Source of the DNA: Saprospiraceae bacterium
GTDB taxonomy: Bacteria > Bacteroidota > Bacteroidia > Chitinophagales > Saprospiraceae
Assembly (NCBI GenBank): GCA_028279185.1
Contig: JANQSS010000004.1
Span: forward strand, 1 to 64,000
Direction of reading: 5' to 3'
DNA: 64,000 nt
In this document: positions 1 through 64,000 of the stretch, piece after piece
Numbering within the stretch: the stretch's first letter is position 1
Layout of the letters: every line of letters starts with the position of its first letter
The notes under the pieces: model-generated
The model's database searches: none
What the model was told of the DNA's origin: nothing
The model's input: the letters and a program-made list of their open reading frames with translations, nothing else
Translations under genes and position numbers: made by a program

Positions 1-48
1 AGTAGCCCAGTAATTCAACTGCGACCCCACGTGACATCTACAGGGCTG

Positions 49-948
49 TTATCCGCCTAACCGCTCCCCGACCATCAGTATTTTCATGGCAAAACCAACA
101 TTTAATCTCTCCAATTCTTCATGCGCGTATATGTGATATTGTCTGACATCAGCTTTACTCTCGAGTAATTGTATTACTCGTTTGTCATTTACTGTCAGGA
201 TTTCAGCTTCGGGCCATGCGGGTAAGGCATGTTGACCCGCTAAGAGGCCAATGTCATTGCCCGTTAAAATAGAAGAATTGCGTATCGACTCAGGAAGTTC
301 GTCATAGCCCACCGCTAGTTTTGTAACGGGTTGGACGATGGTTTGAATGGCTTCTCCCTTTACCCGCACATAGTACGAGCGGCCCAATCGACCCATAAGA
401 TCGAGCTTGTTCGGATCGATTCGATTTCGGTCATCAATTACATGTTCTGCGACATGCATTCGATTTACTTTACATATAACTAAGTGGCCTGCACCGCCAT
501 GTTCTCCCAAGGTAATGATGTCCTGTACTTCACATTCCAAATGCACCGGAGATTCCTTTATACGAAAGGGTTTGACAGTTTGTGATGCCAATTTAGTTAG
601 GCCAGTTTTATCAAATTCACTTACATCACTCGGAAATTCTATTGAAGCAACTGCCATTTGCCGCACTATATCGTAATTCACAATATTGATAACCACTTCT
701 TTATTCAAACGGACGTTGTGAAGGGTGTCTTTTGTAGTATTGTTTGAGACGCGTCGATTTGATGAAAAAACCACAATAGGCGGATTCGAACTGAACGCAT
801 TGAAAAAGCTATAAGGAGCTAAATTTGGCAGACCTTTATCATCTATTGTGCTTACGAAAGCTATCGGGCGGGGCGCGATAGATCCCACTATGAATTGATG
901 TAAGTCACGCGTGGCCACTTCTCCCGGAATAATTGTGCGCATGGACAT
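49..948 (-). CDS. Flavin reductase-like (FMN-binding split barrel) family protein
   Basis: This is probably an FMN-dependent cytoplasmic reductase or flavin-binding protein. The N-terminal half carries the split-barrel pattern GSIAPRPIAFVSTIDDKG followed by APYSFFNAFSSNPP, which is typical of the flavin reductase-like family; the substrate cannot be read from sequence. A C-terminal stretch of about 80 residues lies beyond the barrel. An in-frame extension to 1056 exists, but its 36 extra residues are not family-like. I therefore place the start at the ATG at 948 (or 942, two codons later), giving about 299 aa. It has no close co-directional partner; the next gene upstream starts at 1650. Confidence 0.8.
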   Translation of the reverse strand: MSMRTIIPGEVATRDLHQFIVGSIAPRPIAFVSTIDDKGLPNLAPYSFFNAFSSNPPIVVFSSNRRVSNNTTKDTLHNVRLNKEVVINIVNYDIVRQMAVASIEFPSDVSEFDKTGLTKLASQTVKPFRIKESPVHLECEVQDIITLGEHGGAGHLVICKVNRMHVAEHVIDDRNRIDPNKLDLMGRLGRSYYVRVKGEAIQTIVQPVTKLAVGYDELPESIRNSSILTGNDIGLLAGQHALPAWPEAEILTVNDKRVIQLLESKADVRQYHIYAHEELERLNVGFAMKILMVGERLGG

Positions 949-1100
949 GTACGTCGGATTTTGATTGTGTCCACGAAGATATACCTTGTTTAGCACTGGA
1001 GTAAAACCCCGATGTAATTTGAAAATTACATTTTCTATCCGTTGCCTACAAAGCATCCGGATACGAAACCGACATTTTATTTATGAACCCGGCGAATATG

Positions 1101-1127
1101 AAAAAGGCCCGACAAATTGCCGAGCCT
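1101..1127 (-). terminator. Putative intrinsic terminator of the 1156-1650 gene
   Basis: Read on the minus strand, this is an imperfect 10-bp stem (AGGCTCGGCA pairing with TGTCGGGCCT, two mismatches, 3-nt loop) followed directly by five T residues. It sits just past the stop codon of the thioredoxin-like gene at 1156. Confidence 0.55.
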
Positions 1128-1155
1128 ATCATTATATGATGTTATTTGGATTTTA

Positions 1156-1650
1156 TCAGCTTCGTTTAGACCGCGCTATCATATCATTGATATCGGTAGT
1201 AAACTCTCGCACGGTACCCTTATAGCCTGTCTTACCCATTGCATTGATGGAGTATCGATTGTTTTCGTCTTTATCCAGGTCAAACACCCAAATAGTAGGA
1301 AAGCCACGAACTTTGAATGCTTGTTGCAGGTCAGCATTTTGCTTTTTGATGTCAGAAGGAACTTTGAATCGTCTAGGGTAGTCCAGTTCCAGCAGAACAA
1401 CATTTTCTGATGCCCAGGTCTTGAATTCATCCTTATTAAAAACGGCCGCTGAAAGTTTTTTACACCATCCGCACCAGTCACTTCCAGTGAAATTAGCCAT
1501 GATAGGTTTGCCCGTGCGTTTTGACTCTTCATACGCTTTATCGAGGTTTACCATCCAACCATCTTGATGTGCTTTATACTCAGCCTGCGCCTGTACCATA
1601 AACGTGGCGAACAATATAGGCAGACAATAAAGTAGATTTCTCATTGACAT
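1156..1650 (-). CDS. Secreted thioredoxin-family protein (WCGWC motif)
   Basis: This is a 164-aa protein with an N-terminal signal peptide (about residues 1-23, ending QAQA), so it probably acts in the periplasm. The redox motif is W59-C60-G61-W62-C63-K64-K65-L66. A GFPT segment supplies the expected cis-proline. The WCGWC form is common in Bacteroidota thioredoxin-like proteins related to the Thioredoxin_7/DUF255 groups and differs from the WCGPC of classical TrxA, encoded next door at 1829. A disulfide reductase or isomerase role for exported proteins is inferred; the partner is unknown. It stands as its own transcription unit, with a likely terminator at 1101-1127. Confidence 0.85.
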   Translation of the reverse strand: MSMRNLLYCLPILFATFMVQAQAEYKAHQDGWMVNLDKAYEESKRTGKPIMANFTGSDWCGWCKKLSAAVFNKDEFKTWASENVVLLELDYPRRFKVPSDIKKQNADLQQAFKVRGFPTIWVFDLDKDENNRYSINAMGKTGYKGTVREFTTDINDMIARSKRS

Positions 1651-1781
1651 GATTTTTGTTTAGACATAGAAACACAGATTCAGCAATTTGAAGTTCACGA
1701 TAAACCTGCTTTTCAAGCCACAAGATAAGCCCCTTTTAACTTTCGGTGGTCATAAGGATTGGTTAAAAGTAGGTTAAAAGC

Positions 1782-1814
1782 GTTAAGTTGAAGGCCCGTG
1801 ACCTTCAACTTAAC
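1782..1814 (-). terminator. Strong hairpin downstream of trxA, likely terminator
   Basis: This is a perfect 13-bp inverted repeat (GTTAAGTTGAAGG and its complement) with a 7-nt loop. On the minus strand it is followed by GCTTTTAACC. It lies 14 bases past the end of trxA. The T-tract is weak, but the stem is long and perfect. Confidence 0.6.
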
Positions 1815-1828
1815 CATGACGATCTTGC

Positions 1829-2149
1829 TTAATTGCTAATCAACTTCTCCAGATTTGAGGACAATGTTGATTTATTTTGGACCCCATTTTGCTTGCCAAC
1901 GACTTGACCATTTTTAAAATAAAACAGGGCAGGAATACTGCGAACTCCGAATTGCTCTGAAAGTTCTGGGCTAGAATCGACATTGACCTTAGAGATGATG
2001 GCTCGTCCATCAAAATCTTCTGCTAGCGCTTCAAGCGTCGGGTGCAAAGATTTGCAAGGGCCGCACCATTCTGCGTAAAAATCGACGAGTACGATTTCGT
2101 TATTTTGAATTGTCTCTTGAAAATTGGACTGATCAACTTGCTTTATCAT
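1829..2149 (-). CDS. trxA: Thioredoxin
   Basis: This is a 106-aa cytoplasmic thioredoxin of normal family length. The active site W28-C29-G30-P31-C32-K33 and the later SIPALFYF segment with the cis-proline are intact. It acts as a general protein disulfide reductase, receiving electrons from thioredoxin reductase, which is not in this window. It is 25 nt downstream of the AhpD-like gene on the same strand, so the two are probably co-transcribed. That suggests this thioredoxin serves the neighbouring CxxC protein or a shared stress response. This may be an accessory thioredoxin and not the only one in the genome. Confidence 0.92.
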   Translation of the reverse strand: MIKQVDQSNFQETIQNNEIVLVDFYAEWCGPCKSLHPTLEALAEDFDGRAIISKVNVDSSPELSEQFGVRSIPALFYFKNGQVVGKQNGVQNKSTLSSNLEKLISN

Positions 2150-2174
2150 GATTTGCGGTTTTAATGGTTAAAAA

Positions 2175-2708
2175 TTAAAGTTCTGGCGCGATTGGAAAAT
2201 CGATTTCAAAGCCAGCCAAATTGTGGATATAGTTGCTTATGATTTTATCACCTATTACCATAATAATATCGATCATATTTGCCTCAGTATATCCAGCCTC
2301 AAACAGTGCCACCTTAACACCTGCGCTAACGTTTCCACGGTTTTTCACGACCTCTTTGGCAAACTTTACCAGTGCATCAAGTTTTGGGTCAAATGATGCG
2401 CTTCCTTCGCGTAATTCGATTATTTGCTCATCAGAAAATCCATTCATTTTACCAAGCACGGTATGGGCGGATTGACAATAACGACATCCATTGACCTGGC
2501 TCGTAATAAGATTAATAACTTCTCGTTCTTTTGCTTTCAGCGTTGATTTTCGATTTTGCAGTGCGAGGTAGTCACCAAGAGCAGTATCGTTTTTAGCGAA
2601 AAATGCATATAGATTAGGTACGAAACCAAGCCCTTTTTCAAGTTGGTTAAAGATTGCCTGGTTATTTTCAGATACTTGCTCTTTTACCGGAATTTCAAAT
2701 GTTGTCAT
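2175..2708 (-). CDS. Carboxymuconolactone decarboxylase / AhpD-like family protein
   Basis: This is a 177-aa all-helical protein of the AhpD/CMD superfamily. The redox motif C75-R-Y-C78-Q-S-A-H82 matches the CxxC...H proton-relay signature of peroxidase-associated members, so an alkylhydroperoxidase-like or thiol-dependent role is more likely than lactone decarboxylation. Residues about 60-150 form the core repeat. It is followed after 25 nt by trxA and preceded, 109 nt upstream, by an AraC-family gene on the same strand. That arrangement suggests a regulated peroxide or electrophile response unit. The exact substrate is unknown. Confidence 0.85.
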   Translation of the reverse strand: MTTFEIPVKEQVSENNQAIFNQLEKGLGFVPNLYAFFAKNDTALGDYLALQNRKSTLKAKEREVINLITSQVNGCRYCQSAHTVLGKMNGFSDEQIIELREGSASFDPKLDALVKFAKEVVKNRGNVSAGVKVALFEAGYTEANMIDIIMVIGDKIISNYIHNLAGFEIDFPIAPEL

Positions 2709-2817
2709 TGTCTTTTAATTTTTAGATAGTTATTTAATGATTATTGACAATGCAAATATGAAGGCAGAACTCACACGATTTGTAGACTACTATTCCCGAA
2801 GTATTGGCAATTGTTCC

Positions 2818-3642
2818 CTAATGGACTAAGTTCTTGTACCTACTAGGTGGAAGGCCTTCCATTTTCTTGAAAAACCGACTGAAAGATTGTACATCATCGA
2901 AGCCAATATCGAAGGCAATTTCGTTAATGCTCATATCACTGTATTGAAGGAGTCGCTTTGCTTCCAGAAGCCTTCGTTCTTTTATATACTGAAGTGGTGT
3001 CTTGTCGGACAGTTTAGAAAATAGATTTGATAAGGTCTTTGGAGATTTGTTTAACATCATCGCATAATCAGATACGGCGTGTTTTTCTTTGAAATGTTGT
3101 TCAACTAGGAAATTATATTCTCTTATTATGTCAATCTGTCCAGATCCCATTTGATCATAGTGATGTTGATTTTTATAGGTTCGCGTACAAAGTATCATGA
3201 AGCGCTTGAGCATTGACTGGAGCATTTCCAGTTGTAGTTTGTCCGTAGATTGCATTTCCATTTCAAACATCTTCCAAATCGTTTCAAATACCTCAAGTGA
3301 GCCATTTGGAATTGTGAAACGAGGCAGCTGAGAGGCTCCAAAAAATAAGATGCCCTTACAACCGACTTCACTATCATGATCTTTAATGCAATAAAACTGC
3401 CGATTAAACCGAATCATTTTTGCTTTACACAGACCTTCCATAGAGGCGTTGTGAAATTCTGTTAGACATACAATATCGTTGACGCTAAAAGTATATTCAA
3501 CGGAATCTACCGTCATTTTACTTTGTTCTTGAAACCACAAAAAGGTGAGCACACTATCCATCGGTTCCGTCTGCTTCAAGCAATTGGTTCCATGAATAGG
3601 TTTTATGTCTAAATATTCTTCAGCCTTGCCTTTATAAATCAT
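2818..3642 (-). CDS. AraC-family transcriptional regulator
   Basis: This is a 274-aa protein. Residues about 1-110 fit the AraC cupin-like sensor domain, and about 170-272 form the double helix-turn-helix DNA-binding domain. The second helix-turn-helix contains MSINEIAFDIGFDDVQSFSR followed by FFKK, the classical AraC signature. The inducer is not recognisable. It lies directly upstream of the CMD/trxA pair on the same strand, so those genes are the first candidates for its targets. Confidence 0.9.
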   Translation of the reverse strand: MIYKGKAEEYLDIKPIHGTNCLKQTEPMDSVLTFLWFQEQSKMTVDSVEYTFSVNDIVCLTEFHNASMEGLCKAKMIRFNRQFYCIKDHDSEVGCKGILFFGASQLPRFTIPNGSLEVFETIWKMFEMEMQSTDKLQLEMLQSMLKRFMILCTRTYKNQHHYDQMGSGQIDIIREYNFLVEQHFKEKHAVSDYAMMLNKSPKTLSNLFSKLSDKTPLQYIKERRLLEAKRLLQYSDMSINEIAFDIGFDDVQSFSRFFKKMEGLPPSRYKNLVH

Positions 3643-3826
3643 CTATTTGTATGTTAACAGGATGGATAACCCGTTAGCAACGGTCACAGGTGTAAACTAC
3701 TAATGGCAGATATTGTTCTCTCCGTTTTGAACGAAATTGATGATTCAGCTGGTGTGCGGGTCATAGCGTAGGTTGTAATGCTGTGAATCCAAATAGTTTA
3801 TCAAAGTCTCGGTTTTATCCTCACGC

Positions 3827-4636
3827 CTAATTTTTCTTTCGTTCAAGCAACAAGCTTGCCGACTGGGCCTCTTCATTGGATTCTAAAAATATAAGATTCC
3901 ATGGAATGTATTTAAGTTTTACTTCACGTTCCTCTTCTCCAAGGAAAAATCCATGACCTTCCATATCTACATTTGGACCATGCGCTCCATGCCGAACATA
4001 CTCCACTGACAATTTTATTCCATCATGTCCATAATGCAAGCACTTGAATGTCATGGAATAAAGAAACTTACGCTCGCCAAATATCTTTTTGTCTAATTTT
4101 GTCGTCTCACCTTCAATATCTACTCTAATAATATTTTTAGGATCGCAAATTGTTTCAATTATTTCATTGCATACATACTCCAATCCGTCTTTTGAATTAG
4201 AATAACTGATACATCGAAACTGATTTACGTCGAACGGTATGGATTCGACATCCTGTGATATCAGTATTACTTTGTCAATGTCTTTGATGCAATGGGCTAA
4301 ACCCAATTCATAAAAGACATTCGCATTCGCGCCTGTAAGATCGACGATAATATATTCGGATTCAGCAATTCCGGCCAATATGGTGTTGATAATATGTGGT
4401 TCCTTGAAGTCGTCCCCACGCCGGCATTCAAAATTCAATGGCTGAGCTTCCAGGGCATGTTTAATAGCTATATGTACTTCATCAAACTGAGCTGCAAATG
4501 GCATTATAATAAATGCTGAGGTACGCTTAATATCAACATTGTTATTGAAATACGCTTTTGGATATAAGGAGGCCATGTGTATGGAGTTGGTATTGTTATA
4601 AACTGGGGTTGTGTCAACTGTTCTTTCGTAATGCAT
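3827..4636 (-). CDS. Nucleoside 2-deoxyribosyltransferase/TIR-like domain protein with unknown C-terminal domain
   Basis: Residues about 38-150 show the fold signature of the nucleoside 2-deoxyribosyltransferase-like branch of the NDT/TIR/SLOG superfamily: AFIIMPF at 41-47, GDDF at 74-77, and DLTGANANVFYELGLAH at 99-115. Glu110 occupies the position of the catalytic glutamate in that family. Related proteins act on nucleotides or NAD, often in immunity or stress, but no activity can be assigned here. The C-terminal 110 residues (from about 157) are unrecognised and look beta-rich with a charged tail. The start at 4636 lies inside the preceding gene (23-nt overlap); an internal Met at 4576 is the alternative. 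No signal peptide or membrane segment is seen. Confidence 0.65.
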   Translation of the reverse strand: MHYERTVDTTPVYNNTNSIHMASLYPKAYFNNNVDIKRTSAFIIMPFAAQFDEVHIAIKHALEAQPLNFECRRGDDFKEPHIINTILAGIAESEYIIVDLTGANANVFYELGLAHCIKDIDKVILISQDVESIPFDVNQFRCISYSNSKDGLEYVCNEIIETICDPKNIIRVDIEGETTKLDKKIFGERKFLYSMTFKCLHYGHDGIKLSVEYVRHGAHGPNVDMEGHGFFLGEEEREVKLKYIPWNLIFLESNEEAQSASLLLERKKN

Positions 4637-5372
4637 CGATTTTGTCGGAAATCGATCCGCGCTCGCTCATTCTGATAATAAAAAAAAGAAATCGAACGAC
4701 AGCACCTTGGGCGATAATTGTGTTAGCCATTTTTCTAATCGTCTCATCACGGTCCTCAATAATCAATTTTTTGGTTGACCTGTCATCTACAGATGAAAGG
4801 GATTTTGCAAACTGCCATGCCTCATCTCGAGCTACCGCCATGCTGAAGTCGATTAAAAAGTTATCGACTTTTTTAAAAAATTTCAAAATACATAACAATT
4901 TCGGCCAAATAGTTGCTAGATTTTCCTGTACTTCATCCACCAAATCTGAAAGAATAGTATTGATCCGATTGAAGTCATCTTTTAAATTGTCGATATTATG
5001 GCCTACCGAAATTTCGTCAGCCGCGATACCCAAGTCCAGATTAATATGTGCGTTCATGCCGAGCAATAAGTGTTGAAGTACGATCAATTTTTTTTGGTTC
5101 GATTGCGTAAAAGTAAATTCCCACGACTTGGTAATGTCATTTTGCTGCGAGAAATCAGTATATGCAGATAAATAACGGTTAGCGAAAATGATATCCAGCT
5201 TCTCCATGCGTTCATCATCATCGAAAAAGTTTTGACCTAGCTTTTCTTTGATCATAATCGTCACCCGTTGATAGATTGCGGCGAAGTAGCCCAGCGCACT
5301 GTTTTCTTGACGGCTTGTCTCGATTATTTTATCCAGATTGTCAATTACTTCATCAATTGTGTTGGCCGTCAT
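4614..5372 (-). CDS. DUF5995-like family protein
   Basis: This is a 252-aa helical, soluble protein. I assign it to the DUF5995 family from memory of the conserved blocks: LDIIFANRYLSAY near residue 62 and LQHLLLGMNAHINLDLGIAA near residues 98-117. Its function is unknown. The conserved His and Asp residues in the MNAHINLDLG block could be catalytic or metal-binding, but that is inference. It overlaps the downstream deoxyribosyltransferase-like gene by 23 nt, so the two are almost certainly translated from one message. A perfect inverted repeat lies 24 nt upstream of its start. Confidence 0.7.
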   Translation of the reverse strand: MTANTIDEVIDNLDKIIETSRQENSALGYFAAIYQRVTIMIKEKLGQNFFDDDERMEKLDIIFANRYLSAYTDFSQQNDITKSWEFTFTQSNQKKLIVLQHLLLGMNAHINLDLGIAADEISVGHNIDNLKDDFNRINTILSDLVDEVQENLATIWPKLLCILKFFKKVDNFLIDFSMAVARDEAWQFAKSLSSVDDRSTKKLIIEDRDETIRKMANTIIAQGAVVRFLFFIIRMSERGSISDKIDALRKNS

Positions 5373-5395
5373 ACATTAAAATCTCTATTGTGTAG

Positions 5396-5415
5396 ATGAA
5401 GCGGTGGCGCTTCAT
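5396..5415 (-). promoter_or_regulatory. Perfect inverted repeat upstream of the DUF5995 operon
   Basis: ATGAAGCG and CGCTTCAT form a perfect 8-bp stem around a GTGG loop, centred about 33 nt upstream of the start codon at 5372. On the plus strand it is followed by TTTTATT, which would look like a terminator, but no plus-strand gene ends here. It may be an operator or 5'-leader hairpin of the minus-strand operon. Confidence 0.4.
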
Positions 5416-5627
5416 TTTTATTCCAACATGCCTATTATATAAAGTGTGTTTGGCAAGCCCAGGTCAACGATTAAGTTCATTTAATTTTAGAAATGTTGAA
5501 CCATGGAGATCCGTTACAGGGAAGAGTCATATACTTTTAGATCAATGAACTCAATCGATTTCGAAGGTACGTCCCGATCAGGAACAATACATAATATATC
5601 TCTCACCTAAAAAGCCAATTGATATAA

Positions 5628-6674
5628 TCACTGAATATTGAAGATATATTCAACCAGCCTATTTCCAATATTGCGATTTCCGGTATCACGAGGATTTTCT
5701 CCTTCACCCGAGTTTGTTTGAATAATTATCGTTAATCCAGATTCCGGAAAGTACCGAATGACACCGTTATGACCCCAATCAACACTACCACGGGACCATA
5801 TCTCCCGACCGAACTCATGATCTGTGATGAACCATCCAAGACCCATGAGACGGTTGTCAATTATTTTGGCTGTGGCTTCGACAATATTGGTTACGGTCGA
5901 TGGTTCAAAAAATGAACCATCGAAAATTGCTTCTTTAAAATTGAGTAAATCTCGTGGAGTGCTGAATAAATTTCCTCCACCGATCCATCCCCAGTTTCTA
6001 TATTCATTGTACGGAAATGAGGAAGCCGCTTTATGTTCAGAGGATAAAGATGCTGTGCTGCCAAAAAAGAAGCAATTTGACATGTTCATTTTATCCAAAA
6101 CATTTTTCTGCATGTAATGCTCAAAAGATTCACCACTCGATAATTCGATGATGGCCGCCAGAAGTTGATAGTTGAGCCCGCTGTAGGACCATCCTTTTCC
6201 AGGTGGATAATACAGGGAATCCTGAAAAATGATTTGTACGGCTTCTGTTCTGTCCACAATATCATCGGATGCGTATGTATGTCGAAATCCAGAATTATGC
6301 CATAGTAAATTTCCAATGGTGATGGCAGATTTTTCTTCAGGCACGTCCATAAAGAAATCGGAAATGGCCTGGTTTAATGATAACTCACCTTTTTCAATCA
6401 TCTTAACGATTGCCATAGCAGTCAAAGACTTGGTTATGGAAGCCGCCATAAATATGGTATTAGGAGATGTGATTTCGTCCGATGCGGGGTCCGGTTTGCC
6501 GACATATTCTTCATATACCACCTGCCCATTTTGCTTTATTATGACACCTGCAGCATACCCTTCCTGTACTTCGTCGCGAACGATTTTTCGAAGTTCAATG
6601 GGATCTAGACGAAGAGTTTGAGACAGCCCGGTTTGAACTAGCATGAAAAAAGCGAAGTAGCAGATGGGTTTCAT
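5628..6674 (-). CDS. Serine hydrolase of the beta-lactamase (class C-like) family
   Basis: This is a 348-aa protein with a signal peptide (about 1-18, ending GLSQ), so it is probably periplasmic or outer-membrane facing. It has the S79-I-T-K82 nucleophile motif of penicillin-binding/beta-lactamase-like hydrolases. Tyr164 in YSGLNY stands for the YxN motif with the Asn replaced by Gly. HNGVIRYFP near residue 300 acts as the third motif (HxG type). Members include D-aminopeptidases, esterases and PBP-like proteins, so beta-lactam resistance should not be assumed. It appears monocistronic, with 286 nt of empty sequence upstream. Confidence 0.82.
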   Translation of the reverse strand: MKPICYFAFFMLVQTGLSQTLRLDPIELRKIVRDEVQEGYAAGVIIKQNGQVVYEEYVGKPDPASDEITSPNTIFMAASITKSLTAMAIVKMIEKGELSLNQAISDFFMDVPEEKSAITIGNLLWHNSGFRHTYASDDIVDRTEAVQIIFQDSLYYPPGKGWSYSGLNYQLLAAIIELSSGESFEHYMQKNVLDKMNMSNCFFFGSTASLSSEHKAASSFPYNEYRNWGWIGGGNLFSTPRDLLNFKEAIFDGSFFEPSTVTNIVEATAKIIDNRLMGLGWFITDHEFGREIWSRGSVDWGHNGVIRYFPESGLTIIIQTNSGEGENPRDTGNRNIGNRLVEYIFNIQ

Positions 6675-6960
6675 AAAGAAGGACGATTGAATGTGGTTAA
6701 ACGTGGTAATTCAGATTATGTAACGAACCCGCGGTTATGTTATTTTCATCGTTAACAACAGGGTAGTCGAAATTAGTACACACTAAATTTATTGTTTATA
6801 GCCTGACAAACAGTCAAATGAGTTGATGATTCAACAAATGAACAAAATTGACCTACTGTAATCTTCTTTGTTCTCAATAATAAATCATGTATTTGTATGG
6901 CAGGCATAGTTTTTTACAAAAGACTATTATAGATATAAAATGATGCCTAATGTCCGAGGT

Positions 6961-8181
6961 TTAAAAAGTCTGAGTTTCCAACTTATTTGTTACCCCTTTT
7001 AATGCGATGCTCCCAATTGATATTATAACAAGGCATATGATTCCAACAATAATTAAATTCGTCGAATTCATATCAGCAGTACGAATCCAATTGCGTGTAA
7101 TATATGGAAATGTCATGGATGGGATCAATGCGACGCTCATACAGATCGCAAGATACTTTGCATTAGCATATTTTGTAACCACAGAATTAAGCACAGGTGC
7201 AATCATCACCTCTGAAATCCCAAGAAATAAAACAATTACATAAAAAAACGATAAGTGATCGTGAGACGCCATATCAGGAATGTGAAATAAAACACCCAAT
7301 GACAATACACCAAAAATTGATCCTAGCATGAGCTTTGTAAAAGGTGAACTATAATAGAAAGACCAGATGACGAAAAGAATAATGCTCACTATTAAGACTA
7401 TTATGGAGCTCAATGATTGATAAATACTTAGTGGTAACCCGAGAGGATAATGTTTGCTCAATTGCATTTGTAGGTCAATTAATTCCACATTTCCAAAATC
7501 AATTGCAGTTGAAAAAAGAGCGAGAGCAATAGCAGTAGCGCAAATGATTCCTGCTTTTTTATTTGCAAATGAGTGCTTCAAATCGGTTATCTTGGAACTT
7601 TCTTTGGAAAGAAAAATTATGGGTAGAATGGAGAGCATCAGGATAATTCCGCTCAGAATAAATCCAATATTGTAGCCGTAATACTCTCCGACGCGGCCAA
7701 TCGCTACAATACCGATAAAAGCGCCAAGATTAATTATAATATAAAATAAAGTAAATATAGCGTCCAGCTTTTTGGTTCTAGTTAAATATTGCTTACCAAT
7801 ACTTGCAACGATATTCGGAGAATATAATCCGCCCCCCAAGACAATCAGCGCAACTCCGATGTACACTCCAGTAATAGATGGGGTGTATAAGCTGAAAGCA
7901 CCAAAAGATTGAAGAAAGCCTCCCAGGATAATTGCATTTCTGCTTCCAGTAACTAAGTCACCAATAAAGGCACCTATGAATTTTGAAAGTAAAAGAAGGC
8001 TGGCTATCCATCCCAATATTTCCAACGCCTGCGCCGCCTCCATTTTGATAACCTCACCGGTCAGGTGTAAGATAAGTATGGCCCTTAGTCCATAATAGGC
8101 TGCACGTTCGAACAGAGCAGAAATGATGTAAGCAAGAACACGTTTAGGGCAAGGTCTTCGCGCAGGTATGTTTATTCCCAT
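6961..8181 (-). CDS. POT/PTR2-family (MFS) transporter
   Basis: This is a 406-aa protein with about 11-12 hydrophobic segments. FERAAYYGLRAIL at residues 24-36 and FTLFYIIINLGAFIG near residue 145 match the two best-known signatures of proton-dependent oligopeptide transporters (the YYG block and FYxxINLG). The ExxER proton-coupling motif reads A22-L-F-E25-R26, so its first glutamate is absent. It is shorter than usual POT proteins (450 aa or more). A peptide or other small-molecule substrate is inferred only from the family. It is divergent from the secreted peptidase at 8351. Confidence 0.7.
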   Translation of the reverse strand: MGINIPARRPCPKRVLAYIISALFERAAYYGLRAILILHLTGEVIKMEAAQALEILGWIASLLLLSKFIGAFIGDLVTGSRNAIILGGFLQSFGAFSLYTPSITGVYIGVALIVLGGGLYSPNIVASIGKQYLTRTKKLDAIFTLFYIIINLGAFIGIVAIGRVGEYYGYNIGFILSGIILMLSILPIIFLSKESSKITDLKHSFANKKAGIICATAIALALFSTAIDFGNVELIDLQMQLSKHYPLGLPLSIYQSLSSIIVLIVSIILFVIWSFYYSSPFTKLMLGSIFGVLSLGVLFHIPDMASHDHLSFFYVIVLFLGISEVMIAPVLNSVVTKYANAKYLAICMSVALIPSMTFPYITRNWIRTADMNSTNLIIVGIICLVIISIGSIALKGVTNKLETQTF

Positions 8182-8329
8182 TGTTGAATCGAGTGGTAAA
8201 TCTATTGGTCAAACAACATAAACATTTTCAATTACGCAACGAAGTTTTATCGATGTTGTCAGCGGAATGCAAGATAATCCGCATTGAGCCATTTGTAGAA
8301 ACTGATTACATCCTTAGGGTCCTAAACAC

Positions 8330-8337
8330 TATATTTG
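8330..8337 (+). promoter_or_regulatory. Candidate Bacteroidota -7 promoter element
   Basis: TATATTTG matches the Bacteroidota TAnnTTTG -7 consensus and lies 14 nt upstream of the ATG at 8351. I see no good -33 TTTG at the expected spacing. Confidence 0.35.
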
Positions 8338-8350
8338 TGTACTACAACTT

Positions 8351-11020
8351 ATGAAAGCATTACTCCGCTTCTTTTTCCTCCTCATAGGAGGCCTGATATG
8401 CGTCCCTCTTCTCCAGAGTCAAGTTCTCCATTATAGACAAGGTGAGTTGCTTGTAAAATTGAAGCAAGAAAATGACTCTAAGCACTTCTTGGCCAAACTC
8501 AATGCGCGGCGTAATCAATTTCATCTAAACGGCACGAAGCCTGTGGTTCCTGCCATGAATATTCATAAGTTTAGCTTCGATTTTAATAGCATTGATGAAA
8601 CTCAAATGATCGATTATATCGCCTCTCATCCGGAGGTTGAGACTGTTCAATTCAACCATTTGATTAAAAAGCGTCAAACAACTCCAGATGACCCTCGATT
8701 CGATGATCAATGGCAATATATTAATACGGGTCAACTACCTAATGGGGTGATAAATGCAGACCTTGATATCGAGTGGGCTTGGGACGTTACGACTGGTGGT
8801 GTGACTGCCACCGGTGATACGATCGTAGTTTGTGTAATCGATGATGGATTAAATCCGAATCATCAAGACTTTGGGGACAACCTGTGGACTAATCATGGTG
8901 AGATACCGGGCAACAGCATAGATGACGATGGCAATGGTTATGTCGATGATATCCATGGTTATGACATTTTTGATGATGACGGTGACCCGCTGACAATTTT
9001 AAACTTTGATGACCATGGGACCCCGGTTGCCGGTATAATAGGCGCAAAAGGAAATAATGGATCAGGTGTTGCAGGCATTAACTGGAATGTTAAATTGATG
9101 ATAATAAGAGGGTTTGGTGATGAAGAGGAAGCGTTGGCAGCATACAGCTATCCACTCGAAATGCGTCGGATGTATAACCAGACAAATGGTGCACAAGGCG
9201 CATTCGTGGTAGCGACCAATGCTTCTTGGGGCACGGATCAAGGGCAGCCTGAAGATGCCCCCTTATGGTGCGCTATGTACGATTCACTTGGCCTTCAAGG
9301 TGTTCTTAACTGCGGCGCCACGGCAAATAGAAATTTTGATATCGACGTGGTTGGAGACTTACCCACGGCATGCCCAAGTGATTACCTGCTCAGCGTTACA
9401 AATCTTGATGAATCTGATGAAAAAGTTACCCAGGCTGGATATGGACTGACGACCATCGATCTTGGGGCTTACGGAGAGAATACAGAGACAGTGGCTACTC
9501 CAAATGGTTATGAAGGGTTCGGTGGAACATCAGGTGCCACGCCTCATGTAACCGGTGCGGTAGGGCTGTTGTACGCTTCGCCATGTGTGGAATTGGCTAA
9601 TTTAGCTCGTTCGGATCCGCCAGCTGCAGCTCTTCTTGTTCGTTCGGCTATTACTTCCAGCGTTACGCCAAATGCTAGTCTTGACGGAATAACTGTTACT
9701 GGCGGCCGGCTCAATATTAACAATGCCATGCAGTATCTCCTTGGAACATGCGGCCCTTGTCCAAATCTCGTCGGATTGCAAGCGGACCCCGTTGGTATTG
9801 ATAGTCTGGCTGTGTCCTGGAGTTCAAGTGATTCGGCTGTTCAAGCGCATGTGGAATATCGTGAAGTCGGTATGAATGACTGGAATGTAGAAACCTCCGA
9901 AGCCACATTACATTACCTGACCTTATTACCATGCCAGTCTTATGAAATTCGCGTAAAAGCAATTTGTGCCACCGATACGTCAATGTACTCAAATGTCATT
10001 ACGGTAAAAACCGATGGGTGCTGTGATATTCCGCTGGATATTACGACCACAGATGTAAGTGAAGATAATATTAGCCTGGAATGGAACGGCATCGCAGCTG
10101 CTACCGAATATACAGTCCGCTACCGGAGACAGGGAGTGGCGACCTGGGCGGAAATGATGGTTGTAGGAACGCAATTTAATATAGCAACTGACCCGTGTAA
10201 TATTTATGAAATTCAAATTCAATCCATTTGTGCTGATTCGAGTGGAGATTTTTCTGAAAGCCTACTTGTGAGTGTTCCTGGTTGCGGATTTTGTCTCGAT
10301 TTAGATTATTGTGAGCAACCATCGGGAGATTCTGAGTTCGAATACATTAATTCCTTCACCTTTGGAGAATTTATTAATGCGTCAGGTGATAACGGAGGAA
10401 ATGCGGATTTCACCGCATTGGACATTCCCGTTGCAGAGCGTGAGCGAACATATACTGTACAAGTGGTTCCTGGTGCAAATGGCGTTGACCTTGATGAAAA
10501 CTATATACTCTGGATTGATTTTAATGCCGATGGCGAATTTGAAGAGAGCGAGGAAGTTATTCGAGTCGAGTCCACCGACACACTTGGTATTACCGGAGAA
10601 GTGACGATTCCGGAGGATGCGCGAATAGGTGCGACCCGAATGCGCCTTGGAATGCGGTGGCGTTTATATCCAGATCCTTGTGGTCCAACAGGAATTAGCG
10701 GCGAATTTGAAGATTATTGCATTACGATCGATGAAAACTCCGGTGTGATTACGAATGGACCGGATGATTTTATTTTTGATGTATATCCCAATCCAATGGT
10801 CGATCATTTGATTTTCAGGACGAATGATTTTAGTATAGCTGTTGGTCAAATTTCGATATTTAATGAAGCAGGAAAATTGGTTCGTCAACACGCTATCGAT
10901 CTCACACAAAATGATCAACGTAACCTAGATGTGACTGATTTGTCTGCAGGTTTATATTTCGTGCGATATTTGTCTTCTGACGGGAATTTCACAATTACAA
11001 GGAAATTGGTAAAACTGTAA
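8351..11020 (+). CDS. Secreted subtilisin-like (S8) serine peptidase with FnIII, GEVED and T9SS sorting domains
   Basis: This is an 889-aa multi-domain protein. The signal peptide covers about residues 1-23, and an inhibitor-like propeptide extends to about 110. The S8 catalytic domain (about 115-465) has Asp164 in CVIDDG, His222 in DDHGTPVAG and Ser394 in GGTSGATPHVTG. Two fibronectin type III-like repeats follow (about 475-555 and 560-640). A GEVED-type domain ends near GEFEDYCITI (about 790). The C-terminus has the type A T9SS signal (VYPNP through GLYFVRY and RKLVKL). It is therefore probably exported across the outer membrane by T9SS as a surface or secreted protease. It stands alone. 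Confidence 0.93.
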   Translation: MKALLRFFFLLIGGLICVPLLQSQVLHYRQGELLVKLKQENDSKHFLAKLNARRNQFHLNGTKPVVPAMNIHKFSFDFNSIDETQMIDYIASHPEVETVQFNHLIKKRQTTPDDPRFDDQWQYINTGQLPNGVINADLDIEWAWDVTTGGVTATGDTIVVCVIDDGLNPNHQDFGDNLWTNHGEIPGNSIDDDGNGYVDDIHGYDIFDDDGDPLTILNFDDHGTPVAGIIGAKGNNGSGVAGINWNVKLMIIRGFGDEEEALAAYSYPLEMRRMYNQTNGAQGAFVVATNASWGTDQGQPEDAPLWCAMYDSLGLQGVLNCGATANRNFDIDVVGDLPTACPSDYLLSVTNLDESDEKVTQAGYGLTTIDLGAYGENTETVATPNGYEGFGGTSGATPHVTGAVGLLYASPCVELANLARSDPPAAALLVRSAITSSVTPNASLDGITVTGGRLNINNAMQYLLGTCGPCPNLVGLQADPVGIDSLAVSWSSSDSAVQAHVEYREVGMNDWNVETSEATLHYLTLLPCQSYEIRVKAICATDTSMYSNVITVKTDGCCDIPLDITTTDVSEDNISLEWNGIAAATEYTVRYRRQGVATWAEMMVVGTQFNIATDPCNIYEIQIQSICADSSGDFSESLLVSVPGCGFCLDLDYCEQPSGDSEFEYINSFTFGEFINASGDNGGNADFTALDIPVAERERTYTVQVVPGANGVDLDENYILWIDFNADGEFEESEEVIRVESTDTLGITGEVTIPEDARIGATRMRLGMRWRLYPDPCGPTGISGEFEDYCITIDENSGVITNGPDDFIFDVYPNPMVDHLIFRTNDFSIAVGQISIFNEAGKLVRQHAIDLTQNDQRNLDVTDLSAGLYFVRYLSSDGNFTITRKLVKL

Positions 11021-11168
11021 AGCCTGTCAATTTTAATCTCTTAGTTTTCCTACCTTATCCTTTTTTGTTGATTAAGATGGTTCACATCTCATTGTCTTTG
11101 TGCAACAATTCATTTGTTTAATGCAATCCGATGTTCGATTGGCTAAGCCCTATCATGCATGGAATTAT

Positions 11169-11176
11169 TAATTTTG
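11169..11176 (+). promoter_or_regulatory. Candidate -7 promoter element of rlmN
   Basis: TAATTTTG fits TAnnTTTG and lies 10 nt before the ATG at 11187, implying a very short leader. No matching -33 element is obvious. Confidence 0.3.
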
Positions 11177-11186
11177 TCTTGGAATA

Positions 11187-12227
11187 ATGAAACGACTGAA
11201 AGATATACGAACGCTTAATAAGGAAGCTTTGGTAGCTGCTGTCAAGGCAGCCAATCAGTCTTCCTACAGAGCAAACCAAATCGAGGAATGGATGTGGCAA
11301 AAAGGTGTTCAGTCATTTGATGATATGACCAACTTGCCTAAGTCTTTCAGGGATTTAATGAAACGTGATTTTGCATTCTATCCGCCCAAAATTGACACCG
11401 TGCAAAGAAGTAGTGATGGAACGATAAAAATGCGTTTTACTTTATATGACGATTACCGAATTGAAAGCGTATTAATTCCAGTTGAACGAGATGATCGATA
11501 TACAGTATGTGTGTCGTCGCAGGCAGGCTGTAGTTTAAATTGTTCTTTCTGTGCAACAGGAAAAATGGGCCTTTTGCGTCAATTAACTACTGCCGAGATT
11601 GTGGATCAGGTTAGAGGTGTTCAGGCAATATGTCGGGAAACCTATGGAAGGAATATTACCAACGTGGTGTATATGGGAATGGGTGAACCATTATTAAATT
11701 ATCGGCAGGTGCATGAAAGCATTTTCCGATTAACTAATGAAATTGGTTTGGGCATGTCTGCCAAGCGGATCACCATAAGTACGGCCGGTATAGCAAAGAT
11801 GATTCGAAAACTAGCAGACGATGGAATTCGTGTCAATTTGGCCTTGTCGTTGCATGCAGCCAATGATGAAAAACGGAATAAGATAATGCCGATCAATGAG
11901 ACTAATAATTTAAGTACTTTGATGGATGCAATAAAATATTTTTATACGCAAACGCGAAATCGTATATCATATGAGTATATAGCCTTACGCGATTTTAATG
12001 ATGACATTAACGATGCTAAAGAGTTGGTCAAATTGTGTAAATACTTCCCTGTTCGTGTAAATATTATTGAATACAATCCTATAGGTGATGGGCTTTTCGC
12101 GGCTTCTCAAGAAGATAAATTAGATCGTTTTATGGCGTATTTAGCTAAAAATGATGTCGTAGCCACATTGCGTCGAAGTAGAGGCAAAGATATCGACGCC
12201 GCATGCGGACAGCTAGCGAATAATTGA
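11187..12227 (+). CDS. rlmN: 23S rRNA (adenine-2503-C2)/tRNA methyltransferase RlmN
   Basis: This is a 346-aa radical-SAM enzyme that methylates C2 of A2503 in 23S rRNA and A37 in some tRNAs. The radical-SAM cluster motif is C115-S-L-N-C119-S-F-C122. The GMGEPLLNY segment binds SAM, and Cys340 in AACGQL is the mechanistic cysteine near the C-terminus. The length is normal and all key residues are present. It converges with rsmA, another rRNA methyltransferase. Confidence 0.96.
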   Translation: MKRLKDIRTLNKEALVAAVKAANQSSYRANQIEEWMWQKGVQSFDDMTNLPKSFRDLMKRDFAFYPPKIDTVQRSSDGTIKMRFTLYDDYRIESVLIPVERDDRYTVCVSSQAGCSLNCSFCATGKMGLLRQLTTAEIVDQVRGVQAICRETYGRNITNVVYMGMGEPLLNYRQVHESIFRLTNEIGLGMSAKRITISTAGIAKMIRKLADDGIRVNLALSLHAANDEKRNKIMPINETNNLSTLMDAIKYFYTQTRNRISYEYIALRDFNDDINDAKELVKLCKYFPVRVNIIEYNPIGDGLFAASQEDKLDRFMAYLAKNDVVATLRRSRGKDIDAACGQLANN

Positions 12228-12309
12228 TGATATGATGAGCAAAATGTTTATGTTCTACGCTTTATACGTGGTCAGCGTCGTATCCCTTACTGCATAGAGC
12301 GTGCGACGA

Positions 12310-13071
12310 TTATTTAGCCATTTGCACGAGTTCGATAAAGTCTTCGACACTCAATTGTTCTGGGCGTTCTTGAAAAAATTTATGACTTTTAATTGTTTCT
12401 TTAGAAAACATGTGCCCAATCGTGTTTCGCATTTTTTTTCGTCTTTGCCCAAATGCGAGTTTTACTAGTGTTCTATATTTTTTGTAATCGACTTTTGGAA
12501 AATGTTCTTTTCGATTAAGGCGTATCACTGTGGATTTCACTTTTGGCGGTGGGTTAAAGGCGCCTGGGTCTAAATTAAATATGCGTTCGCCGGTATAGAA
12601 AAGTTGAACGAGGGCAGAGATTACGCCATATGTTTTTGAACCCGGTTCGGCGATTAGGCGGTCAGCCAATTCTTTTTGGAACATCCCAATTAGTGCCGGA
12701 CATTGTGCTCGATATTCAATTAATTTAAAAATAATTTGACTTGATATATTGTATGGAAAATTTCCAATAATAATAAATTCATCATCACCACACTGTTCAT
12801 TTAACTCTAGTTTTAGAAAATTTGCATGCACAATCTTTAGATTGGGGTATTGTCCATAGTGATTAAACAAAAAAGGCAGAAGGTGCTTGTCGGCTTCTAC
12901 GGCGATCAATCGTTTGGAATGTGGAAGTAAGTGTTTTGTTAGCGCACCCATTCCCGGGCCTACTTCCACAATTTGTTCAATATTGGGGTGGTCCACTAAC
13001 AAGTCAGCTATACGTTCCGCAGCACCAGGCTCGATGAGAAAATGTTGACCGTATGACTTTCGTGCCTTCAT
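12310..13071 (-). CDS. rsmA: 16S rRNA (adenine1518/1519-N6) dimethyltransferase
   Basis: This is a 253-aa KsgA/RsmA enzyme that dimethylates two adjacent adenines in helix 45 of 16S rRNA late in 30S assembly. The SAM-binding motif I is VEVGPGMGALTKHLL (about residues 35-49), and the catalytic NFPYNISS motif is at about 103-110. The C-terminal helical domain carries FGQRRKKMRNT. It starts 77 nt from, and divergent to, pdxA, so the promoters share that gap; ksgA and pdxA neighbour each other in many bacteria. Confidence 0.96.
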   Translation of the reverse strand: MKARKSYGQHFLIEPGAAERIADLLVDHPNIEQIVEVGPGMGALTKHLLPHSKRLIAVEADKHLLPFLFNHYGQYPNLKIVHANFLKLELNEQCGDDEFIIIGNFPYNISSQIIFKLIEYRAQCPALIGMFQKELADRLIAEPGSKTYGVISALVQLFYTGERIFNLDPGAFNPPPKVKSTVIRLNRKEHFPKVDYKKYRTLVKLAFGQRRKKMRNTIGHMFSKETIKSHKFFQERPEQLSVEDFIELVQMAK

Positions 13072-13147
13072 CAGAGAATTATTGCGTGCAAATTTGCTTA
13101 ATTTGCGCCCATTCTTCGGTGTTAAGCTAAACTATTTTCACAACTCT

Positions 13148-14206
13148 ATGAATAACAAACTTAGAATAGGCATTACAGTAGGTGATTTGAATGGTGTAGG
13201 ACTTGAAGTTGTGCTCAAAGCTTTAAAAAATCCTGCTATATTAAATCATTTCATTCCGATTATATATGCATCGGGAAAGGTGGTTTCTTATCACAAGAAC
13301 ATATTACCCGACACACATTTTCAGTTTCAAAATTTACGTTCCGCAGAGCGACCGTCCTATGATAAAATAAATATCGTCAATTGCTGGCAGGACTCCATTA
13401 ACTTAAACTTGGGTCAGTCGGATAGTAGTATTAGCAAATACGCGATCATCTCGCTGAAGCAAGCAGTACACGATCATAAACAAGGCTTGATTGACTGTAT
13501 TGTAACAGCGCCCATTGATAAAAATAATATGAAAGCGGCTGGCTTTGAGTATCCAGGTCATACGGAATACTTCGGCGATGAATATCAAGGAGATCCCTTG
13601 ATGATCATGGCAACAGACAAACTGAGGGTATCCATTGTGACAGGTCATATCCCATTGGCCGAAGTGGCAGCGGCAATCTCTAAAGCCGCGATTGAGAAGA
13701 AATTACATCAATTTGGTAATGCCCTTGTTCAAGATTTTGGTATTCAGCGACCTACAATCGCCGTATTGGGCTTAAACCCTCATGCAGGTGACAATGGCGT
13801 CCTTGGTCATGAAGAAGAAGAGGTGATACGGCCTGTTGTCATTGAAGCGAAGAAGAAAGGTATCCTGGCTATGGGACCATTCTCGCCGGACGGCTTTTTC
13901 GCGTCTGGAAATTATGCAAAGTATGATGGTGTATTGGCCATGTACCACGATCAAGGGCTCATTCCTTTCAAAACTCTGGCTGAAGGAAGAGGTGTAAACG
14001 TCACGGCTGGATTAGATCTTGTTCGTACCTCGCCCGATCACGGGACCGCTTTTAACATTGCTGGGAATGGTGATGCACGACATCATTCATTCTTGCAAGC
14101 GTTGTATATGGCGAAGGATATTTACGAAAATCGAGATTTGCACAAGTCGCTCATTTCTAACGTATTAGAAAAAACGCCAAAGCCATCAGAAGGAAATAAT
14201 GCGTAG
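13148..14206 (+). CDS. pdxA: 4-hydroxythreonine-4-phosphate dehydrogenase
   Basis: This 352-aa enzyme oxidises 4-phosphohydroxy-L-threonine in the DXP-dependent route to pyridoxal phosphate. The start MNNKLRIGITVGDLNGVG matches the family N-terminus, so the ATG at 13148 is preferred over an in-frame extension to 13082. TAPIDK, the metal-binding PGHTEY segment and YHDQGLIPFK are all present, as is the C-terminal TSPDHGTAF. Divergent from rsmA. Confidence 0.95.
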   Translation: MNNKLRIGITVGDLNGVGLEVVLKALKNPAILNHFIPIIYASGKVVSYHKNILPDTHFQFQNLRSAERPSYDKINIVNCWQDSINLNLGQSDSSISKYAIISLKQAVHDHKQGLIDCIVTAPIDKNNMKAAGFEYPGHTEYFGDEYQGDPLMIMATDKLRVSIVTGHIPLAEVAAAISKAAIEKKLHQFGNALVQDFGIQRPTIAVLGLNPHAGDNGVLGHEEEEVIRPVVIEAKKKGILAMGPFSPDGFFASGNYAKYDGVLAMYHDQGLIPFKTLAEGRGVNVTAGLDLVRTSPDHGTAFNIAGNGDARHHSFLQALYMAKDIYENRDLHKSLISNVLEKTPKPSEGNNA

Positions 14207-14304
14207 GTTCAAAGCATTACCGTAATCATCAGATTGGTTTACTGGTCTTCCGACAGCCCTGGCAGTGCATCTTTATTAATACCAAATATACACAAATAGT
14301 TCAG

Positions 14305-14369
14305 AGGCCTTGTGGCTGTAGTCTTTAGCAGGTGTGAATTACCTCGAGACGAGGAACAACCACTGGCCT
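14305..14369 (+). other. Possible structured RNA or hairpin in the pdxA convergent gap
   Basis: AGGCC at 14305-14309 and GGCCT at 14365-14369 pair, as do GTGG (14312-14315) and CCAC (14360-14363). Inside are two alternative, mutually exclusive helices: AGGT/ACCT (14330-14344) and CCTCG-AGA-CGAGG (14342-14354). It sits between convergent genes. No tRNA consensus is present. It may only be a shared terminator structure, although no T-tract follows. Confidence 0.25.
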
Positions 14370-14397
14370 TATTAATGAAGAAGGTATTTCTCTATTA

Positions 14398-15084
14398 TTA
14401 TTCTTCCTTCTCTTTTTCTTCGCCAGCTGGGTCGCCTTTATCACGGCACAGACTTAGAAAGTAGTCATTTGCTTCTTTGCCCCAATCGGGGTGAATCTCA
14501 GAGGCAGCCTCGAAGGATTCAAATTTTTCCTTAGCCATTTTAAATAAAGGTTCCGCATTCGACTTTCCGCCCCCAAAAGCCTCAGGTGTAAAGAAAATAT
14601 TTTGAGCCTTTAAATAGAGTGGGCGCGGATTTGAGGGATCGGCCTCCATAGCCTGATCAAAAGCCGTATAAGCCATTGGGCTATATTTAGCACCATTTGC
14701 CATTGGATTAATCCAAATGTGGGCTAGATACAAATAGCCTTGAGCGGTGATAACCTCTGAATTATCACCTGCCAATTCTTGTGCCTTTTCAAGCGTTTTT
14801 TTTGCCTGTTCGACATAGTCCTGAACTTTTCCGCCACCGGCTTGCATATCCTTGGAGGCCATCGTTATGTAGCCAATAGTTGAGTAATAAGAAGGTAGCC
14901 ATTCTTCTTTTTCAACATTCGCAATACGCTCCAGCGTATTTATAGCACTTTGGATTTCATCCATAGATGCATTGTAATTTATTTTAGAAATGGTCTCAGT
15001 CATCATATTATTGTATTGCTCTTTTTGGGCGAAGGCAATACTTACAATGAAAATGAAGCTAAAAAACAGTGAGTATTTTTTCAT
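14398..15084 (-). CDS. Secreted TPR-like protein of unknown function
   Basis: This is a 228-aa protein with a clear signal peptide (about 1-20, ending AFAQ). The rest is helical with TPR-like periodicity, for example a segment ending AMEADPSNPRPLYLKAQN near residue 150. The tail is acidic and lysine-rich (EEKEKEE). I recognise no catalytic motif. It lies 110 nt upstream of nothing co-directional except the TonB receptor gene further upstream (17368), so it could be a poorly coupled companion of that gene. The role is unknown; a periplasmic scaffold is the simplest guess. Confidence 0.7.
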   Translation of the reverse strand: MKKYSLFFSFIFIVSIAFAQKEQYNNMMTETISKINYNASMDEIQSAINTLERIANVEKEEWLPSYYSTIGYITMASKDMQAGGGKVQDYVEQAKKTLEKAQELAGDNSEVITAQGYLYLAHIWINPMANGAKYSPMAYTAFDQAMEADPSNPRPLYLKAQNIFFTPEAFGGGKSNAEPLFKMAKEKFESFEAASEIHPDWGKEANDYFLSLCRDKGDPAGEEKEKEE

Positions 15085-15193
15085 CTTAAACTATTTGTGA
15101 TTTGTGAGTATGATTTTATTCTAAAAGGTTATTCCAATATACAGATATTTAGAATCAATTATTGATTCATATAGTTCCATTTTTCACCAATTT

Positions 15194-17368
15194 CTAATCA
15201 GGTTTCACCTGCTCATCCTTATTAAATGTTTGTCCGATTGAAACAAACATTCCGATGAAAAAGAAGCGCTTCGCGTCGGGCTTAACCGCAAAAGATGCAA
15301 ATTGTCCATTTTGATCAGGCATAGGAGCAAATCGATAGCCAAACGTATTGTCAAAGCCTGGAATATTCGATACGGATAGAAAAACGACCGTAAAATTACC
15401 CTTTATATTCGTTAGATAGCTCGCATTCATGCTTAGGTCTTGAAATGACTTAGTACGCTCCTGATTGAATCCTGGTAAATTTGGATCATTATATGGACGG
15501 CCGCTTCCATAAGAATAAGATGCGTTTAGCGATGTTGTAATATCCTTTAACCAATACTTGAATACGAATGATGCATTATGCGATGAGGCAAAGTGTGGAG
15601 TTGCCTCTTTGGGAAAATCGAGATAATCGCGTTCGGTATCCAGGTAAGAATATGATATCCAGTAGTCCCCATAAGTCAAGGTTTTTCGATCTCGGAAGAA
15701 TAAATCTATACCTTTTGCAAAGCCTTTGCCCGAATTCGTGCTCAGCCATTGTTGGTTCGTAGGGTGCTTGATTAAGTCGTCGTATTCCTTGTAATAGCCC
15801 TCAATACGAAATATTCGACTATCCTTGCTATGTTGAAAATTAGCAATGTAATGCGTTGAATTTTCAAACCCAACATTATCGTTAAATTTCAATAAGTCAT
15901 TTACAGGTGTCTGATAGAATTTTCCATAAGCAACCGAAAATTGACTTTTTGGACCAGTTTTGTATGCAATGGAAACACGAGGAGCCGCATTCCAGTCATC
16001 TAATATTCCTGATCGCTCGAGTCGACCACCAATTTTAGCGGCAAACCGTCTACTGAAATATATATCTGACTCAATAAATCCTGCCGAATAGTTTTCGATT
16101 AATCTCGAATCAAATTCATTTTGCTGTTGATCCTTAAAACTTTCATCAAAATCATTATTAATATGTTCTGCTCCGAATCTTAAGGTAATTCTATCACTGA
16201 CGAAATTTGTGAGTGCAATTTTGCCTTGTGTTGTGACTTCAGTCGTTGCAACTGAAAACAGTTCGTCGACCTCCTGATTGTCAGTCGAAAAACCTATACC
16301 GGCTAATAATGACCATTTTTCTCCAAGTGCTTCACGAAATGTAGAATTAAGATAGAGGTTTTCATTGTTTAATGATAGTGCATTCGTATTTCCAATATCG
16401 ACGAGATCAGCATATTGAAACTCCAACCAACTATTTGAGTATGTTCCATGTAATTTAAACATGCCCGTTTCGGATGTCTTGTGGCGAAATACGGCTTGGC
16501 CGGTAACACTTTGGAAGGGCTTTTCCCATTCACGCTCCTGTGGAACGAGTTCGATGTATGGTCCTAAATTTATGTAATTCGCATCCACAGAAAGAGATGT
16601 ATTTTCTGTGGCATGCGTATGAGCAAGTCCACCACCAATCGACATCAGATTGATTGATGTAGTTGTTTCCGTGGCCAAGTCAACACTATTGAGAATCAGC
16701 GCTGATGAAAGTGCTTGTCCATACTCCGCCGAATACCCTCCGGTGCTAAAAAGCGTTCCTTTAAATAAAAAAGGCGAAAATCTCCCTCGAGAAGGTACAT
16801 CGGGTACCGTTCCCGTATATGGATTTTGGACTTTAAGACCATCGATAAAGGTGGCCGTCTCAGATGCAGCACCACCTCGGACAAATAATTGACCCGTTTC
16901 ACCAACGCGTTGCGTTCCCGGAAGCGTATTCAGAGCCCCGGCAATATCAGCGGCCGCTCCCGCCGTAGTAACAATGTCGAGGGAGCTTAACACCACACCT
17001 TTCTTTTCGTCACTTGCCTCAAACGCTCCTGCAGTAATTATAATTTCCTTTAAGTTGGCCGCTGTCGGCTGCAATTTGACAGCCAGAGCTATTGGTTTGC
17101 CACCCAATCTAACATCTGCTTCATAATCCTTAAACCCGATGTACGTGACTATAATTTTTTGGTCACCGGTTGCTGTTGTACTAAATGTGAATTTGCCATC
17201 TGTATCTGTGGAAGTACCGTCATATGTGCCTTGGACATAAACGTTGGCGCCGACTGCAAGGTCCCCCAAGTCATCCTCAACCACACCGGAGATTTCCGTC
17301 TGACACAGGAGAGACCTGTTAGAAAGAAGAAGAGTCAACAGTAAAATAGTGTATAGATACTTCCCCAT
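15194..17368 (-). CDS. TonB-dependent outer-membrane receptor with carboxypeptidase-like N-terminal domain
   Basis: This is a protein of about 724 aa. After a signal peptide (ending LLCQ) comes a carboxypeptidase-regulatory-like beta domain (about 25-105, TDTDGKFTFSTTATGDQ). A TonB plug follows with GALNTLPGTQRVGETGQLFVRGG, and the remainder is a beta-barrel ending near the C-terminus. It imports or binds an unidentified ligand at the outer membrane, energised by TonB. No SusD partner is adjacent, so a glycan-uptake pairing is not supported. The ATG at 17368 gives a clean signal peptide; the longer frame to 17398 does not. Confidence 0.9.
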   Translation of the reverse strand: MGKYLYTILLLTLLLSNRSLLCQTEISGVVEDDLGDLAVGANVYVQGTYDGTSTDTDGKFTFSTTATGDQKIIVTYIGFKDYEADVRLGGKPIALAVKLQPTAANLKEIIITAGAFEASDEKKGVVLSSLDIVTTAGAAADIAGALNTLPGTQRVGETGQLFVRGGAASETATFIDGLKVQNPYTGTVPDVPSRGRFSPFLFKGTLFSTGGYSAEYGQALSSALILNSVDLATETTTSINLMSIGGGLAHTHATENTSLSVDANYINLGPYIELVPQEREWEKPFQSVTGQAVFRHKTSETGMFKLHGTYSNSWLEFQYADLVDIGNTNALSLNNENLYLNSTFREALGEKWSLLAGIGFSTDNQEVDELFSVATTEVTTQGKIALTNFVSDRITLRFGAEHINNDFDESFKDQQQNEFDSRLIENYSAGFIESDIYFSRRFAAKIGGRLERSGILDDWNAAPRVSIAYKTGPKSQFSVAYGKFYQTPVNDLLKFNDNVGFENSTHYIANFQHSKDSRIFRIEGYYKEYDDLIKHPTNQQWLSTNSGKGFAKGIDLFFRDRKTLTYGDYWISYSYLDTERDYLDFPKEATPHFASSHNASFVFKYWLKDITTSLNASYSYGSGRPYNDPNLPGFNQERTKSFQDLSMNASYLTNIKGNFTVVFLSVSNIPGFDNTFGYRFAPMPDQNGQFASFAVKPDAKRFFFIGMFVSIGQTFNKDEQVKPD

Positions 17369-17571
17369 AAAGTGGATATAGATTGAATGACAACTCAAAT
17401 ATGGCTATTTCGTAAAGATCCGAGGACGCTATTTCCGATTAATATAGGTAGAATAACGACAAAAATGATTTTGAAGTTCAGTCTGTAATAAGTGCGACTT
17501 TATCTAAATGAGTTGGACGTAGAAGTAACAAATCAGAACTACCGTTTGAATTCTACCGGACTACTAATGTT

Positions 17572-18192
17572 ATGCAAAATATATACAGAGCTGAATTACT
17601 GGCTGTCGCACTGACTGCGATACTTAAATTTGTTTTTGTGAATTTTTTAGGATGGAAGCTATTTTTCATATTGATGATTATTGCTTGTTGGTGTGTGTAT
17701 GTGTGGCGGCGATCCAGACAAGAAAAAGAGATCTGGGGTCGTTGGGGGCTCAGTAAAAGAAATGCAAAAAAGACAATAATACTATTATTTCCTTATGCCT
17801 TAATTATTGTATTTCTTTTTCTATTATATGCATATTTTAAAAATATTTCGCTATTTAATTGGCATATTATTCCTATATTAATATTGTATCCGATCTGGGG
17901 TCTTATCCAGCAATTTTTGTTAATTGGTTTGGTAGTTGGTAATATGAAACAAATGCCCGCACCGTTTAGCGATAAAATTGTTGTCGTGTGTACGGCAGCC
18001 ATATTATTTGGTCTAATTCATTACCCTTTTCCGTATTTAATGGTTGCGACGACGTTGCTTGCTATTGTCTATGCTCTTTTGTTTATTCGCTACCAAAGTC
18101 TTTGGGCACTAGGTTTGTATCACGGAATACTTGGTGGTCTTTTTTATTTTTATGTGCTTAATCGTGATCCTTGGATAGAAGTATTTGGATGA
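17572..18192 (+). CDS. CPBP-family intramembrane protein with altered catalytic motif
   Basis: This is a 206-aa protein with about six membrane segments. Family motif 2 is seen as FGLIHYPFPY and motif 3 as LYHGILGG, both with the expected histidines. Motif 1, normally EExxxR, reads QQFLLIG (residues near 108), so both glutamates are replaced by glutamine. My recollection is that a QQF-type subgroup of CPBP proteins exists; if so, it may not be a protease. It is followed closely by tgt and the LptF/LptG permease on the same strand, forming a likely operon. Confidence 0.7.
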   Translation: MQNIYRAELLAVALTAILKFVFVNFLGWKLFFILMIIACWCVYVWRRSRQEKEIWGRWGLSKRNAKKTIILLFPYALIIVFLFLLYAYFKNISLFNWHIIPILILYPIWGLIQQFLLIGLVVGNMKQMPAPFSDKIVVVCTAAILFGLIHYPFPYLMVATTLLAIVYALLFIRYQSLWALGLYHGILGGLFYFYVLNRDPWIEVFG

Positions 18193-18223
18193 ATGTTTCA
18201 TACATACGACTATCTTAGCGCTC

Positions 18224-19354
18224 GTGTCGTTTCAACTTATACATACTGCAACTTCTACGAAAGCCAGAGCCGGGATATTATCTACGGAACATGGCGATGT
18301 GTTGACTCCTATTTTTATGCCGGTTGGCACGTTGGGTACTGTAAAAAAACTCCAGCAGTATGAATTGTCAGAAGAAATTCAAGCAGATATTATTTTAGGG
18401 AATACGTATCACCTTTACCTCCGGCCGGGAATGGACTTAATGGAGCGCTCGGGTGGCTTGCACAAATTTATTAATTGGGACCGGCCAATATTGACCGATA
18501 GCGGTGGTTACCAAGTCTATTCTCTAGGCGATCGTCGAAAAATAACGGAAGAGGGTGTGACATTTGCATCGCACATCGACGGGAGTAAACACCATTTTAC
18601 CCCAGAATCAGTAATGGACATTCAACGAGTCATCGGCGCCGACGTTATAATGGCTTTCGATGAGTGCACGCCATATCCTTGTGATGAGAACTATGCAAGA
18701 ATGAGTATGCACATGACACACCGATGGTTGGAAAGATGTTTTGATCAATATGCAAAAAGAAATAGCATTCACGGACATCGACAAATCTTAGCGCCAATCG
18801 TTCAGGGAAGTGTTTATCCCTCCCTCCGAAAACAGTCCGCTGAATATATAACGAGGAAAGAAAGCGACGTTTATGCTATTGGTGGTCTTTCGGTAGGAGA
18901 ACCACATGAAGATATGTACGCTATGACTGATCTATGCACTTCGATTTTACCCGAATCCAAAGCACGTTATCTTATGGGAGTAGGAACTCCAATGAATCTA
19001 TTGGAGTGCATTGACCGAGGGATCGATATGTTTGATTGTGTTTTGCCCACTCGAAATGCTCGACATGGCTTGCTGTATACAAATAATGGGATTATCAATA
19101 TTAAGAATAGTAAATGGAAAGCGGACTTTTCGCAACTGGATGAAACGGGTGCACACCGGGTGGATCGATTCTATTCCAAGGCTTATGTTCGACACTTGTT
19201 TTCCGTTGGTGAATCGCTTGGACAGCAAATTGCAAGCCTGCATAATATTGCATTCTATCTACGATTGATGCGAGAAGCACGAGCACATATTTTAGATGAT
19301 ACGTTTTCATCTTGGAAAAAAGACAAACTTGTTCAATTGGCCATTCGGCTGTGA
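18224..19354 (+). CDS. tgt: Queuine/preQ1 tRNA-guanine transglycosylase
   Basis: This enzyme exchanges G34 for preQ1 in GUN-anticodon tRNAs. DSGGYQVYSLGDRRKI carries the catalytic Asp, and FDCVLPTRNARHG carries the nucleophilic Asp and binding residues. The zinc-binding CxCxxC seen in E. coli Tgt is not present: the corresponding stretch reads ETGAHRVDRFYSKAY, although the later LHN histidine remains. GTG at 18224 matches the family N-terminus (VSFQLIHT) and gives 376 aa; a TTG at 18185 overlapping the previous gene is the alternative. Confidence 0.94.
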   Translation: MSFQLIHTATSTKARAGILSTEHGDVLTPIFMPVGTLGTVKKLQQYELSEEIQADIILGNTYHLYLRPGMDLMERSGGLHKFINWDRPILTDSGGYQVYSLGDRRKITEEGVTFASHIDGSKHHFTPESVMDIQRVIGADVIMAFDECTPYPCDENYARMSMHMTHRWLERCFDQYAKRNSIHGHRQILAPIVQGSVYPSLRKQSAEYITRKESDVYAIGGLSVGEPHEDMYAMTDLCTSILPESKARYLMGVGTPMNLLECIDRGIDMFDCVLPTRNARHGLLYTNNGIINIKNSKWKADFSQLDETGAHRVDRFYSKAYVRHLFSVGESLGQQIASLHNIAFYLRLMREARAHILDDTFSSWKKDKLVQLAIRL

Positions 19355-19383
19355 AAAAGTAAATATGGAGTAAGATTTTAAGT

Positions 19384-20472
19384 ATGCTGAAAACGATAGA
19401 CTGGTATATAATAAAGAAGTTTTTAGGTGCATTCTTCTTCACGGGATTGATATTTAGTCTAATTTCTACTGTTGTTGATTTTTCGGACAAGGTTGACAAA
19501 TTCGTAAAGGCAGATCTTTCTTGGCAAAAAATTTGGTTTGAATATTATTTGAATTTTATTCCTTTTATAAATGGTGTTCTGTGGCCTTTATTTGCTTTAA
19601 TAGCGGTCATATTTATTACCTCGCGTTTGGCAAAGAATGCCGAAGTCATTTCGATATTAAACGCTGGTGTAAGCTATAATAGATTACTACGACCTTTTGT
19701 GGCATCCGCATTTTTAATTGCCATCTTACATTTTTTGGGAAATCACTTTCTTATCCCACACAGCAATTCTATTCGCAATGGGATGGATACAAAGTATCTT
19801 GGTCGTAACAAGGAGCGCGGAAAATTTCGCGACGTCCATATTTACATCGATAAAGAAAGTAAAATCTATGTGCGAAACTACTTCAAACGCGATACGTCGG
19901 CGCGCATCGTTCGGCTCGAAAAATTTAAGGATGGCCGACTTACAGGTTATGTAAAGGCAACTTCCATGTCACTCGCCGAGCCTCCGAATACGTGGCGATT
20001 GAAACAAGCACAACGACGTACCATAGATGATGATGGAAAAGAGTCTATTACCATCTACGAGGAGGAGATCGACACAACAATTAATTTATTTCCTTCTGAC
20101 TTTACGTTTAGGGGTAACGATAAAGATGACATGGTGACCCCAGAGCTTTTAGAGGCCATTCGCAAGGAACAAATAAAAGGGGCCGGAAATAGCTCACTTT
20201 TCGAATTCGAGTTACATCGCAGAACATCGGAACCTTTTACCATATTAATTTTAACTATAATAGGTGTTGCTATTGCTTCGCGTAAAGTTAGGGGTGGAAT
20301 TGGCCTTCATCTTGCCATAGGTGTTTTTATCGGAGCACTTTACATATTCATTAGCAAATTTGCTTTTACGTTTGCGACAAACGATCAAATTTCGCCTTTG
20401 TTAGCCGTTTGGATTCCAAATGTTGTTTTTTCTATTGTAGCCGCCTACTTAGTTGCAAGGGCGCAGAAGTAG
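19384..20472 (+). CDS. LptF/LptG-family permease (YjgP/YjgQ)
   Basis: This is a 362-aa inner-membrane protein. Three N-terminal membrane segments (to about residue 120) are followed by a periplasmic beta-rich domain (about 125-270). Three more membrane segments end the protein (from about 280, including ILTIIGVAIASRKVRGG). This is the layout of the LptF/LptG subunits that, with the LptB ATPase, extract LPS from the inner membrane. F versus G cannot be decided by eye. It follows tgt by 29 nt, and Bacteroidota often have this tgt-permease order. It converges with recQ. Confidence 0.9.
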   Translation: MLKTIDWYIIKKFLGAFFFTGLIFSLISTVVDFSDKVDKFVKADLSWQKIWFEYYLNFIPFINGVLWPLFALIAVIFITSRLAKNAEVISILNAGVSYNRLLRPFVASAFLIAILHFLGNHFLIPHSNSIRNGMDTKYLGRNKERGKFRDVHIYIDKESKIYVRNYFKRDTSARIVRLEKFKDGRLTGYVKATSMSLAEPPNTWRLKQAQRRTIDDDGKESITIYEEEIDTTINLFPSDFTFRGNDKDDMVTPELLEAIRKEQIKGAGNSSLFEFELHRRTSEPFTILILTIIGVAIASRKVRGGIGLHLAIGVFIGALYIFISKFAFTFATNDQISPLLAVWIPNVVFSIVAAYLVARAQK

Positions 20473-20499
20473 TCTAATTGAGAAACAGGTCTATCGTGC

Positions 20500-22653
20500 T
20501 TATTCTTTATTAGACAGAAGCAATCGCCCTAATGAAATTAAATGAAGAGGAAAATCATCTGGCAGATGCGAGCGCAATTCTCTGTATTCCGAATTTTCGC
20601 CTAATTTTTCCAATGCCGAAGCAATGAGTGCGAGTTGATCTTTGCTCACGAATTGCGCAATATTCACAGATTCACCCTGTTCATATAAGTGGGCTAAATG
20701 ACTGTATATCGTGCCAGGACTAAGCGCGCGATGCTTAGCAATTTCATCGACCGAAATTCCCTTCTCGTAAAGTGATAAAGTTTCCACATAGGTATAGCCT
20801 TTGACTTTCTTTAAATAATCCTGTTTCTCGATGAAACCCCTTATGACTTGAATTATTTCTTCGCCAAATTTGGCAACTTTTGCTTCTCCAAACCCATGAA
20901 CATTTTTTAAATCGTTGATTAAAGTTGGTGTTTCTTTTATTAATGCTTCCAAACTTGAGTCATGAAATATTGTATACGGTGGTGTACCAATGCGTCGTGC
21001 TTTTTCCAAGCGCCAATTTTTTAATTCGATTAGCAGGCCTTCATGAAATAACTCACGCTTGGTTTTCTTTGGAATTCTAACTTTTTCGCGCTTTTCATGA
21101 ATCACGAATTCGACAAATTCTACGTGTTTATTTCCATTCAACACATCCCTCGATAAGGGCGTCGTTTTCAATGAGAAGTTTTCAATGTAATCGACTCGTA
21201 TTAGCCCTTGGTTAATCATTTGAGAAACATAGGACTTCCATTCCAAAAAGGAAAGATCGGCTCCTGCACCATACGTTTTAATGTTATGTAATCCCAGTTC
21301 AACTACTTGCCGTCTTTTAGACCCTCGAAGTACATCGATCAGTAAGTTCAATCCTATTTTCTCTTTTGACCGCAACAATGCCGATATTGCTTTTTGAGCA
21401 AGTATGGTGCCATTGAATTTTTTTGGTGGATTGATGCAATTGTCGCAGTGATTACAGCCTTCATTCCTGTATTCATCAAAATAATTTAAAATGACATTGG
21501 TTCTGCAATCTCCTGTAGAAGCAAACTCCCACATTCGAGAAAGTTTGGCGGTTTGGATTTCCTTAAATTTTTCATCGGCTTCACTCTCATCAATGAATCG
21601 CTGCAATTTCATGTAATCTCCCCAGCCGTAAAATAATAACGAAGATGCGGGAAGATCGTCGCGTCCAGCTCTGCCAATTTCTTGATAAAATCCTTCTAGA
21701 TTTTTGGGCATGTTGTAATGAATAATCCAACGAATATTCGATTTATCGATTCCCATGCCAAACGCGATGGTAGCGCACACAATATTTATTTCATCGTTTT
21801 GAAATTTTGCTTGGACATCGTTACGCTGTTGTGCATTTAATCCGGCATGATAAAAATCAACTTTTTGACCAGCCGCCTTTAGTTTTCCTGCAATATTTTC
21901 GGTTCCTTTTCGGCTCAGGCAATAGATAATTCCAGCCTCACCTCTATGCCCATCTAAATATTCCATAATTTGTTCAAATCGTTGAATTCCTGGGCGCCCC
22001 TCTACAAAAATGTTTTCTCGCTCAAAACTTCCAAGATGTCGAATAGGATCAACCAAAGCAAGTTGGTTTGCTATGTCTTTCTGTGTGGCCGCGTCCGCCG
22101 TTGCCGTCAATGCTAAGAAGGTCGCTTTTGGAAAATAGTCACGAAGTGTGGATAATTTGGTGTATTCCGGACGAAAATCATTTCCCCAAACGGAAACACA
22201 ATGTGCCTCATCGATTGCTATATAACGTACCGGATAACCCGTGATATAGGATAAAAAAGATGGTGCCATTACTTTTTCAGGACTGACATATAACAACTTT
22301 AATTCACCGGACTCCAACTTGTCGTGTATGACGTACTTCTCCTTTGGGCTTACATTTGTATGTAAAGCAAAGGCGGGAATGTTATGTTGCCTCAGGGCCA
22401 AAACTTGATCATTCATCAATGCGATAAGTGGTGAAATTACCAGTGTCAGTCTATCAGTACATAAAGCAGGTATTTGATAACACATTGATTTCCCACCACC
22501 GGTAGGTAGGATTATTAGTGCATCACGGCCGCTCATCGCCGTAGAGATTGCGGCCTCTTGTAGGGGCTTAAATGCACTATATCCGAATACGGATTGCAAA
22601 CAATCCAGTGGGGATGTAAAATGATCGGTCACAATGGATATATTTGATTGCAT
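20500..22653 (-). CDS. recQ: ATP-dependent DNA helicase RecQ
   Basis: This is a 3'-5' DNA helicase of about 717 aa acting in recombination and fork repair. It has Walker A PTGGGKSMCYQIP, the DEAH box in DEAHCVSVWGNDFRPEY, and motif VI IGRAGRDD. The zinc-binding cysteines CNHCDNC open the RQC domain. The HRDC-like domain covers about 525-600 (VHGFGEAKVAKFGEE). A C-terminal helix-turn-helix (EKGISVDEIAKHRALSPGTI) follows, as in many Bacteroidota RecQ proteins. The start ATG at 22653 is preferred over an 8-residue extension. Confidence 0.95.
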   Translation of the reverse strand: MQSNISIVTDHFTSPLDCLQSVFGYSAFKPLQEAAISTAMSGRDALIILPTGGGKSMCYQIPALCTDRLTLVISPLIALMNDQVLALRQHNIPAFALHTNVSPKEKYVIHDKLESGELKLLYVSPEKVMAPSFLSYITGYPVRYIAIDEAHCVSVWGNDFRPEYTKLSTLRDYFPKATFLALTATADAATQKDIANQLALVDPIRHLGSFERENIFVEGRPGIQRFEQIMEYLDGHRGEAGIIYCLSRKGTENIAGKLKAAGQKVDFYHAGLNAQQRNDVQAKFQNDEINIVCATIAFGMGIDKSNIRWIIHYNMPKNLEGFYQEIGRAGRDDLPASSLLFYGWGDYMKLQRFIDESEADEKFKEIQTAKLSRMWEFASTGDCRTNVILNYFDEYRNEGCNHCDNCINPPKKFNGTILAQKAISALLRSKEKIGLNLLIDVLRGSKRRQVVELGLHNIKTYGAGADLSFLEWKSYVSQMINQGLIRVDYIENFSLKTTPLSRDVLNGNKHVEFVEFVIHEKREKVRIPKKTKRELFHEGLLIELKNWRLEKARRIGTPPYTIFHDSSLEALIKETPTLINDLKNVHGFGEAKVAKFGEEIIQVIRGFIEKQDYLKKVKGYTYVETLSLYEKGISVDEIAKHRALSPGTIYSHLAHLYEQGESVNIAQFVSKDQLALIASALEKLGENSEYRELRSHLPDDFPLHLISLGRLLLSNKE

Positions 22654-22786
22654 GGCATAAGGTTTAAAGTAAGTCAAAAATTCAAAGTTTCGTCTGGCAT
22701 ATGGCGGACAAAAAATTGGTTTCTACTAATTAGTGTCTGAGCGAGTACATTTATACCCATATCTGAAAAAAAATTGCAAATTATTT

Positions 22787-23164
22787 ATGCAAGACCGAGT
22801 TGAAAGAGCGCAAACGACTATTTCTAAAGCTGTATTCCCCAACACAACAAATCACTATAACACCCTTTTTGGAGGAGAAGCGTTGAAGACGATGGACGAA
22901 GTAGCATTCATTTGTGCTACTCGATTTGCAAAAAAACGCGTGGTAACGGTTTCCTCGGACAGGGTAGATTTCAATCACCCCATCCCTTCGGGTACGATAG
23001 CGGACTTCGTAGCCAACGTGATCAAGGTAGGAAATACGTCCATGCAAGTGAAGGTTGAGATATTCCTTGAAGAAATGTATTCTGACAAACGGTATAAGGC
23101 CATCGAAGGGGTGTTTACCTTTGTGGCCATTGATGAGCATAGAAAGCCCATATCGGTACGCTGA
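22787..23164 (+). CDS. Acyl-CoA thioesterase (hotdog fold)
   Basis: This is a 125-aa hotdog-fold thioesterase of the YciA/BACH type that hydrolyses acyl-CoA to free acid and CoA. The core shows FPNTTNHYNTLFGGEALKTMDE, with the Asn and Asp/Glu expected for this family, then VTVSSDRVDFNHPIPSG. The ATG at 22787 (MQDRVERAQTTISKAVFPN) matches family N-termini; an in-frame GTG at 22733 adds 18 residues with no such support. It is divergent from recQ. Confidence 0.9.
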   Translation: MQDRVERAQTTISKAVFPNTTNHYNTLFGGEALKTMDEVAFICATRFAKKRVVTVSSDRVDFNHPIPSGTIADFVANVIKVGNTSMQVKVEIFLEEMYSDKRYKAIEGVFTFVAIDEHRKPISVR

Positions 23165-23346
23165 TATTCAGCATTCAGCGTTTCCTCTTTCAATCCTGGA
23201 AGGAGAAAAGGGTACTTGGTTTGACGTAGCACTCATCTCAAGGTGGTACCCACTTGGCGCCCTCGCACAAAGTACTTTGGCGTCAAACAAAAAGTTGGAT
23301 GCTAAGCTGGCCAATTTTCATAACTTCTTTATACACCTTATCCAAA

Positions 23347-24780
23347 GTGCGTAATAGCTTCTTAGTCAATATTGTCCTCTTGGTTTTTATTAATGTGCTT
23401 GTAAAACCTGCTTACATCTTTGCGGTTGAGATCCCTGTTCAGAATCTTGTCGGAAATGATGCATATGGACTGTATTTTGCAATTCTGAATCTGGCTTACA
23501 TTTTTCAACTCGTAAGCGACCTTGGTCTTCAAAATTTCACATATACAGAATTGCCAACAAATAGGGGGCTGGTTTCGAAATACGTCTCCAATATTTCGGT
23601 AGCACGATTGGGCTTAGGACTTTTATTCTTCGCAATAGTTACGTTGGTTGGATTCATGTTGGGGTACGTTCAGCGAGACCCTTGGCTGTTCGGGATGATT
23701 ACTGTTAATGTATTGCTGATAAGCTCGTTACAGTATATTCGATCAAATATATCGGGATTGGGACTATATTTTTTTGACAGCCTTCTTTCGTCAGCGGATA
23801 AATTCCTAATGCTTGTGCTGATCATTTTTTTCTTTTACATGGGCGATAAGACCGCCTTTTCCATTCATACTTTTGTTGAAATTCAAATGGCGAGTTTATT
23901 CGTCGTCATTTTGGTTGGAGTTCTCATACTTGGAAGACGAATGCGATTTACGCGAGTTTCGTGGGATGCAATTCGCAGGTATGTGAGGCAGGCCATTCCG
24001 CATGGCATTCTTATTGGACTTATGTTTCTGTACACTCGAGTAGATGCATTGATGATTGAATCAATGCTAACAGATGGAGACCGTGAGGCCGGGCTTTATG
24101 CAAGTGCTTATAGGCTGTATGATGCGGCAAATATGCTCACATTTTTATTCGTCACGTTACTACTTCCTATGTTCTCTGAAGCTAAATCAGATAGAAATCG
24201 AGCTAATATGCTTTATTATAGTTCAATGAATATGATCATTGGACTCGCGATTATCGTGTCCGTTCCGCTTATTTTTTATAGATCCTCGGTTATGCATGCA
24301 CTCTATGTTGATGTGACGGAAGGGTCAGAACTGTCTCTGGCAATCCTATTAGCTGCATTTATATGGAAAAGTGTGTTATTTGTTTCAAGCGCACTTCTCA
24401 CTTCTGCCAAACGGTTTCTAGCGCTTGGCCTTGTATTTAGCATTTCAATTTTGATTAACGTTGGGGTAAATTATGTGTGTATTCCGAAACTAGGAATAAT
24501 AGGTGCCTCATGGGCAACATTGGCATCACAGGTGTTCGTGGCTATATGTTGTGTTGCATTAATACATCGATATGACTTGGTAATTGGGCGACTTCGAGGG
24601 TATCTAACGGCAATGGCAATACTCCCGATAGCTGCATTTATCGGGTATTTCATGACTCAGTTTTCAAGATTTGATATGATACCTGGCCTGTTGTTACAAT
24701 TTGCCTTGCTTGGACTGCTATATTTGAGCCTCAATTATCGACTTGTAGCCCAACTTTCACGCAATGCGCAACGTCAATAG
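23347..24780 (+). CDS. Polysaccharide flippase (Wzx-like, MATE/MOP superfamily)
   Basis: This is a protein of about 477 aa with 12-14 membrane segments. It has the VNIVLLVFINVLVKPAYIF opening, a mid-protein YTRVDALMIESMLTDG and a late YASAYRLYDAANM, all typical of lipid-linked oligosaccharide flippases. The likely start is the GTG at 23347 (VRNSFLVNIV); the reading frame upstream to 23254 encodes no membrane-protein-like sequence. It overlaps the Wzz-like gene by 17 nt. It probably flips an undecaprenyl-linked repeat unit whose assembly genes are elsewhere. Confidence 0.85.
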   Translation: MRNSFLVNIVLLVFINVLVKPAYIFAVEIPVQNLVGNDAYGLYFAILNLAYIFQLVSDLGLQNFTYTELPTNRGLVSKYVSNISVARLGLGLLFFAIVTLVGFMLGYVQRDPWLFGMITVNVLLISSLQYIRSNISGLGLYFFDSLLSSADKFLMLVLIIFFFYMGDKTAFSIHTFVEIQMASLFVVILVGVLILGRRMRFTRVSWDAIRRYVRQAIPHGILIGLMFLYTRVDALMIESMLTDGDREAGLYASAYRLYDAANMLTFLFVTLLLPMFSEAKSDRNRANMLYYSSMNMIIGLAIIVSVPLIFYRSSVMHALYVDVTEGSELSLAILLAAFIWKSVLFVSSALLTSAKRFLALGLVFSISILINVGVNYVCIPKLGIIGASWATLASQVFVAICCVALIHRYDLVIGRLRGYLTAMAILPIAAFIGYFMTQFSRFDMIPGLLLQFALLGLLYLSLNYRLVAQLSRNAQRQ

Positions 24781-25948
24781 CAGGACGGGTGTTGACTCTT
24801 GGTTGGTCAATAGGTTAAAACATAATCAACGCATGCAACATACTTCTTTACTAGACATCTATAGGCTTCTTTATCAAAAACGAATGCTTATAGCAAAGGT
24901 GGCCATTGGTGTTTTCATTTTGACAGCGCTTATTAGTCTGTTGCTACCAAATCAATATAAAGCAACTTCTATATTCTATCCTGCGAGCGATGATATGAGT
25001 CGACCGAATGTCATTTTTGGTCTTGCCACGGAAAGAACATATTTCTATGGTGGAAATCAGGAACGCGATCGTATTCTATCTATTAGTCAATCTCAACAAT
25101 TGCTAGAAGGGGTCTTGTCAAAAATTGACCTTTTTACTCACTATAAAATCGACAAAAAGAAATCAAAGAGTGTATCAAAGGTGGAGAAGATATTTCGAAA
25201 AAACTTTAAAGTTATTCGAAACGACTTAGATGCTTTGGAATTGAGTTTTATCGATAAGGATCCTGAAGTTGCTGCCGCCGTCGCGAATTGTGCTGTAAAC
25301 GTATTAGACAGCCTTACGACGCACATGATAAAATTAAGCTTGAATGCTTTCGTTGTATCACTCGAAAATAAAGTGGGAAACACGCGCAAAGAATTTGCGG
25401 CATTGAATGACAGTATTCTAAATTTGCGAAATACATTTAAGCTGTATGACACGAAAAATCAAATTTCACAAATTTCGAAAATCATCACATCTGCTAAGGC
25501 AGATGTCGCGGCTGAAAGGGCGCGATTGAAAATGTTCGAAGACATGCGCAATCCAATGCGCGATAGTATTCAAAATGTTAAGTTACGGATTGCTGGATTG
25601 GAGAGTAAATTAAATAGTATAGAGGGGGTTGATAGTACTGGAGAAAACGGCATGGGAATTAAACAACTCGTTACTATTGGTCCCATCCTTGAGACAATGG
25701 AGGGCTATTATTATACTTTGAAAGCCCAAATTGCACAAGATGATGTATTGTTAAATAAACTAAAAAGTGCCGCTGTTGCCAAAACACCAGCGATTCATTT
25801 AATTGAGCGGGCGAATGCGCCAAATGACAAAATAAAACCGAGACGTTCGTTCATTGTTATGGCCGCGACTATTGCATCTGTGTTGTTCATGATACTGTAT
25901 TTGCTTGCAAAGTCAGGTTTGCAAGAACTGGAATCCGTGAAACATTAA
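24764..25948 (+). CDS. Wzz-like polysaccharide chain-length/co-polymerase protein
   Basis: This is a 394-aa protein with two membrane segments flanking a long periplasmic coiled-coil domain. The first is at about residues 45-65 (IGVFILTALISLLLPNQYKA). Coiled coil runs from about 170 to 300, including ALNDSILNLRNTFKLYDTK. The second, near 360-380, is preceded by the proline-rich PNDKIKPRRS motif of Wzz/PCP proteins. It lacks the tyrosine-kinase domain of Wzc. It regulates polymer length in Wzy-type assembly. An internal ATG at 24833 is a possible start. Confidence 0.85.
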   Translation: MRNVNSRTGVDSWLVNRLKHNQRMQHTSLLDIYRLLYQKRMLIAKVAIGVFILTALISLLLPNQYKATSIFYPASDDMSRPNVIFGLATERTYFYGGNQERDRILSISQSQQLLEGVLSKIDLFTHYKIDKKKSKSVSKVEKIFRKNFKVIRNDLDALELSFIDKDPEVAAAVANCAVNVLDSLTTHMIKLSLNAFVVSLENKVGNTRKEFAALNDSILNLRNTFKLYDTKNQISQISKIITSAKADVAAERARLKMFEDMRNPMRDSIQNVKLRIAGLESKLNSIEGVDSTGENGMGIKQLVTIGPILETMEGYYYTLKAQIAQDDVLLNKLKSAAVAKTPAIHLIERANAPNDKIKPRRSFIVMAATIASVLFMILYLLAKSGLQELESVKH

Positions 25949-25952
25949 TTGG

Positions 25953-27407
25953 GTGCTGACATTGCGAAAACATTTAGGCGATCTTTCAGTTCAGGATTTC
26001 GCTTTTATCGTACTATTGTTGTCTTCATGCATTGGGTTTGTACTTACGGATGAGTGGGTTGTGCTATTGGTTCCGGCTTTGTTTTTAGCCGTACCGGCAA
26101 TATTATTGTTTCGGTTGAAGTCAGCACTATTTTTACTCTTTTTCATTGTTCCTATGTCATATGAAGTTTACTTTTCAATTGGCCTCGGGACGGATTTTCC
26201 TTCGGAGCAATTGATGTGGTTTCTAACAGGAATGGGAGGCCTTGCCTTTATTAAGTATTGGACGAGATTAAATGGTGACTATGTCCTTAATCCAATTACA
26301 ATACTTCTGCTAGCTATTTTAGCTTGGATATTTTTTACAGCTATTTGCTCACAATCACCTATTCAATCGGTTAAATATTTCGTAGCTAAAATTTGGTATT
26401 TCGTGGCATTGTTTTTTGCTCCCTTATATCTGCTAAAAGATGGGCATGATTACAAAAGACTGATTAAGTATTTAATTGCTGGTACGTTGCTGACAGTCGT
26501 TGTCGTGTTTATTCGGCATTTGGCAGACGGTTTGTCGTATGATTCCATCAACTTTAATCTTTGGCCATTCTATCGTAATCACGTGAGTTATGCATGCATG
26601 ATAGCCGTAGTGTTGCCCTTTGTCATTTGGCACGCTTTGCAGGAAAAACGTAAAGGAAAAAGGACGATTTTACTTGGTGTCGTATTCTTTTTACTCATCT
26701 CTTTATACTTCAGTTATACGCGTGCAGCCATTCTTTCTGTTGTCTTGAGCATTCCGTTTGTTTTTATTGTTCAATGGAAAATTATTAAACCAGCTTTCTT
26801 TGTAACTCTTTTAGGTGTCTCATTTATTTTTGGCAAACTCATTTACGATTATAATTATCTGGAATTCGCACCAAACTATCAAACCACCATCCAACATCAA
26901 GACTTTGAAGATGTGCTGTCTGCTACGTATCGTCTGGAGGATCTTTCTACGATGGAGCGATTTTACCGTTGGATAGCCGGGTACAATATGATTAAGGAAC
27001 GTCCAATACTGGGCTATGGTCCGGCAAATTTTTATGACTTCTATAGGCCCTTTACTGTAAAGTCATTTACCACATATGTTAGCGATAATAAGGACCAATC
27101 CGGAATACACAACTATTATTTGATGTTATGGGTTGAGCAGGGGGTGTTAGGACTTATCTTATTTCTTTCCTTAGTTTATGCGACTTTTGGCATTGGACAA
27201 AAACTCTATCACAGCAATTTATCCAAAGCTGACAAGCAATTGGTTTTAGCAGCGATGAGTTCAATATTCATTATTTTAAGTGTATCGTTTATGAATGATA
27301 TGATCGAGACAGATAAAGTAGGTGCATTGTTTTTCTTGTCTCTGGCGATAATAACAAAATACTATTGCAACCATAAACTAAATTCAAATAATCCAACCTC
27401 AGGTTGA
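25953..27407 (+). CDS. O-antigen ligase/polymerase (Wzy/WaaL-like) family protein
   Basis: This is a 484-aa protein with about 12 membrane segments. A large periplasmic loop (about 300-370) contains RPILGYGPANFYDFYRP, the HGxxN-like Wzy_C region of O-antigen ligases and polymerases. Whether it polymerises or ligates is not decidable from sequence alone. It starts with GTG 5 nt after the Wzz-like gene, so co-translation is likely. Together with the flippase it completes the core set of a Wzx/Wzy-type pathway. Confidence 0.85.
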   Translation: MLTLRKHLGDLSVQDFAFIVLLLSSCIGFVLTDEWVVLLVPALFLAVPAILLFRLKSALFLLFFIVPMSYEVYFSIGLGTDFPSEQLMWFLTGMGGLAFIKYWTRLNGDYVLNPITILLLAILAWIFFTAICSQSPIQSVKYFVAKIWYFVALFFAPLYLLKDGHDYKRLIKYLIAGTLLTVVVVFIRHLADGLSYDSINFNLWPFYRNHVSYACMIAVVLPFVIWHALQEKRKGKRTILLGVVFFLLISLYFSYTRAAILSVVLSIPFVFIVQWKIIKPAFFVTLLGVSFIFGKLIYDYNYLEFAPNYQTTIQHQDFEDVLSATYRLEDLSTMERFYRWIAGYNMIKERPILGYGPANFYDFYRPFTVKSFTTYVSDNKDQSGIHNYYLMLWVEQGVLGLILFLSLVYATFGIGQKLYHSNLSKADKQLVLAAMSSIFIILSVSFMNDMIETDKVGALFFLSLAIITKYYCNHKLNSNNPTSG

Positions 27408-27465
27408 ACGTAGAGAGTTCGCAAGACTTCCTTAAATTCTCTTATGAAATGGAGCATTTAGCAAA

Positions 27466-28386
27466 TTGATAAAAAAAAGAACATATAACCGCAAATTACG
27501 GCATGCATGCATGCTTGCTGAGGCAGGTTTGGTGTCGAAATTGATGAAGCAACCATTTAGGACGATAAAGGGGTTTTTCTTTTCATTTATCGGAAGTAAT
27601 CTTTATAAAAATGGTCTTATCGCAAGAACAAAAACATTTTATGATGAGACATTTTATATAAATCTACCTGCCGGGTTGGATATTTATTTATTAGGTATTA
27701 AGTCCCATCGTGCGGAAAGACGGTTGACTACTTTTATGCTGGAGCATTTAAAAAGCGGCCTTTTCGTCGATATAGGGGCACACTTTGGCTTTTATACACA
27801 GCTCGCAAGTCATTTGTGTCGGGACAATGGTCGCGTTATTGCATTTGAACCTGCAAAAAAGACATATGAAGTACTGAAGTTGAATGCTAACAGATTTCAC
27901 AATATTTCGATTTATAATGAGGCGGTAGCCAATGTTTCGTCCATTCAATTTCGCGAATATGCAGTCAGCCATTCCGAATACAATGCAGCGAAAGCGCAAT
28001 CTATTTCAACGGAGTACTCAACTGACGGAATCGCATTTGACGATTATGAAATTAAAGCATCATCTTTGGATCAAATTATCCCGCATAATAAAGGGCAAGA
28101 CGTAATGATAAAAATAGATGTGGAGGGAGGAGAAGAAGCCGTGATCCGTGGCGGTCATGAAGTATTGAATACGTTGAATATTACTGTAATTATGGAATAC
28201 CATTTACATCATGAAGCCGGCACAATTGGATGCCAAAAAGCCTGGGACATTCTACAAAATCTTGGTTATATCGCTTACAGTATCAAAGATGATGGCCAGT
28301 TAGCGATTATCGATGATCAAAGTCCAGAAAATTATTTACGTGCCACAAACCAATTGGTAGACAATTTGGTCTTTAGAAAAAATTGA
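27466..28386 (+). CDS. FkbM-family methyltransferase
   Basis: This is a 306-aa soluble protein. The SAM-binding core begins with FVDIGAHFGFYT (about residues 102-113) and continues with GRVIAFEPAKKTYEVLKLN. IKIDVEGGEEAVIRGG (about 208-223) is the hallmark of the FkbM family. Such enzymes O-methylate sugars or lipids, and being 58 nt after the ligase-like gene it may methylate the surface glycan. TTG at 27466 is the called start; an ATG at 27511 is an alternative. Confidence 0.88.
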   Translation: MIKKRTYNRKLRHACMLAEAGLVSKLMKQPFRTIKGFFFSFIGSNLYKNGLIARTKTFYDETFYINLPAGLDIYLLGIKSHRAERRLTTFMLEHLKSGLFVDIGAHFGFYTQLASHLCRDNGRVIAFEPAKKTYEVLKLNANRFHNISIYNEAVANVSSIQFREYAVSHSEYNAAKAQSISTEYSTDGIAFDDYEIKASSLDQIIPHNKGQDVMIKIDVEGGEEAVIRGGHEVLNTLNITVIMEYHLHHEAGTIGCQKAWDILQNLGYIAYSIKDDGQLAIIDDQSPENYLRATNQLVDNLVFRKN

Positions 28387-28389
28387 TGA

Positions 28390-28923
28390 TTAAAAATTCA
28401 TCTCTAACTGAAGTCCGCGACCAACATATTGTGATTCCAGATCTAGTAATTTTTTCTTGCGCCAAAGTTCACCCCCATAGCCGACAAGAGACCCGTTTTT
28501 TCCAATGACACGATGACAAGGCACAACAATGGCTATTCGGTTAGCACCATTGGCTGTTCCCACGGCTCGAATGGCCTTTTTATCGCCATACATTTCAGAT
28601 AATTCCAAATAAGAAATCGTCTGACCGTAGGGTATAGTCAATAATAGTTCCCATATTCGTTGTCTAAAGGTGCCTCCGCGAATATCAAGAGGTAGATCAA
28701 ATACTTTTCGTTCTCCAGAAAAGTACGCCTCCAGTTGTAGTGATAATTCATCAATTAATGTATGTTCACTTTCGACAAGGTCGCATGAATACAGTTTATG
28801 CAACCGCTCTTCTTGCATCTTTATTCGATTTTTTTCATCGAATTCTAAAAGACAAAGCGCATCTTCAAAAGCACCCGCACGCATCTTGCCTAAAGGTGTA
28901 TCGATATGTTTAATTGTTATCAA
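28390..28923 (-). CDS. ogt: Methylated-DNA--[protein]-cysteine S-methyltransferase
   Basis: This is a 177-aa suicidal DNA repair protein that removes O6-alkyl groups from guanine. The active-site motif VVPCHRVIGKNGSLVGYGG contains the acceptor Cys136. The RAVGTANGANR helix and the upstream FRQRIWELLLTIPYGQTISY region form the DNA-binding part. No Ada regulatory domain is fused. It lies 19 nt after the phosphoesterase gene on the same strand, so they may share a message. Confidence 0.94.
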   Translation of the reverse strand: MITIKHIDTPLGKMRAGAFEDALCLLEFDEKNRIKMQEERLHKLYSCDLVESEHTLIDELSLQLEAYFSGERKVFDLPLDIRGGTFRQRIWELLLTIPYGQTISYLELSEMYGDKKAIRAVGTANGANRIAIVVPCHRVIGKNGSLVGYGGELWRKKKLLDLESQYVGRGLQLEMNF

Positions 28924-28942
28924 TTCTAGAGATCGAATTTAG

Positions 28943-29674
28943 TTAAACATTTACCCATATGATCGTAGTCGTCAATCTATTGTCAAAAAAATCAATTAAC
29001 TGATAGCCCGGTTGAGTTGAAGCGACATCAAATTCACTTTTAAAGAAATTTATTTGAAACAATGTAGATGGAGCAATATGGATATGCAAATTCTCATGTC
29101 TTAGATATCGAGCCGTGTGATAATGACCGGAAAATAGATGAAATTCTCGATTGAATTGCGTAATTACTTCCATGAACCGATCTTGTTCGATAAACGGATG
29201 ATTGCTGTCCATATGAGGCACACCCGCATAAATGGGTGGATAGTGGCATACGATATATCGACAGCCCTCATGTAGTTGTTCTTCTAACCATGACCATTGT
29301 GCTTTAGTAAATTTTGCTCTTGAACTATCCAGGAATATAATTTCTTCTTCGCCAATTCGTTCCCTAAAGTATAGCTCTCTCTTTTTTAAGTGTGATGGAT
29401 GAAAAGTGTTAGCAAGGTCAATACTGTCGTCGTGATTTCCTGAAACGACGTAATAAGGTATTCCCGTCTTGTCCAAATGTTGTTTTACCCAAGGATTTAC
29501 ATGTGGATCAATCTCATCTAGACAAAGGTCACCAGTGACCAAAATTGCATCTGGATTGGATGTCGTAACGTTTGCCAAGGTTTTGATGAATTGCTCTTTC
29601 GGATCGATATGAAAGCTACGTTCGCACTTTTCACCGATGTGGATATCTGATATCTGCGCTAATCGCATTTTCAT
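28943..29674 (-). CDS. Calcineurin-like metallophosphoesterase
   Basis: This is a 243-aa protein with all five metallophosphoesterase motifs: ISDIHIG (residues 8-14), VTGDLCLDE, VSGNHDD, VCHYPPIY and SGHYHTAR. These bind a dinuclear metal centre. The arrangement resembles CpdA-type cyclic-nucleotide phosphodiesterases, but the substrate is not proven. Two in-frame ATGs (29674 and 29668) are possible. It is divergent from ddl with a gap of only 28 nt. Confidence 0.88.
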   Translation of the reverse strand: MKMRLAQISDIHIGEKCERSFHIDPKEQFIKTLANVTTSNPDAILVTGDLCLDEIDPHVNPWVKQHLDKTGIPYYVVSGNHDDSIDLANTFHPSHLKKRELYFRERIGEEEIIFLDSSRAKFTKAQWSWLEEQLHEGCRYIVCHYPPIYAGVPHMDSNHPFIEQDRFMEVITQFNREFHLFSGHYHTARYLRHENLHIHIAPSTLFQINFFKSEFDVASTQPGYQLIDFFDNRLTTTIIWVNV

Positions 29675-29693
29675 ATTAAAATTTTTTATAATC

Positions 29694-29701
29694 TATATTT
29701 G
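29694..29701 (+). promoter_or_regulatory. Candidate -7 promoter element near the ddl start
   Basis: TATATTTG matches TAnnTTTG exactly, but it ends one base before the ATG at 29703. If used, transcription would start inside the annotated N-terminus, and the GTG at 29724 would become the real start. No -33 element is apparent. Confidence 0.3.
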
Positions 29702-29702
29702 T

Positions 29703-30686
29703 ATGACTAAAAGTACAACCTTCGTGAAAAAAAATGTTGCTTTATTGACAGGTGGTTACGGCGCTGAGTATGATATCAGTATTTTAAGTGCGCAAAATGT
29801 GGAAAACTGCCTGAATAGAGATCTGTTTAATGTCTACATCATTCACATCGACAGACATCGTTGGTATCACAGAGATGGAAATGAGACTATTGATCGAAAT
29901 GATTTTTCATTCCAGCAAGGCGTGACGAAAATCACGTTTGATTGCGCCCTTATCATTATTCATGGAGATCCGGCCGAAAATGGTCGCTTACAAGGGTATT
30001 TTGAAAGTATAGAACTGCCTATTTCCAGTTGCGACACATTGGTTTCTGCCCTTACGTTCAATAAATACTTGTGCAATTATGTGCTCTCAGATTATGGAAT
30101 CCTCTCTGCACGTGCGCGTCTCATTCGAAAGGGCGAGGATTGGCATAAAGCACGCATACAAGAGTTGGGATTACCTGTTTTTGTTAAACCCAACAGAAAT
30201 GGATCCAGCTACGGTATCACTAAAGTGAAGCAAGCCGATGAACTTACGGCAGCAATTGAGTTTGGATTCAAGTACGATTCTGAACTTATAGTCGAAGAAT
30301 ACCTAAACGGACGTGAGTTTACTTGCGGGGCTATTAGGTTGGAGGACGAAATCATTGCTTTTCCAATTACTGAAATCATATCGCACAATGAATACTTTGA
30401 TTTTGGAGCTAAGTATGAAAATGAAAGCGATGAAATAACACCAGCCGCATTATCAGAAGAATTAACGCACGCATGTAAAACATTGACTAAGCGTATCTAC
30501 AAAGGGTTAAATTGTCGAGGCATGGTTCGAGTTGACTATATTTTGAAAGATCGCGTTTTTTATGTCATCGAAGTCAATACGATTCCTGGATTGACGGATA
30601 AGAGCCTGTTTCCTCAACAAGTAGAAGCGCATGGATGGACTATGACCGCAATGCTCACAAAACTCATTAATCAGATAATGGATTAG
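29703..30686 (+). CDS. ddl: D-alanine--D-alanine ligase
   Basis: This is a 327-aa ATP-grasp enzyme that makes the D-Ala-D-Ala dipeptide for peptidoglycan precursors. The N-terminal KKNVALLTGGYGAEYDISILS substrate loop, the ATP-grasp residues VKPNRNGSSYGITKV and VEEYLNGREFT, and the metal-binding C-terminal EVNTIPGLTDKS are all present. The ATG at 29703 is family-like; the earlier in-frame extension to 29637 runs into the divergent gene. A GTG at 29724 is a possible alternative start if the promoter at 29694 is real. Confidence 0.95.
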   Translation: MTKSTTFVKKNVALLTGGYGAEYDISILSAQNVENCLNRDLFNVYIIHIDRHRWYHRDGNETIDRNDFSFQQGVTKITFDCALIIIHGDPAENGRLQGYFESIELPISSCDTLVSALTFNKYLCNYVLSDYGILSARARLIRKGEDWHKARIQELGLPVFVKPNRNGSSYGITKVKQADELTAAIEFGFKYDSELIVEEYLNGREFTCGAIRLEDEIIAFPITEIISHNEYFDFGAKYENESDEITPAALSEELTHACKTLTKRIYKGLNCRGMVRVDYILKDRVFYVIEVNTIPGLTDKSLFPQQVEAHGWTMTAMLTKLINQIMD

Positions 30687-30722
30687 GCAGTAGAGCGCTA
30701 GCAAGAGGATGTCTGAATTCAC

Positions 30723-30730
30723 TACTTTTG
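30723..30730 (+). promoter_or_regulatory. Candidate -7 promoter element of purQ
   Basis: TACTTTTG matches TAnnTTTG. Transcription would begin near 30737. That rules out the ATG at 30728 and supports the start at 30752. No clear -33 element. Confidence 0.4.
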
Positions 30731-30751
30731 CATGAAACCCAATCGCTCCAT

Positions 30752-31483
30752 ATGAAATTTGGCATTATTACTTTTCCCGGATCTAATTGTGATCATGATA
30801 TGGTTCATGTACTTCGTGATGTTGTTAACTGTGAGGTGCATGAAATTTGGCATCGCGATACCAAGCTCCCGGGGCTTTCAACCGAAGATTGCATCGTTTT
30901 GCCAGGTGGATTTTCATATGGCGACTATGTGCGAGCGGGCGCAATAGCGCATCTTGCACCCATTATGACGGCTGTTAGTGCGCATGCGGCAAAAGGAGGG
31001 CTCGTTTTAGGAATTTGCAATGGCTTTCAAATCTTGTGCGAAGCACAATTACTTCCAGGTGCTTTGGTTAGAAATGCAAAACAAAAATTTATCGGTAAAG
31101 ATATATTTCTTCGTATTGAAACTGTGGATTCGCATTTAACCAATCAATACGAAAAGCATGATGTCGTACGTATTCCGATAGCCCATGCAGAGGGACGATT
31201 TATCTGTGATCATGACACCCTGGATCAAATGCAGACCAATGACCAAATCCTATTTCGTTATTGTTCGTCGAGTGGCCAATTAGGTCATGAATTCAACATA
31301 AATGGGTCCTTGGAATCGATAGCCGGCATATGCAATTCATCACGTAATGTATTTGGTATGATGCCTCATCCTGAACGAGCATCTGAATCTCAACTCGGAA
31401 ATACAGATGGCTTGAAGATGTTTTTATCGATGATAAAAAAGCAAAATCAAACAGTTGGTAAGACAGCAGAGTTGTCAGTCTAG
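30752..31483 (+). CDS. purQ: Phosphoribosylformylglycinamidine synthase glutaminase subunit
   Basis: This is a class I glutamine amidotransferase of about 243 aa that feeds ammonia to PurL in the fourth step of purine synthesis. GFSYGDYVRAGAIA, the catalytic-cysteine motif GICNGFQILCE and the HPERAS segment with the catalytic His are present. MKFGIITFPGSNCDHD is the standard N-terminus, fixing the start at 30752. A free PurQ implies the small, three-component type of synthetase, with PurL and PurS elsewhere. It is slightly longer than the usual 225 aa because of a C-terminal tail. Confidence 0.95.
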   Translation: MKFGIITFPGSNCDHDMVHVLRDVVNCEVHEIWHRDTKLPGLSTEDCIVLPGGFSYGDYVRAGAIAHLAPIMTAVSAHAAKGGLVLGICNGFQILCEAQLLPGALVRNAKQKFIGKDIFLRIETVDSHLTNQYEKHDVVRIPIAHAEGRFICDHDTLDQMQTNDQILFRYCSSSGQLGHEFNINGSLESIAGICNSSRNVFGMMPHPERASESQLGNTDGLKMFLSMIKKQNQTVGKTAELSV

Positions 31484-31553
31484 CATCACTTAAACCATCA
31501 TTAACAAGAAGTTAATCAAATATTAAAACCTCGATATTACGCGGCTTTGGAGC

Positions 31554-31561
31554 TAACTTTG
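31554..31561 (+). promoter_or_regulatory. Candidate -7 promoter element of the DsbD-like gene
   Basis: TAACTTTG matches TAnnTTTG and lies 35 nt upstream of the ATG at 31596. No convincing -33 TTTG was found at the usual spacing. Confidence 0.35.
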
Positions 31562-31595
31562 AGGTTTATTTTCGATTAGGTCTAAATCAAAACCA

Positions 31596-34280
31596 ATGAA
31601 GAAATTCAGTCTTCTCGCAACATTTGCCTTATTATTCTCATCCACTTTAATTGCCCAGATCTATAATCCGGTCTCATGGGATTATAAAATTGTCAAAACA
31701 GGCGGTAAAACGTATGACATAATTTTCATGGCGGAAATCGAAAATGGATGGTATATCTATTCCCAATATCTGGAAGGAGAAGATGGGCCCGTACCGACTA
31801 GTTTCAATTTTGATGAAGGTGCGCATTTCACTAAAAAAGGAAAGAATGAAGAATGCGACTTAAATCGGAAAGCGGCCTTTGATAAACTCTTTGACATGGA
31901 CGTCGTCAAATATTCGAAGCATGCCATTTTTCGCCAACCAATAAAGGTAAGTGACGACACCAAAAAGATTACGGGCTACCTCGAATTCATGACTTGTGAT
32001 GAGGAAAAATGTCTTGCGCCGAAAGAAGTTGATTTTGAATTAGACTTATCCGATCATTACGATGAAAAAGCCATCGCTTACAGTGCCACCACTTTATGTG
32101 ACAATAAGGTGTCATTTGCTGCCACAACGCCAAGCGAGCAACCAACAGAAAAAGAAAACGTAAGAAAATTAAAAAAATCAAAATCAAAAACTGCAGAAAA
32201 TACTTCCAAGATTTCTTCTGTGTCTATTGCGGATGCTAGTGATAGGGAGAAAACAAAAGATAAGCCTATTTCTATTTCTGCTCAATTGCCAGTAGAAAAT
32301 TCGGAAGGTAATATTGATGAAAATAAAATCGAAGAACCGGTAACCTGGAAAGCATCGATGACTCGAAAGGAAAACGGTCAAGCTGTTTTAACTTTCAGTG
32401 CAGAAATAGAGGATGACTGGCATATCTATAGTAATACATTGGCGACAGAAGACGGGCCAATAAAAACAGACATTGTGTTGGATGAAAGTGATGCCTATGG
32501 TGCGTCAGGGGGAATTGTAGAAACTGCAGGTGAGATAATAAGTGGTCATGACAAGTTCTTTGATATGGAGGTTGTGAAACTGAAGTACAATGCCGAGCTG
32601 TCACAAACACTTAATATTAATAATGAGACGATTCCGGTAAAAGGTTATTTGGACTATATGGCATGCACGCATAATAGGTGTTTGACACCTGTGATGCTGG
32701 ACTTTGAAGCAGATGCTAAAGCCTCCACTATTAAGCTTGGAGATGAGTTGCTTTCTGGAGGGTCCTCCAGTGCTGAGACGAGTGAGCTTGAAAAAATGTT
32801 TGGACTTTCTTATACATCGTTGCAGGAACCCGTTGGAGCTTGTGTTGAAAAAGTGGAAGAGGCAACGTCATTATGGCGCATTTTTGTTTTGGGCTTTATC
32901 GGTGGGTTGATCGCCTTGCTCACACCTTGCGTTTTTCCAATGATACCACTTACGGTAAGTTTTTTCACAAAGAGTTCTGACAAAAAAGGAAAAGGACTTT
33001 TCAATGCAGTATTTTATGGAATTTCAATTCTTCTTGTTTATGTCCTGATATCCGTTCCTTTCCATTTGTTGGATTCTGTAAACCCCAATATTTTAAATGA
33101 TATATCTACAAGTGTTCCGTTAAACATAGCTTTCTTTTTGATTTTTTTATTTTTTGCATTTTCATTTTTCGGCTATTTTGACCTGACACTGCCTTCCAGC
33201 GTAACCAATAAAATTAGTGCGGCTGAAGGCATTGGAGGTGTGATCGGCATTTTCTTTATGGCGTTGACATTGGCTCTGGTTTCGTTTTCTTGTACGGGAC
33301 CAATTTTAGGGTCTTTGCTGGCAGGATCTCTCACAGGCGACGGAGGCGCCTGGCAATTGACGAGTGGTTTTACCGGCTTTGGCCTGGCTTTGGGCTTGCC
33401 TTTTGGTCTTTTTGCAGCATTTCCATCGATGATGAAGAGCCTTCCCAAATCCGGTGGTTGGCTTAATACAGTTAAAGTGGTTTTAGGGTTTATTGAATTA
33501 GCGTTGGCATTTAAATTTTTATCGAATGCGGATTTAGTTAAAAAATGGGGTTTACTAAAAATTGAACCCTTTTTAATAATATGGATACTTATTGCCTTAG
33601 GGTTGGCTTTGTATTTATTTGGAAAAATAAAATTTCCGCATGATTCACCTATTAAAAAATTATCTTTTTTCCGAATTTCAACAGGTGTGTTGGCGATCTC
33701 ATTTGCAATTTATTTAATGACAGGATTTCGATTCAATCCAGAAACGGGAACGTTTCATTCGTTGAAGTTTCTAAGCGGTTTGGCACCCCCGGTAGGATAC
33801 AGTTGGCTCCATAAGGTGGACTGTCCTCAAGGACTAGAGTGTTTTAAGGATCTTAATGAAGGGCTCACACATGCTCGTAAAGTCAACAAACCGGTCATGC
33901 TTGATTTTACTGGACATGCATGTGTCAATTGCCGGAAAATGGAAGAGCACGTATGGCCCGAGCCTGAGGTCTACAAATATTTACGCGATGACTTTGTCTT
34001 AATTTCGTTGTATGTCGATGAAAAAATTGAACTACCGGAAGAGGAACAGGTCGTTTTGCCGATGAAATCGGGCGGGAGCAAAAAAATGCGCACGACAGGC
34101 AATCGATGGGCCTATTTACAGACAGAGTATTTCAACATCAATGCGCAGCCTTATTATGTGTTGATGACAGCAGATGGTCAATTGTTAAATAATCCAGTGC
34201 CCTATACTCCTGACAAAAAGGAGTATGCACAGTTTTTGGATTGTGGGTTACGAAATTATAAGCAATTGGGCTTAAATTAA
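31596..34280 (+). CDS. DsbD-like thiol:disulfide interchange protein with duplicated N-terminal domain
   Basis: This is an 894-aa protein. After a signal peptide (ending TLIAQ) come two DsbD alpha-like domains (about 22-170 and 245-375) joined by a Lys/Ser-rich linker. Each has a YS...GP block and a late C-x4-5-C pair, FMTCDEEKCLAP and YMACTHNRCLTP. Eight or so membrane segments follow (about 425-720), with the electron-transfer cysteines in LLTPCVFPMIPL and SFSCTGPILG. A C-terminal thioredoxin domain has GHACVNCRKME. It moves electrons from cytoplasmic thioredoxin to periplasmic partners. Monocistronic. Confidence 0.93.
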   Translation: MKKFSLLATFALLFSSTLIAQIYNPVSWDYKIVKTGGKTYDIIFMAEIENGWYIYSQYLEGEDGPVPTSFNFDEGAHFTKKGKNEECDLNRKAAFDKLFDMDVVKYSKHAIFRQPIKVSDDTKKITGYLEFMTCDEEKCLAPKEVDFELDLSDHYDEKAIAYSATTLCDNKVSFAATTPSEQPTEKENVRKLKKSKSKTAENTSKISSVSIADASDREKTKDKPISISAQLPVENSEGNIDENKIEEPVTWKASMTRKENGQAVLTFSAEIEDDWHIYSNTLATEDGPIKTDIVLDESDAYGASGGIVETAGEIISGHDKFFDMEVVKLKYNAELSQTLNINNETIPVKGYLDYMACTHNRCLTPVMLDFEADAKASTIKLGDELLSGGSSSAETSELEKMFGLSYTSLQEPVGACVEKVEEATSLWRIFVLGFIGGLIALLTPCVFPMIPLTVSFFTKSSDKKGKGLFNAVFYGISILLVYVLISVPFHLLDSVNPNILNDISTSVPLNIAFFLIFLFFAFSFFGYFDLTLPSSVTNKISAAEGIGGVIGIFFMALTLALVSFSCTGPILGSLLAGSLTGDGGAWQLTSGFTGFGLALGLPFGLFAAFPSMMKSLPKSGGWLNTVKVVLGFIELALAFKFLSNADLVKKWGLLKIEPFLIIWILIALGLALYLFGKIKFPHDSPIKKLSFFRISTGVLAISFAIYLMTGFRFNPETGTFHSLKFLSGLAPPVGYSWLHKVDCPQGLECFKDLNEGLTHARKVNKPVMLDFTGHACVNCRKMEEHVWPEPEVYKYLRDDFVLISLYVDEKIELPEEEQVVLPMKSGGSKKMRTTGNRWAYLQTEYFNINAQPYYVLMTADGQLLNNPVPYTPDKKEYAQFLDCGLRNYKQLGLN

Positions 34281-34501
34281 ATGGAGACTAACTTGACATC
34301 GAAGTTTTCTGGTGTTTTATTTGATCGAATGGCTAATTTGTCATTCTAGTTTGTATAGGTATGCACGCCGAGCTTTTTGAGATTGCCTACTATCGATTCT
34401 AAAATGGGGCCGACGATAGCCTACACACAATTTTAGAAAATTGAATTAACAAAGAAAACTTAAAGTCTGTTATTTAATCGGAGGATAGAATAATATCTAT
34501 G

Positions 34502-35428
34502 CTAACGCGGTAATTGAATGTAATAAGTTCTACCCGATGTAATCGCAAATTTGTGATTCAGTAGCCATGGATTATACATCTTCAACTCTCTGTATGTGGC
34601 ACCATATTTGTGAGCAAAGTCAGCTAAGCTTGGAATAGTCTCGGTTACAGGAATAACTTGCACATTGTCTAAAGGACGATATAAGTCAGACGATTCTAAA
34701 AAGTATCCATATTGCTGACTATTTTGATGCAACTCTTTTAGAGCTACAATTCTGAAAATATATCGCATCGTTTCCCGACTAAGATTCAGGTTGTAATAGC
34801 TCGTTTCTTTTTGTGTTTTTAAATCGCGTGACAATGCCGTTTGCCCCATGTTGTATGCGGCTGCAGCCAATGTCCAGGAACCGAATTGTTTTTTTAGGTC
34901 ACGCAAATATTTACAAGCTGCTCGGGTAGATTTTTCAACATGGTATCGCTCGTCGATATCTGATGCAACTATTAAATTATATTCTTGTGCAGTCCCTTTC
35001 ATAAATTGCCAAATTCCTTTGGCGCCGGCCGGCGAGACTGCCATACGCAGTCCGCTTTCAGCTACAGCTAAATATTTGAAATCATCGGGTAACCCCTCTT
35101 GCTTTAAAATACTTTCTATCAATGGAAAGTAGCGGGGCATTAGTTTTAAGTATTGTAATGTAGATGAATGACGATAGGAATTAACCAGTAATTCACGTTC
35201 AAGTCGTTCTTTTACATCAATATGCTCGGTTGGAAGGCGCTCTCCAGCAAAAAAATACTGCTTGTCCAGCACAATTGATTGAACAACTTGCGGTAGTTCT
35301 CGATCAGCGGTAATTTCATGGATAGCGGAAGAGGTGGTAGGTTTAGTTTCATGTTTGTCGCTGTATGAAAGAAATAGTGCGCCACTCAATAGGGCGGCAA
35401 ACAGAGCATTTATCCAGGATATGCGCAT
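34502..35428 (-). CDS. Lytic transglycosylase (SLT domain) with LysM-like tail
   Basis: This is a 308-aa exported protein (hydrophobic segment at about 5-22). The SLT/goose-lysozyme-like domain spans about 95-230. It contains YLAVAESGLRMAVSPAGAKG, with the catalytic Glu in AESG, then GIWQFMKGTA and a later AAYNMGQ. The C-terminal 55 residues resemble a LysM peptidoglycan-binding module (TIPSLADFAHKYGATYRELK then YNPWL). It cleaves glycan strands to 1,6-anhydro products, like MltD. It ends the scpB-DUF2480 gene row, 3 nt after DUF2480. Confidence 0.9.
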   Translation of the reverse strand: MRISWINALFAALLSGALFLSYSDKHETKPTTSSAIHEITADRELPQVVQSIVLDKQYFFAGERLPTEHIDVKERLERELLVNSYRHSSTLQYLKLMPRYFPLIESILKQEGLPDDFKYLAVAESGLRMAVSPAGAKGIWQFMKGTAQEYNLIVASDIDERYHVEKSTRAACKYLRDLKKQFGSWTLAAAAYNMGQTALSRDLKTQKETSYYNLNLSRETMRYIFRIVALKELHQNSQQYGYFLESSDLYRPLDNVQVIPVTETIPSLADFAHKYGATYRELKMYNPWLLNHKFAITSGRTYYIQLPR

Positions 35429-35431
35429 AGT

Positions 35432-35947
35432 TTAATTTTTTCTTTTTTTATAAATAGGAACGGTTGAGCATGGTTCTCCGAACATAATGCTACGAGCATC
35501 ATACTTTGTAAGATAAGTTGACAACTGGCTGTAAACATCTGGAGATATTTCATACTCAGCACACCCTTTTATGACGAATTTTCCTCCTTCGATGTTTTCC
35601 GGCGGGAATTGATTTTTAATTCGTTCGACTATAAGATTGGTTACAAGTGAGCCTTTTTCTCCGGCGTATACATTCGTGGTATACGCACTTGCCTTGCTGG
35701 CAACCAACATATATGCCCAAAGTGGAATAATGGCGTCATTGCTGCAATGGACCAGTACCGGTAGATTTTCCAGAGATTCCCACTCAAACTCCTCTAGGGC
35801 TTGTCGAAACTCTTTTTCTCGTAAAATCAACCCTTGATACAAATAGTCTTTTAAGTCGAATACATATAGATTGGAAGGATAGAATTTTCCCGGGTCTATT
35901 GTAACCAGTTTACTCTTCGCTATCCGATTGACTAACGGTGCTTCCAT
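35432..35947 (-). CDS. DUF2480 family protein
   Basis: This is a 171-aa cytoplasmic protein of a family I know mainly from Bacteroidota. The conserved start is VNRIAKSKLVTIDPGKFYPS; the middle has LKDYLYQGLILREKEFRQAL and a CSNDAIIPLWAYML segment. The function is unknown. Its start lies inside scpB (38-nt overlap) and the lytic transglycosylase follows after 3 nt, so it is translationally tied to both. A role linked to chromosome segregation or division is only a context guess. Confidence 0.85.
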   Translation of the reverse strand: MEAPLVNRIAKSKLVTIDPGKFYPSNLYVFDLKDYLYQGLILREKEFRQALEEFEWESLENLPVLVHCSNDAIIPLWAYMLVASKASAYTTNVYAGEKGSLVTNLIVERIKNQFPPENIEGGKFVIKGCAEYEISPDVYSQLSTYLTKYDARSIMFGEPCSTVPIYKKRKN

Positions 35948-36548
35948 TTTCTAGATTTTCTTCTAAATGATCGGCTATCATTTCGACTACTTCGCCTTCA
36001 CCAACTGCAGAATCTGCTGTAACTAACTCCCTAAGAGTCGGCAGGTCCGCAATTGATCCCAGTCCAAAATGATCCATAAATTTTTCCGAAGTGCTATACA
36101 GTATAGGTTTACCTACAGTCTCAGCACGTCCTGCAATGGCAACATATTCTTTCTCTAATAGTTTTTGAAGTTGATAGTCGCAGCCCACTCCTCGGATGCG
36201 TTCGATTTCTGGTTTCGTCACGGGTTGTTTATAGGCAATAACCGCCAGGGTTTCCATGGCCGACTTCGAAAGTTTCTTCTTATGTACATTCTTAAGATGC
36301 GCCTGTATCAAATTACTGTACTCCACCTTTGTCATAAACTGATATCCACCAGAGATTTGTATCAATTCCATGAAATGCCCTTCGTCTTCGCTGTACTTTT
36401 TCTTAATATCTTCCAGATACACGTCCAACAAGTCTTTCGTGTATTTTTCTCCGCTAAATTTCTGGAGTGCGTCGGCGATATCGGAAATGGTAATAGCTTC
36501 TGGAGACGAAAATATTAGGCTTTCGATATAGAGGGCAAGTTTATCCAA
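35910..36548 (-). CDS. scpB: Segregation and condensation protein B
   Basis: This is a 212-aa ScpB with tandem winged helices that dimerises and binds ScpA-SMC during chromosome condensation. LALYIESLIFSSPEAI opens the protein. LSKSAMETLAVIAYKQPVTK and IRGVGCDYQLQKLLEKEYV (about 95-135) are the strongest family blocks. It is the first of three overlapping or adjoining genes; scpA is not in the window. The tail is acidic, as usual. Confidence 0.94.
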   Translation of the reverse strand: MDKLALYIESLIFSSPEAITISDIADALQKFSGEKYTKDLLDVYLEDIKKKYSEDEGHFMELIQISGGYQFMTKVEYSNLIQAHLKNVHKKKLSKSAMETLAVIAYKQPVTKPEIERIRGVGCDYQLQKLLEKEYVAIAGRAETVGKPILYSTSEKFMDHFGLGSIADLPTLRELVTADSAVGEGEVVEMIADHLEENLENGSTVSQSDSEE

Positions 36549-36563
36549 TTTGTCAGTATTTCT

Positions 36564-36920
36564 TTATAAAACGAAGGCAACTAATATGGTTACCATTGCA
36601 CCGAACAAAAGTAAGAAGGCTATGGCATAGATTAGGTAGCGAACTTCCCTTTTTCGCCTGATTATGTTAGCCGGGGTTTGAATTTCTGTATTGATCGTGA
36701 AATCATAGGACCACTGACTCTCTTCTTTTTGAAGATGTAATTCACAGAATTCATCTTCAATAAAGAAACTGTATTTTTTGTCCTCCTTCACGCTAAAGTC
36801 AATCACAGAAATGCGATTGTTGACATAGACTAAGACATGACGCGAGCGGTCACCATGATACAAACCGATTGAATACTGCCGCCGTGTGGGAGAGGCGTAA
36901 ACCCACTTGAATTGTGCCAC
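36564..36920 (-). CDS. Small membrane-anchored protein of unknown function
   Basis: This is a 118-aa protein. The soluble beta-rich part (about 1-90) is followed by a basic RRKREVR stretch and one C-terminal membrane segment (about 94-117), suggesting a tail-anchored inner-membrane protein with a cytoplasmic head. I recognise no family. It lies 15 nt upstream of scpB on the same strand, so it is probably the first gene of that operon. Codon use and length look like a real gene. Confidence 0.6.
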   Translation of the reverse strand: MAQFKWVYASPTRRQYSIGLYHGDRSRHVLVYVNNRISVIDFSVKEDKKYSFFIEDEFCELHLQKEESQWSYDFTINTEIQTPANIIRRKREVRYLIYAIAFLLLFGAMVTILVAFVL

Positions 36921-37219
36921 CAGAAGGAGATTTTGCTAATACAAACGTGGAATTTGGCCTTCTGTTGTTGAGCCAATGGACGTTTACACTTTATTGAGCC
37001 AAGAGCTGATTTAGGATATAACTGGCCAAAACGAAAACGAGGGAGTCGACTTTCGCCGGCCTCCCCCGCATAACCCCAAAAAACCAATTGAAAACAATCT
37101 ATGTGCTCAATTAAGAGCATTTAAACCCAAAGTTGGTCTAAATTTGAATCTTGATTCGTTAATCAAAATTCACTATTCAGACGTTGATTTTGAGTACGGT
37201 CACAATCTACAGAAAAAAA
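36921..37219. other. Divergent intergenic region without a gene
   Basis: This 299-nt gap separates two divergent genes. I found no credible small ORF or RNA gene. It holds a short TGCTC-AATTAA-GAGCA hairpin near 37103-37120, a GC-rich patch around 37050, and a candidate -7 element (see 37139). Confidence 0.6.
37139..37146 (+). promoter_or_regulatory. Candidate -7 promoter element of radA
   Basis: TAAATTTG matches TAnnTTTG, 73 nt upstream of the ATG at 37220. A degenerate TTTA rather than TTTG is present upstream. Confidence 0.3.
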
Positions 37220-38587
37220 ATGCAAAAAAAATTAAAATCCGTCTATGTGTGTACCTCTTGCGGTGTGACAGAACCCGCGTGGAGTGGGCAGTGTCATGCA
37301 TGCGGTGAATGGAATACATTCGTCGAAGATGTTGTGAGTACACATAAAAAAAACGGTTCAAAGGGGCAAATCAATCTCCTTGGAAAGGATAAGCCAGAGC
37401 GAATCGGCGATATTGAAGAGTTATCCTTTGGACGAATTCCAACCTATAGCCCCGATGTAAATAGAGTGCTTGGAGGTGGGATCGTCCCTGGCTCCGTGTT
37501 GTTGCTTGGAGGCCAACCAGGGATAGGTAAGTCCACGCTAGTCCTGCAGATCGCTGGAGCTATAACAAGCACCGTTCTCTATGCATCGGGAGAGGAGAGC
37601 AGCCAACAAATTAAGGACAGAGCCAGTCGCCTTGGAATAGTCAATGAAAACTTGTTCTTGCTCGCATCAAGCAGCCTTGAAAATATAATTCAATCGGCTG
37701 AATCTATTAATCCGAGTCTGATAATTGTCGATTCTATCCAAACGACTTATACGGAATCTCTAGACCGCGGCCCCGGGAGCATAGGACAGGTACGTGAATG
37801 TGCTAATATTCTTATGCGTCATGCAAAGCGTTCCGGTATTCCAATATTACTCATTGGTCACATCACAAAAGAAGGTCAGCTAGGAGGACCAAAACTACTT
37901 GAACATATAGTTGATGTGGTATTGTTGTTTGAAGGTGATCGTCACCATCACTTCAGATTACTGAGAGGCCAAAAAAACAGATATGGGTCCACGGAGGAAA
38001 TTGGCATATTTGAAATGAAGCAAAATGGCTTGCAGGAAGTAACAAATCCTTCACAGATATTGCTTCATCGACATGGACAGAACCTGCCGGGCAATGCCAT
38101 CGCAGCGGTGACTGAAGGGCAAAAAAGTTTGTTAATCGAAGTTCAGGCGCTGGTGAGTACAGCTGTTTTTGGGAATCCACAGCGGTCCCCTAATGGTTTT
38201 GACTTACGTAGAATGCAAATGTTGCTAGCGGTGCTTGAACGGCGCTGTGGGCTTATATTTGGGCAACATGATGTCTTCTTGAACATAGCAGGTGGCATTC
38301 GTACTCAAGATCCGGCTACTGATCTGGCCGTGATTGCCTCGTTCATAAGCGCCTTCGACGATAGGGCGATTGACCATCGCTATGGATTCGCAGGAGAAGT
38401 AGGCTTGTCCGGAGAAGTCAGACCGGTAAGACGTGTTGAAAATCGAATTCTAGAGGCAGAACGAATGGGTTTGACGAATATATTCCTTCCATCTTTGAAT
38501 CTTGAAGGATTAAAAACAGATTTGTACAATATCCGTTGTGTTGGTATAGATTATGTACATGAACTTAAATCAATACTATTTTCATGA
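37220..38587 (+). CDS. radA: DNA repair protein RadA
   Basis: This is a 455-aa RecA-like ATPase that promotes branch migration in recombination. It has an N-terminal zinc finger (CTSCGVTEPAWSGQCHACGE), Walker A GGQPGIGKSTL, the RadA-specific KNRYGS motif, and a C-terminal Lon-protease-like domain (about 290-455). The ATG at 37220 gives the standard MQKKLKSVYVCTSCG start; the 12-residue upstream extension is not family-like. The stop overlaps the DCC-family gene start by 4 nt (ATGA). Confidence 0.95.
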   Translation: MQKKLKSVYVCTSCGVTEPAWSGQCHACGEWNTFVEDVVSTHKKNGSKGQINLLGKDKPERIGDIEELSFGRIPTYSPDVNRVLGGGIVPGSVLLLGGQPGIGKSTLVLQIAGAITSTVLYASGEESSQQIKDRASRLGIVNENLFLLASSSLENIIQSAESINPSLIIVDSIQTTYTESLDRGPGSIGQVRECANILMRHAKRSGIPILLIGHITKEGQLGGPKLLEHIVDVVLLFEGDRHHHFRLLRGQKNRYGSTEEIGIFEMKQNGLQEVTNPSQILLHRHGQNLPGNAIAAVTEGQKSLLIEVQALVSTAVFGNPQRSPNGFDLRRMQMLLAVLERRCGLIFGQHDVFLNIAGGIRTQDPATDLAVIASFISAFDDRAIDHRYGFAGEVGLSGEVRPVRRVENRILEAERMGLTNIFLPSLNLEGLKTDLYNIRCVGIDYVHELKSILFS

Positions 38588-39045
38588 GTGATCGGGCCAA
38601 CTTACCTTCTCAAGATCAATTACTATTGATTTACGATGGTCAATGTCTTTTATGTAATCGATTTATAAAGACGTCCTTACAAAACGACAATTCAAATAGG
38701 CTGCGTGCCGCCGCACTTCAAGATTACAATAGATTCGAAAACCTTCCAAAGTTGGATGCAAAAGTTGACAGTATCGTACTGCTATGGAAGGAGGAAGTGT
38801 ATTACAAATCTGATGCCGTTCTCACTGTTAAAACGGAGCTCTCGTCGATTCCATTGTTTTATAGAATGTTGCGCATCATACCTCGATTTGTGCGCGACGC
38901 AGTATATGATTTAGTGGCTGCAAATCGGCATAGGTGGTTTGGAAAGTCCGAATCCTGTATTTTACCTACCCCAGACTTGCGATCAAAATATTTGATGAGT
39001 GAACAAGAGTTGCGCACTTTTTTCAATACAAAGGAATACGCATAA
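38584..39045 (+). CDS. DCC-family thiol-disulfide oxidoreductase-like protein (DUF393)
   Basis: This is a 153-aa protein with the diagnostic N-terminal motif YDGQCLLCNRFIK (about residues 15-27). The DGxCxxC pattern names the family and is thioredoxin-like. The middle region has RMLRIIPRFVRDAVYDLVAANRHRWFG, which is typical. A redox role is inferred and the substrate unknown. It overlaps radA by 4 nt, so translational coupling is likely. Confidence 0.88.
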   Translation: MSDRANLPSQDQLLLIYDGQCLLCNRFIKTSLQNDNSNRLRAAALQDYNRFENLPKLDAKVDSIVLLWKEEVYYKSDAVLTVKTELSSIPLFYRMLRIIPRFVRDAVYDLVAANRHRWFGKSESCILPTPDLRSKYLMSEQELRTFFNTKEYA

Positions 39046-39071
39046 ACGGTCCGGAATAGAATACAGTTGCC

Positions 39072-39800
39072 TCATTTTATTTCCAAAAACTCTCGTAAAG
39101 TAGCCATACGGTGCTTGAGTTTATAATCAAATCGCTCAACGACTAAATCCGCATTTCGATAATCGGAGTTCTCAAAAACTCCTTTTAATATCATGGTCGG
39201 GCCAAGGTTTGAGATTTTGACACTTGGAAAAGGATGGTCCAGACGATTATTTTCATCATCGTATACGATATAGGAGAGGACACGTGCGCCTTCTTGCGGG
39301 TCGGTATAGCCCTCACGTGCGAAAAAAATGTCTCCTTCCTTTAGTTCTATCGAGGAATCATATTCTAGTTTCTTGTTGAGAAATACACCTTCCTCGACAT
39401 CATCCTTGAACTTCGTTAAATCATGATCAAAGACAACGACAAAATCAGAAAAGGTAAACAGGTTGTAAAATGCCTTGACCAGATCTGCTTGAAATCCTTT
39501 TCTCCCTTCCATCAGCTTTTTTCGCTGCTTCATAGCTCGTTTCTTTTGTCCTCTATTTGATTTCTCACTCTGTATAACATCGTCAAGGGCATCCAATTGT
39601 TTTTTATCACTCTTTAGCACAACGACTAGCGTACCTTTTTGAAGCCTGGAAAGTTCCTGGAAGGCTATTTGTTTTTCTTCGTCTGTAGCAATGAGTTGCT
39701 GGGCATGGGATGGCATGCCAATAGCGAGAATGATACTCAAGACTGCGGCGCCCATCGACCACGAGGGTCTGTCTATCGAAAACCTGTTTAATAATTTCAT
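39072..39800 (-). CDS. Secreted protein of unknown function
   Basis: This is a 242-aa protein with an N-terminal signal peptide (about 1-34, cleavage after SHAQ). The central part is basic and helical (residues about 75-100, Lys/Arg-rich), followed by a beta-rich half with repeated Asp/Glu. I recognise no family or active site. It is divergent from the Bat operon with about 68 nt between starts, so the promoters are shared or adjacent. It may be co-regulated with, but is not obviously part of, that operon. Confidence 0.6.
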   Translation of the reverse strand: MKLLNRFSIDRPSWSMGAAVLSIILAIGMPSHAQQLIATDEEKQIAFQELSRLQKGTLVVVLKSDKKQLDALDDVIQSEKSNRGQKKRAMKQRKKLMEGRKGFQADLVKAFYNLFTFSDFVVVFDHDLTKFKDDVEEGVFLNKKLEYDSSIELKEGDIFFAREGYTDPQEGARVLSYIVYDDENNRLDHPFPSVKISNLGPTMILKGVFENSDYRNADLVVERFDYKLKHRMATLREFLEIK

Positions 39801-39852
39801 AAATTGGCTCGATCCGTAGTTTTTGTACAGATCATTTGTAAAATTTGCAACG

Positions 39853-39860
39853 CAAAAATA
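39853..39860 (-). promoter_or_regulatory. Candidate -7 promoter element of the 39072-39800 gene
   Basis: On the minus strand this reads TATTTTTG, matching TAnnTTTG, 52 nt from the start codon at 39800. A TTTG lies only 14 nt upstream, shorter than the usual spacing. Confidence 0.25.
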
Positions 39861-39868
39861 ACGCTGAT

Positions 39869-40864
39869 ATGAGTCAAATAGATATAGAACTGCTGCAACA
39901 ACAAATAAAGCTTGAAAGTCAGTTCATTCAATCTGTCAAAGAACAGGCAGCAGCGCGAATTGTTGGGCAGCATCATATGATTGATCGCTTGCTCATAGGT
40001 TTGCTCGCCGACGGTCATATTCTATTAGAGGGACTGCCCGGTTTGGCGAAGACGTTGGCTATAAATACACTTTCACAAATTTTCAACGCGTCTTTTAAGC
40101 GTATTCAATTTACACCTGACCTACTTCCTGCTGATATCGTCGGGACTATGATTTACAACGCTGGAAGCCGGGACTTCGACGTTAAGAAGGGGCCCATATT
40201 TGCCAACTTCGTTTTGGCCGATGAGGTCAATCGGGCTCCCGCCAAAGTTCAAGCAGCGCTGCTGGAAGCCATGCAGGAGCGGCAGGTAACCATTGGAAAA
40301 ACGTCCTTTCCTCTTCCAAATCCATTTTTGGTCATGGCCACTCAAAATCCCATTGATCAAGAAGGGACTTATCCATTGCCGGAAGCACAGATGGACCGAT
40401 TCATGTTGAAGGTTAATGTCGGCTATCCCACCAAAGAAGAAGAACGACAAATCATTCGAATGAATCTCAATCACACGGTAAATGAACCACTAACTTCTAC
40501 GTTAACTGTTGATCAAATAACGCGTGCTCGTGAATTCTCCAATAAAATATACATGGATGAAAAGATCGAGCAATACATACTTGATCTTGTATTTGCCACT
40601 CGGTTTCCTTCAAATGCGAATATTGATGAATTGGAACCGCTAATTTCGTTCGGAGGTTCACCTCGGGCAAGCATTAATTTGGCAAAAGCTGCAAGATGTA
40701 TGGCCTTTCTGAATCAACGGGCTTTTGTGGTTCCAGAAGATGTTCGCTCTATTGCCAAAGACGTATTGCGGCATAGAATAGGTATTACTTATGAAGCTGA
40801 GGCAGAATCCATGACTACGGATGATATAGTCGACACATTATTGGCAAAAGTGGAAATTCCCTAG
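39869..40864 (+). CDS. MoxR-family AAA+ ATPase
   Basis: This is a 331-aa AAA+ protein, first gene of the Bat operon. Walker A is GLPGLAKT (about residues 53-60) and Walker B is VLADEVNRAP, followed by ATQNPIDQEGTYPLPEAQMD, the MoxR sensor region. MoxR ATPases act as chaperones for the VWA proteins encoded beside them, here DUF58, BatA and BatB. The ATG at 39869 is preferred over a TTG at 39845. The stop overlaps the next start by one base (TAGTG). Confidence 0.93.
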   Translation: MSQIDIELLQQQIKLESQFIQSVKEQAAARIVGQHHMIDRLLIGLLADGHILLEGLPGLAKTLAINTLSQIFNASFKRIQFTPDLLPADIVGTMIYNAGSRDFDVKKGPIFANFVLADEVNRAPAKVQAALLEAMQERQVTIGKTSFPLPNPFLVMATQNPIDQEGTYPLPEAQMDRFMLKVNVGYPTKEEERQIIRMNLNHTVNEPLTSTLTVDQITRAREFSNKIYMDEKIEQYILDLVFATRFPSNANIDELEPLISFGGSPRASINLAKAARCMAFLNQRAFVVPEDVRSIAKDVLRHRIGITYEAEAESMTTDDIVDTLLAKVEIP

Positions 40865-41946
40865 TGAAAACATTTCTAGCAATAGTATATACATTGATAT
40901 TTTATGTACCAACCTCATTTAGTCAAATCCAAGGTCAAGGGTTAATAGATGGTGTTTATCGCTTTGATATTAGTTTGGGTGAATCGATCGACGGATTGAT
41001 GGAAGGGAATATCACCTACGATGACTTAGAAAAAGAACCCCGGATTTTGGTGGGTATGACCTATGGCGATACATTGCGATGCAGTGAAATTGACGATTAT
41101 TTAAACCCGACAGCGGAATTTTTATTAATCAATCGTGGAAATTATTTCGACGGATATTGGTATGACAAAATTTATAAATCACAATTGCCGCTGTTGTTCT
41201 TTGTAGATGAGGAAGAAATGACCGTTGATTTAAATTGCATTCGATATGAAACTAGTCAGTCGAATTTAGATGAAAAAAAATTATTCGAAATACCCCTTAG
41301 CCCTACTATTAAAATTGGAAAATACGAACTCCCTGGATTGAATAAAGTTGTTGACTTTGCATCAAATCGCCAGTATGAACACGTATATTATTATACCGAA
41401 TCGGGTATTCTTGAATTTAATGAATCCAGAATCATAGAAGAGATTCCAGTGGTTCCATACCGATTCATTCATGGGCACACAACTGCTGAGGCGCTTATTC
41501 CTGATTTTGGACGTCGGTTTGTGGATAGTTTGCAAACAACATTGGTGAAGTGGGCGGACGAATTGGCACTTGGGCCACAAGCTAATCGAGGTAGTCGGTT
41601 TGGAGTACGCAACTACGCAATTTGTGATATCGATTTTTGGTCATCTCAATACATTGCCGGTTCATTTGAATATATAACGCAAGAAAGCGCTGTCGCCGGA
41701 TTTACTTTTTTATTTGACCGAAGGGACGAACAGTTTATTGGAATACCAGAATTAATCCGCTCGGGTTCGATAGAGAGCATTGAGAATAGTACACGGGATG
41801 ATAAATATATTGGATTGAGTTTTGATCGATATGGACTTTTAAAAAAAGGGTTCTTCAATTCTTCTAATTCACGATTTACCGAACATATTTCATGGGCTGA
41901 AGCGAATATTCGCATGAAACGCAAGTTAGACGATATTAAAAAGTGA
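40864..41946 (+). CDS. Unrecognised secreted protein inside the Bat operon
   Basis: This is a 360-aa protein with a signal peptide (about 1-20, ending TSFSQ). The mature part mixes beta strands with acidic and aromatic stretches. Two tryptophan-containing segments (WADELALGPQANRGSRFG and CDIDFWSSQYIAGSFEY, about 225-270) could be a domain core. I recognise no family. GTG start overlaps the moxR stop, and its own stop overlaps the DUF58 GTG start, so it is embedded in a tightly coupled operon. It may be a periplasmic partner of the Bat proteins. Its presence between moxR and DUF58 is unusual in my experience. Confidence 0.7.
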   Translation: MKTFLAIVYTLIFYVPTSFSQIQGQGLIDGVYRFDISLGESIDGLMEGNITYDDLEKEPRILVGMTYGDTLRCSEIDDYLNPTAEFLLINRGNYFDGYWYDKIYKSQLPLLFFVDEEEMTVDLNCIRYETSQSNLDEKKLFEIPLSPTIKIGKYELPGLNKVVDFASNRQYEHVYYYTESGILEFNESRIIEEIPVVPYRFIHGHTTAEALIPDFGRRFVDSLQTTLVKWADELALGPQANRGSRFGVRNYAICDIDFWSSQYIAGSFEYITQESAVAGFTFLFDRRDEQFIGIPELIRSGSIESIENSTRDDKYIGLSFDRYGLLKKGFFNSSNSRFTEHISWAEANIRMKRKLDDIKK

Positions 41947-42818
41947 ACACAAACGAGCTATTGGCCAAGGTCAGGCGATTGGAAATAAAAACCAAGGGCC
42001 TAAGTAAACACCTCTTCTCAGGAGACTACCATAGTGCATTTAAGGGTCGTGGAATGTCATTTTCGGAAGTCCGTGCGTATCAATATGGTGACGACGTACG
42101 AAATATAGATTGGAATGTTACAGCTAGATCTGATGAACCCTATATCAAACAATTTGAAGAGGAACGAGAACTGACTGTTATGCTTATGGCTGATGTTAGC
42201 GGATCTGTTTTTTTTGGTTCCGATGGCATTTTGAAAAAAGATTGGATAACGGAATTGTGCGCAGTAATCGCATTTTCAGCTTCGAGTAACAATGATAAAG
42301 TAGGACTCATTTTATTTTCTGATAAAATTGAGTTATTTATTCCGCCTAAAAAAGGCAGGTCGCATATATTAAGAATTATTCGTGAGCTTTTGAATATGAC
42401 ATATCAGGAGCGTGAGACAGATTTAGGCATGGCTTTGCGATATGTCAACAATGTTCAAAAAAAGCGATGTATTTGTTTTTTGCTTTCTGATTTTATAAGT
42501 GAACCATTTAACACACCCTTGAATATTACGGCCAAAAGACATGACTTGATAGGCCTGGGTATTTTTGATAAAATGGAACGTGAACTATTACCTCGTGGTT
42601 TTATCCGAGCAAAAAATGCAGAAACAGGTCGGGCATTTTATATTGACACGTCGTCAACCCATCTAGGAAGCAAGTGGTCTTCTACTTACAACGATCATAT
42701 TGAACGAACGAAATCGACCCTACAAAGAGCAGGAAGTGACTTTTTAATTCTTGAGACCGGCCAGCCATATACAGCAGCCCTGCATAAGTTTTTTAAAAAA
42801 CGCGCATCCCGCAAATGA
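41943..42818 (+). CDS. DUF58 domain (VWA-like) protein of the Bat operon
   Basis: This is a 291-aa soluble protein. The N-terminal KGLSKHLFSGDYHSAFKGRG and RAYQYGDDVRNIDWNVTARS are the diagnostic DUF58 blocks. MADVSGSVFFGS supplies a DxSxS metal-site motif of the von Willebrand A fold. In Bacteroidota this is the partner of MoxR in Bat operons. It starts with GTG overlapping the previous stop and ends with an ATGA overlap to the next gene. Confidence 0.92.
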   Translation: MNTNELLAKVRRLEIKTKGLSKHLFSGDYHSAFKGRGMSFSEVRAYQYGDDVRNIDWNVTARSDEPYIKQFEEERELTVMLMADVSGSVFFGSDGILKKDWITELCAVIAFSASSNNDKVGLILFSDKIELFIPPKKGRSHILRIIRELLNMTYQERETDLGMALRYVNNVQKKRCICFLLSDFISEPFNTPLNITAKRHDLIGLGIFDKMERELLPRGFIRAKNAETGRAFYIDTSSTHLGSKWSSTYNDHIERTKSTLQRAGSDFLILETGQPYTAALHKFFKKRASRK

Positions 42819-43747
42819 TGAGAATAAAGAGAATCAGTTTTGTCGGTGTTCTTCTCGTAATTGGGTTTATCACTCGAGGGCAAGATGTTCGAGCCTATTT
42901 AGACTCAACAACTTTTTTTATTGGCGACCAGACTCGAATCCATGTTCATTTAAATATAGCTGATCCTGCCGATAAGGTTGATTTCATAACATCAGGAATT
43001 GAGAATGATGATAAATTCGAACTCGTGGCACAGTCGCCATTGTACAAATCAGAAGAATCGAGTGAAGTACAATACAAACGTGAATTTCTTGTAGCTTTTT
43101 TTGATACTGGAGCCTATTACATTCCTTCTATGGATGTTGTTATCAACAATGCAGGTAATCGTGATACGGTGATGACACAGTCTATCCCGATTATCGTGAA
43201 ACCGATTGCAGTTGACAGTCTTCTGGCACCGATTAAACCGATAATTGAGGAACCCATTTTTTTGTCTGACTACTATTGGCTTTTTGCAGTCGTTGGAGGC
43301 GTACTGTTGTTTCTTGGTATTATAATTTACTTAATGAGGAAAGCACAAAAAAAGAAACAGGATGAAATAATCTTACCACCTAAAACACCATTTCAAGTCG
43401 CCAATGAAAATTTACAAATATTGGAGAAAGAGCGATTAATTGCCAAGAATCAAATAAAAGAACACTATGCGCGCTTATCCATAATCTTACGAACGTATTT
43501 AGAGGCCGGGTTTGGGTTTCCGGCCGCTGAATCTACCACCAATGAAATTGGGTATAGCCTCATGTCAATTGGATTTAATGAACATGATAAATCAAATATT
43601 ATTGAGCGGCTTCAAACTATCGACATGATTAAGTACGCAAAAATGCGTCCTGATGCGCAAGAAGTTGATGGGTCTACCGAGTCCATGCGAATGTTGATCC
43701 GAAGAATTCATGATTGGTCTACGAAATATCAAAACGAAGAGGAGTGA
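42815..43747 (+). CDS. Membrane protein of the Bat operon (BatD/DUF4381-like)
   Basis: This is a 310-aa protein. A signal peptide (about 1-22) is followed by a periplasmic beta-sandwich resembling the BatD N-terminus (about 25-130, DSTTFFIGDQTRIHVHLNI). One membrane segment lies near 150-170. The cytoplasmic helical domain (about 180-305) is like the DUF4381 type. It sits between DUF58 and BatA, as in other Bacteroidota Bat operons, and overlaps both neighbours. Function within the complex is unknown. Confidence 0.8.
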   Translation: MMRIKRISFVGVLLVIGFITRGQDVRAYLDSTTFFIGDQTRIHVHLNIADPADKVDFITSGIENDDKFELVAQSPLYKSEESSEVQYKREFLVAFFDTGAYYIPSMDVVINNAGNRDTVMTQSIPIIVKPIAVDSLLAPIKPIIEEPIFLSDYYWLFAVVGGVLLFLGIIIYLMRKAQKKKQDEIILPPKTPFQVANENLQILEKERLIAKNQIKEHYARLSIILRTYLEAGFGFPAAESTTNEIGYSLMSIGFNEHDKSNIIERLQTIDMIKYAKMRPDAQEVDGSTESMRMLIRRIHDWSTKYQNEEE

Positions 43748-44754
43748 GTGAGATAGTAAATAATATATCATTTGAGAGTCCACTTTATTTGCTTCTGTTG
43801 TTGCTTTTACCTGCGTATTTATTTTTTGTTAGAAGAAATAATTTAGGTGGACTTTCAGCGCTGCCTGTATCGCAAATTTCTGACGAAATAAAATGGTCAA
43901 GTATAAAATTTTTGTTAGCTAAATGTTTGCCTTGGGTTGTAGGCTTGTCCTTCGTATTTGGGATTTTTAGTCTTGCACGCCCTCAGGTGGTTTTGGTCGA
44001 AGAGCGTATTAATGCAGAAGGAATTGACATTTTTTTAGTCATGGATCTTTCGAGTAGTATGCTGTCAAAAGATTTTACACCGGACCGTTTAACTGTAAGT
44101 AAAAATGTGGCTATCGATTTTGTGGAGAAACGTCCATATGATCGTTTGGGTCTCGTTTCCTTTGCTGGAGAAGCTTACACCCAAACTCCATTAACATCGG
44201 ATCATAAAATTGTGCAATCATTGTTGCAAGAATTAAATTGCGGGTACTTAAAAGACGGCACGGCAATTGGTATGGGCTTAGCGACGGCCGTCAATCGATT
44301 AAAAGACAGCGAGGCAACCAGTAAAGTTGTCATATTATTGACTGATGGTGTCAATAATGCTGGATATATTGACCCTGTTACCGCTACCAAAATTGCATCT
44401 GAATTTGATATTAAAGTGTATACCATTGGCGTAGGCTCTGTAGGAATGGCGCTTTCTCCAGTTGGACGAACCAGGAATGGTACATATCAATTCGCACGCA
44501 CGCGGGTTGAAATAGATGATGAACTTCTCGAACAGATAGCACGGGAAACTGGTGGCGAATATTATCGAGCGATCAATGCAGAGGAGTTGCAAAAGATTTA
44601 TGCTAAAATTGATGAATTAGAAAAAACGGAAATGGAAGTAACCGTTATTCGAAGAGAAAAAGAATATTTTCGATACCCACTTTCGATATCCATTATATTG
44701 TTTTCATTATTCATTTTGTTAAAATATCAAGTCGTACGACTCTGGCCGGATTAA
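43744..44754 (+). CDS. BatA-like VWA-domain membrane protein
   Basis: This is a 336-aa protein with two N-terminal membrane segments (about 12-28 and 56-76) and a C-terminal one (about 313-330). The von Willebrand A domain between them has the metal-binding MDLSSSMLSKDFTP (DxSxS) and LLTDGVNNAG motifs. GTG at 43744 overlaps the preceding stop (GTGA) and is preferred to a TTG at 43714. BatA and BatB are paralogous and thought to form a membrane complex linked to oxidative-stress tolerance. Confidence 0.92.
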   Translation: MSEIVNNISFESPLYLLLLLLLPAYLFFVRRNNLGGLSALPVSQISDEIKWSSIKFLLAKCLPWVVGLSFVFGIFSLARPQVVLVEERINAEGIDIFLVMDLSSSMLSKDFTPDRLTVSKNVAIDFVEKRPYDRLGLVSFAGEAYTQTPLTSDHKIVQSLLQELNCGYLKDGTAIGMGLATAVNRLKDSEATSKVVILLTDGVNNAGYIDPVTATKIASEFDIKVYTIGVGSVGMALSPVGRTRNGTYQFARTRVEIDDELLEQIARETGGEYYRAINAEELQKIYAKIDELEKTEMEVTVIRREKEYFRYPLSISIILFSLFILLKYQVVRLWPD

Positions 44755-44758
44755 CCTT

Positions 44759-45772
44759 ATGCTACGGATAGAAGAACCCATATTATTCTACGCATTATTA
44801 TTGCTCCCTTTGCTCGCAATAGTATGTTTCTTTTATATGAAGTATGCAATCAAGTTAAGCGCATATTTTTCTGTATTACCGGAGCAAGCCCTAGCATCCA
44901 GAGCTAGGCTAAAGAAACGATTTATTTGTTTTATGTTGGGCCTCCTATTTATGTGTTTGGCCTTAACTAATCCTCAATATGGATATCGGAAAGAAAAGGT
45001 AGACCATGAAAGTGCTGATGTCTTTATTGCATTGGATATTTCGCAATCTATGTTAGCTGAAGATTTAAGTCCTTCTCGATTAGAGCGAGCAAAAAAAATT
45101 GGTGAAAGGTTCATAAGTGAGTTAAAAACAGAACGGATTGGATTGATCTTTTTTGCAGGTGAGGCATACTTACAAATGCCATTAACAACTGATTATCGGA
45201 CGGCTATTGTGTTTTTACGTAATGCGTCGCCAGAACAAGCCGGCCTCCAGGGAACGGCCATTGGAGATGCTATAGAGATGGCTTCGAAGCGCACAGAAGA
45301 TGACCTTTCACCCAAGCGCAGAACCCTAATCATTATAACAGATGGCGAAGATCATGAAGGAGAAGCAGCAAAACTCGCAAAAACAGCCTTTGAAAGTGGT
45401 ACAGCAGTATTCACTGTGGGAGTTGGGACATCCGAAGGCGGTTTTATTCCCATCAAACATGGTGGGCAAAGCGATTACCTGCGCGACCAATCTGGTCAAC
45501 CGGTGCGTACGCGCATCAATACGAGTGATCTGGAGGAAATAGCGCGACAAGGTGGGGGGTTGTTTTTCGACTATCAAGTTGGTAAGGATATGTACGAGAC
45601 CGTCAAAGAAAAAGTGCAGCGGATGGAACGTCGTAACTATGAAAAAACGTTATTTACGGCCAGGGAAAGTTACTTTCAATATCTTCTTTTACCGGGGATT
45701 ATACTCTTAGCATTGCCATTTTTATGGCCCCTATTTAGATCGACTACAAGCGCAAATGAAACCAATAAATAA
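44759..45772 (+). CDS. BatB-like VWA-domain membrane protein
   Basis: This is a 337-aa paralogue of the preceding gene with the same layout: N-terminal membrane segments (about 8-26 and 58-76), VWA domain and a C-terminal membrane segment (about 310-328). The metal-site motif is ALDISQSMLAEDLSPSRL, followed by IIITDGEDHEG. The YLRDQSGQPVRTRINTSDL segment near residue 240 is typical of BatB. It lies 4 nt after BatA and upstream of the TPR protein BatC. Confidence 0.92.
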   Translation: MLRIEEPILFYALLLLPLLAIVCFFYMKYAIKLSAYFSVLPEQALASRARLKKRFICFMLGLLFMCLALTNPQYGYRKEKVDHESADVFIALDISQSMLAEDLSPSRLERAKKIGERFISELKTERIGLIFFAGEAYLQMPLTTDYRTAIVFLRNASPEQAGLQGTAIGDAIEMASKRTEDDLSPKRRTLIIITDGEDHEGEAAKLAKTAFESGTAVFTVGVGTSEGGFIPIKHGGQSDYLRDQSGQPVRTRINTSDLEEIARQGGGLFFDYQVGKDMYETVKEKVQRMERRNYEKTLFTARESYFQYLLLPGIILLALPFLWPLFRSTTSANETNK

Positions 45773-45815
45773 TTCTAATGGAAATTCGTTTATCTTTTAA
45801 CGCGTATTTAGAAAT

Positions 45816-46556
45816 ATGAAACATTATTACTTTCTTTCTGGTGTCCTTTTTCTCATGCTCTTCTCTACCTTGATGGTCGGACAATCTGCACATGTTGATT
45901 TACGAGAAGGTGATGCGCATTACCACGTTCAGGAATTTGACGAGGCCGAGAAAAGCTATCGTGACGCCGCGGTGAAGGAGCTATCGTCACAGTCAAAGTT
46001 TAACCTTGGAAATAGTCTTTATAATCAAGGGCGATACCAGGAGGCGGCCGAAGAATTTCAACAAGCGGTTAATCTTTCGACCGACACGGTATTCAGAGCA
46101 AAAGCACTATACAATAAAGGGAACAGTCTTCTTCAAGAAGGAAAGTATCAAGAAAGTCTCGAAGCCTATAAAAAGTCCCTGTTACTTAATCCTAATGATG
46201 AAGACGCCAAGCGAAACTTTATGTTTGCATTAAAAAATCAACAACAACAGGAACAAGAACAAAAGGAAAGCGAAAATAAGGAGGACAATGAAAACGAGGA
46301 TTCGTCGGATGAAAATGAACCTCAAAGTCCTCAGCAAAATGAACAACAACAGGATAAGGAAGAAGAACAGCAGCAAAAAGAAGAGCAACAAGAACAAAAA
46401 GAAGATGAGGAATCACAGCCAAGGCCAGAGGATCAAGAAATGAGCCGAGAAGAAGCGGAGCAACTTCTTGAAATAATAGAAAATACGGATGACTTTGTTC
46501 AAAAAAAGCTAAAGAAACAGAATTCGACTAAAAAACAGACCAGTAAAAACTGGTAA
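45816..46556 (+). CDS. BatC-like TPR protein
   Basis: This is a 246-aa exported protein (signal peptide about 1-23). Three TPR-like repeats occupy about 30-140 (for example SKFNLGNSLYNQGRYQEAAE and KALYNKGNSLLQEGKYQESLE). A low-complexity Gln/Glu tail (about 143-205) leads to EQLLEIIENTDDFVQKKLKK, a short conserved C-terminal motif. In Bat systems this scaffolds the VWA partners. The Gln/Glu-rich tract is as long as the TPR part and is likely flexible. Confidence 0.9.
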   Translation: MKHYYFLSGVLFLMLFSTLMVGQSAHVDLREGDAHYHVQEFDEAEKSYRDAAVKELSSQSKFNLGNSLYNQGRYQEAAEEFQQAVNLSTDTVFRAKALYNKGNSLLQEGKYQESLEAYKKSLLLNPNDEDAKRNFMFALKNQQQQEQEQKESENKEDNENEDSSDENEPQSPQQNEQQQDKEEEQQQKEEQQEQKEDEESQPRPEDQEMSREEAEQLLEIIENTDDFVQKKLKKQNSTKKQTSKNW

Positions 46557-46568
46557 TAAAATCACTTA

Positions 46569-47045
46569 ATGAACAAATACCAGATGAAAAAAATAATGTT
46601 TATCGCGCTTGGTTTATCCATCTTGTATCTGATGCCCATTCAAAGCAACGCCCAAAAAATTTCATTTACGCTTACAGTCGATAAAGACACGATTCAGGTG
46701 GGAAAAACCGTCACTGTCACATATACGTTAAAGGGAGCAAGAGGAGAATTCGTGGCACCGGATTTTGGAGAATTGCGTTTGGTTGGAGGACCAAACTACT
46801 CTTCCAGTATCAGTATAGTCAACGGTGCCATGAGCCAAGAATTTACTTATACATATGTTTTTCAGTTAACGGAACCTGGAGACTATAAAATCCCCAGTGC
46901 TGCGGTGAAGGCCGAAGGTGAACAGTTTACATCACCAGAAACAAATGTACACGCAACTGAGAATGAAGATTGGGACCCATCACATGCAATTCCGAAGAGA
47001 CCACTTAAAAAGTCTAAAAAGGATAAGAACGTCACGCAAATTTGA
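46569..47045 (+). CDS. Short BatD-like protein (single N-terminal domain)
   Basis: This is a 158-aa exported protein (signal peptide ending QSNAQ). It contains only the BatD N-terminal beta-sandwich: DKDTIQVGKTVTVTYTLKG through FTYTYVFQLTEPGDYKIPSA. A short basic tail (RPLKKSKKDK) follows. The rest of a normal BatD, including the membrane anchor, is absent. It is not a frameshifted half of the next gene, which has its own full copy of the same domain. This looks like a tandem duplication that was shortened. The stop overlaps the next start. Confidence 0.8.
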   Translation: MNKYQMKKIMFIALGLSILYLMPIQSNAQKISFTLTVDKDTIQVGKTVTVTYTLKGARGEFVAPDFGELRLVGGPNYSSSISIVNGAMSQEFTYTYVFQLTEPGDYKIPSAAVKAEGEQFTSPETNVHATENEDWDPSHAIPKRPLKKSKKDKNVTQI

Positions 47046-48715
47046 TTCGATATTTATTAGCATATATCTTTTTATTCATAGGAATCCATTTGACGGTTGG
47101 GCAAGCCACGTTTTATGCTCATGTTGATGATGAAAAAGTCTATCAGGGATCATTCTTTAAAATAGAATATCAATTGTCCGATGCGAAAGGACGATCATTT
47201 GAAGCGCCAAATTTTAAGGACTTTAAAGTGGCAGCTGGTCCTACGCGTTCATTTCAAACCACTGTCGTTAATGGACGAACCAATAGTTTCGAGGGGTACA
47301 GCTATACATTAAAAGCTCTAAAAGAAGGGGATTATGTTATTCAACCGGCAGCTATTACCGTAGGGAACAAACGCATAAAGAGCAATCCGGTTCACATTTC
47401 TGTACTATCCCCACTTAAACAAGAGGACCTACTAAGTAAAGGGGCTCCATCAGGTGAGCAGTATTTCATTGTAGCTGAGCTTAATAAAGATACAGCTTAT
47501 TCAGGTCAACAAATATTATTGGATTATAGAATCTTCTCAAAAATTAATGTTGAGAATGTCGAGTTCAGGAGTATGCCGGACTTAAGCGATTTCTATTGGC
47601 AAGGGCTTCACTTAATAAATGAGTCGGTTGATAAAGTTGAAATTTCTGGAGAAGTGTACTCAACTAAATTACTAAAACGTTTTACCATTTTTCCTAAACG
47701 TGTAGGCGAACATGATCTGGATCCGGCTCAAATCATGCTGATGATTCCGAAATCAAAGCGTAGAGGATTTTTCTTTAACAATTATGAAAATAAATATGCT
47801 CAGTCAAATGGTTTGAAACTCGTCGTTCGCGAATTACCTGATAATGTACCCAAGAACTTTTCTGGATTGGTTGGGTCCTACACGATGCAGGCATTAAGCC
47901 CTTCAAATCAATTGACGACAGATGATGCCTTAACGGTCAGAATGCGGATTAAAGGAAATGGTGATTCAAATAGGTTTTCCATTAAACCCATATCGACTTC
48001 TTCAAAATTGGAGGCATATGAACCTAAAATAATATCCAGAAATAATGACCAAAATCAGAAAAAGAAGGATCATTTCGCAGTCATAGAATACCTATATACG
48101 ACTAGCGAGCCTGGAAAATATAAGGTACAGCCCGAATTTGTATATTTCGACGTTGATAGCAATGCGTACGTTACCCTTAAATCAAAGGAACTTACATTTA
48201 ATGTGAAGCAAGGAAGTGGAACACGAAAAGAGAACAAAGAAAAGCCAGTATTTGAATACGTTCGAGCCGATGGACAAAATTTTGGTCAGCGTTCTCTTAT
48301 GGTACAAGTGCCAACCCTGCGATGGATGTGGCTGCTCCTCTTATTGAGCGGAATGACATTTACATTCTTCAAATGGTCATTTATTCGATCAAGCCGAAAA
48401 GAAATTGTCCTGAGTCTGGAAGAACATGCAATTCAGGAATTGACTAATTTACAGACAACGTCGTCGGATTCATTTGCTCACAGAATTGAAGAAATATTGG
48501 GTGATTACTACAGACGCAAATATCAGATTACTGAATCAAACTGGTCTATGAATACGCTACAGGATACATTGAAAATAGCTGGTGTACATGATGAGGCTAT
48601 TCAACGCGCTATCGATTTATTTAATCGGTGTAAATTTGCCGCTTATGCAGGTGTGCAACAAGCACAACGTCTTGATTGGATTACGGAAGCCATTGCTCTG
48701 GTTGAACGGAAGTAA
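47042..48715 (+). CDS. BatD-like membrane protein
   Basis: This is a 557-aa full-length BatD. Signal peptide (about 1-22), then several beta-sandwich repeats (to about 400), first opening DDEKVYQGSFFKIEYQLSD. A membrane segment lies near 427-445 (LRWMWLLLLLSGMTFTFF), followed by a cytoplasmic helical tail. TTG at 47042 overlaps the short BatD gene by 4 nt. It closes the Bat operon. The first repeat is similar to the short preceding protein (VNGRTNSFEGYSYTLKALKE versus VNGAMSQEFTYTYVFQLTE). Confidence 0.9.
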   Translation: MIRYLLAYIFLFIGIHLTVGQATFYAHVDDEKVYQGSFFKIEYQLSDAKGRSFEAPNFKDFKVAAGPTRSFQTTVVNGRTNSFEGYSYTLKALKEGDYVIQPAAITVGNKRIKSNPVHISVLSPLKQEDLLSKGAPSGEQYFIVAELNKDTAYSGQQILLDYRIFSKINVENVEFRSMPDLSDFYWQGLHLINESVDKVEISGEVYSTKLLKRFTIFPKRVGEHDLDPAQIMLMIPKSKRRGFFFNNYENKYAQSNGLKLVVRELPDNVPKNFSGLVGSYTMQALSPSNQLTTDDALTVRMRIKGNGDSNRFSIKPISTSSKLEAYEPKIISRNNDQNQKKKDHFAVIEYLYTTSEPGKYKVQPEFVYFDVDSNAYVTLKSKELTFNVKQGSGTRKENKEKPVFEYVRADGQNFGQRSLMVQVPTLRWMWLLLLLSGMTFTFFKWSFIRSSRKEIVLSLEEHAIQELTNLQTTSSDSFAHRIEEILGDYYRRKYQITESNWSMNTLQDTLKIAGVHDEAIQRAIDLFNRCKFAAYAGVQQAQRLDWITEAIALVERK

Positions 48716-48745
48716 ATCCAACGACACAACTTAATAATATATAAG

Positions 48746-49027
48746 ATGGAAGAAAAAATAATGACCCTTCACCCGGCAGGAAAACAAGGTGTACACATTC
48801 TCAAAAGGCGATACGACGTAATCAAGGATTATATAGTAAAATTGCTTGAGCATGAAAAAGAAATATCCTACCAAGAAATGTCAGATCGTGCAATTGAGGA
48901 CTTGACCCCGACATTTGATGGGAAGGTCGTTTGGTATATTGTTACCGTGAAGTTGGATTTAGAGGCACGAAATATTATAGAGCGGATTCCGAAAACCAGC
49001 CCCCATAAAATTCGACTAGTAAAATAA
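48746..49027 (+). CDS. Small conserved protein, DUF6958-like
   Basis: This is a 93-aa soluble protein. The pattern LHPAGKQG...RYDVIKDYI and VWYIVTVKLDLEARNIIERI resembles a small family that I remember as DUF6958, which looks like a winged-helix. The domain number should be checked. No enzymatic motif is visible. It follows BatD by 30 nt, and its stop overlaps the SGNH hydrolase start (TAATG), so all three could be on one message. Confidence 0.65.
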   Translation: MEEKIMTLHPAGKQGVHILKRRYDVIKDYIVKLLEHEKEISYQEMSDRAIEDLTPTFDGKVVWYIVTVKLDLEARNIIERIPKTSPHKIRLVK

Positions 49028-49593
49028 TGATCCAACCGAGGCTACTTTGCATAGGAGATAGTTTGACTGAAGGGTATAATGTTGACGCACACGTTCGGTG
49101 GACAAACCTGTTAGAAGATCAATTAAATATAAGGGTAGTTAACGAAGGAATTTCTGGTGATACAACTGCAGGAATATTGAGCCGGTTCTATGTTTCAATG
49201 AATCAACATCAACCATCCCATGTGATAATCATGGGAGGAACAAATGATGTTGCTTTTGATATTCATACTAATTTTATTTTAGCCAATATAAAATCTATGA
49301 CGAGACAAGCTCGCCACTTCGGAGCCACCTACATAGTGGGAATTCCTCCCGCGATATATCAAAAAAATGACGACTCGGGTACTAATATGTTGTCAGCTAA
49401 ATCGTTTAAAGAAAAACTGGATAAATTTCGATCCGAATTACTTGCATTTGCCGTGCATGATAAAGCACCGTATATCGATTTTAATATTTCCTTGACTGTG
49501 GCGGATTTTTTAGATGATGGTGTTCATCCAAACGAGACGGGCCATAAAATTATGATGTCTACCGCTGTAGAAGTGTTTCGAAAATTAGTATGA
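49027..49593 (+). CDS. SGNH/GDSL-type hydrolase
   Basis: This is a 188-aa protein with the four SGNH blocks: CIGDSLTEGYN with the nucleophile Ser, ISGDTTAG with the oxyanion Gly, GGTNDV with Asn, and DDGVHPNETGH with the catalytic Asp and His. No signal peptide is seen, so it is probably cytoplasmic, like TesA/lysophospholipase-type esterases but without an exported leader. The substrate cannot be assigned. Confidence 0.88.
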   Translation: MIQPRLLCIGDSLTEGYNVDAHVRWTNLLEDQLNIRVVNEGISGDTTAGILSRFYVSMNQHQPSHVIIMGGTNDVAFDIHTNFILANIKSMTRQARHFGATYIVGIPPAIYQKNDDSGTNMLSAKSFKEKLDKFRSELLAFAVHDKAPYIDFNISLTVADFLDDGVHPNETGHKIMMSTAVEVFRKLV

Positions 49594-49684
49594 AAGATAT
49601 ACAGGGCAAAAAATTGAACCGAACCATTTAGGTATCGAATCAGCTATTTGCACCCTCGGCAGAGAAAATAATCAAAAGATCCAC

Positions 49685-50731
49685 TTACTTTTCAAAATGA
49701 GCCCAACCCTGTGCTTTTAGGTCGTGATGATTTCCACCCGTTGTAAGGAGTTTTTTACCAAATGCTGCATTTTTTATTTCGCCGATAATATAAATACCGG
49801 GCATTCGCTTTAATAATTCTAAGTCCGTTATGGGGGCGGTAAAAAGAAGTTCATAGTCCTCTCCACCACTTAAGGCCGTCGTTATCGGATCAAGTTGAAA
49901 TTTCAGTGCGAGCAATTGACTTTCATCACGCAATGGTACCATTGCTTCTTCCAATAGAACACCGCAATTACTAGCTTGACAAATGTGAAATATTTCCGAT
50001 GCCAGACCATCAGAAATATCAATCATGGCCGTTGGCCTAAAATTAGATTTCCGAAACAAATCGATGATATCGGTTCGTGCTTCTGGTTTTAGTTGCCGGC
50101 CAACGACATATGACTGCTCTTCTAAATCCGGTTGAATTTCCGGATTATCAAGATAGAGTTGTTTTTCTCGTTCAAGAAGTTGTAAGCCCAAATAGGCAGC
50201 TCCTAAATCGCCTGTTATGCAAACCAGGTCTCCATCTTTTGCTCCCGATCGATATACAACTTCCTCTTTTTCAACTTCACCAATTGCCGTCACAGATATG
50301 ACGAGTCCCTGTCGTGAAGACGTCGTGTCGCCTCCTATCAGATCCACATCGTATTGTCTACACGCAGCATATATTCCCTCGTATATCTCCTCAACAGCCT
50401 CAATAGAAAAACGGTTCGATAATCCAATAGACACGGTTATGTGCGTTGGTTTTCCGTTCATGGCACATATGTCGGACAAGTTGACGACAACGGCTTTATA
50501 TCCCAAATGCTTGAGTGGATGATACATTAAGTCAAAGTGAATTCCCTCCAACAATAAATCAGTGCTGATAAGTTGGTAGCGATCACCATTATCCAAAACT
50601 GCTGCATCGTCGCCGACACCTGCAATCGTGCTATGATGAATCGTTTGATGTTGACTCGTAATACGTTCAATCAATCCAAATTCACCGAGAGTTCCAATCT
50701 CCGTCCGTGATGATGCCTTTTCTTCTTTCAT
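49685..50731 (-). CDS. thiL: Thiamine-monophosphate kinase
   Basis: This is a 348-aa enzyme that phosphorylates thiamine phosphate to thiamine pyrophosphate. GDDAAVLDNG carries the Mg/ATP-binding aspartates, followed by the family pattern in VNLSDICAMNGKPTH and LIGGDTTSS. IDISDGLASEIFHI and SGGEDYELLFT match the C-terminal half. The length is typical. It is 15 nt downstream of the methyltransferase gene, so they may be co-transcribed. Confidence 0.94.
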   Translation of the reverse strand: MKEEKASSRTEIGTLGEFGLIERITSQHQTIHHSTIAGVGDDAAVLDNGDRYQLISTDLLLEGIHFDLMYHPLKHLGYKAVVVNLSDICAMNGKPTHITVSIGLSNRFSIEAVEEIYEGIYAACRQYDVDLIGGDTTSSRQGLVISVTAIGEVEKEEVVYRSGAKDGDLVCITGDLGAAYLGLQLLEREKQLYLDNPEIQPDLEEQSYVVGRQLKPEARTDIIDLFRKSNFRPTAMIDISDGLASEIFHICQASNCGVLLEEAMVPLRDESQLLALKFQLDPITTALSGGEDYELLFTAPITDLELLKRMPGIYIIGEIKNAAFGKKLLTTGGNHHDLKAQGWAHFEK

Positions 50732-50746
50732 ACTTCGTTGTGCAGA

Positions 50747-51412
50747 TTACACCGCTTCGTATTTCATCAACTTTTGATCGCGTGGATGATCCCAATTTCC
50801 TATGTAAATCGCATTCCATCCAGCGCCTGCGTAATCGATCATTTCCTCTTTAGTATGTTCTACATGTGCGAGACTATGTGATTTGTTTTTGTGACGTTGC
50901 TGCGTGCCCTCGAAAAACGACGTGTAATAAATAAAGCCAGGCTCCACAAAATCACGTAAATTTTTAAGACATGTACTTATATCAGCGCCAGAAAGATGCG
51001 TAAACAGAGAAACGGAAATGGCATAATCCGGTTTTTTGGTGAAAGCTGAGAACCCGAAGTCATCACTTCGCACGAATTCTGGTCTCTTGCTAGCAACAAG
51101 TTCAGGGCCCATAACCTTATTCCTGGCAATGTCGATGAGCGTCTGCTCTTTGTCTAATCCGAGGTAATTTCCCGAATCCAGATAGTTGACATATTTGATG
51201 CCACCACGACCAGCTCCGCAGCCAATGTCCATCAGAATATGGTTTGGTTTGAGTCCTTGTGACACCATGAAATCAAATTGAAACTGACCTATTTCTTCCC
51301 ATTTACCTCCAACGTAATTTTCATATCCGATCATTTTGATGCCCTTATCTCCCTCTGGGATCAATCCGCTTATGATGTTCTGTCGGACAAATGTCCAAAT
51401 TTTATTAATCAT
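50747..51412 (-). CDS. Class I SAM-dependent methyltransferase
   Basis: This is a 221-aa soluble protein. SAM-binding motif I is MDIGCGAGRGGIKYV, then LGLDKEQTLIDIAR binds the SAM ribose and VSLFTHLSGADISTCLKNL follows. No substrate-specific domain is recognised; a small-molecule or lipid target is a guess. The ATG at 51412 is chosen over 51484 because the extra N-terminal 24 residues are unlike the family. Confidence 0.8.
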   Translation of the reverse strand: MINKIWTFVRQNIISGLIPEGDKGIKMIGYENYVGGKWEEIGQFQFDFMVSQGLKPNHILMDIGCGAGRGGIKYVNYLDSGNYLGLDKEQTLIDIARNKVMGPELVASKRPEFVRSDDFGFSAFTKKPDYAISVSLFTHLSGADISTCLKNLRDFVEPGFIYYTSFFEGTQQRHKNKSHSLAHVEHTKEEMIDYAGAGWNAIYIGNWDHPRDQKLMKYEAV

Positions 51413-51535
51413 GATTATTTGATTCGATTGAAAATGACTGCATGTTTGAAAGGTCGACAGAACGACTAAATCATTGATGATCAATCGTCTATCCCAAATT
51501 TATGAATTGACTTGTCGCGGCGAAATTACACATTA

Positions 51536-51712
51536 TTAATCAACCTCTTCGTATTCCACATAGTCGTCGTCAACGCTTGATATTTGATCGTCTGATGAGC
51601 TTGTCATCGGTTTTTTATGATGAATGTGAATTTCTTTTCTACCCCAGGGCTTGGATGAAAATGAACGGAGTAGAAAGTAAATCACGACAGCGGTAATTAT
51701 ATATTTGATCAT
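51536..51712 (-). CDS. 58-aa single-pass membrane protein (DUF4834-like)
   Basis: This is a short gene with a good reading frame: an N-terminal membrane segment (IKYIITAVVIYFLLRSF), a basic middle (KPWGRKEIHIHHKK) and an acidic tail ending DDDYVEYEEVD. That layout resembles the short Bacteroidota membrane family I recall as DUF4834, whose members end with a similar Asp/Tyr/Glu motif. It is too small for most ORF cut-offs. It lies upstream of the methyltransferase gene and divergent from the DUF2723 gene at 51837. Confidence 0.6.
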   Translation of the reverse strand: MIKYIITAVVIYFLLRSFSSKPWGRKEIHIHHKKPMTSSSDDQISSVDDDYVEYEEVD

Positions 51713-51793
51713 GTCCTATTTTATTGACGCTATGCACGCTTGAAGGCTTAACACGCATACAAAGTGCTCCCGCATGCTCGTTAAAAAAATAGC

Positions 51794-51801
51794 TACTTTT
51801 G
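51794..51801 (+). promoter_or_regulatory. Candidate -7 promoter element of the DUF2723 gene
   Basis: TACTTTTG matches TAnnTTTG and lies 36 nt upstream of the ATG at 51837. No clear -33 element at the expected spacing. Confidence 0.35.
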
Positions 51802-51836
51802 CGCGATAGCAAATCACGAATAAAGTTACTCGAAAT

Positions 51837-54800
51837 ATGTTAACAGAGAAGAATGCAAAGCGGATAGCTGGCCTTGTTGTATTGATAATTTCGTCGTTCG
51901 TCTACTACTTGTCCGTGGAGCGCACGGGAAGTCTCTGGGATTGTGGTGAGTTTGTACTTGCGGCCTATAAATTGCAAGTTGTTCACCCACCAGGTGCGCC
52001 ACTCTTTTTAATCGTCGGACGCATGTTTACTTTTCTAGCCGAAGTTTTCTCTGATGACCCCTCGAGTATTGCATTCGCAGTAAACCTTATGTCGGGCTTG
52101 TGCACGGCATTTGCAGCTATGTTCATCAGCATGTCAACCTTCTTGCTCGGTAAGATTGCTCTTGTGGGCCGAGGTGGAAGCACAACGCAGGGAGAGCGCA
52201 TAGCACTACTTTTTGCCGGTGTAGTTGCTGGTTTGTCTGCCGCATTCGCCACCTCTGTATGGTTTTCAGCCGTTGAAGGTGAAGTATATGCGATGTCGAC
52301 TTTTTTTACGGCAATGACGCTTTGGGCCGTAGTTGAGTGGTACCACCTTCCAAATGAACCAACACACGACCGGTGGATCATTTTTGCGCTGTTTTCAGCC
52401 GCCATGTCGATTGGTGTTCACTTGCTGTCCTTACTTACATTTCCGGCTCTTGTTCTTTTTTACTATTTCAAGAAATTTAAGAATCCCACGTTAAAGGGAG
52501 CTGCTATTTCAATGGTCGCCAGCCTTCTGCTCATAGGGGTGATCAATAAATTAATCATAGCTGGCTTACCTGGTTTATGGCAGCAGTTTGAATTGCTCAT
52601 GGTAAACGGACTTGGCCTTCCCATTCATTCAGGAATTATACCAACCCTGTTAGTTGTCGGAGCGCTGATTTACTTCGGACTCCGTTATGCTCATAGAAAC
52701 AATCATGGCTATTGGCAGCAATTGTTTGTTGGCCTCTCCTTGGTCGTTATCGGATTCTCCACCATAGGTGTCGTCCTCGTTCGTTCAAATGCACACCCAC
52801 CGATAAATATGAATGAACCTACAGATGCCATGCGACTTCTTCCATACCTAAATCGTGAGCAATACGGCGAGCGTCCAATTTTGTACGGACCGCACTATGA
52901 TGCGCGGCCCTCCAGCTATGACTTTGAAAAACGCTACGGTCGTGTGGGTGATAAATATGAAATCACAGATGAAAAAATAACGCCTCAGTACAAATCATCA
53001 GATAAAATGTTGTTTCCGAGAATAAGTCATAGCGACGCAAATCGGAAACGGCTTTATCAAAAAATGTGGAACATTAGCAAACCACCAACGATGGCTGAGA
53101 ATATTGGGTTTTTTATTAAATATCAAATTGGTTGGATGTATTGGCGTTATTTTCTATGGAATTTTGCCGGTAGACAAAATGGGTATCAAGGATTTAATCC
53201 AAAAAATGTCAAAGATGGAAATTGGCTTAGTGGAATTCGACCGTTAGATGAAATGCGCTTGCATAATATGGAAAAGATGCCCGATGTAATGAAAAATAAC
53301 AAGGCACGAAATACATTCTATATGATTCCTTTTTTATTTGGGATTCTGGGAATGATTTTTCACTATAAGCATAAAAGAGGTGATTTTTTAACCATTTTAA
53401 TGTTGTTTGTTATCACCGGAATTGGAATTTCTGTTTTTTCAAATTCACCGCCCAATGAACCACGGGAACGCGATTATATATTTGTCGGTTCCTTCATTAC
53501 GTTTGCCATTTGGATAGGAATGGGTGTGCTATTCCTATTCCGTTTGCTTCGTGATAAACTTAATATATCAGGAACAATACCTGCTATATTGGCTGGTGCA
53601 CTTTGTCTCAGTGCACCCTTGTTAATGGGATTTGGAAATTATAGTAATCACAGTAGAAAGGATATTCGGGCAGCGCGTGACTATGCGGCTAATTTTCTAA
53701 GGGGGCTTGAAAAAGATGCGATATTATTCACATTCGGTGACAATGATACCTATCCTCTTTGGTATGTCCAGGAGGTGGAAAATGTGCGCACAGATGTTCG
53801 TGTTGTGAACCTAAGTTTGATAGGTGTGGACTGGTATATAAATCACCAGCGTCGTGCCATGAATGATTCACCGCCTGTAAAATATACTATACCAGCCGAG
53901 GCTTATCGCGGATACAAAAGAGGCCAAGTAATCTTTCACGGCAATAATGTTAATCGACCCATGTCTGTTTACCAAGGATTAAAATTCTGCGGTGAATATC
54001 ACCCGGTACCTACAGCCAATAGAACCTTAGAGAGCTATTTGCCGTCCAGAAAATTGTACGTTCCTGTCGATCGAAATAGAGCAATTGCTTCAGGTTGGAT
54101 TTCAGCTAATGACCCTGCTCCTGTAGTCGATAGGATTCCATTTGATTTTGGAAATGTAAATGCCATAACAAAGGGTGAACTGGCCGTTATGGACATCGTT
54201 GCGTCGAATGTGTATGAACGTCCGGTTTATTTTAATACGACAATCATGCCAAGCTTTATCAAAGGATATCAGGAATACATGCAATTAGAGGGAATGGCGC
54301 TTCGTGTCGTTCCCTATAAATCGAAGCCTTTGAAAGAATATGGAATTTTTGGTTATGGACGAATCGATGTTGAGAAGTCATACAATAGCATGATGAATCA
54401 GTGGGAATGGGGTAATTTTGATAAAAAGGATTTGTACGTTGATGATTCATATAAAGCAACCCAACAATCCATGCGGCTTTCGATGGCTCGCACCGCACAA
54501 ACATTACAGCAACGAGGTGACAATAAGCGTGCAGTCGAAGTGGCAGAAAAATACTTTGAAGCTTTTCCACATATGAATTTCCATTATGATGGCACGGTTG
54601 TGCCATTCATTCAAGTACTACTCGGTGCGAAGGCAGATTCGGCTAAAGAACACATACGCATCCTGGCGGAGCAAGCACGCCAGCACATGGAATTTTATAA
54701 AACGTTAAAGGCTTCTAATAAGCAACCGGGCACTGGCTTTGGCGAGCAAAAAAGGACTTGGGATGGTACCATTAGGCAGCTGTTGTACATGATGAATTCA

Positions 54801-54875
54801 GTGGAGGATCAGGAATTCAAAAAAGAAATTGTCGACATGTTGTCGCCTTACGAGCCAGTTCCTTCAAGAAATTAA
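51837..54875 (+). CDS. DUF2723 family membrane protein (GT-C/protein O-mannosyltransferase-like)
   Basis: This is a 1012-aa protein. The first 320 residues hold about nine membrane segments and the opening RTGSLWDCGEFVLAAYKL, a conserved DUF2723 block whose acidic residue is GT-C-like. A second membrane group follows near 490-600. The soluble C-terminal region contains FTFGDNDTYPLWYVQEVENV then VNLSLIGVDWY. This Bacteroidota family is proposed to glycosylate exported proteins with lipid-linked sugars, but the activity here is inferred. The rpiB and M28 peptidase genes follow closely. Confidence 0.88.
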   Translation: MLTEKNAKRIAGLVVLIISSFVYYLSVERTGSLWDCGEFVLAAYKLQVVHPPGAPLFLIVGRMFTFLAEVFSDDPSSIAFAVNLMSGLCTAFAAMFISMSTFLLGKIALVGRGGSTTQGERIALLFAGVVAGLSAAFATSVWFSAVEGEVYAMSTFFTAMTLWAVVEWYHLPNEPTHDRWIIFALFSAAMSIGVHLLSLLTFPALVLFYYFKKFKNPTLKGAAISMVASLLLIGVINKLIIAGLPGLWQQFELLMVNGLGLPIHSGIIPTLLVVGALIYFGLRYAHRNNHGYWQQLFVGLSLVVIGFSTIGVVLVRSNAHPPINMNEPTDAMRLLPYLNREQYGERPILYGPHYDARPSSYDFEKRYGRVGDKYEITDEKITPQYKSSDKMLFPRISHSDANRKRLYQKMWNISKPPTMAENIGFFIKYQIGWMYWRYFLWNFAGRQNGYQGFNPKNVKDGNWLSGIRPLDEMRLHNMEKMPDVMKNNKARNTFYMIPFLFGILGMIFHYKHKRGDFLTILMLFVITGIGISVFSNSPPNEPRERDYIFVGSFITFAIWIGMGVLFLFRLLRDKLNISGTIPAILAGALCLSAPLLMGFGNYSNHSRKDIRAARDYAANFLRGLEKDAILFTFGDNDTYPLWYVQEVENVRTDVRVVNLSLIGVDWYINHQRRAMNDSPPVKYTIPAEAYRGYKRGQVIFHGNNVNRPMSVYQGLKFCGEYHPVPTANRTLESYLPSRKLYVPVDRNRAIASGWISANDPAPVVDRIPFDFGNVNAITKGELAVMDIVASNVYERPVYFNTTIMPSFIKGYQEYMQLEGMALRVVPYKSKPLKEYGIFGYGRIDVEKSYNSMMNQWEWGNFDKKDLYVDDSYKATQQSMRLSMARTAQTLQQRGDNKRAVEVAEKYFEAFPHMNFHYDGTVVPFIQVLLGAKADSAKEHIRILAEQARQHMEFYKTLKASNKQPGTGFGEQKRTWDGTIRQLLYMMNSVEDQEFKKEIVDMLSPYEPVPSRN

Positions 54876-54883
54876 TAGAATTT

Positions 54884-55318
54884 ATGAAAATATCTATAGG
54901 TTGTGATCATGCAGGATATGACTACAAAGAGATAATTAAATCTAAATTATCCGAGCAGGAAGGAGTTGAATTAATCGACTGTGGAACATTTGGGCCAGAT
55001 TCTGTTGACTATCCAGATTTTGCTCATAAGGTTGCTTCTAACGTGTCGGATCAATCGAGTGAATTTGGAATTTTAATTTGTGGATCGGCAAACGGTGTTG
55101 CAATGACCGCGAATAAACATCCCAATATTCGATGTGCAATTTGCTGGTCTAAGGAGATTACTCAACTTGCGCGATGGCACAACGACGCAAATATCATCGC
55201 CTTGCCTGCACGTTTCATGTCATCACACCAGGCCTTGACGTATGCTGAATTATTTATAAAAACCAACTTTGAGGGCGGCCGTCATGCACGTCGTGTTTCT
55301 AAAATTGCCTGCACTTAA
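54884..55318 (+). CDS. rpiB: Ribose-5-phosphate isomerase B
   Basis: This is a 144-aa RpiB/LacAB-fold enzyme interconverting ribose 5-phosphate and ribulose 5-phosphate. GCDHAGYDYKEII is the phosphate-binding start. LICGSANGVAMTANKHP holds the catalytic cysteine and the anion-hole segment. ARWHNDANIIALPARF completes the signature. It sits 8 nt after the DUF2723 gene and 4 nt before the M28 peptidase gene, forming an operon. Confidence 0.94.
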   Translation: MKISIGCDHAGYDYKEIIKSKLSEQEGVELIDCGTFGPDSVDYPDFAHKVASNVSDQSSEFGILICGSANGVAMTANKHPNIRCAICWSKEITQLARWHNDANIIALPARFMSSHQALTYAELFIKTNFEGGRHARRVSKIACT

Positions 55319-55322
55319 TTAA

Positions 55323-56942
55323 ATGTCCATGAGATATTTTTCCCTCTTTTCATTTTTATTTCTCTTTTCGTCGCTTACTATAGCACAAACGAAAACTGTT
55401 GATAATCCACTTGATGCAATCAAACCATCTGAGTTGCGGACTGAAATTGCAGCCACTATTACCATTGAAGATTTGACAAAACATATGAAAGTTCTGGCAT
55501 CAGATGAAATGGAAGGAAGAGAAACGGGGACATCAGGAAATGAAAAGGCCGCAGCCTATTTGAGCGATGAATATGAGCGCCTGGGGCTTTTATCGGTTAC
55601 AAAGGACGGGTCGTACCTTCAGCCAATTCATATGGTGTCAAAGCGATGGGAGAAAATTGATGTGACCATTAATGGGGAGGAGTATCGTCATATTTGGGAT
55701 TTTTATGCACTGCACAAGGATAATGCTGGTGCGGGTGCGTTCAGTTTTAATGATATAACCTTCGTTGGATATGGAATAGAAGATGATAGACTTAACAATT
55801 ATAAAAATACGAACGTGAGAGGCAAAGCTGTACTCATGTACGGTGGAGAGCCGAAAAATAGTAACGGAGATTATATTATTTCAGGAAACAAGACTGCGTC
55901 AGCATGGTCAACTGACGTTAGTAAAAAAATAAGTTTAGCTCGTAAAAAAGGAGCTACGATGGTGTTTGTAATTGCAGAAGATTTTAAAGGGCAAATAGCT
56001 GCGAATCGAAAATTTCTCATGGGTCCACGAGTGAGTCTGGAACCACCGAAAGACGAAACTACGGAAAAGCGAAGCACATTTCAATATATGGTAATTAATC
56101 CAGAAATGGCCAAAAACATGGCTGGCGGAAAACTGAAAAAGGTTAAAAAATACCGAAAGAAAAATAGCCGTGGAAAATCAACAAAGGGATTGAAAATTGA
56201 GTCGAATATTTCTGGTCATATGATCAAAAAGGTAAATGATCGCCAAACGGCAAATGTCATTGGTCTCCTGCCGGGAAAGGATAAGGAAAAGCGGGACGAG
56301 TATATTATTGTAACCGCTCATTTTGATCACTTGGGTAAGCGAGGAAGTGATATTTTTAATGGAGCTGATGATAATGCTTCTGGAACTTCCACAGTGCTCG
56401 AGTTAGCCGAAGCCTTTGCCACGGCAGCGGCTTTTGATCAGGGTACTGATCGCTCGATTGTCTTTTTGTTAGTATCAGGTGAAGAGAAAGGGTTGTTAGG
56501 GTCTAAATTTTATACGGACTACCCACTGATACCATTAGAGCAAACAATGGTTAATGTCAATATTGACATGGTCGGTCGTCTAGATAAATTGCATGAAAAC
56601 GAAAATTATGTTTATGTCATCGGAGCGGATCGACTCAGCACGACATTGCATGAAGTGAATGAGGCAGTGAATGATAAATATGAAAAACTGGAACTTGATT
56701 ATACGTACAACGCACCCGATGATCCAAACAGGTATTATTACAGATCGGACCATTATAATTTTGCACAAAAAAATATTCCGGCTATTTTCTTTTTTAACGG
56801 TACTCATGATGATTATCATCGACCAAGTGATACAATTGAAAAGATAAATTTTAACAAAATGTCTACCATAGGTAGGCACATATTCCATTTAATTTGGGAA
56901 TTGGGAAATCGAGACGAAGCAATTGAAGTGAACGTTAAATGA
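55323..56942 (+). CDS. M28-family metallopeptidase, secreted
   Basis: This is a 539-aa exported protein (signal peptide ending LTIAQ). An N-terminal PA-like domain (about 85-290) precedes the M28 catalytic domain (about 310-530). Zinc ligands and catalytic residues are visible: TAHFDHLG, NGADDNASGTS, SGEEKGLLGS, NIDMVGRLD and SDHYNF. Between the two parts is an unusual very basic stretch (KLKKVKKYRKKNSRGKS). It is an aminopeptidase-like enzyme acting in the periplasm or outside. Operon with rpiB and DUF2723. Confidence 0.9.
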   Translation: MSMRYFSLFSFLFLFSSLTIAQTKTVDNPLDAIKPSELRTEIAATITIEDLTKHMKVLASDEMEGRETGTSGNEKAAAYLSDEYERLGLLSVTKDGSYLQPIHMVSKRWEKIDVTINGEEYRHIWDFYALHKDNAGAGAFSFNDITFVGYGIEDDRLNNYKNTNVRGKAVLMYGGEPKNSNGDYIISGNKTASAWSTDVSKKISLARKKGATMVFVIAEDFKGQIAANRKFLMGPRVSLEPPKDETTEKRSTFQYMVINPEMAKNMAGGKLKKVKKYRKKNSRGKSTKGLKIESNISGHMIKKVNDRQTANVIGLLPGKDKEKRDEYIIVTAHFDHLGKRGSDIFNGADDNASGTSTVLELAEAFATAAAFDQGTDRSIVFLLVSGEEKGLLGSKFYTDYPLIPLEQTMVNVNIDMVGRLDKLHENENYVYVIGADRLSTTLHEVNEAVNDKYEKLELDYTYNAPDDPNRYYYRSDHYNFAQKNIPAIFFFNGTHDDYHRPSDTIEKINFNKMSTIGRHIFHLIWELGNRDEAIEVNVK

Positions 56943-57048
56943 TTTTTATTTAAAAAGATCTTTGATAAGCCAATTTCAACACGTCTAACGGTAGCTTATA
57001 CGCCAAAGGACGACTCTGTTTTGCACTGTATAAAATTAAACTGCAATA

Positions 57049-59259
57049 ATGGCAAAAAAAAAGGTAGTTAAGAGCAAGCAAAAGCAAGAAAAACCAACTA
57101 AAAAAGCTAAATCAAATAAGTCTGGTTGGTCTATTTTTCAAAGTGTTCCTTCTGATGATAACGATAGGTTATATCGTAAAATATTCTGGATTGCCTTTAC
57201 TGTTATCAGTTTATTGACATTAATAATGGCGGTTAATACAGGAGTGAACGAAGATGAAAAATTTCACTACTCGTATGTCGACGGCTTAATGGATTACTAT
57301 GGTTCAGGAGGAGAGAAGAAGGACATACTGGATTTGGAGTTCGGCAAAATAGTTCTTTACGGCGGGTTCGTCGATATACTAACCGGAGTCGGGAATAAAA
57401 TACTTGGGTTTGAACAAGGAACAAAGGGTTATGGAGCTTTTCGGCATATTATTATTGGACTCATTGGGCTACTTGCTTTCTTATTTGCTGGGTTACTCGG
57501 TAAGCGCATAGGTGGATGGCGTGTAGGCATCTTGGCGATGATCATTTTATTTTTAAGCCCGCGGTTTTTAGGTCATTCGGGAATCAATCCCCGTGATTTA
57601 CCATTCGCGTCAGGCTATATAATGTCCATTTATTTTATGGTTAAATTTTTTGGTGAAATTCCAAAAGTATCCTGGAAAACAGTCGTAGGATTGGGAGCAG
57701 GATTAGCGCTGGCTTTTGCTACGAGATCTGGTGGACTTTTACTGTTTGCTTATTTAGGCCTGTTTGGGCTAATTCACATGTGGCGCACCCTAGGAGATAA
57801 GCGAATCTCAAATCAAGGTCTTTTTGCAAGCTATTTAAAATTTGGTGCATTAGCAAGTGCTTTAGGTTATGGCCTCGCGCTATTGTTTTGGCCGTATGGC
57901 TTGGCCGCCCCAATTAAAAATGTTATGCAGTCTTTGACAGAGTTCTCGAACTATACGACCGTATTGCGCATGTTATTTGCCGGGGATATGTCGTGGTCAA
58001 CTGATATAAGTACCGCTAAATATATGTTCACTTGGTTAGGAATTGGACTCCCGTTAATTCTATTGTTAGGGGTAATAATTTTTATTGCATTTTCAAAAGG
58101 TATATTTAAGCGAAGTAATAAATTTTATGTGGGAATGGTGTGCTTTGCATTCGTTTTCCCTGTCCTCTATATTTTGTACAAACAATCAAATCTCTATTGT
58201 GGCCTACGGCACATGCTATTTTTAATTCCTCCTTTGGCTGTTATGGCTGGACTGGGCTTTGATTATGCGTTGAGAAAATTCGAAAATACCAATAATCCGG
58301 TCGCTTTGGCTATTGGCGGCATCATGGCAATACTTGCGTTGCTTCCATTATCGCACATTGCGCTAAACTTCAGAACTACATATGTGTATTTTAACGAATT
58401 AGCTGGAGGTGTTAAAGGTGCTCTTGGAAACTATGAATTAGACTACTGGGGTGTCTCACAAAAAGCGGCTGTCGAATGGATGGAAGATCAGGGGTATTTT
58501 GATGGGGATGAACCAATTAGAGTTCGTGCAAATTCACTTTTTGTTGCCCGCCAGTACATTAATAAATACGAGCATGTGAAATCGGGCTATGCCCGGTTTA
58601 GAGAACGTTATGAGAAAGACTGGGATTATGCCATTTTTATTAATCATCTGATTGACGGTGCACAAATTCGTACAGGTAAATACCTTGACAAAAATGTTGT
58701 AAAGGTGATCGGAAAAGGCGATACACCTTTTTGTATGATTTATAAAAATAGTGAGGAGCGTTTGGCTACGAAAGGATACGAAGCCCTAAAAGCGCAAAAT
58801 TATGATCAAGCAATCAGCTTATTTGAACGTGAAGTCGCGGATAATGAATACAATGAAAATGCATGGCAAGGACTCGGAAAGGCCTATTTTGCAAAGCAAA
58901 ATCTTCCTAAGGCTGAATCGGCATTCAAAAAGGTTTTGGAATTAAGCCCTGAAAGCCAGGTGGCGACATCATATTTGTCACTGGCATATATTAATCAAAA
59001 CAAATTGGATGAAGCTTTACCAATGCTCGATGATGCGATCGAGCGGAATGAAAAGGACGTCAATTCACGTTATTATAGAGCTATGATCAGATCGCGCAAA
59101 GGAAATCAATCGGGTGCCATAGCTGATTTACGAAAAAATATTGAAACCAATCACACGCATAGGCAGTCATACCAACTTTTGATTCAAATTTATCAGCAAA
59201 TGGGTGATCAGCAAAATGTAAGCTATTTTCAACAACTGATGCAGCAGTTTGCCAGGTAA
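57049..59259 (+). CDS. GT-C-like membrane glycosyltransferase with C-terminal TPR domain
   Basis: This is a 736-aa protein. A Lys-rich cytoplasmic leader (1-25) is followed by about ten membrane segments (about 45-460). The first loop carries VNEDEKFHYSYVDGLMDYYG, an acidic motif like the catalytic loop of GT-C/ArnT-type enzymes. A luminal part precedes three or four TPR repeats (about 580-725, including EALKAQNYDQAISLFE). The donor and acceptor are unknown. It follows the M28 gene by 106 nt on the same strand, probably under its own promoter. Confidence 0.8.
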   Translation: MAKKKVVKSKQKQEKPTKKAKSNKSGWSIFQSVPSDDNDRLYRKIFWIAFTVISLLTLIMAVNTGVNEDEKFHYSYVDGLMDYYGSGGEKKDILDLEFGKIVLYGGFVDILTGVGNKILGFEQGTKGYGAFRHIIIGLIGLLAFLFAGLLGKRIGGWRVGILAMIILFLSPRFLGHSGINPRDLPFASGYIMSIYFMVKFFGEIPKVSWKTVVGLGAGLALAFATRSGGLLLFAYLGLFGLIHMWRTLGDKRISNQGLFASYLKFGALASALGYGLALLFWPYGLAAPIKNVMQSLTEFSNYTTVLRMLFAGDMSWSTDISTAKYMFTWLGIGLPLILLLGVIIFIAFSKGIFKRSNKFYVGMVCFAFVFPVLYILYKQSNLYCGLRHMLFLIPPLAVMAGLGFDYALRKFENTNNPVALAIGGIMAILALLPLSHIALNFRTTYVYFNELAGGVKGALGNYELDYWGVSQKAAVEWMEDQGYFDGDEPIRVRANSLFVARQYINKYEHVKSGYARFRERYEKDWDYAIFINHLIDGAQIRTGKYLDKNVVKVIGKGDTPFCMIYKNSEERLATKGYEALKAQNYDQAISLFEREVADNEYNENAWQGLGKAYFAKQNLPKAESAFKKVLELSPESQVATSYLSLAYINQNKLDEALPMLDDAIERNEKDVNSRYYRAMIRSRKGNQSGAIADLRKNIETNHTHRQSYQLLIQIYQQMGDQQNVSYFQQLMQQFAR

Positions 59260-59290
59260 GTATTAACATCAATTGAAAACGTGATTATTG

Positions 59291-59863
59291 ATGGTCGAAA
59301 AATTTATGTCCTTTTCTTCTTATATAAATTCAAGAGTACAGTTAAGTCCACAGGAAATGGAAATTGCTGAAGAAGCGTGTGATTCTTCTATTATAAAAAA
59401 GGGTGAGTTGCTGATAAAGGAAGGTCAAGTAGCGCATAGAATGTATTTTATTCAATCGGGATGCGCACGCACGTATTATTATCATCAGGATAAAGAGGTT
59501 ACATCATGGATATACCGCGAAGAACAGCTAGCAACGGCATGGAGTAGTTTTTATACGCGATCACCATCCTTCGAAGAACTTCAAGCCTTGGAAACATTAC
59601 ATGTGACTAGTATATCACATGAAAAACTACAAGATTTATTCAATCGCAATTCAAAATTTCAACATTTTGGTCGCCTGATTTGCCAAGAGCAACTCGTTTT
59701 CTTAGACTCTTTTTTTAAAGGACAGGTGTTCATGAATGCTAAGGAAAAATTGGATGTCCTGATAAATTATTTTCCTGATATAACGCAGCGTGTAAACTTA
59801 GGCTACATTGCATCATTACTGGGTATTACGCAAGAAACTTTGAGTAGAATTCGCAGAAAATAG
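59291..59863 (+). CDS. Crp/Fnr-family transcriptional regulator
   Basis: This is a 190-aa regulator with an N-terminal cyclic-nucleotide-binding-like beta-barrel (about 15-120, GELLIKEGQVAHRMYFIQSG) and a C-terminal helix-turn-helix (LGYIASLLGITQETLSRIRR). No cysteine cluster of the FNR [4Fe-4S] type is obvious. The cNMP phosphate-binding loop is not intact, so cAMP response is unlikely. ATG at 59291 is preferred over the TTG one codon earlier. It converges with the DUF1800 operon (6 nt between stops). Confidence 0.9.
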   Translation: MVEKFMSFSSYINSRVQLSPQEMEIAEEACDSSIIKKGELLIKEGQVAHRMYFIQSGCARTYYYHQDKEVTSWIYREEQLATAWSSFYTRSPSFEELQALETLHVTSISHEKLQDLFNRNSKFQHFGRLICQEQLVFLDSFFKGQVFMNAKEKLDVLINYFPDITQRVNLGYIASLLGITQETLSRIRRK

Positions 59864-59869
59864 GAAGGA

Positions 59870-60598
59870 TCAATTGTGCTTCAATATTTTTTTCATGCAC
59901 AACTTGTCTGTATTTGTATTTCGTATAGAAACAAAATAGAGTCCGTTCGGTAAGTCATGTATGTCGATTACGGTTTGATTATATTCTGTTTCTAGTTCTT
60001 CCACTTCGACTCCTTGCACATTTAATATTGAAATTTGATAATTGGTAAGCTGACCGCGAATGACAAACAACCCAGTAGTTGGATTTGGATAAAGGACAAT
60101 TTCGTCATCATCGGCAAAGACATCTGCCGGTATGGACGAATTAGATTCTATGTCAAATCGCACTTCAGATATACCGGCACAAGGCCCGCCCCATGTTTCT
60201 GTACATGTAAGGAGAACGTATCGTGCATCGATACCACCGAGATTTGGCCCGCTGCTGCCCATGTAGTCCGAACTTCCCGTAGCCATAGGAAGTGTGAAGT
60301 TTTGGGCTTCAAACCATTCGGTACCATCAATCGAATAATCAATTACGATATTTTTCATTCCGTTTTCAACTTCATTTATGACATTGTAATTCCAAAAATG
60401 TGTTGATCCCAAATTATATATAAAACCTAAATCATACATTACCCAATGTGAATTGCCGCGCAAGATGTTCGGATTGTCAGATACCGTACAAGAGATCCAA
60501 CTATCATTTTTATTAGTCGAATGTTTAGTTGAACTACATGTTTGACCAATCAAAGAAGTCTGAATAAGGAAGAAAGTCAATATTATAATTAATCGCAT
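59870..60598 (-). CDS. T9SS-sorted protein with discoidin (F5/8 type C)-like domain
   Basis: This is a 242-aa secreted protein: signal peptide (about 1-18, ending LIGQT), then a domain of about 130 residues with discoidin-like features (DYSIDGTEWFEAQNFTLP, DARYVLLTCTETWGGPC). The C-terminal 75 residues are a type A T9SS sorting signal (LYPNPTTGLFVI, then LPNGLYFVSI and MKKIL). It is probably a cell-surface binding protein. It is 10 nt downstream of the DUF1501 gene in a three-gene row. Confidence 0.88.
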   Translation of the reverse strand: MRLIIILTFFLIQTSLIGQTCSSTKHSTNKNDSWISCTVSDNPNILRGNSHWVMYDLGFIYNLGSTHFWNYNVINEVENGMKNIVIDYSIDGTEWFEAQNFTLPMATGSSDYMGSSGPNLGGIDARYVLLTCTETWGGPCAGISEVRFDIESNSSIPADVFADDDEIVLYPNPTTGLFVIRGQLTNYQISILNVQGVEVEELETEYNQTVIDIHDLPNGLYFVSIRNTNTDKLCMKKILKHN

Positions 60599-60608
60599 AA
60601 CTAGAAAA

Positions 60609-62006
60609 TTAAATATTCATAAAACCAATCGGGAGGTCAGCACTGTGCACATCATAAAAATTACCAATATTTGGAAGGACGTACGGAATGTCACCATTTG
60701 AGACGCCAAACCATTTTGTGAGTTCGGCGAAATATTGGTCGGTGGACAATGTAGGTAGCATTATACTACCTCCAACATCATCGGCACCACCCAAGGCAAG
60801 CGAAGGGTATTCTCCAAACACCTGACCTCCTGCAACACTATCACCCATAACCATGACATTTCCACCCCACGCATGGTCACTTCCATTTCCATTCGATGTT
60901 AGTGTGCGTCCAAAATCAGAAATGGTGAATGTTGTTACACGATCTGCTACATTCAATTCCTCCAAAGCTAATTGAAACTCTGAAAGTGCTTTACTTACAA
61001 TTCCGAGCATGGCAGTTTGATTGTTCAATACATTATCATGATGATCCCACCCACCAAAATTCACAAAAAATGTTTGTCTGCTAACATTTAATGCACTTCG
61101 AACGGCAATCGTTTTGGCTATTAATTCCATATTAGCGGATACATTATTATCGGAGAAAGTGGTTGTGAGTTGAGGGGCTTGAGTTATAGCAGCACTAAAC
61201 TCTTCATGATTACTTTGTGAATGATTAATTTTATTTTTAAAAGTGGATTTAAATATATCTTGGTATTGATGTGCCAGCAGACTCTCTGCACCTCCTTTTA
61301 ATACCTGGTCAAATGAATTGTTGGCTTCAAGGACATTAATTCCAACGCTGCCCCCAGCCGAGGCACGGATTGCATACTCCGTCGAGTTTTCTCCGATCTG
61401 AAAAATGTTAGATCCGGAAAGCGATATATTCATCGAAATATTTTGATTCGAATTTCCGGCATGAAGTATGTCAGCCATTCTCCCTCCCCATCCTTTTGAA
61501 GATCGTGTTTGAGGAATTGATGTCTGCCACTGTTGAATTTGATCAGCATGTGAAAGAAGTCCTACTGGGACCGGAATACTATTATTTACATACTGCGTTT
61601 TCGTCATGGGTTCGATCAGTGTACCTATATTGGAAACGAAAGACAACTTTCCGGAATTAAACAATTCTTGAACTTCAGGCATAGATGGGTGAAGACCAAA
61701 TTGCTTCCCATTGTTATCCGTAAAATTTATCGGTAATAAATTGTTTTGTGATATGGCAAGGTTGGATCGTGTACTCGCATACTGCGCATAATGTGCGCCA
61801 TTACGAGGCACGAGCATGTTAAAACTGTCATTTCCTCCTGCCAACAAAATGCAGATAAGCGCCTTATAATTATCGTCAGAATCTACAGACGACATGGTCA
61901 GCCCGGATAGTGAATTGGCTAAACCCAGATTGAGAATCGAACTTAATAATGTCGTTGAACCCATGGCTGCACATGAAGCGCTTCCAATAAAATTTCTTCT
62001 AGTCAT
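60609..62006 (-). CDS. DUF1501 family protein with Tat-like signal
   Basis: This is a 465-aa exported protein. It begins MTRRNFIGSASCAAMGSTT, a twin-arginine motif followed by a hydrophobic segment. ALICILLAGGNDSFNMLVPR (about 49-68), GGWDHHDN and ISDFGRTLTSNG are DUF1501 (sulfatase-like fold) blocks with conserved Asp and His. The biochemical role is unknown. It follows the DUF1800 gene by 47 nt; this DUF1800-DUF1501 pair is commonly neighbouring. Confidence 0.92.
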   Translation of the reverse strand: MTRRNFIGSASCAAMGSTTLLSSILNLGLANSLSGLTMSSVDSDDNYKALICILLAGGNDSFNMLVPRNGAHYAQYASTRSNLAISQNNLLPINFTDNNGKQFGLHPSMPEVQELFNSGKLSFVSNIGTLIEPMTKTQYVNNSIPVPVGLLSHADQIQQWQTSIPQTRSSKGWGGRMADILHAGNSNQNISMNISLSGSNIFQIGENSTEYAIRASAGGSVGINVLEANNSFDQVLKGGAESLLAHQYQDIFKSTFKNKINHSQSNHEEFSAAITQAPQLTTTFSDNNVSANMELIAKTIAVRSALNVSRQTFFVNFGGWDHHDNVLNNQTAMLGIVSKALSEFQLALEELNVADRVTTFTISDFGRTLTSNGNGSDHAWGGNVMVMGDSVAGGQVFGEYPSLALGGADDVGGSIMLPTLSTDQYFAELTKWFGVSNGDIPYVLPNIGNFYDVHSADLPIGFMNI

Positions 62007-62053
62007 AGTTGAATTATGTGTTTGTTAACCAAGTATTTAAAAGAATCTACACA

Positions 62054-63913
62054 CTATTTCTGTACATTGTATTCGGTGGCAATAAATGAAAGAAACAATG
62101 CCGCTTGAACGCGTTCTTCTTGGTCCGAAAGTTGTTGAATGGTTGATATAATTGAGTTTTTAGTTTCGTCTGAAAAAAGCCCTCCGGTGAGAATTAAATC
62201 CAGACGATCAACCAATGCGTTTGCATCATCAGCAATATTTATTTCATCGGTTAAATCTAGGTAGAGGTAATCTGCTGGATCTAGGTCATTAATATCATAA
62301 CTTGGTGCATTATGCACGGCATTGCCGGCATGCGTTGCAATTTCTCCTAGATAGTCATTGACAAACCAGTTGTATACCAGATTGATATAATTTATAGATG
62401 TGGCAGAAGTATGTATTTGATATTCTGGGGCGAATAAATCTGCGTCTGCAATAGGGCCATTGGGTTGAAACTCAGGGAGGTAAAAATTAAACACACTCGG
62501 AGAAGATAAGATGCCCTGACTGACAGCTTCATCGAATAAATAGCCCCAATTCCAAAGCCTGCCAGACTGATTGGTCACATTAAAAGCGCGCAGTGCTTGT
62601 GTATATCGAAGAAGCGGTTCCTTTAGTTTTCCGCTCGTAGATTCAGTTTGCCACCAGCAATCGATGGCTTCAGCATCGGTGAGAATCGCTCGGATCACCG
62701 ATTTCATATCGCCACGTTGACCTTGTCCATTATTGTTAAATGCCGTTGCAACACGTTTGACATATTCCGGTGATGGGTTTGATTTAACCAATCGTTGGAT
62801 AAGTAATTTTCCAATAAAAGGCCCGACATTGGGGTGATTAAATAAGTTGTCTATAGCACTGTCAATGTCCTGTAACGTTGTCTGTCCGGCCGGAACAACT
62901 TGGCCATTAAGTAAATATTTTTCTCCTGGTTCGTGCCAGTTATCAAATGGAATCATGGGCTCCCACGTAATGACAGTTGCAGGGCTCTCATTAAATTCAT
63001 TGCCCCACTCCGTAATCAGTCCTGAATAGTCTTCCCAAGGCCAATAATATCCAGCAGGAGCTAGTCCAGTAAATATCTTGGCAAATTCTTTTATATCATT
63101 ATTATTGTAAGTGGGTACAGGGAACCCATGTGAATCAAATACCACCGTTCCATCTAAGTTTAATTCGAACAACCCTATTGAGAATAATTGCATAATTTCT
63201 CGAGCGTAGTTTTCATCGGGATGAATATTAGCGGCAGTATCCGATTTCGGGTTATTTATGTGGCTTAGGTAAAAACCCATCATGGGGTGTAGGGATACAT
63301 CGTAGAGTAGGTCCCTGAAATTTCCAAACGCATGATTGTATAGTAAATCATAGAAATTGGCCATGCCAGGACCACTTAATTGTAAATTTGACTTTTCGGA
63401 AATGACAAAAATTTGACTCAGGGCTTGAGCGGTCCTTTGACGTAGGTGGTCTTCCGACTTTAAAATGTTATTCCACCAGGCCATCTTCCAATAAAACCAA
63501 TAGGGTATGACGGCATCACCATGATTGACAATGTAGTCATAACCCCAAATAGAAATATATTGTGGGTAGAAATGATCCCAAATCATCCAGGTTGAATCGG
63601 TGAAACTAATCTGTGGAGCTAAATTGAATTGCATATCGAGCCAATTTGAAATACCCATATCGGCCACCGTATTGATTGTTTCGAAGTCCGCCCCAAGCGA
63701 GGAATAATTTAAAAATCTTGAAGCCGCGTATTCGTCGATTTCGAGGCCTAAACCGTTAATTGTACTTGTGGCACTGTATTGGCTATCGGTACTTGATGAA
63801 ATTAGGACTTTGTGCATATGACCTGCACCGATGTAGTCGTCGTACACTTGTCCATCAGAGATTGTGGAACAAAGGCACAAAAGCAAGCTCAACAGATAAG
63901 AAGATCGTAACAT
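62054..63913 (-). CDS. DUF1800 family protein
   Basis: This is an exported protein of about 619 aa; the signal peptide (LRSSYLLSLLLCLCSTISDG) is best if translation starts at the ATG at 63913. The core contains EDHLRQRTAQALSQIFVIS, DENYAREIMQLFSIGLFELN and LIQRLVKSNPSPEYVKRVAT, all DUF1800 blocks. Function is unknown; a periplasmic or surface role is inferred from the signal peptide. First gene of the three-gene operon, with an FNR-like palindrome upstream. Confidence 0.92.
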   Translation of the reverse strand: MLRSSYLLSLLLCLCSTISDGQVYDDYIGAGHMHKVLISSSTDSQYSATSTINGLGLEIDEYAASRFLNYSSLGADFETINTVADMGISNWLDMQFNLAPQISFTDSTWMIWDHFYPQYISIWGYDYIVNHGDAVIPYWFYWKMAWWNNILKSEDHLRQRTAQALSQIFVISEKSNLQLSGPGMANFYDLLYNHAFGNFRDLLYDVSLHPMMGFYLSHINNPKSDTAANIHPDENYAREIMQLFSIGLFELNLDGTVVFDSHGFPVPTYNNNDIKEFAKIFTGLAPAGYYWPWEDYSGLITEWGNEFNESPATVITWEPMIPFDNWHEPGEKYLLNGQVVPAGQTTLQDIDSAIDNLFNHPNVGPFIGKLLIQRLVKSNPSPEYVKRVATAFNNNGQGQRGDMKSVIRAILTDAEAIDCWWQTESTSGKLKEPLLRYTQALRAFNVTNQSGRLWNWGYLFDEAVSQGILSSPSVFNFYLPEFQPNGPIADADLFAPEYQIHTSATSINYINLVYNWFVNDYLGEIATHAGNAVHNAPSYDINDLDPADYLYLDLTDEINIADDANALVDRLDLILTGGLFSDETKNSIISTIQQLSDQEERVQAALFLSFIATEYNVQK

Positions 63914-63977
63914 ATTGGTAAAAAATAACTTAATGTTCAATTGTTAACGCAAAAATTGTACTTAATTACACCTTTTC

Positions 63978-63995
63978 TTTTGACTTATGTCAAAA
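63978..63995. promoter_or_regulatory. FNR/Crp-type palindrome upstream of the DUF1800 operon
   Basis: TTTTGAC-TTAT-GTCAAAA is a perfect 7-bp inverted repeat with a 4-nt spacer. The TTGAC-N4-GTCAA core is the geometry of FNR-family sites. Its centre is about 73 nt upstream of the ATG at 63913, so it would be near -40 to -45 if transcription starts around 63942, a normal activator position. Confidence 0.45.
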
Positions 63996-64000
63996 TCGAT

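Follow-up and report, generated by a model that had tools for sequence, protein, structure and literature searches.

A predicted two-domain NDT/TIR-like protein with a rare beta-rich tail, most likely adjoining a DUF5995 gene by accident

The effector of Retron-Eco1 is nucleoside deoxyribosyltransferase (NDT)-like. Within the portions of the sources available, Retron-Eco1 is a NAD-hydrolysing defence system (PMC12548924), the TIR–DrHyd–SLOG clade is described as holding conflict-system proteins that act as N-glycosidic enzymes or as sensors (PMC9503650), and DUF4062 (Swarozyc) is reported to be a family of TIR-like NADases active against phages in a preprint indicating that the TIR/NDT-like superfamily still yields new antiphage NADases (PMC13174449). 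Excerpts of two further papers give E104 as the nucleophile of human DNPH1 (PMC10603095) and state that the SfSTING TIR domain uses E84 with N80, plus D110 from the dimer mate (PMC9402430). Here we describe a protein encoded in a window of 64,000 nucleotides (the whole stretch analysed, from a Saprospiraceae bacterium) that joins an NDT/TIR-like domain to a rare beta-rich tail, an architecture that is new within a known superfamily; no description of it was found in the literature searched with limited terms. It has the predicted fold of the DrHyd/NDT superfamily (PF05014 and relatives) and the Glu of YELG, but lacks a PF05014 match and adds its own C-terminal beta domain. It differs from SfSTING in having no recognised STING domain and in matching other folds equally well. 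DUF4062 proteins, as far as the accessible text of the preprint describes them, likewise have a TIR-like domain distantly similar to NDT, a conserved Glu and auxiliary domains, whereas the window protein has no DUF4062 Pfam match and a different C-terminal part. The likeness to Retron-Eco1 is by description only, and the neighbours scanned in Pfam include no reverse transcriptase. With moderate confidence, we read the gene as a single-gene, sporadic NAD or nucleotide N-glycosidase effector controlled by its beta domain, located beside a DUF5995 gene by chance; if so, it would be a small, easily tested addition to the TIR/NDT-like N-glycosidases.

Both reading frames lie on the minus strand as the initial annotation had them: a 252-residue DUF5995 frame at 4614–5372 (protein at 4617..5372) and, downstream, a 269-residue NDT/TIR-like frame at 3827–4636. 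That annotation also had the second protein translated from inside the first gene with a 23-nt overlap, which is true only if the ATG at 4636 is the start; the homologues favour the ATG at 4576. In both full-length homologues, from genome G313 (L039) and Spirosoma luteum (L092), the alignment opens at about residue 24–25 of the reported frame, just past Met21 (MASLYPKAYF, position 4576), the window counterpart of the homologue starts. L039 starts MYAKEFF, with no in-frame start between its preceding stop codon and that Met; the L092 alignment opens at MYPKSLF, and its reading frame extends 51 codons further upstream. An N-terminal-domain relative (L093) reads MDNYKIYPKQF in a frame that is open at the contig edge. 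On these alignments, the gene likely starts at 4576 rather than 4636, and the overlap is probably a start-codon artefact because the homologues align only from just after Met21. The likely coding sequence of the two-domain protein would be 3827..4576 (minus strand; 249 residues), preceded by a 20-codon 5′ extension at 4577..4636 (minus strand) that carries the reported overlap, has no counterpart in the L039 and L092 alignments and is probably untranslated. With the start at 4576, 37 nt separate the DUF5995 stop from the NDT/TIR-like gene and the overlap is gone. Translational coupling through an overlap is disfavoured by the positions at which the homologues begin. No Bacteroidota-type promoter pattern was found near the pair (3 in the window against 3.33 expected by chance), and an Rfam search of window positions 1–20000 gave no match.

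Several lines of evidence support assignment of the downstream product to the NDT/TIR-like (DrHyd-type) superfamily. The signature on which this assignment was originally based, MPF, RxD and DLTGANANVFYELGLAH with Glu110, is present in the translation, and alignment and fold place the domain at about residues 38–165 of the reported frame (4142..4525, minus strand). In an alignment of 76 sequences (the window protein, two full-length homologues and 73 domain relatives), D75, N106, V107, Y109, E110, G112, H115 and D136 are invariant in all 76, and the proposed conservation of the Glu110 pocket is supported. The window protein and its NDT relatives have the motif DLT..N.NV.YELG in common. The Asp of DLT, Asp99, is Asp in 66 of the 76 sequences and Val in L039; column 85 holds Asp in 51/76 and Thr in the window protein. 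The loss of Asp99 in L039, together with the inactive nucleotide-binding members of the TIR–DrHyd–SLOG clade described in the available part of PMC9503650, could point to a non-catalytic nucleotide sensor, but the invariance of Glu110 and the seven other residues argues against this reading, which we consider improbable.

Family models recover the domain to varying degrees. At E≤1, neither Pfam nor NCBIfam has a family that matches the window protein; this includes PF05014 (Nuc_deoxyrib_tr), whose gathering cut-off is not reached. Six of nine scanned relatives score 22.5–27.8 bits against PF05014 (cut-off 28.8) and the other three have no match. In PADLOC the sole match, at E 1.1e-6, is to a model for a TIR effector and is partial, extending over 71 of 388 positions. 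In PHROGs, the N-terminal domain has matches to four families of unknown function (best E 1.7e-20), and a viral library search gave six matches at E≤0.001, the named ones being a CMP hydrolase, a TIR-domain protein or a nucleoside deoxyribosyltransferase. A first single-protein search of genome contigs found no relative of the window protein. In searches of family, order, class and phylum, for which genomes were sampled evenly, the N-terminal domain proved common, with a match in 81 of the 395 phylum genomes; of the phylum matches listed, the window's own is the only one to extend beyond position 186 in the full-length model of 279 positions.

Structure prediction with AlphaFold2 (mean pLDDT 87.2, pTM 0.72) gave a two-domain protein. 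On VIA-align, whose matches span residues 16–145 of this model and so hardly probe the tail for known folds, the model aligns with the SPARTA TIR (Z 14.9, rmsd 2.0, 122 residues aligned), the SfSTING TIR (Z 14.6, rmsd 2.0, 115 residues), MilB (Z 14.3, rmsd 2.0, 119 residues) and DNPH1 (Z 13.9, rmsd 2.5, 115 residues). The N-terminal domain model therefore has a TIR-like fold in a sense that is not specific, as N-glycosidases score equally; the TIR and MilB/DNPH1 scores are effectively tied, so the fold cannot choose between an NADase and a nucleotide N-glycosidase. Apart from gp41 coiled-coil constructs, the only PDB sequences matched by the domain profile are Rcl/DNPH1 chains, all at E≥0.058. 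In these weak profile alignments (E 0.058–0.58), E110 falls on the Glu of YELG and, with the D80A chain 8rpt as the reference for residue numbers, aligns with DNPH1 E104. The residue aligned with the DNPH1 general acid D80 is Ile86, although the alignment is weak and a one-residue shift, to the neighbouring Thr85, is possible. By count, and for spacing only, the invariant N106, E110 and D136 reproduce N80/E84/D110 of SfSTING, with the Asn at −4 and the Asp at +26 from the Glu.

The tie with MilB and DNPH1 (Z 13–14) and the Rcl/DNPH1 profile matches are what a metabolic nucleotide hydrolase of DNPH1/MilB type would give, one that clears modified nucleotides and whose beta domain helps to select substrates or to assemble the protein. 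Ile86 rather than Asp at the position that the weak alignment gives for D80, with Thr85 next to it, speaks against such an enzyme, as do the rare, scattered and divergent copies of the gene, which are unlike housekeeping, and we regard it as unlikely. In the effector reading, the second gene product would be a self-contained two-domain protein whose N-terminal Rossmann-like domain acts as an N-glycosidase, using Glu110 to attack the glycosidic bond in NAD+ or in a nucleotide; Asp136 may contribute to the pocket of a dimer mate and so complete it. The C-terminal domain would serve to detect a trigger or to regulate oligomerisation. Such a protein would most likely be used as a single-gene conflict or stress effector that depletes NAD+ or nucleotides, with the upstream DUF5995 protein lying outside the effector.

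Even at E≤10, Pfam yields nothing for the C-terminal domain, which the initial annotation called unrecognised. This tail, at about residues 165–269 of the reported frame, is predicted to be beta-rich with nine strands (block pLDDT 73–89, AlphaFold2); the modelled domain of about 105 residues is encoded at 3830..4144 (minus strand), and its accepted matches so far are L039 and L092. A profile built from the three known copies (window, L039 and L092) has a sole PDB match at E 0.45. Among class genomes, it matches 2 of 325, the window's own and a doubtful one in G1103 (E 8.7e-4), and in the family around G899 it matches 2 of 150, G1447 and a doubtful G1408 (E 0.0081). The G1447 gene (L366) is identical to L092 across the stretch compared. 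G1447 is in the same class as the window, which therefore falls with Spirosoma in the Bacteroidota. The doubtful matches were not accepted; the frames that hold them have 1437 codons (G1103) and 1239 codons (G1408). Among 328 loci of NDT relatives, the tail profile has four matches that represent two distinct genes. Longer matches in G322 and G220, which reach residues 195 and 183, were also rejected: beyond residue 165 they continue only across stop codons, and the tail profile matches neither locus. The matches from the viral library (E≤0.001) offered no clue to the tail, and phage relatives were rejected as its source: the Staphylococcus phage SA13 protein aligns with L092 at 33% over 133 positions, in the N-terminal domain, and other segments are at chance level.

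The same full architecture occurs in two other genomes, among different neighbours. L039 shares 31% identity over residues 23–255 and comes from another family of the same order; L092 shares 34% over 235 positions (BLASTP). The G313 locus contains RibD_C, NDT and S1/P1 nuclease genes, and the S. luteum locus has unannotated neighbours. In G313 (locus L039, 1008–1451), the RibD_C gene is followed by a second NDT-family gene, which scores 37.9 bits against PF05014, and then by the full-length homologue. At most about 0.7 kb separates the end of the S. luteum copy (L092; L366 in G1447) from the edge of its contig. Other relatives attach different accessory parts to their domain, including TPR-S (L005) and TIR (L046). 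Given that relatives bear other parts beside the same domain, the tail is one of several accessory modules on a common domain, and a rare one. By eye, two relatives from the window's family (L045, 499–1965; L003, 739–1872) carry the NDT-like domain C-terminal to a region apparently common to both, and the N-terminal part of L045 looks TIR-like. An Anaerolineales locus (L104, 3422–5423) holds two consecutive NDT-like genes, each of whose products has a part N-terminal to the domain.

The two genes had been proposed, with reservations, as a two-part sensor/effector unit, a proposal that their separation in most relatives would undermine; they are in fact found apart. Searching with profiles, we found no NDT-like neighbour at any of 29 DUF5995 loci of the window's family (window excluded) and no DUF5995 neighbour at any of the 328 NDT loci (duplicates included), and neither the L039 nor the L092 locus has a DUF5995 match. 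The 29 derive from 45 places, 30 of which had a locus, the window's own included; the other 15 lie outside the neighbour count. Flanks of the DUF5995 loci measured at most 1.5 kb, two loci excepted, and the genes downstream of them are diverse. The NDT loci include the best 80 of 383 relatives on genome contigs and the best 80 of 176 and 80 of 177 on viral contigs; the two viral sets overlap, and a single gene accounts for L039, L061 and L363. Of the family's 150 genomes, 40 have a DUF5995 match and 8 an NDT-like one; besides the window's genome, which has one match for each protein, three of the 150 hold both, on separate contigs. A conserved pair is rejected on these locus counts and on this distribution. 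A lineage-specific two-gene sensor/effector unit would fit the common strand and the 37-nt gap or 23-nt overlap, and the window's genus is represented by a single genome, so that the comparison lies outside the genus; set against 0/29 and 0/328 loci and the two unpaired full-length homologues, it is very improbable. Most likely, the two genes adjoin by accident.

A location in a defence island, also raised for this pair, is not borne out: six neighbouring window proteins gave one PADLOC match, to a generic subtilase. Pfam assigns the window neighbours to flavin reductase, thioredoxin-like, CMD-family, AraC, beta-lactamase-like, POT/MFS and subtilase families, which look like housekeeping rather than a defence island. 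By eye, the G313 gene list around L039 shows no obvious defence gene (Pfam scans covered three neighbours there, PADLOC scans two). A PADLOC scan of genes near NDT relatives covered 95 of 132 listed proteins (two were dropped as NDT genes and 35 left out). Among the best 25 of 104 PADLOC families are Type II/III methyltransferases, PDC-S06, PDC-S66 and mads_3, each of the 25 matching one or two of the 95 proteins. DUF5995 neighbours, which are shorter proteins from shorter flanks, gave no PADLOC match in 39; these controls total 9,020 residues against 41,870 for the 132, which lowers the chance of a match. The contrast is only suggestive because the two sets are unlike in taxonomy, in the length of their flanks and in the size of their proteins.

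Taken together, the invariant residues, the fold matches, the weak profile placement of E110 on the YELG Glu, the SfSTING-like spacing, the homologues in other contexts, the lack of pairing and the candidate defence genes near relatives count for the effector reading. Against it count the housekeeping neighbourhood, the lack of an obvious defence gene in G313, the Val of L039 in place of Asp99, Thr85/Ile86 in the window protein, the partial nature of the PADLOC match and the failure of the fold matches to tell an NADase from a nucleotide hydrolase. A stand-alone immune NADase, with the C-terminal beta domain as a sensor of phage or damage, would amount to an undescribed one-gene abortive-infection architecture scattered in Bacteroidota; we put this forward tentatively, as a possibility that is somewhat doubtful.

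The upstream gene does encode a DUF5995 protein, as annotated: residues 6–221 match PF19458 over 1–224/225 at E 4e-73 and 245.8 bits, above the gathering cut-off of 27. The model is all-alpha with ten helices (pLDDT 93.2); Foldseek gave no PDB match at E≤0.001 and the best VIA-align Z is 5.6, weak fold matches that do not show its fold as new. A match to Lart1 ADP-ribosyltransferase, which scores 17.1 bits where the cut-off is 500, was taken as chance. The residues invariant in 30 DUF5995 sequences include Q100, H101, N107, H109, D113, R182 and W186, and from sequence conservation this set looks like a putative enzyme or metal site. In the literature searched, the only paper found to name DUF5995, in its available part, lists it as an uncharacterised orf of the irumamycin cluster (PMC11672594). 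The present evidence gives no ground for listing DUF5995 among defence partners, which removes a misleading candidate.

Relatives of the NDT/TIR-like domain are also carried by temperate phages. In Streptococcus phage Javan37, the gene lies among lysogeny-control genes, and the Staphylococcus phage SA13 relative sits within a group of replication genes but on the opposite strand.
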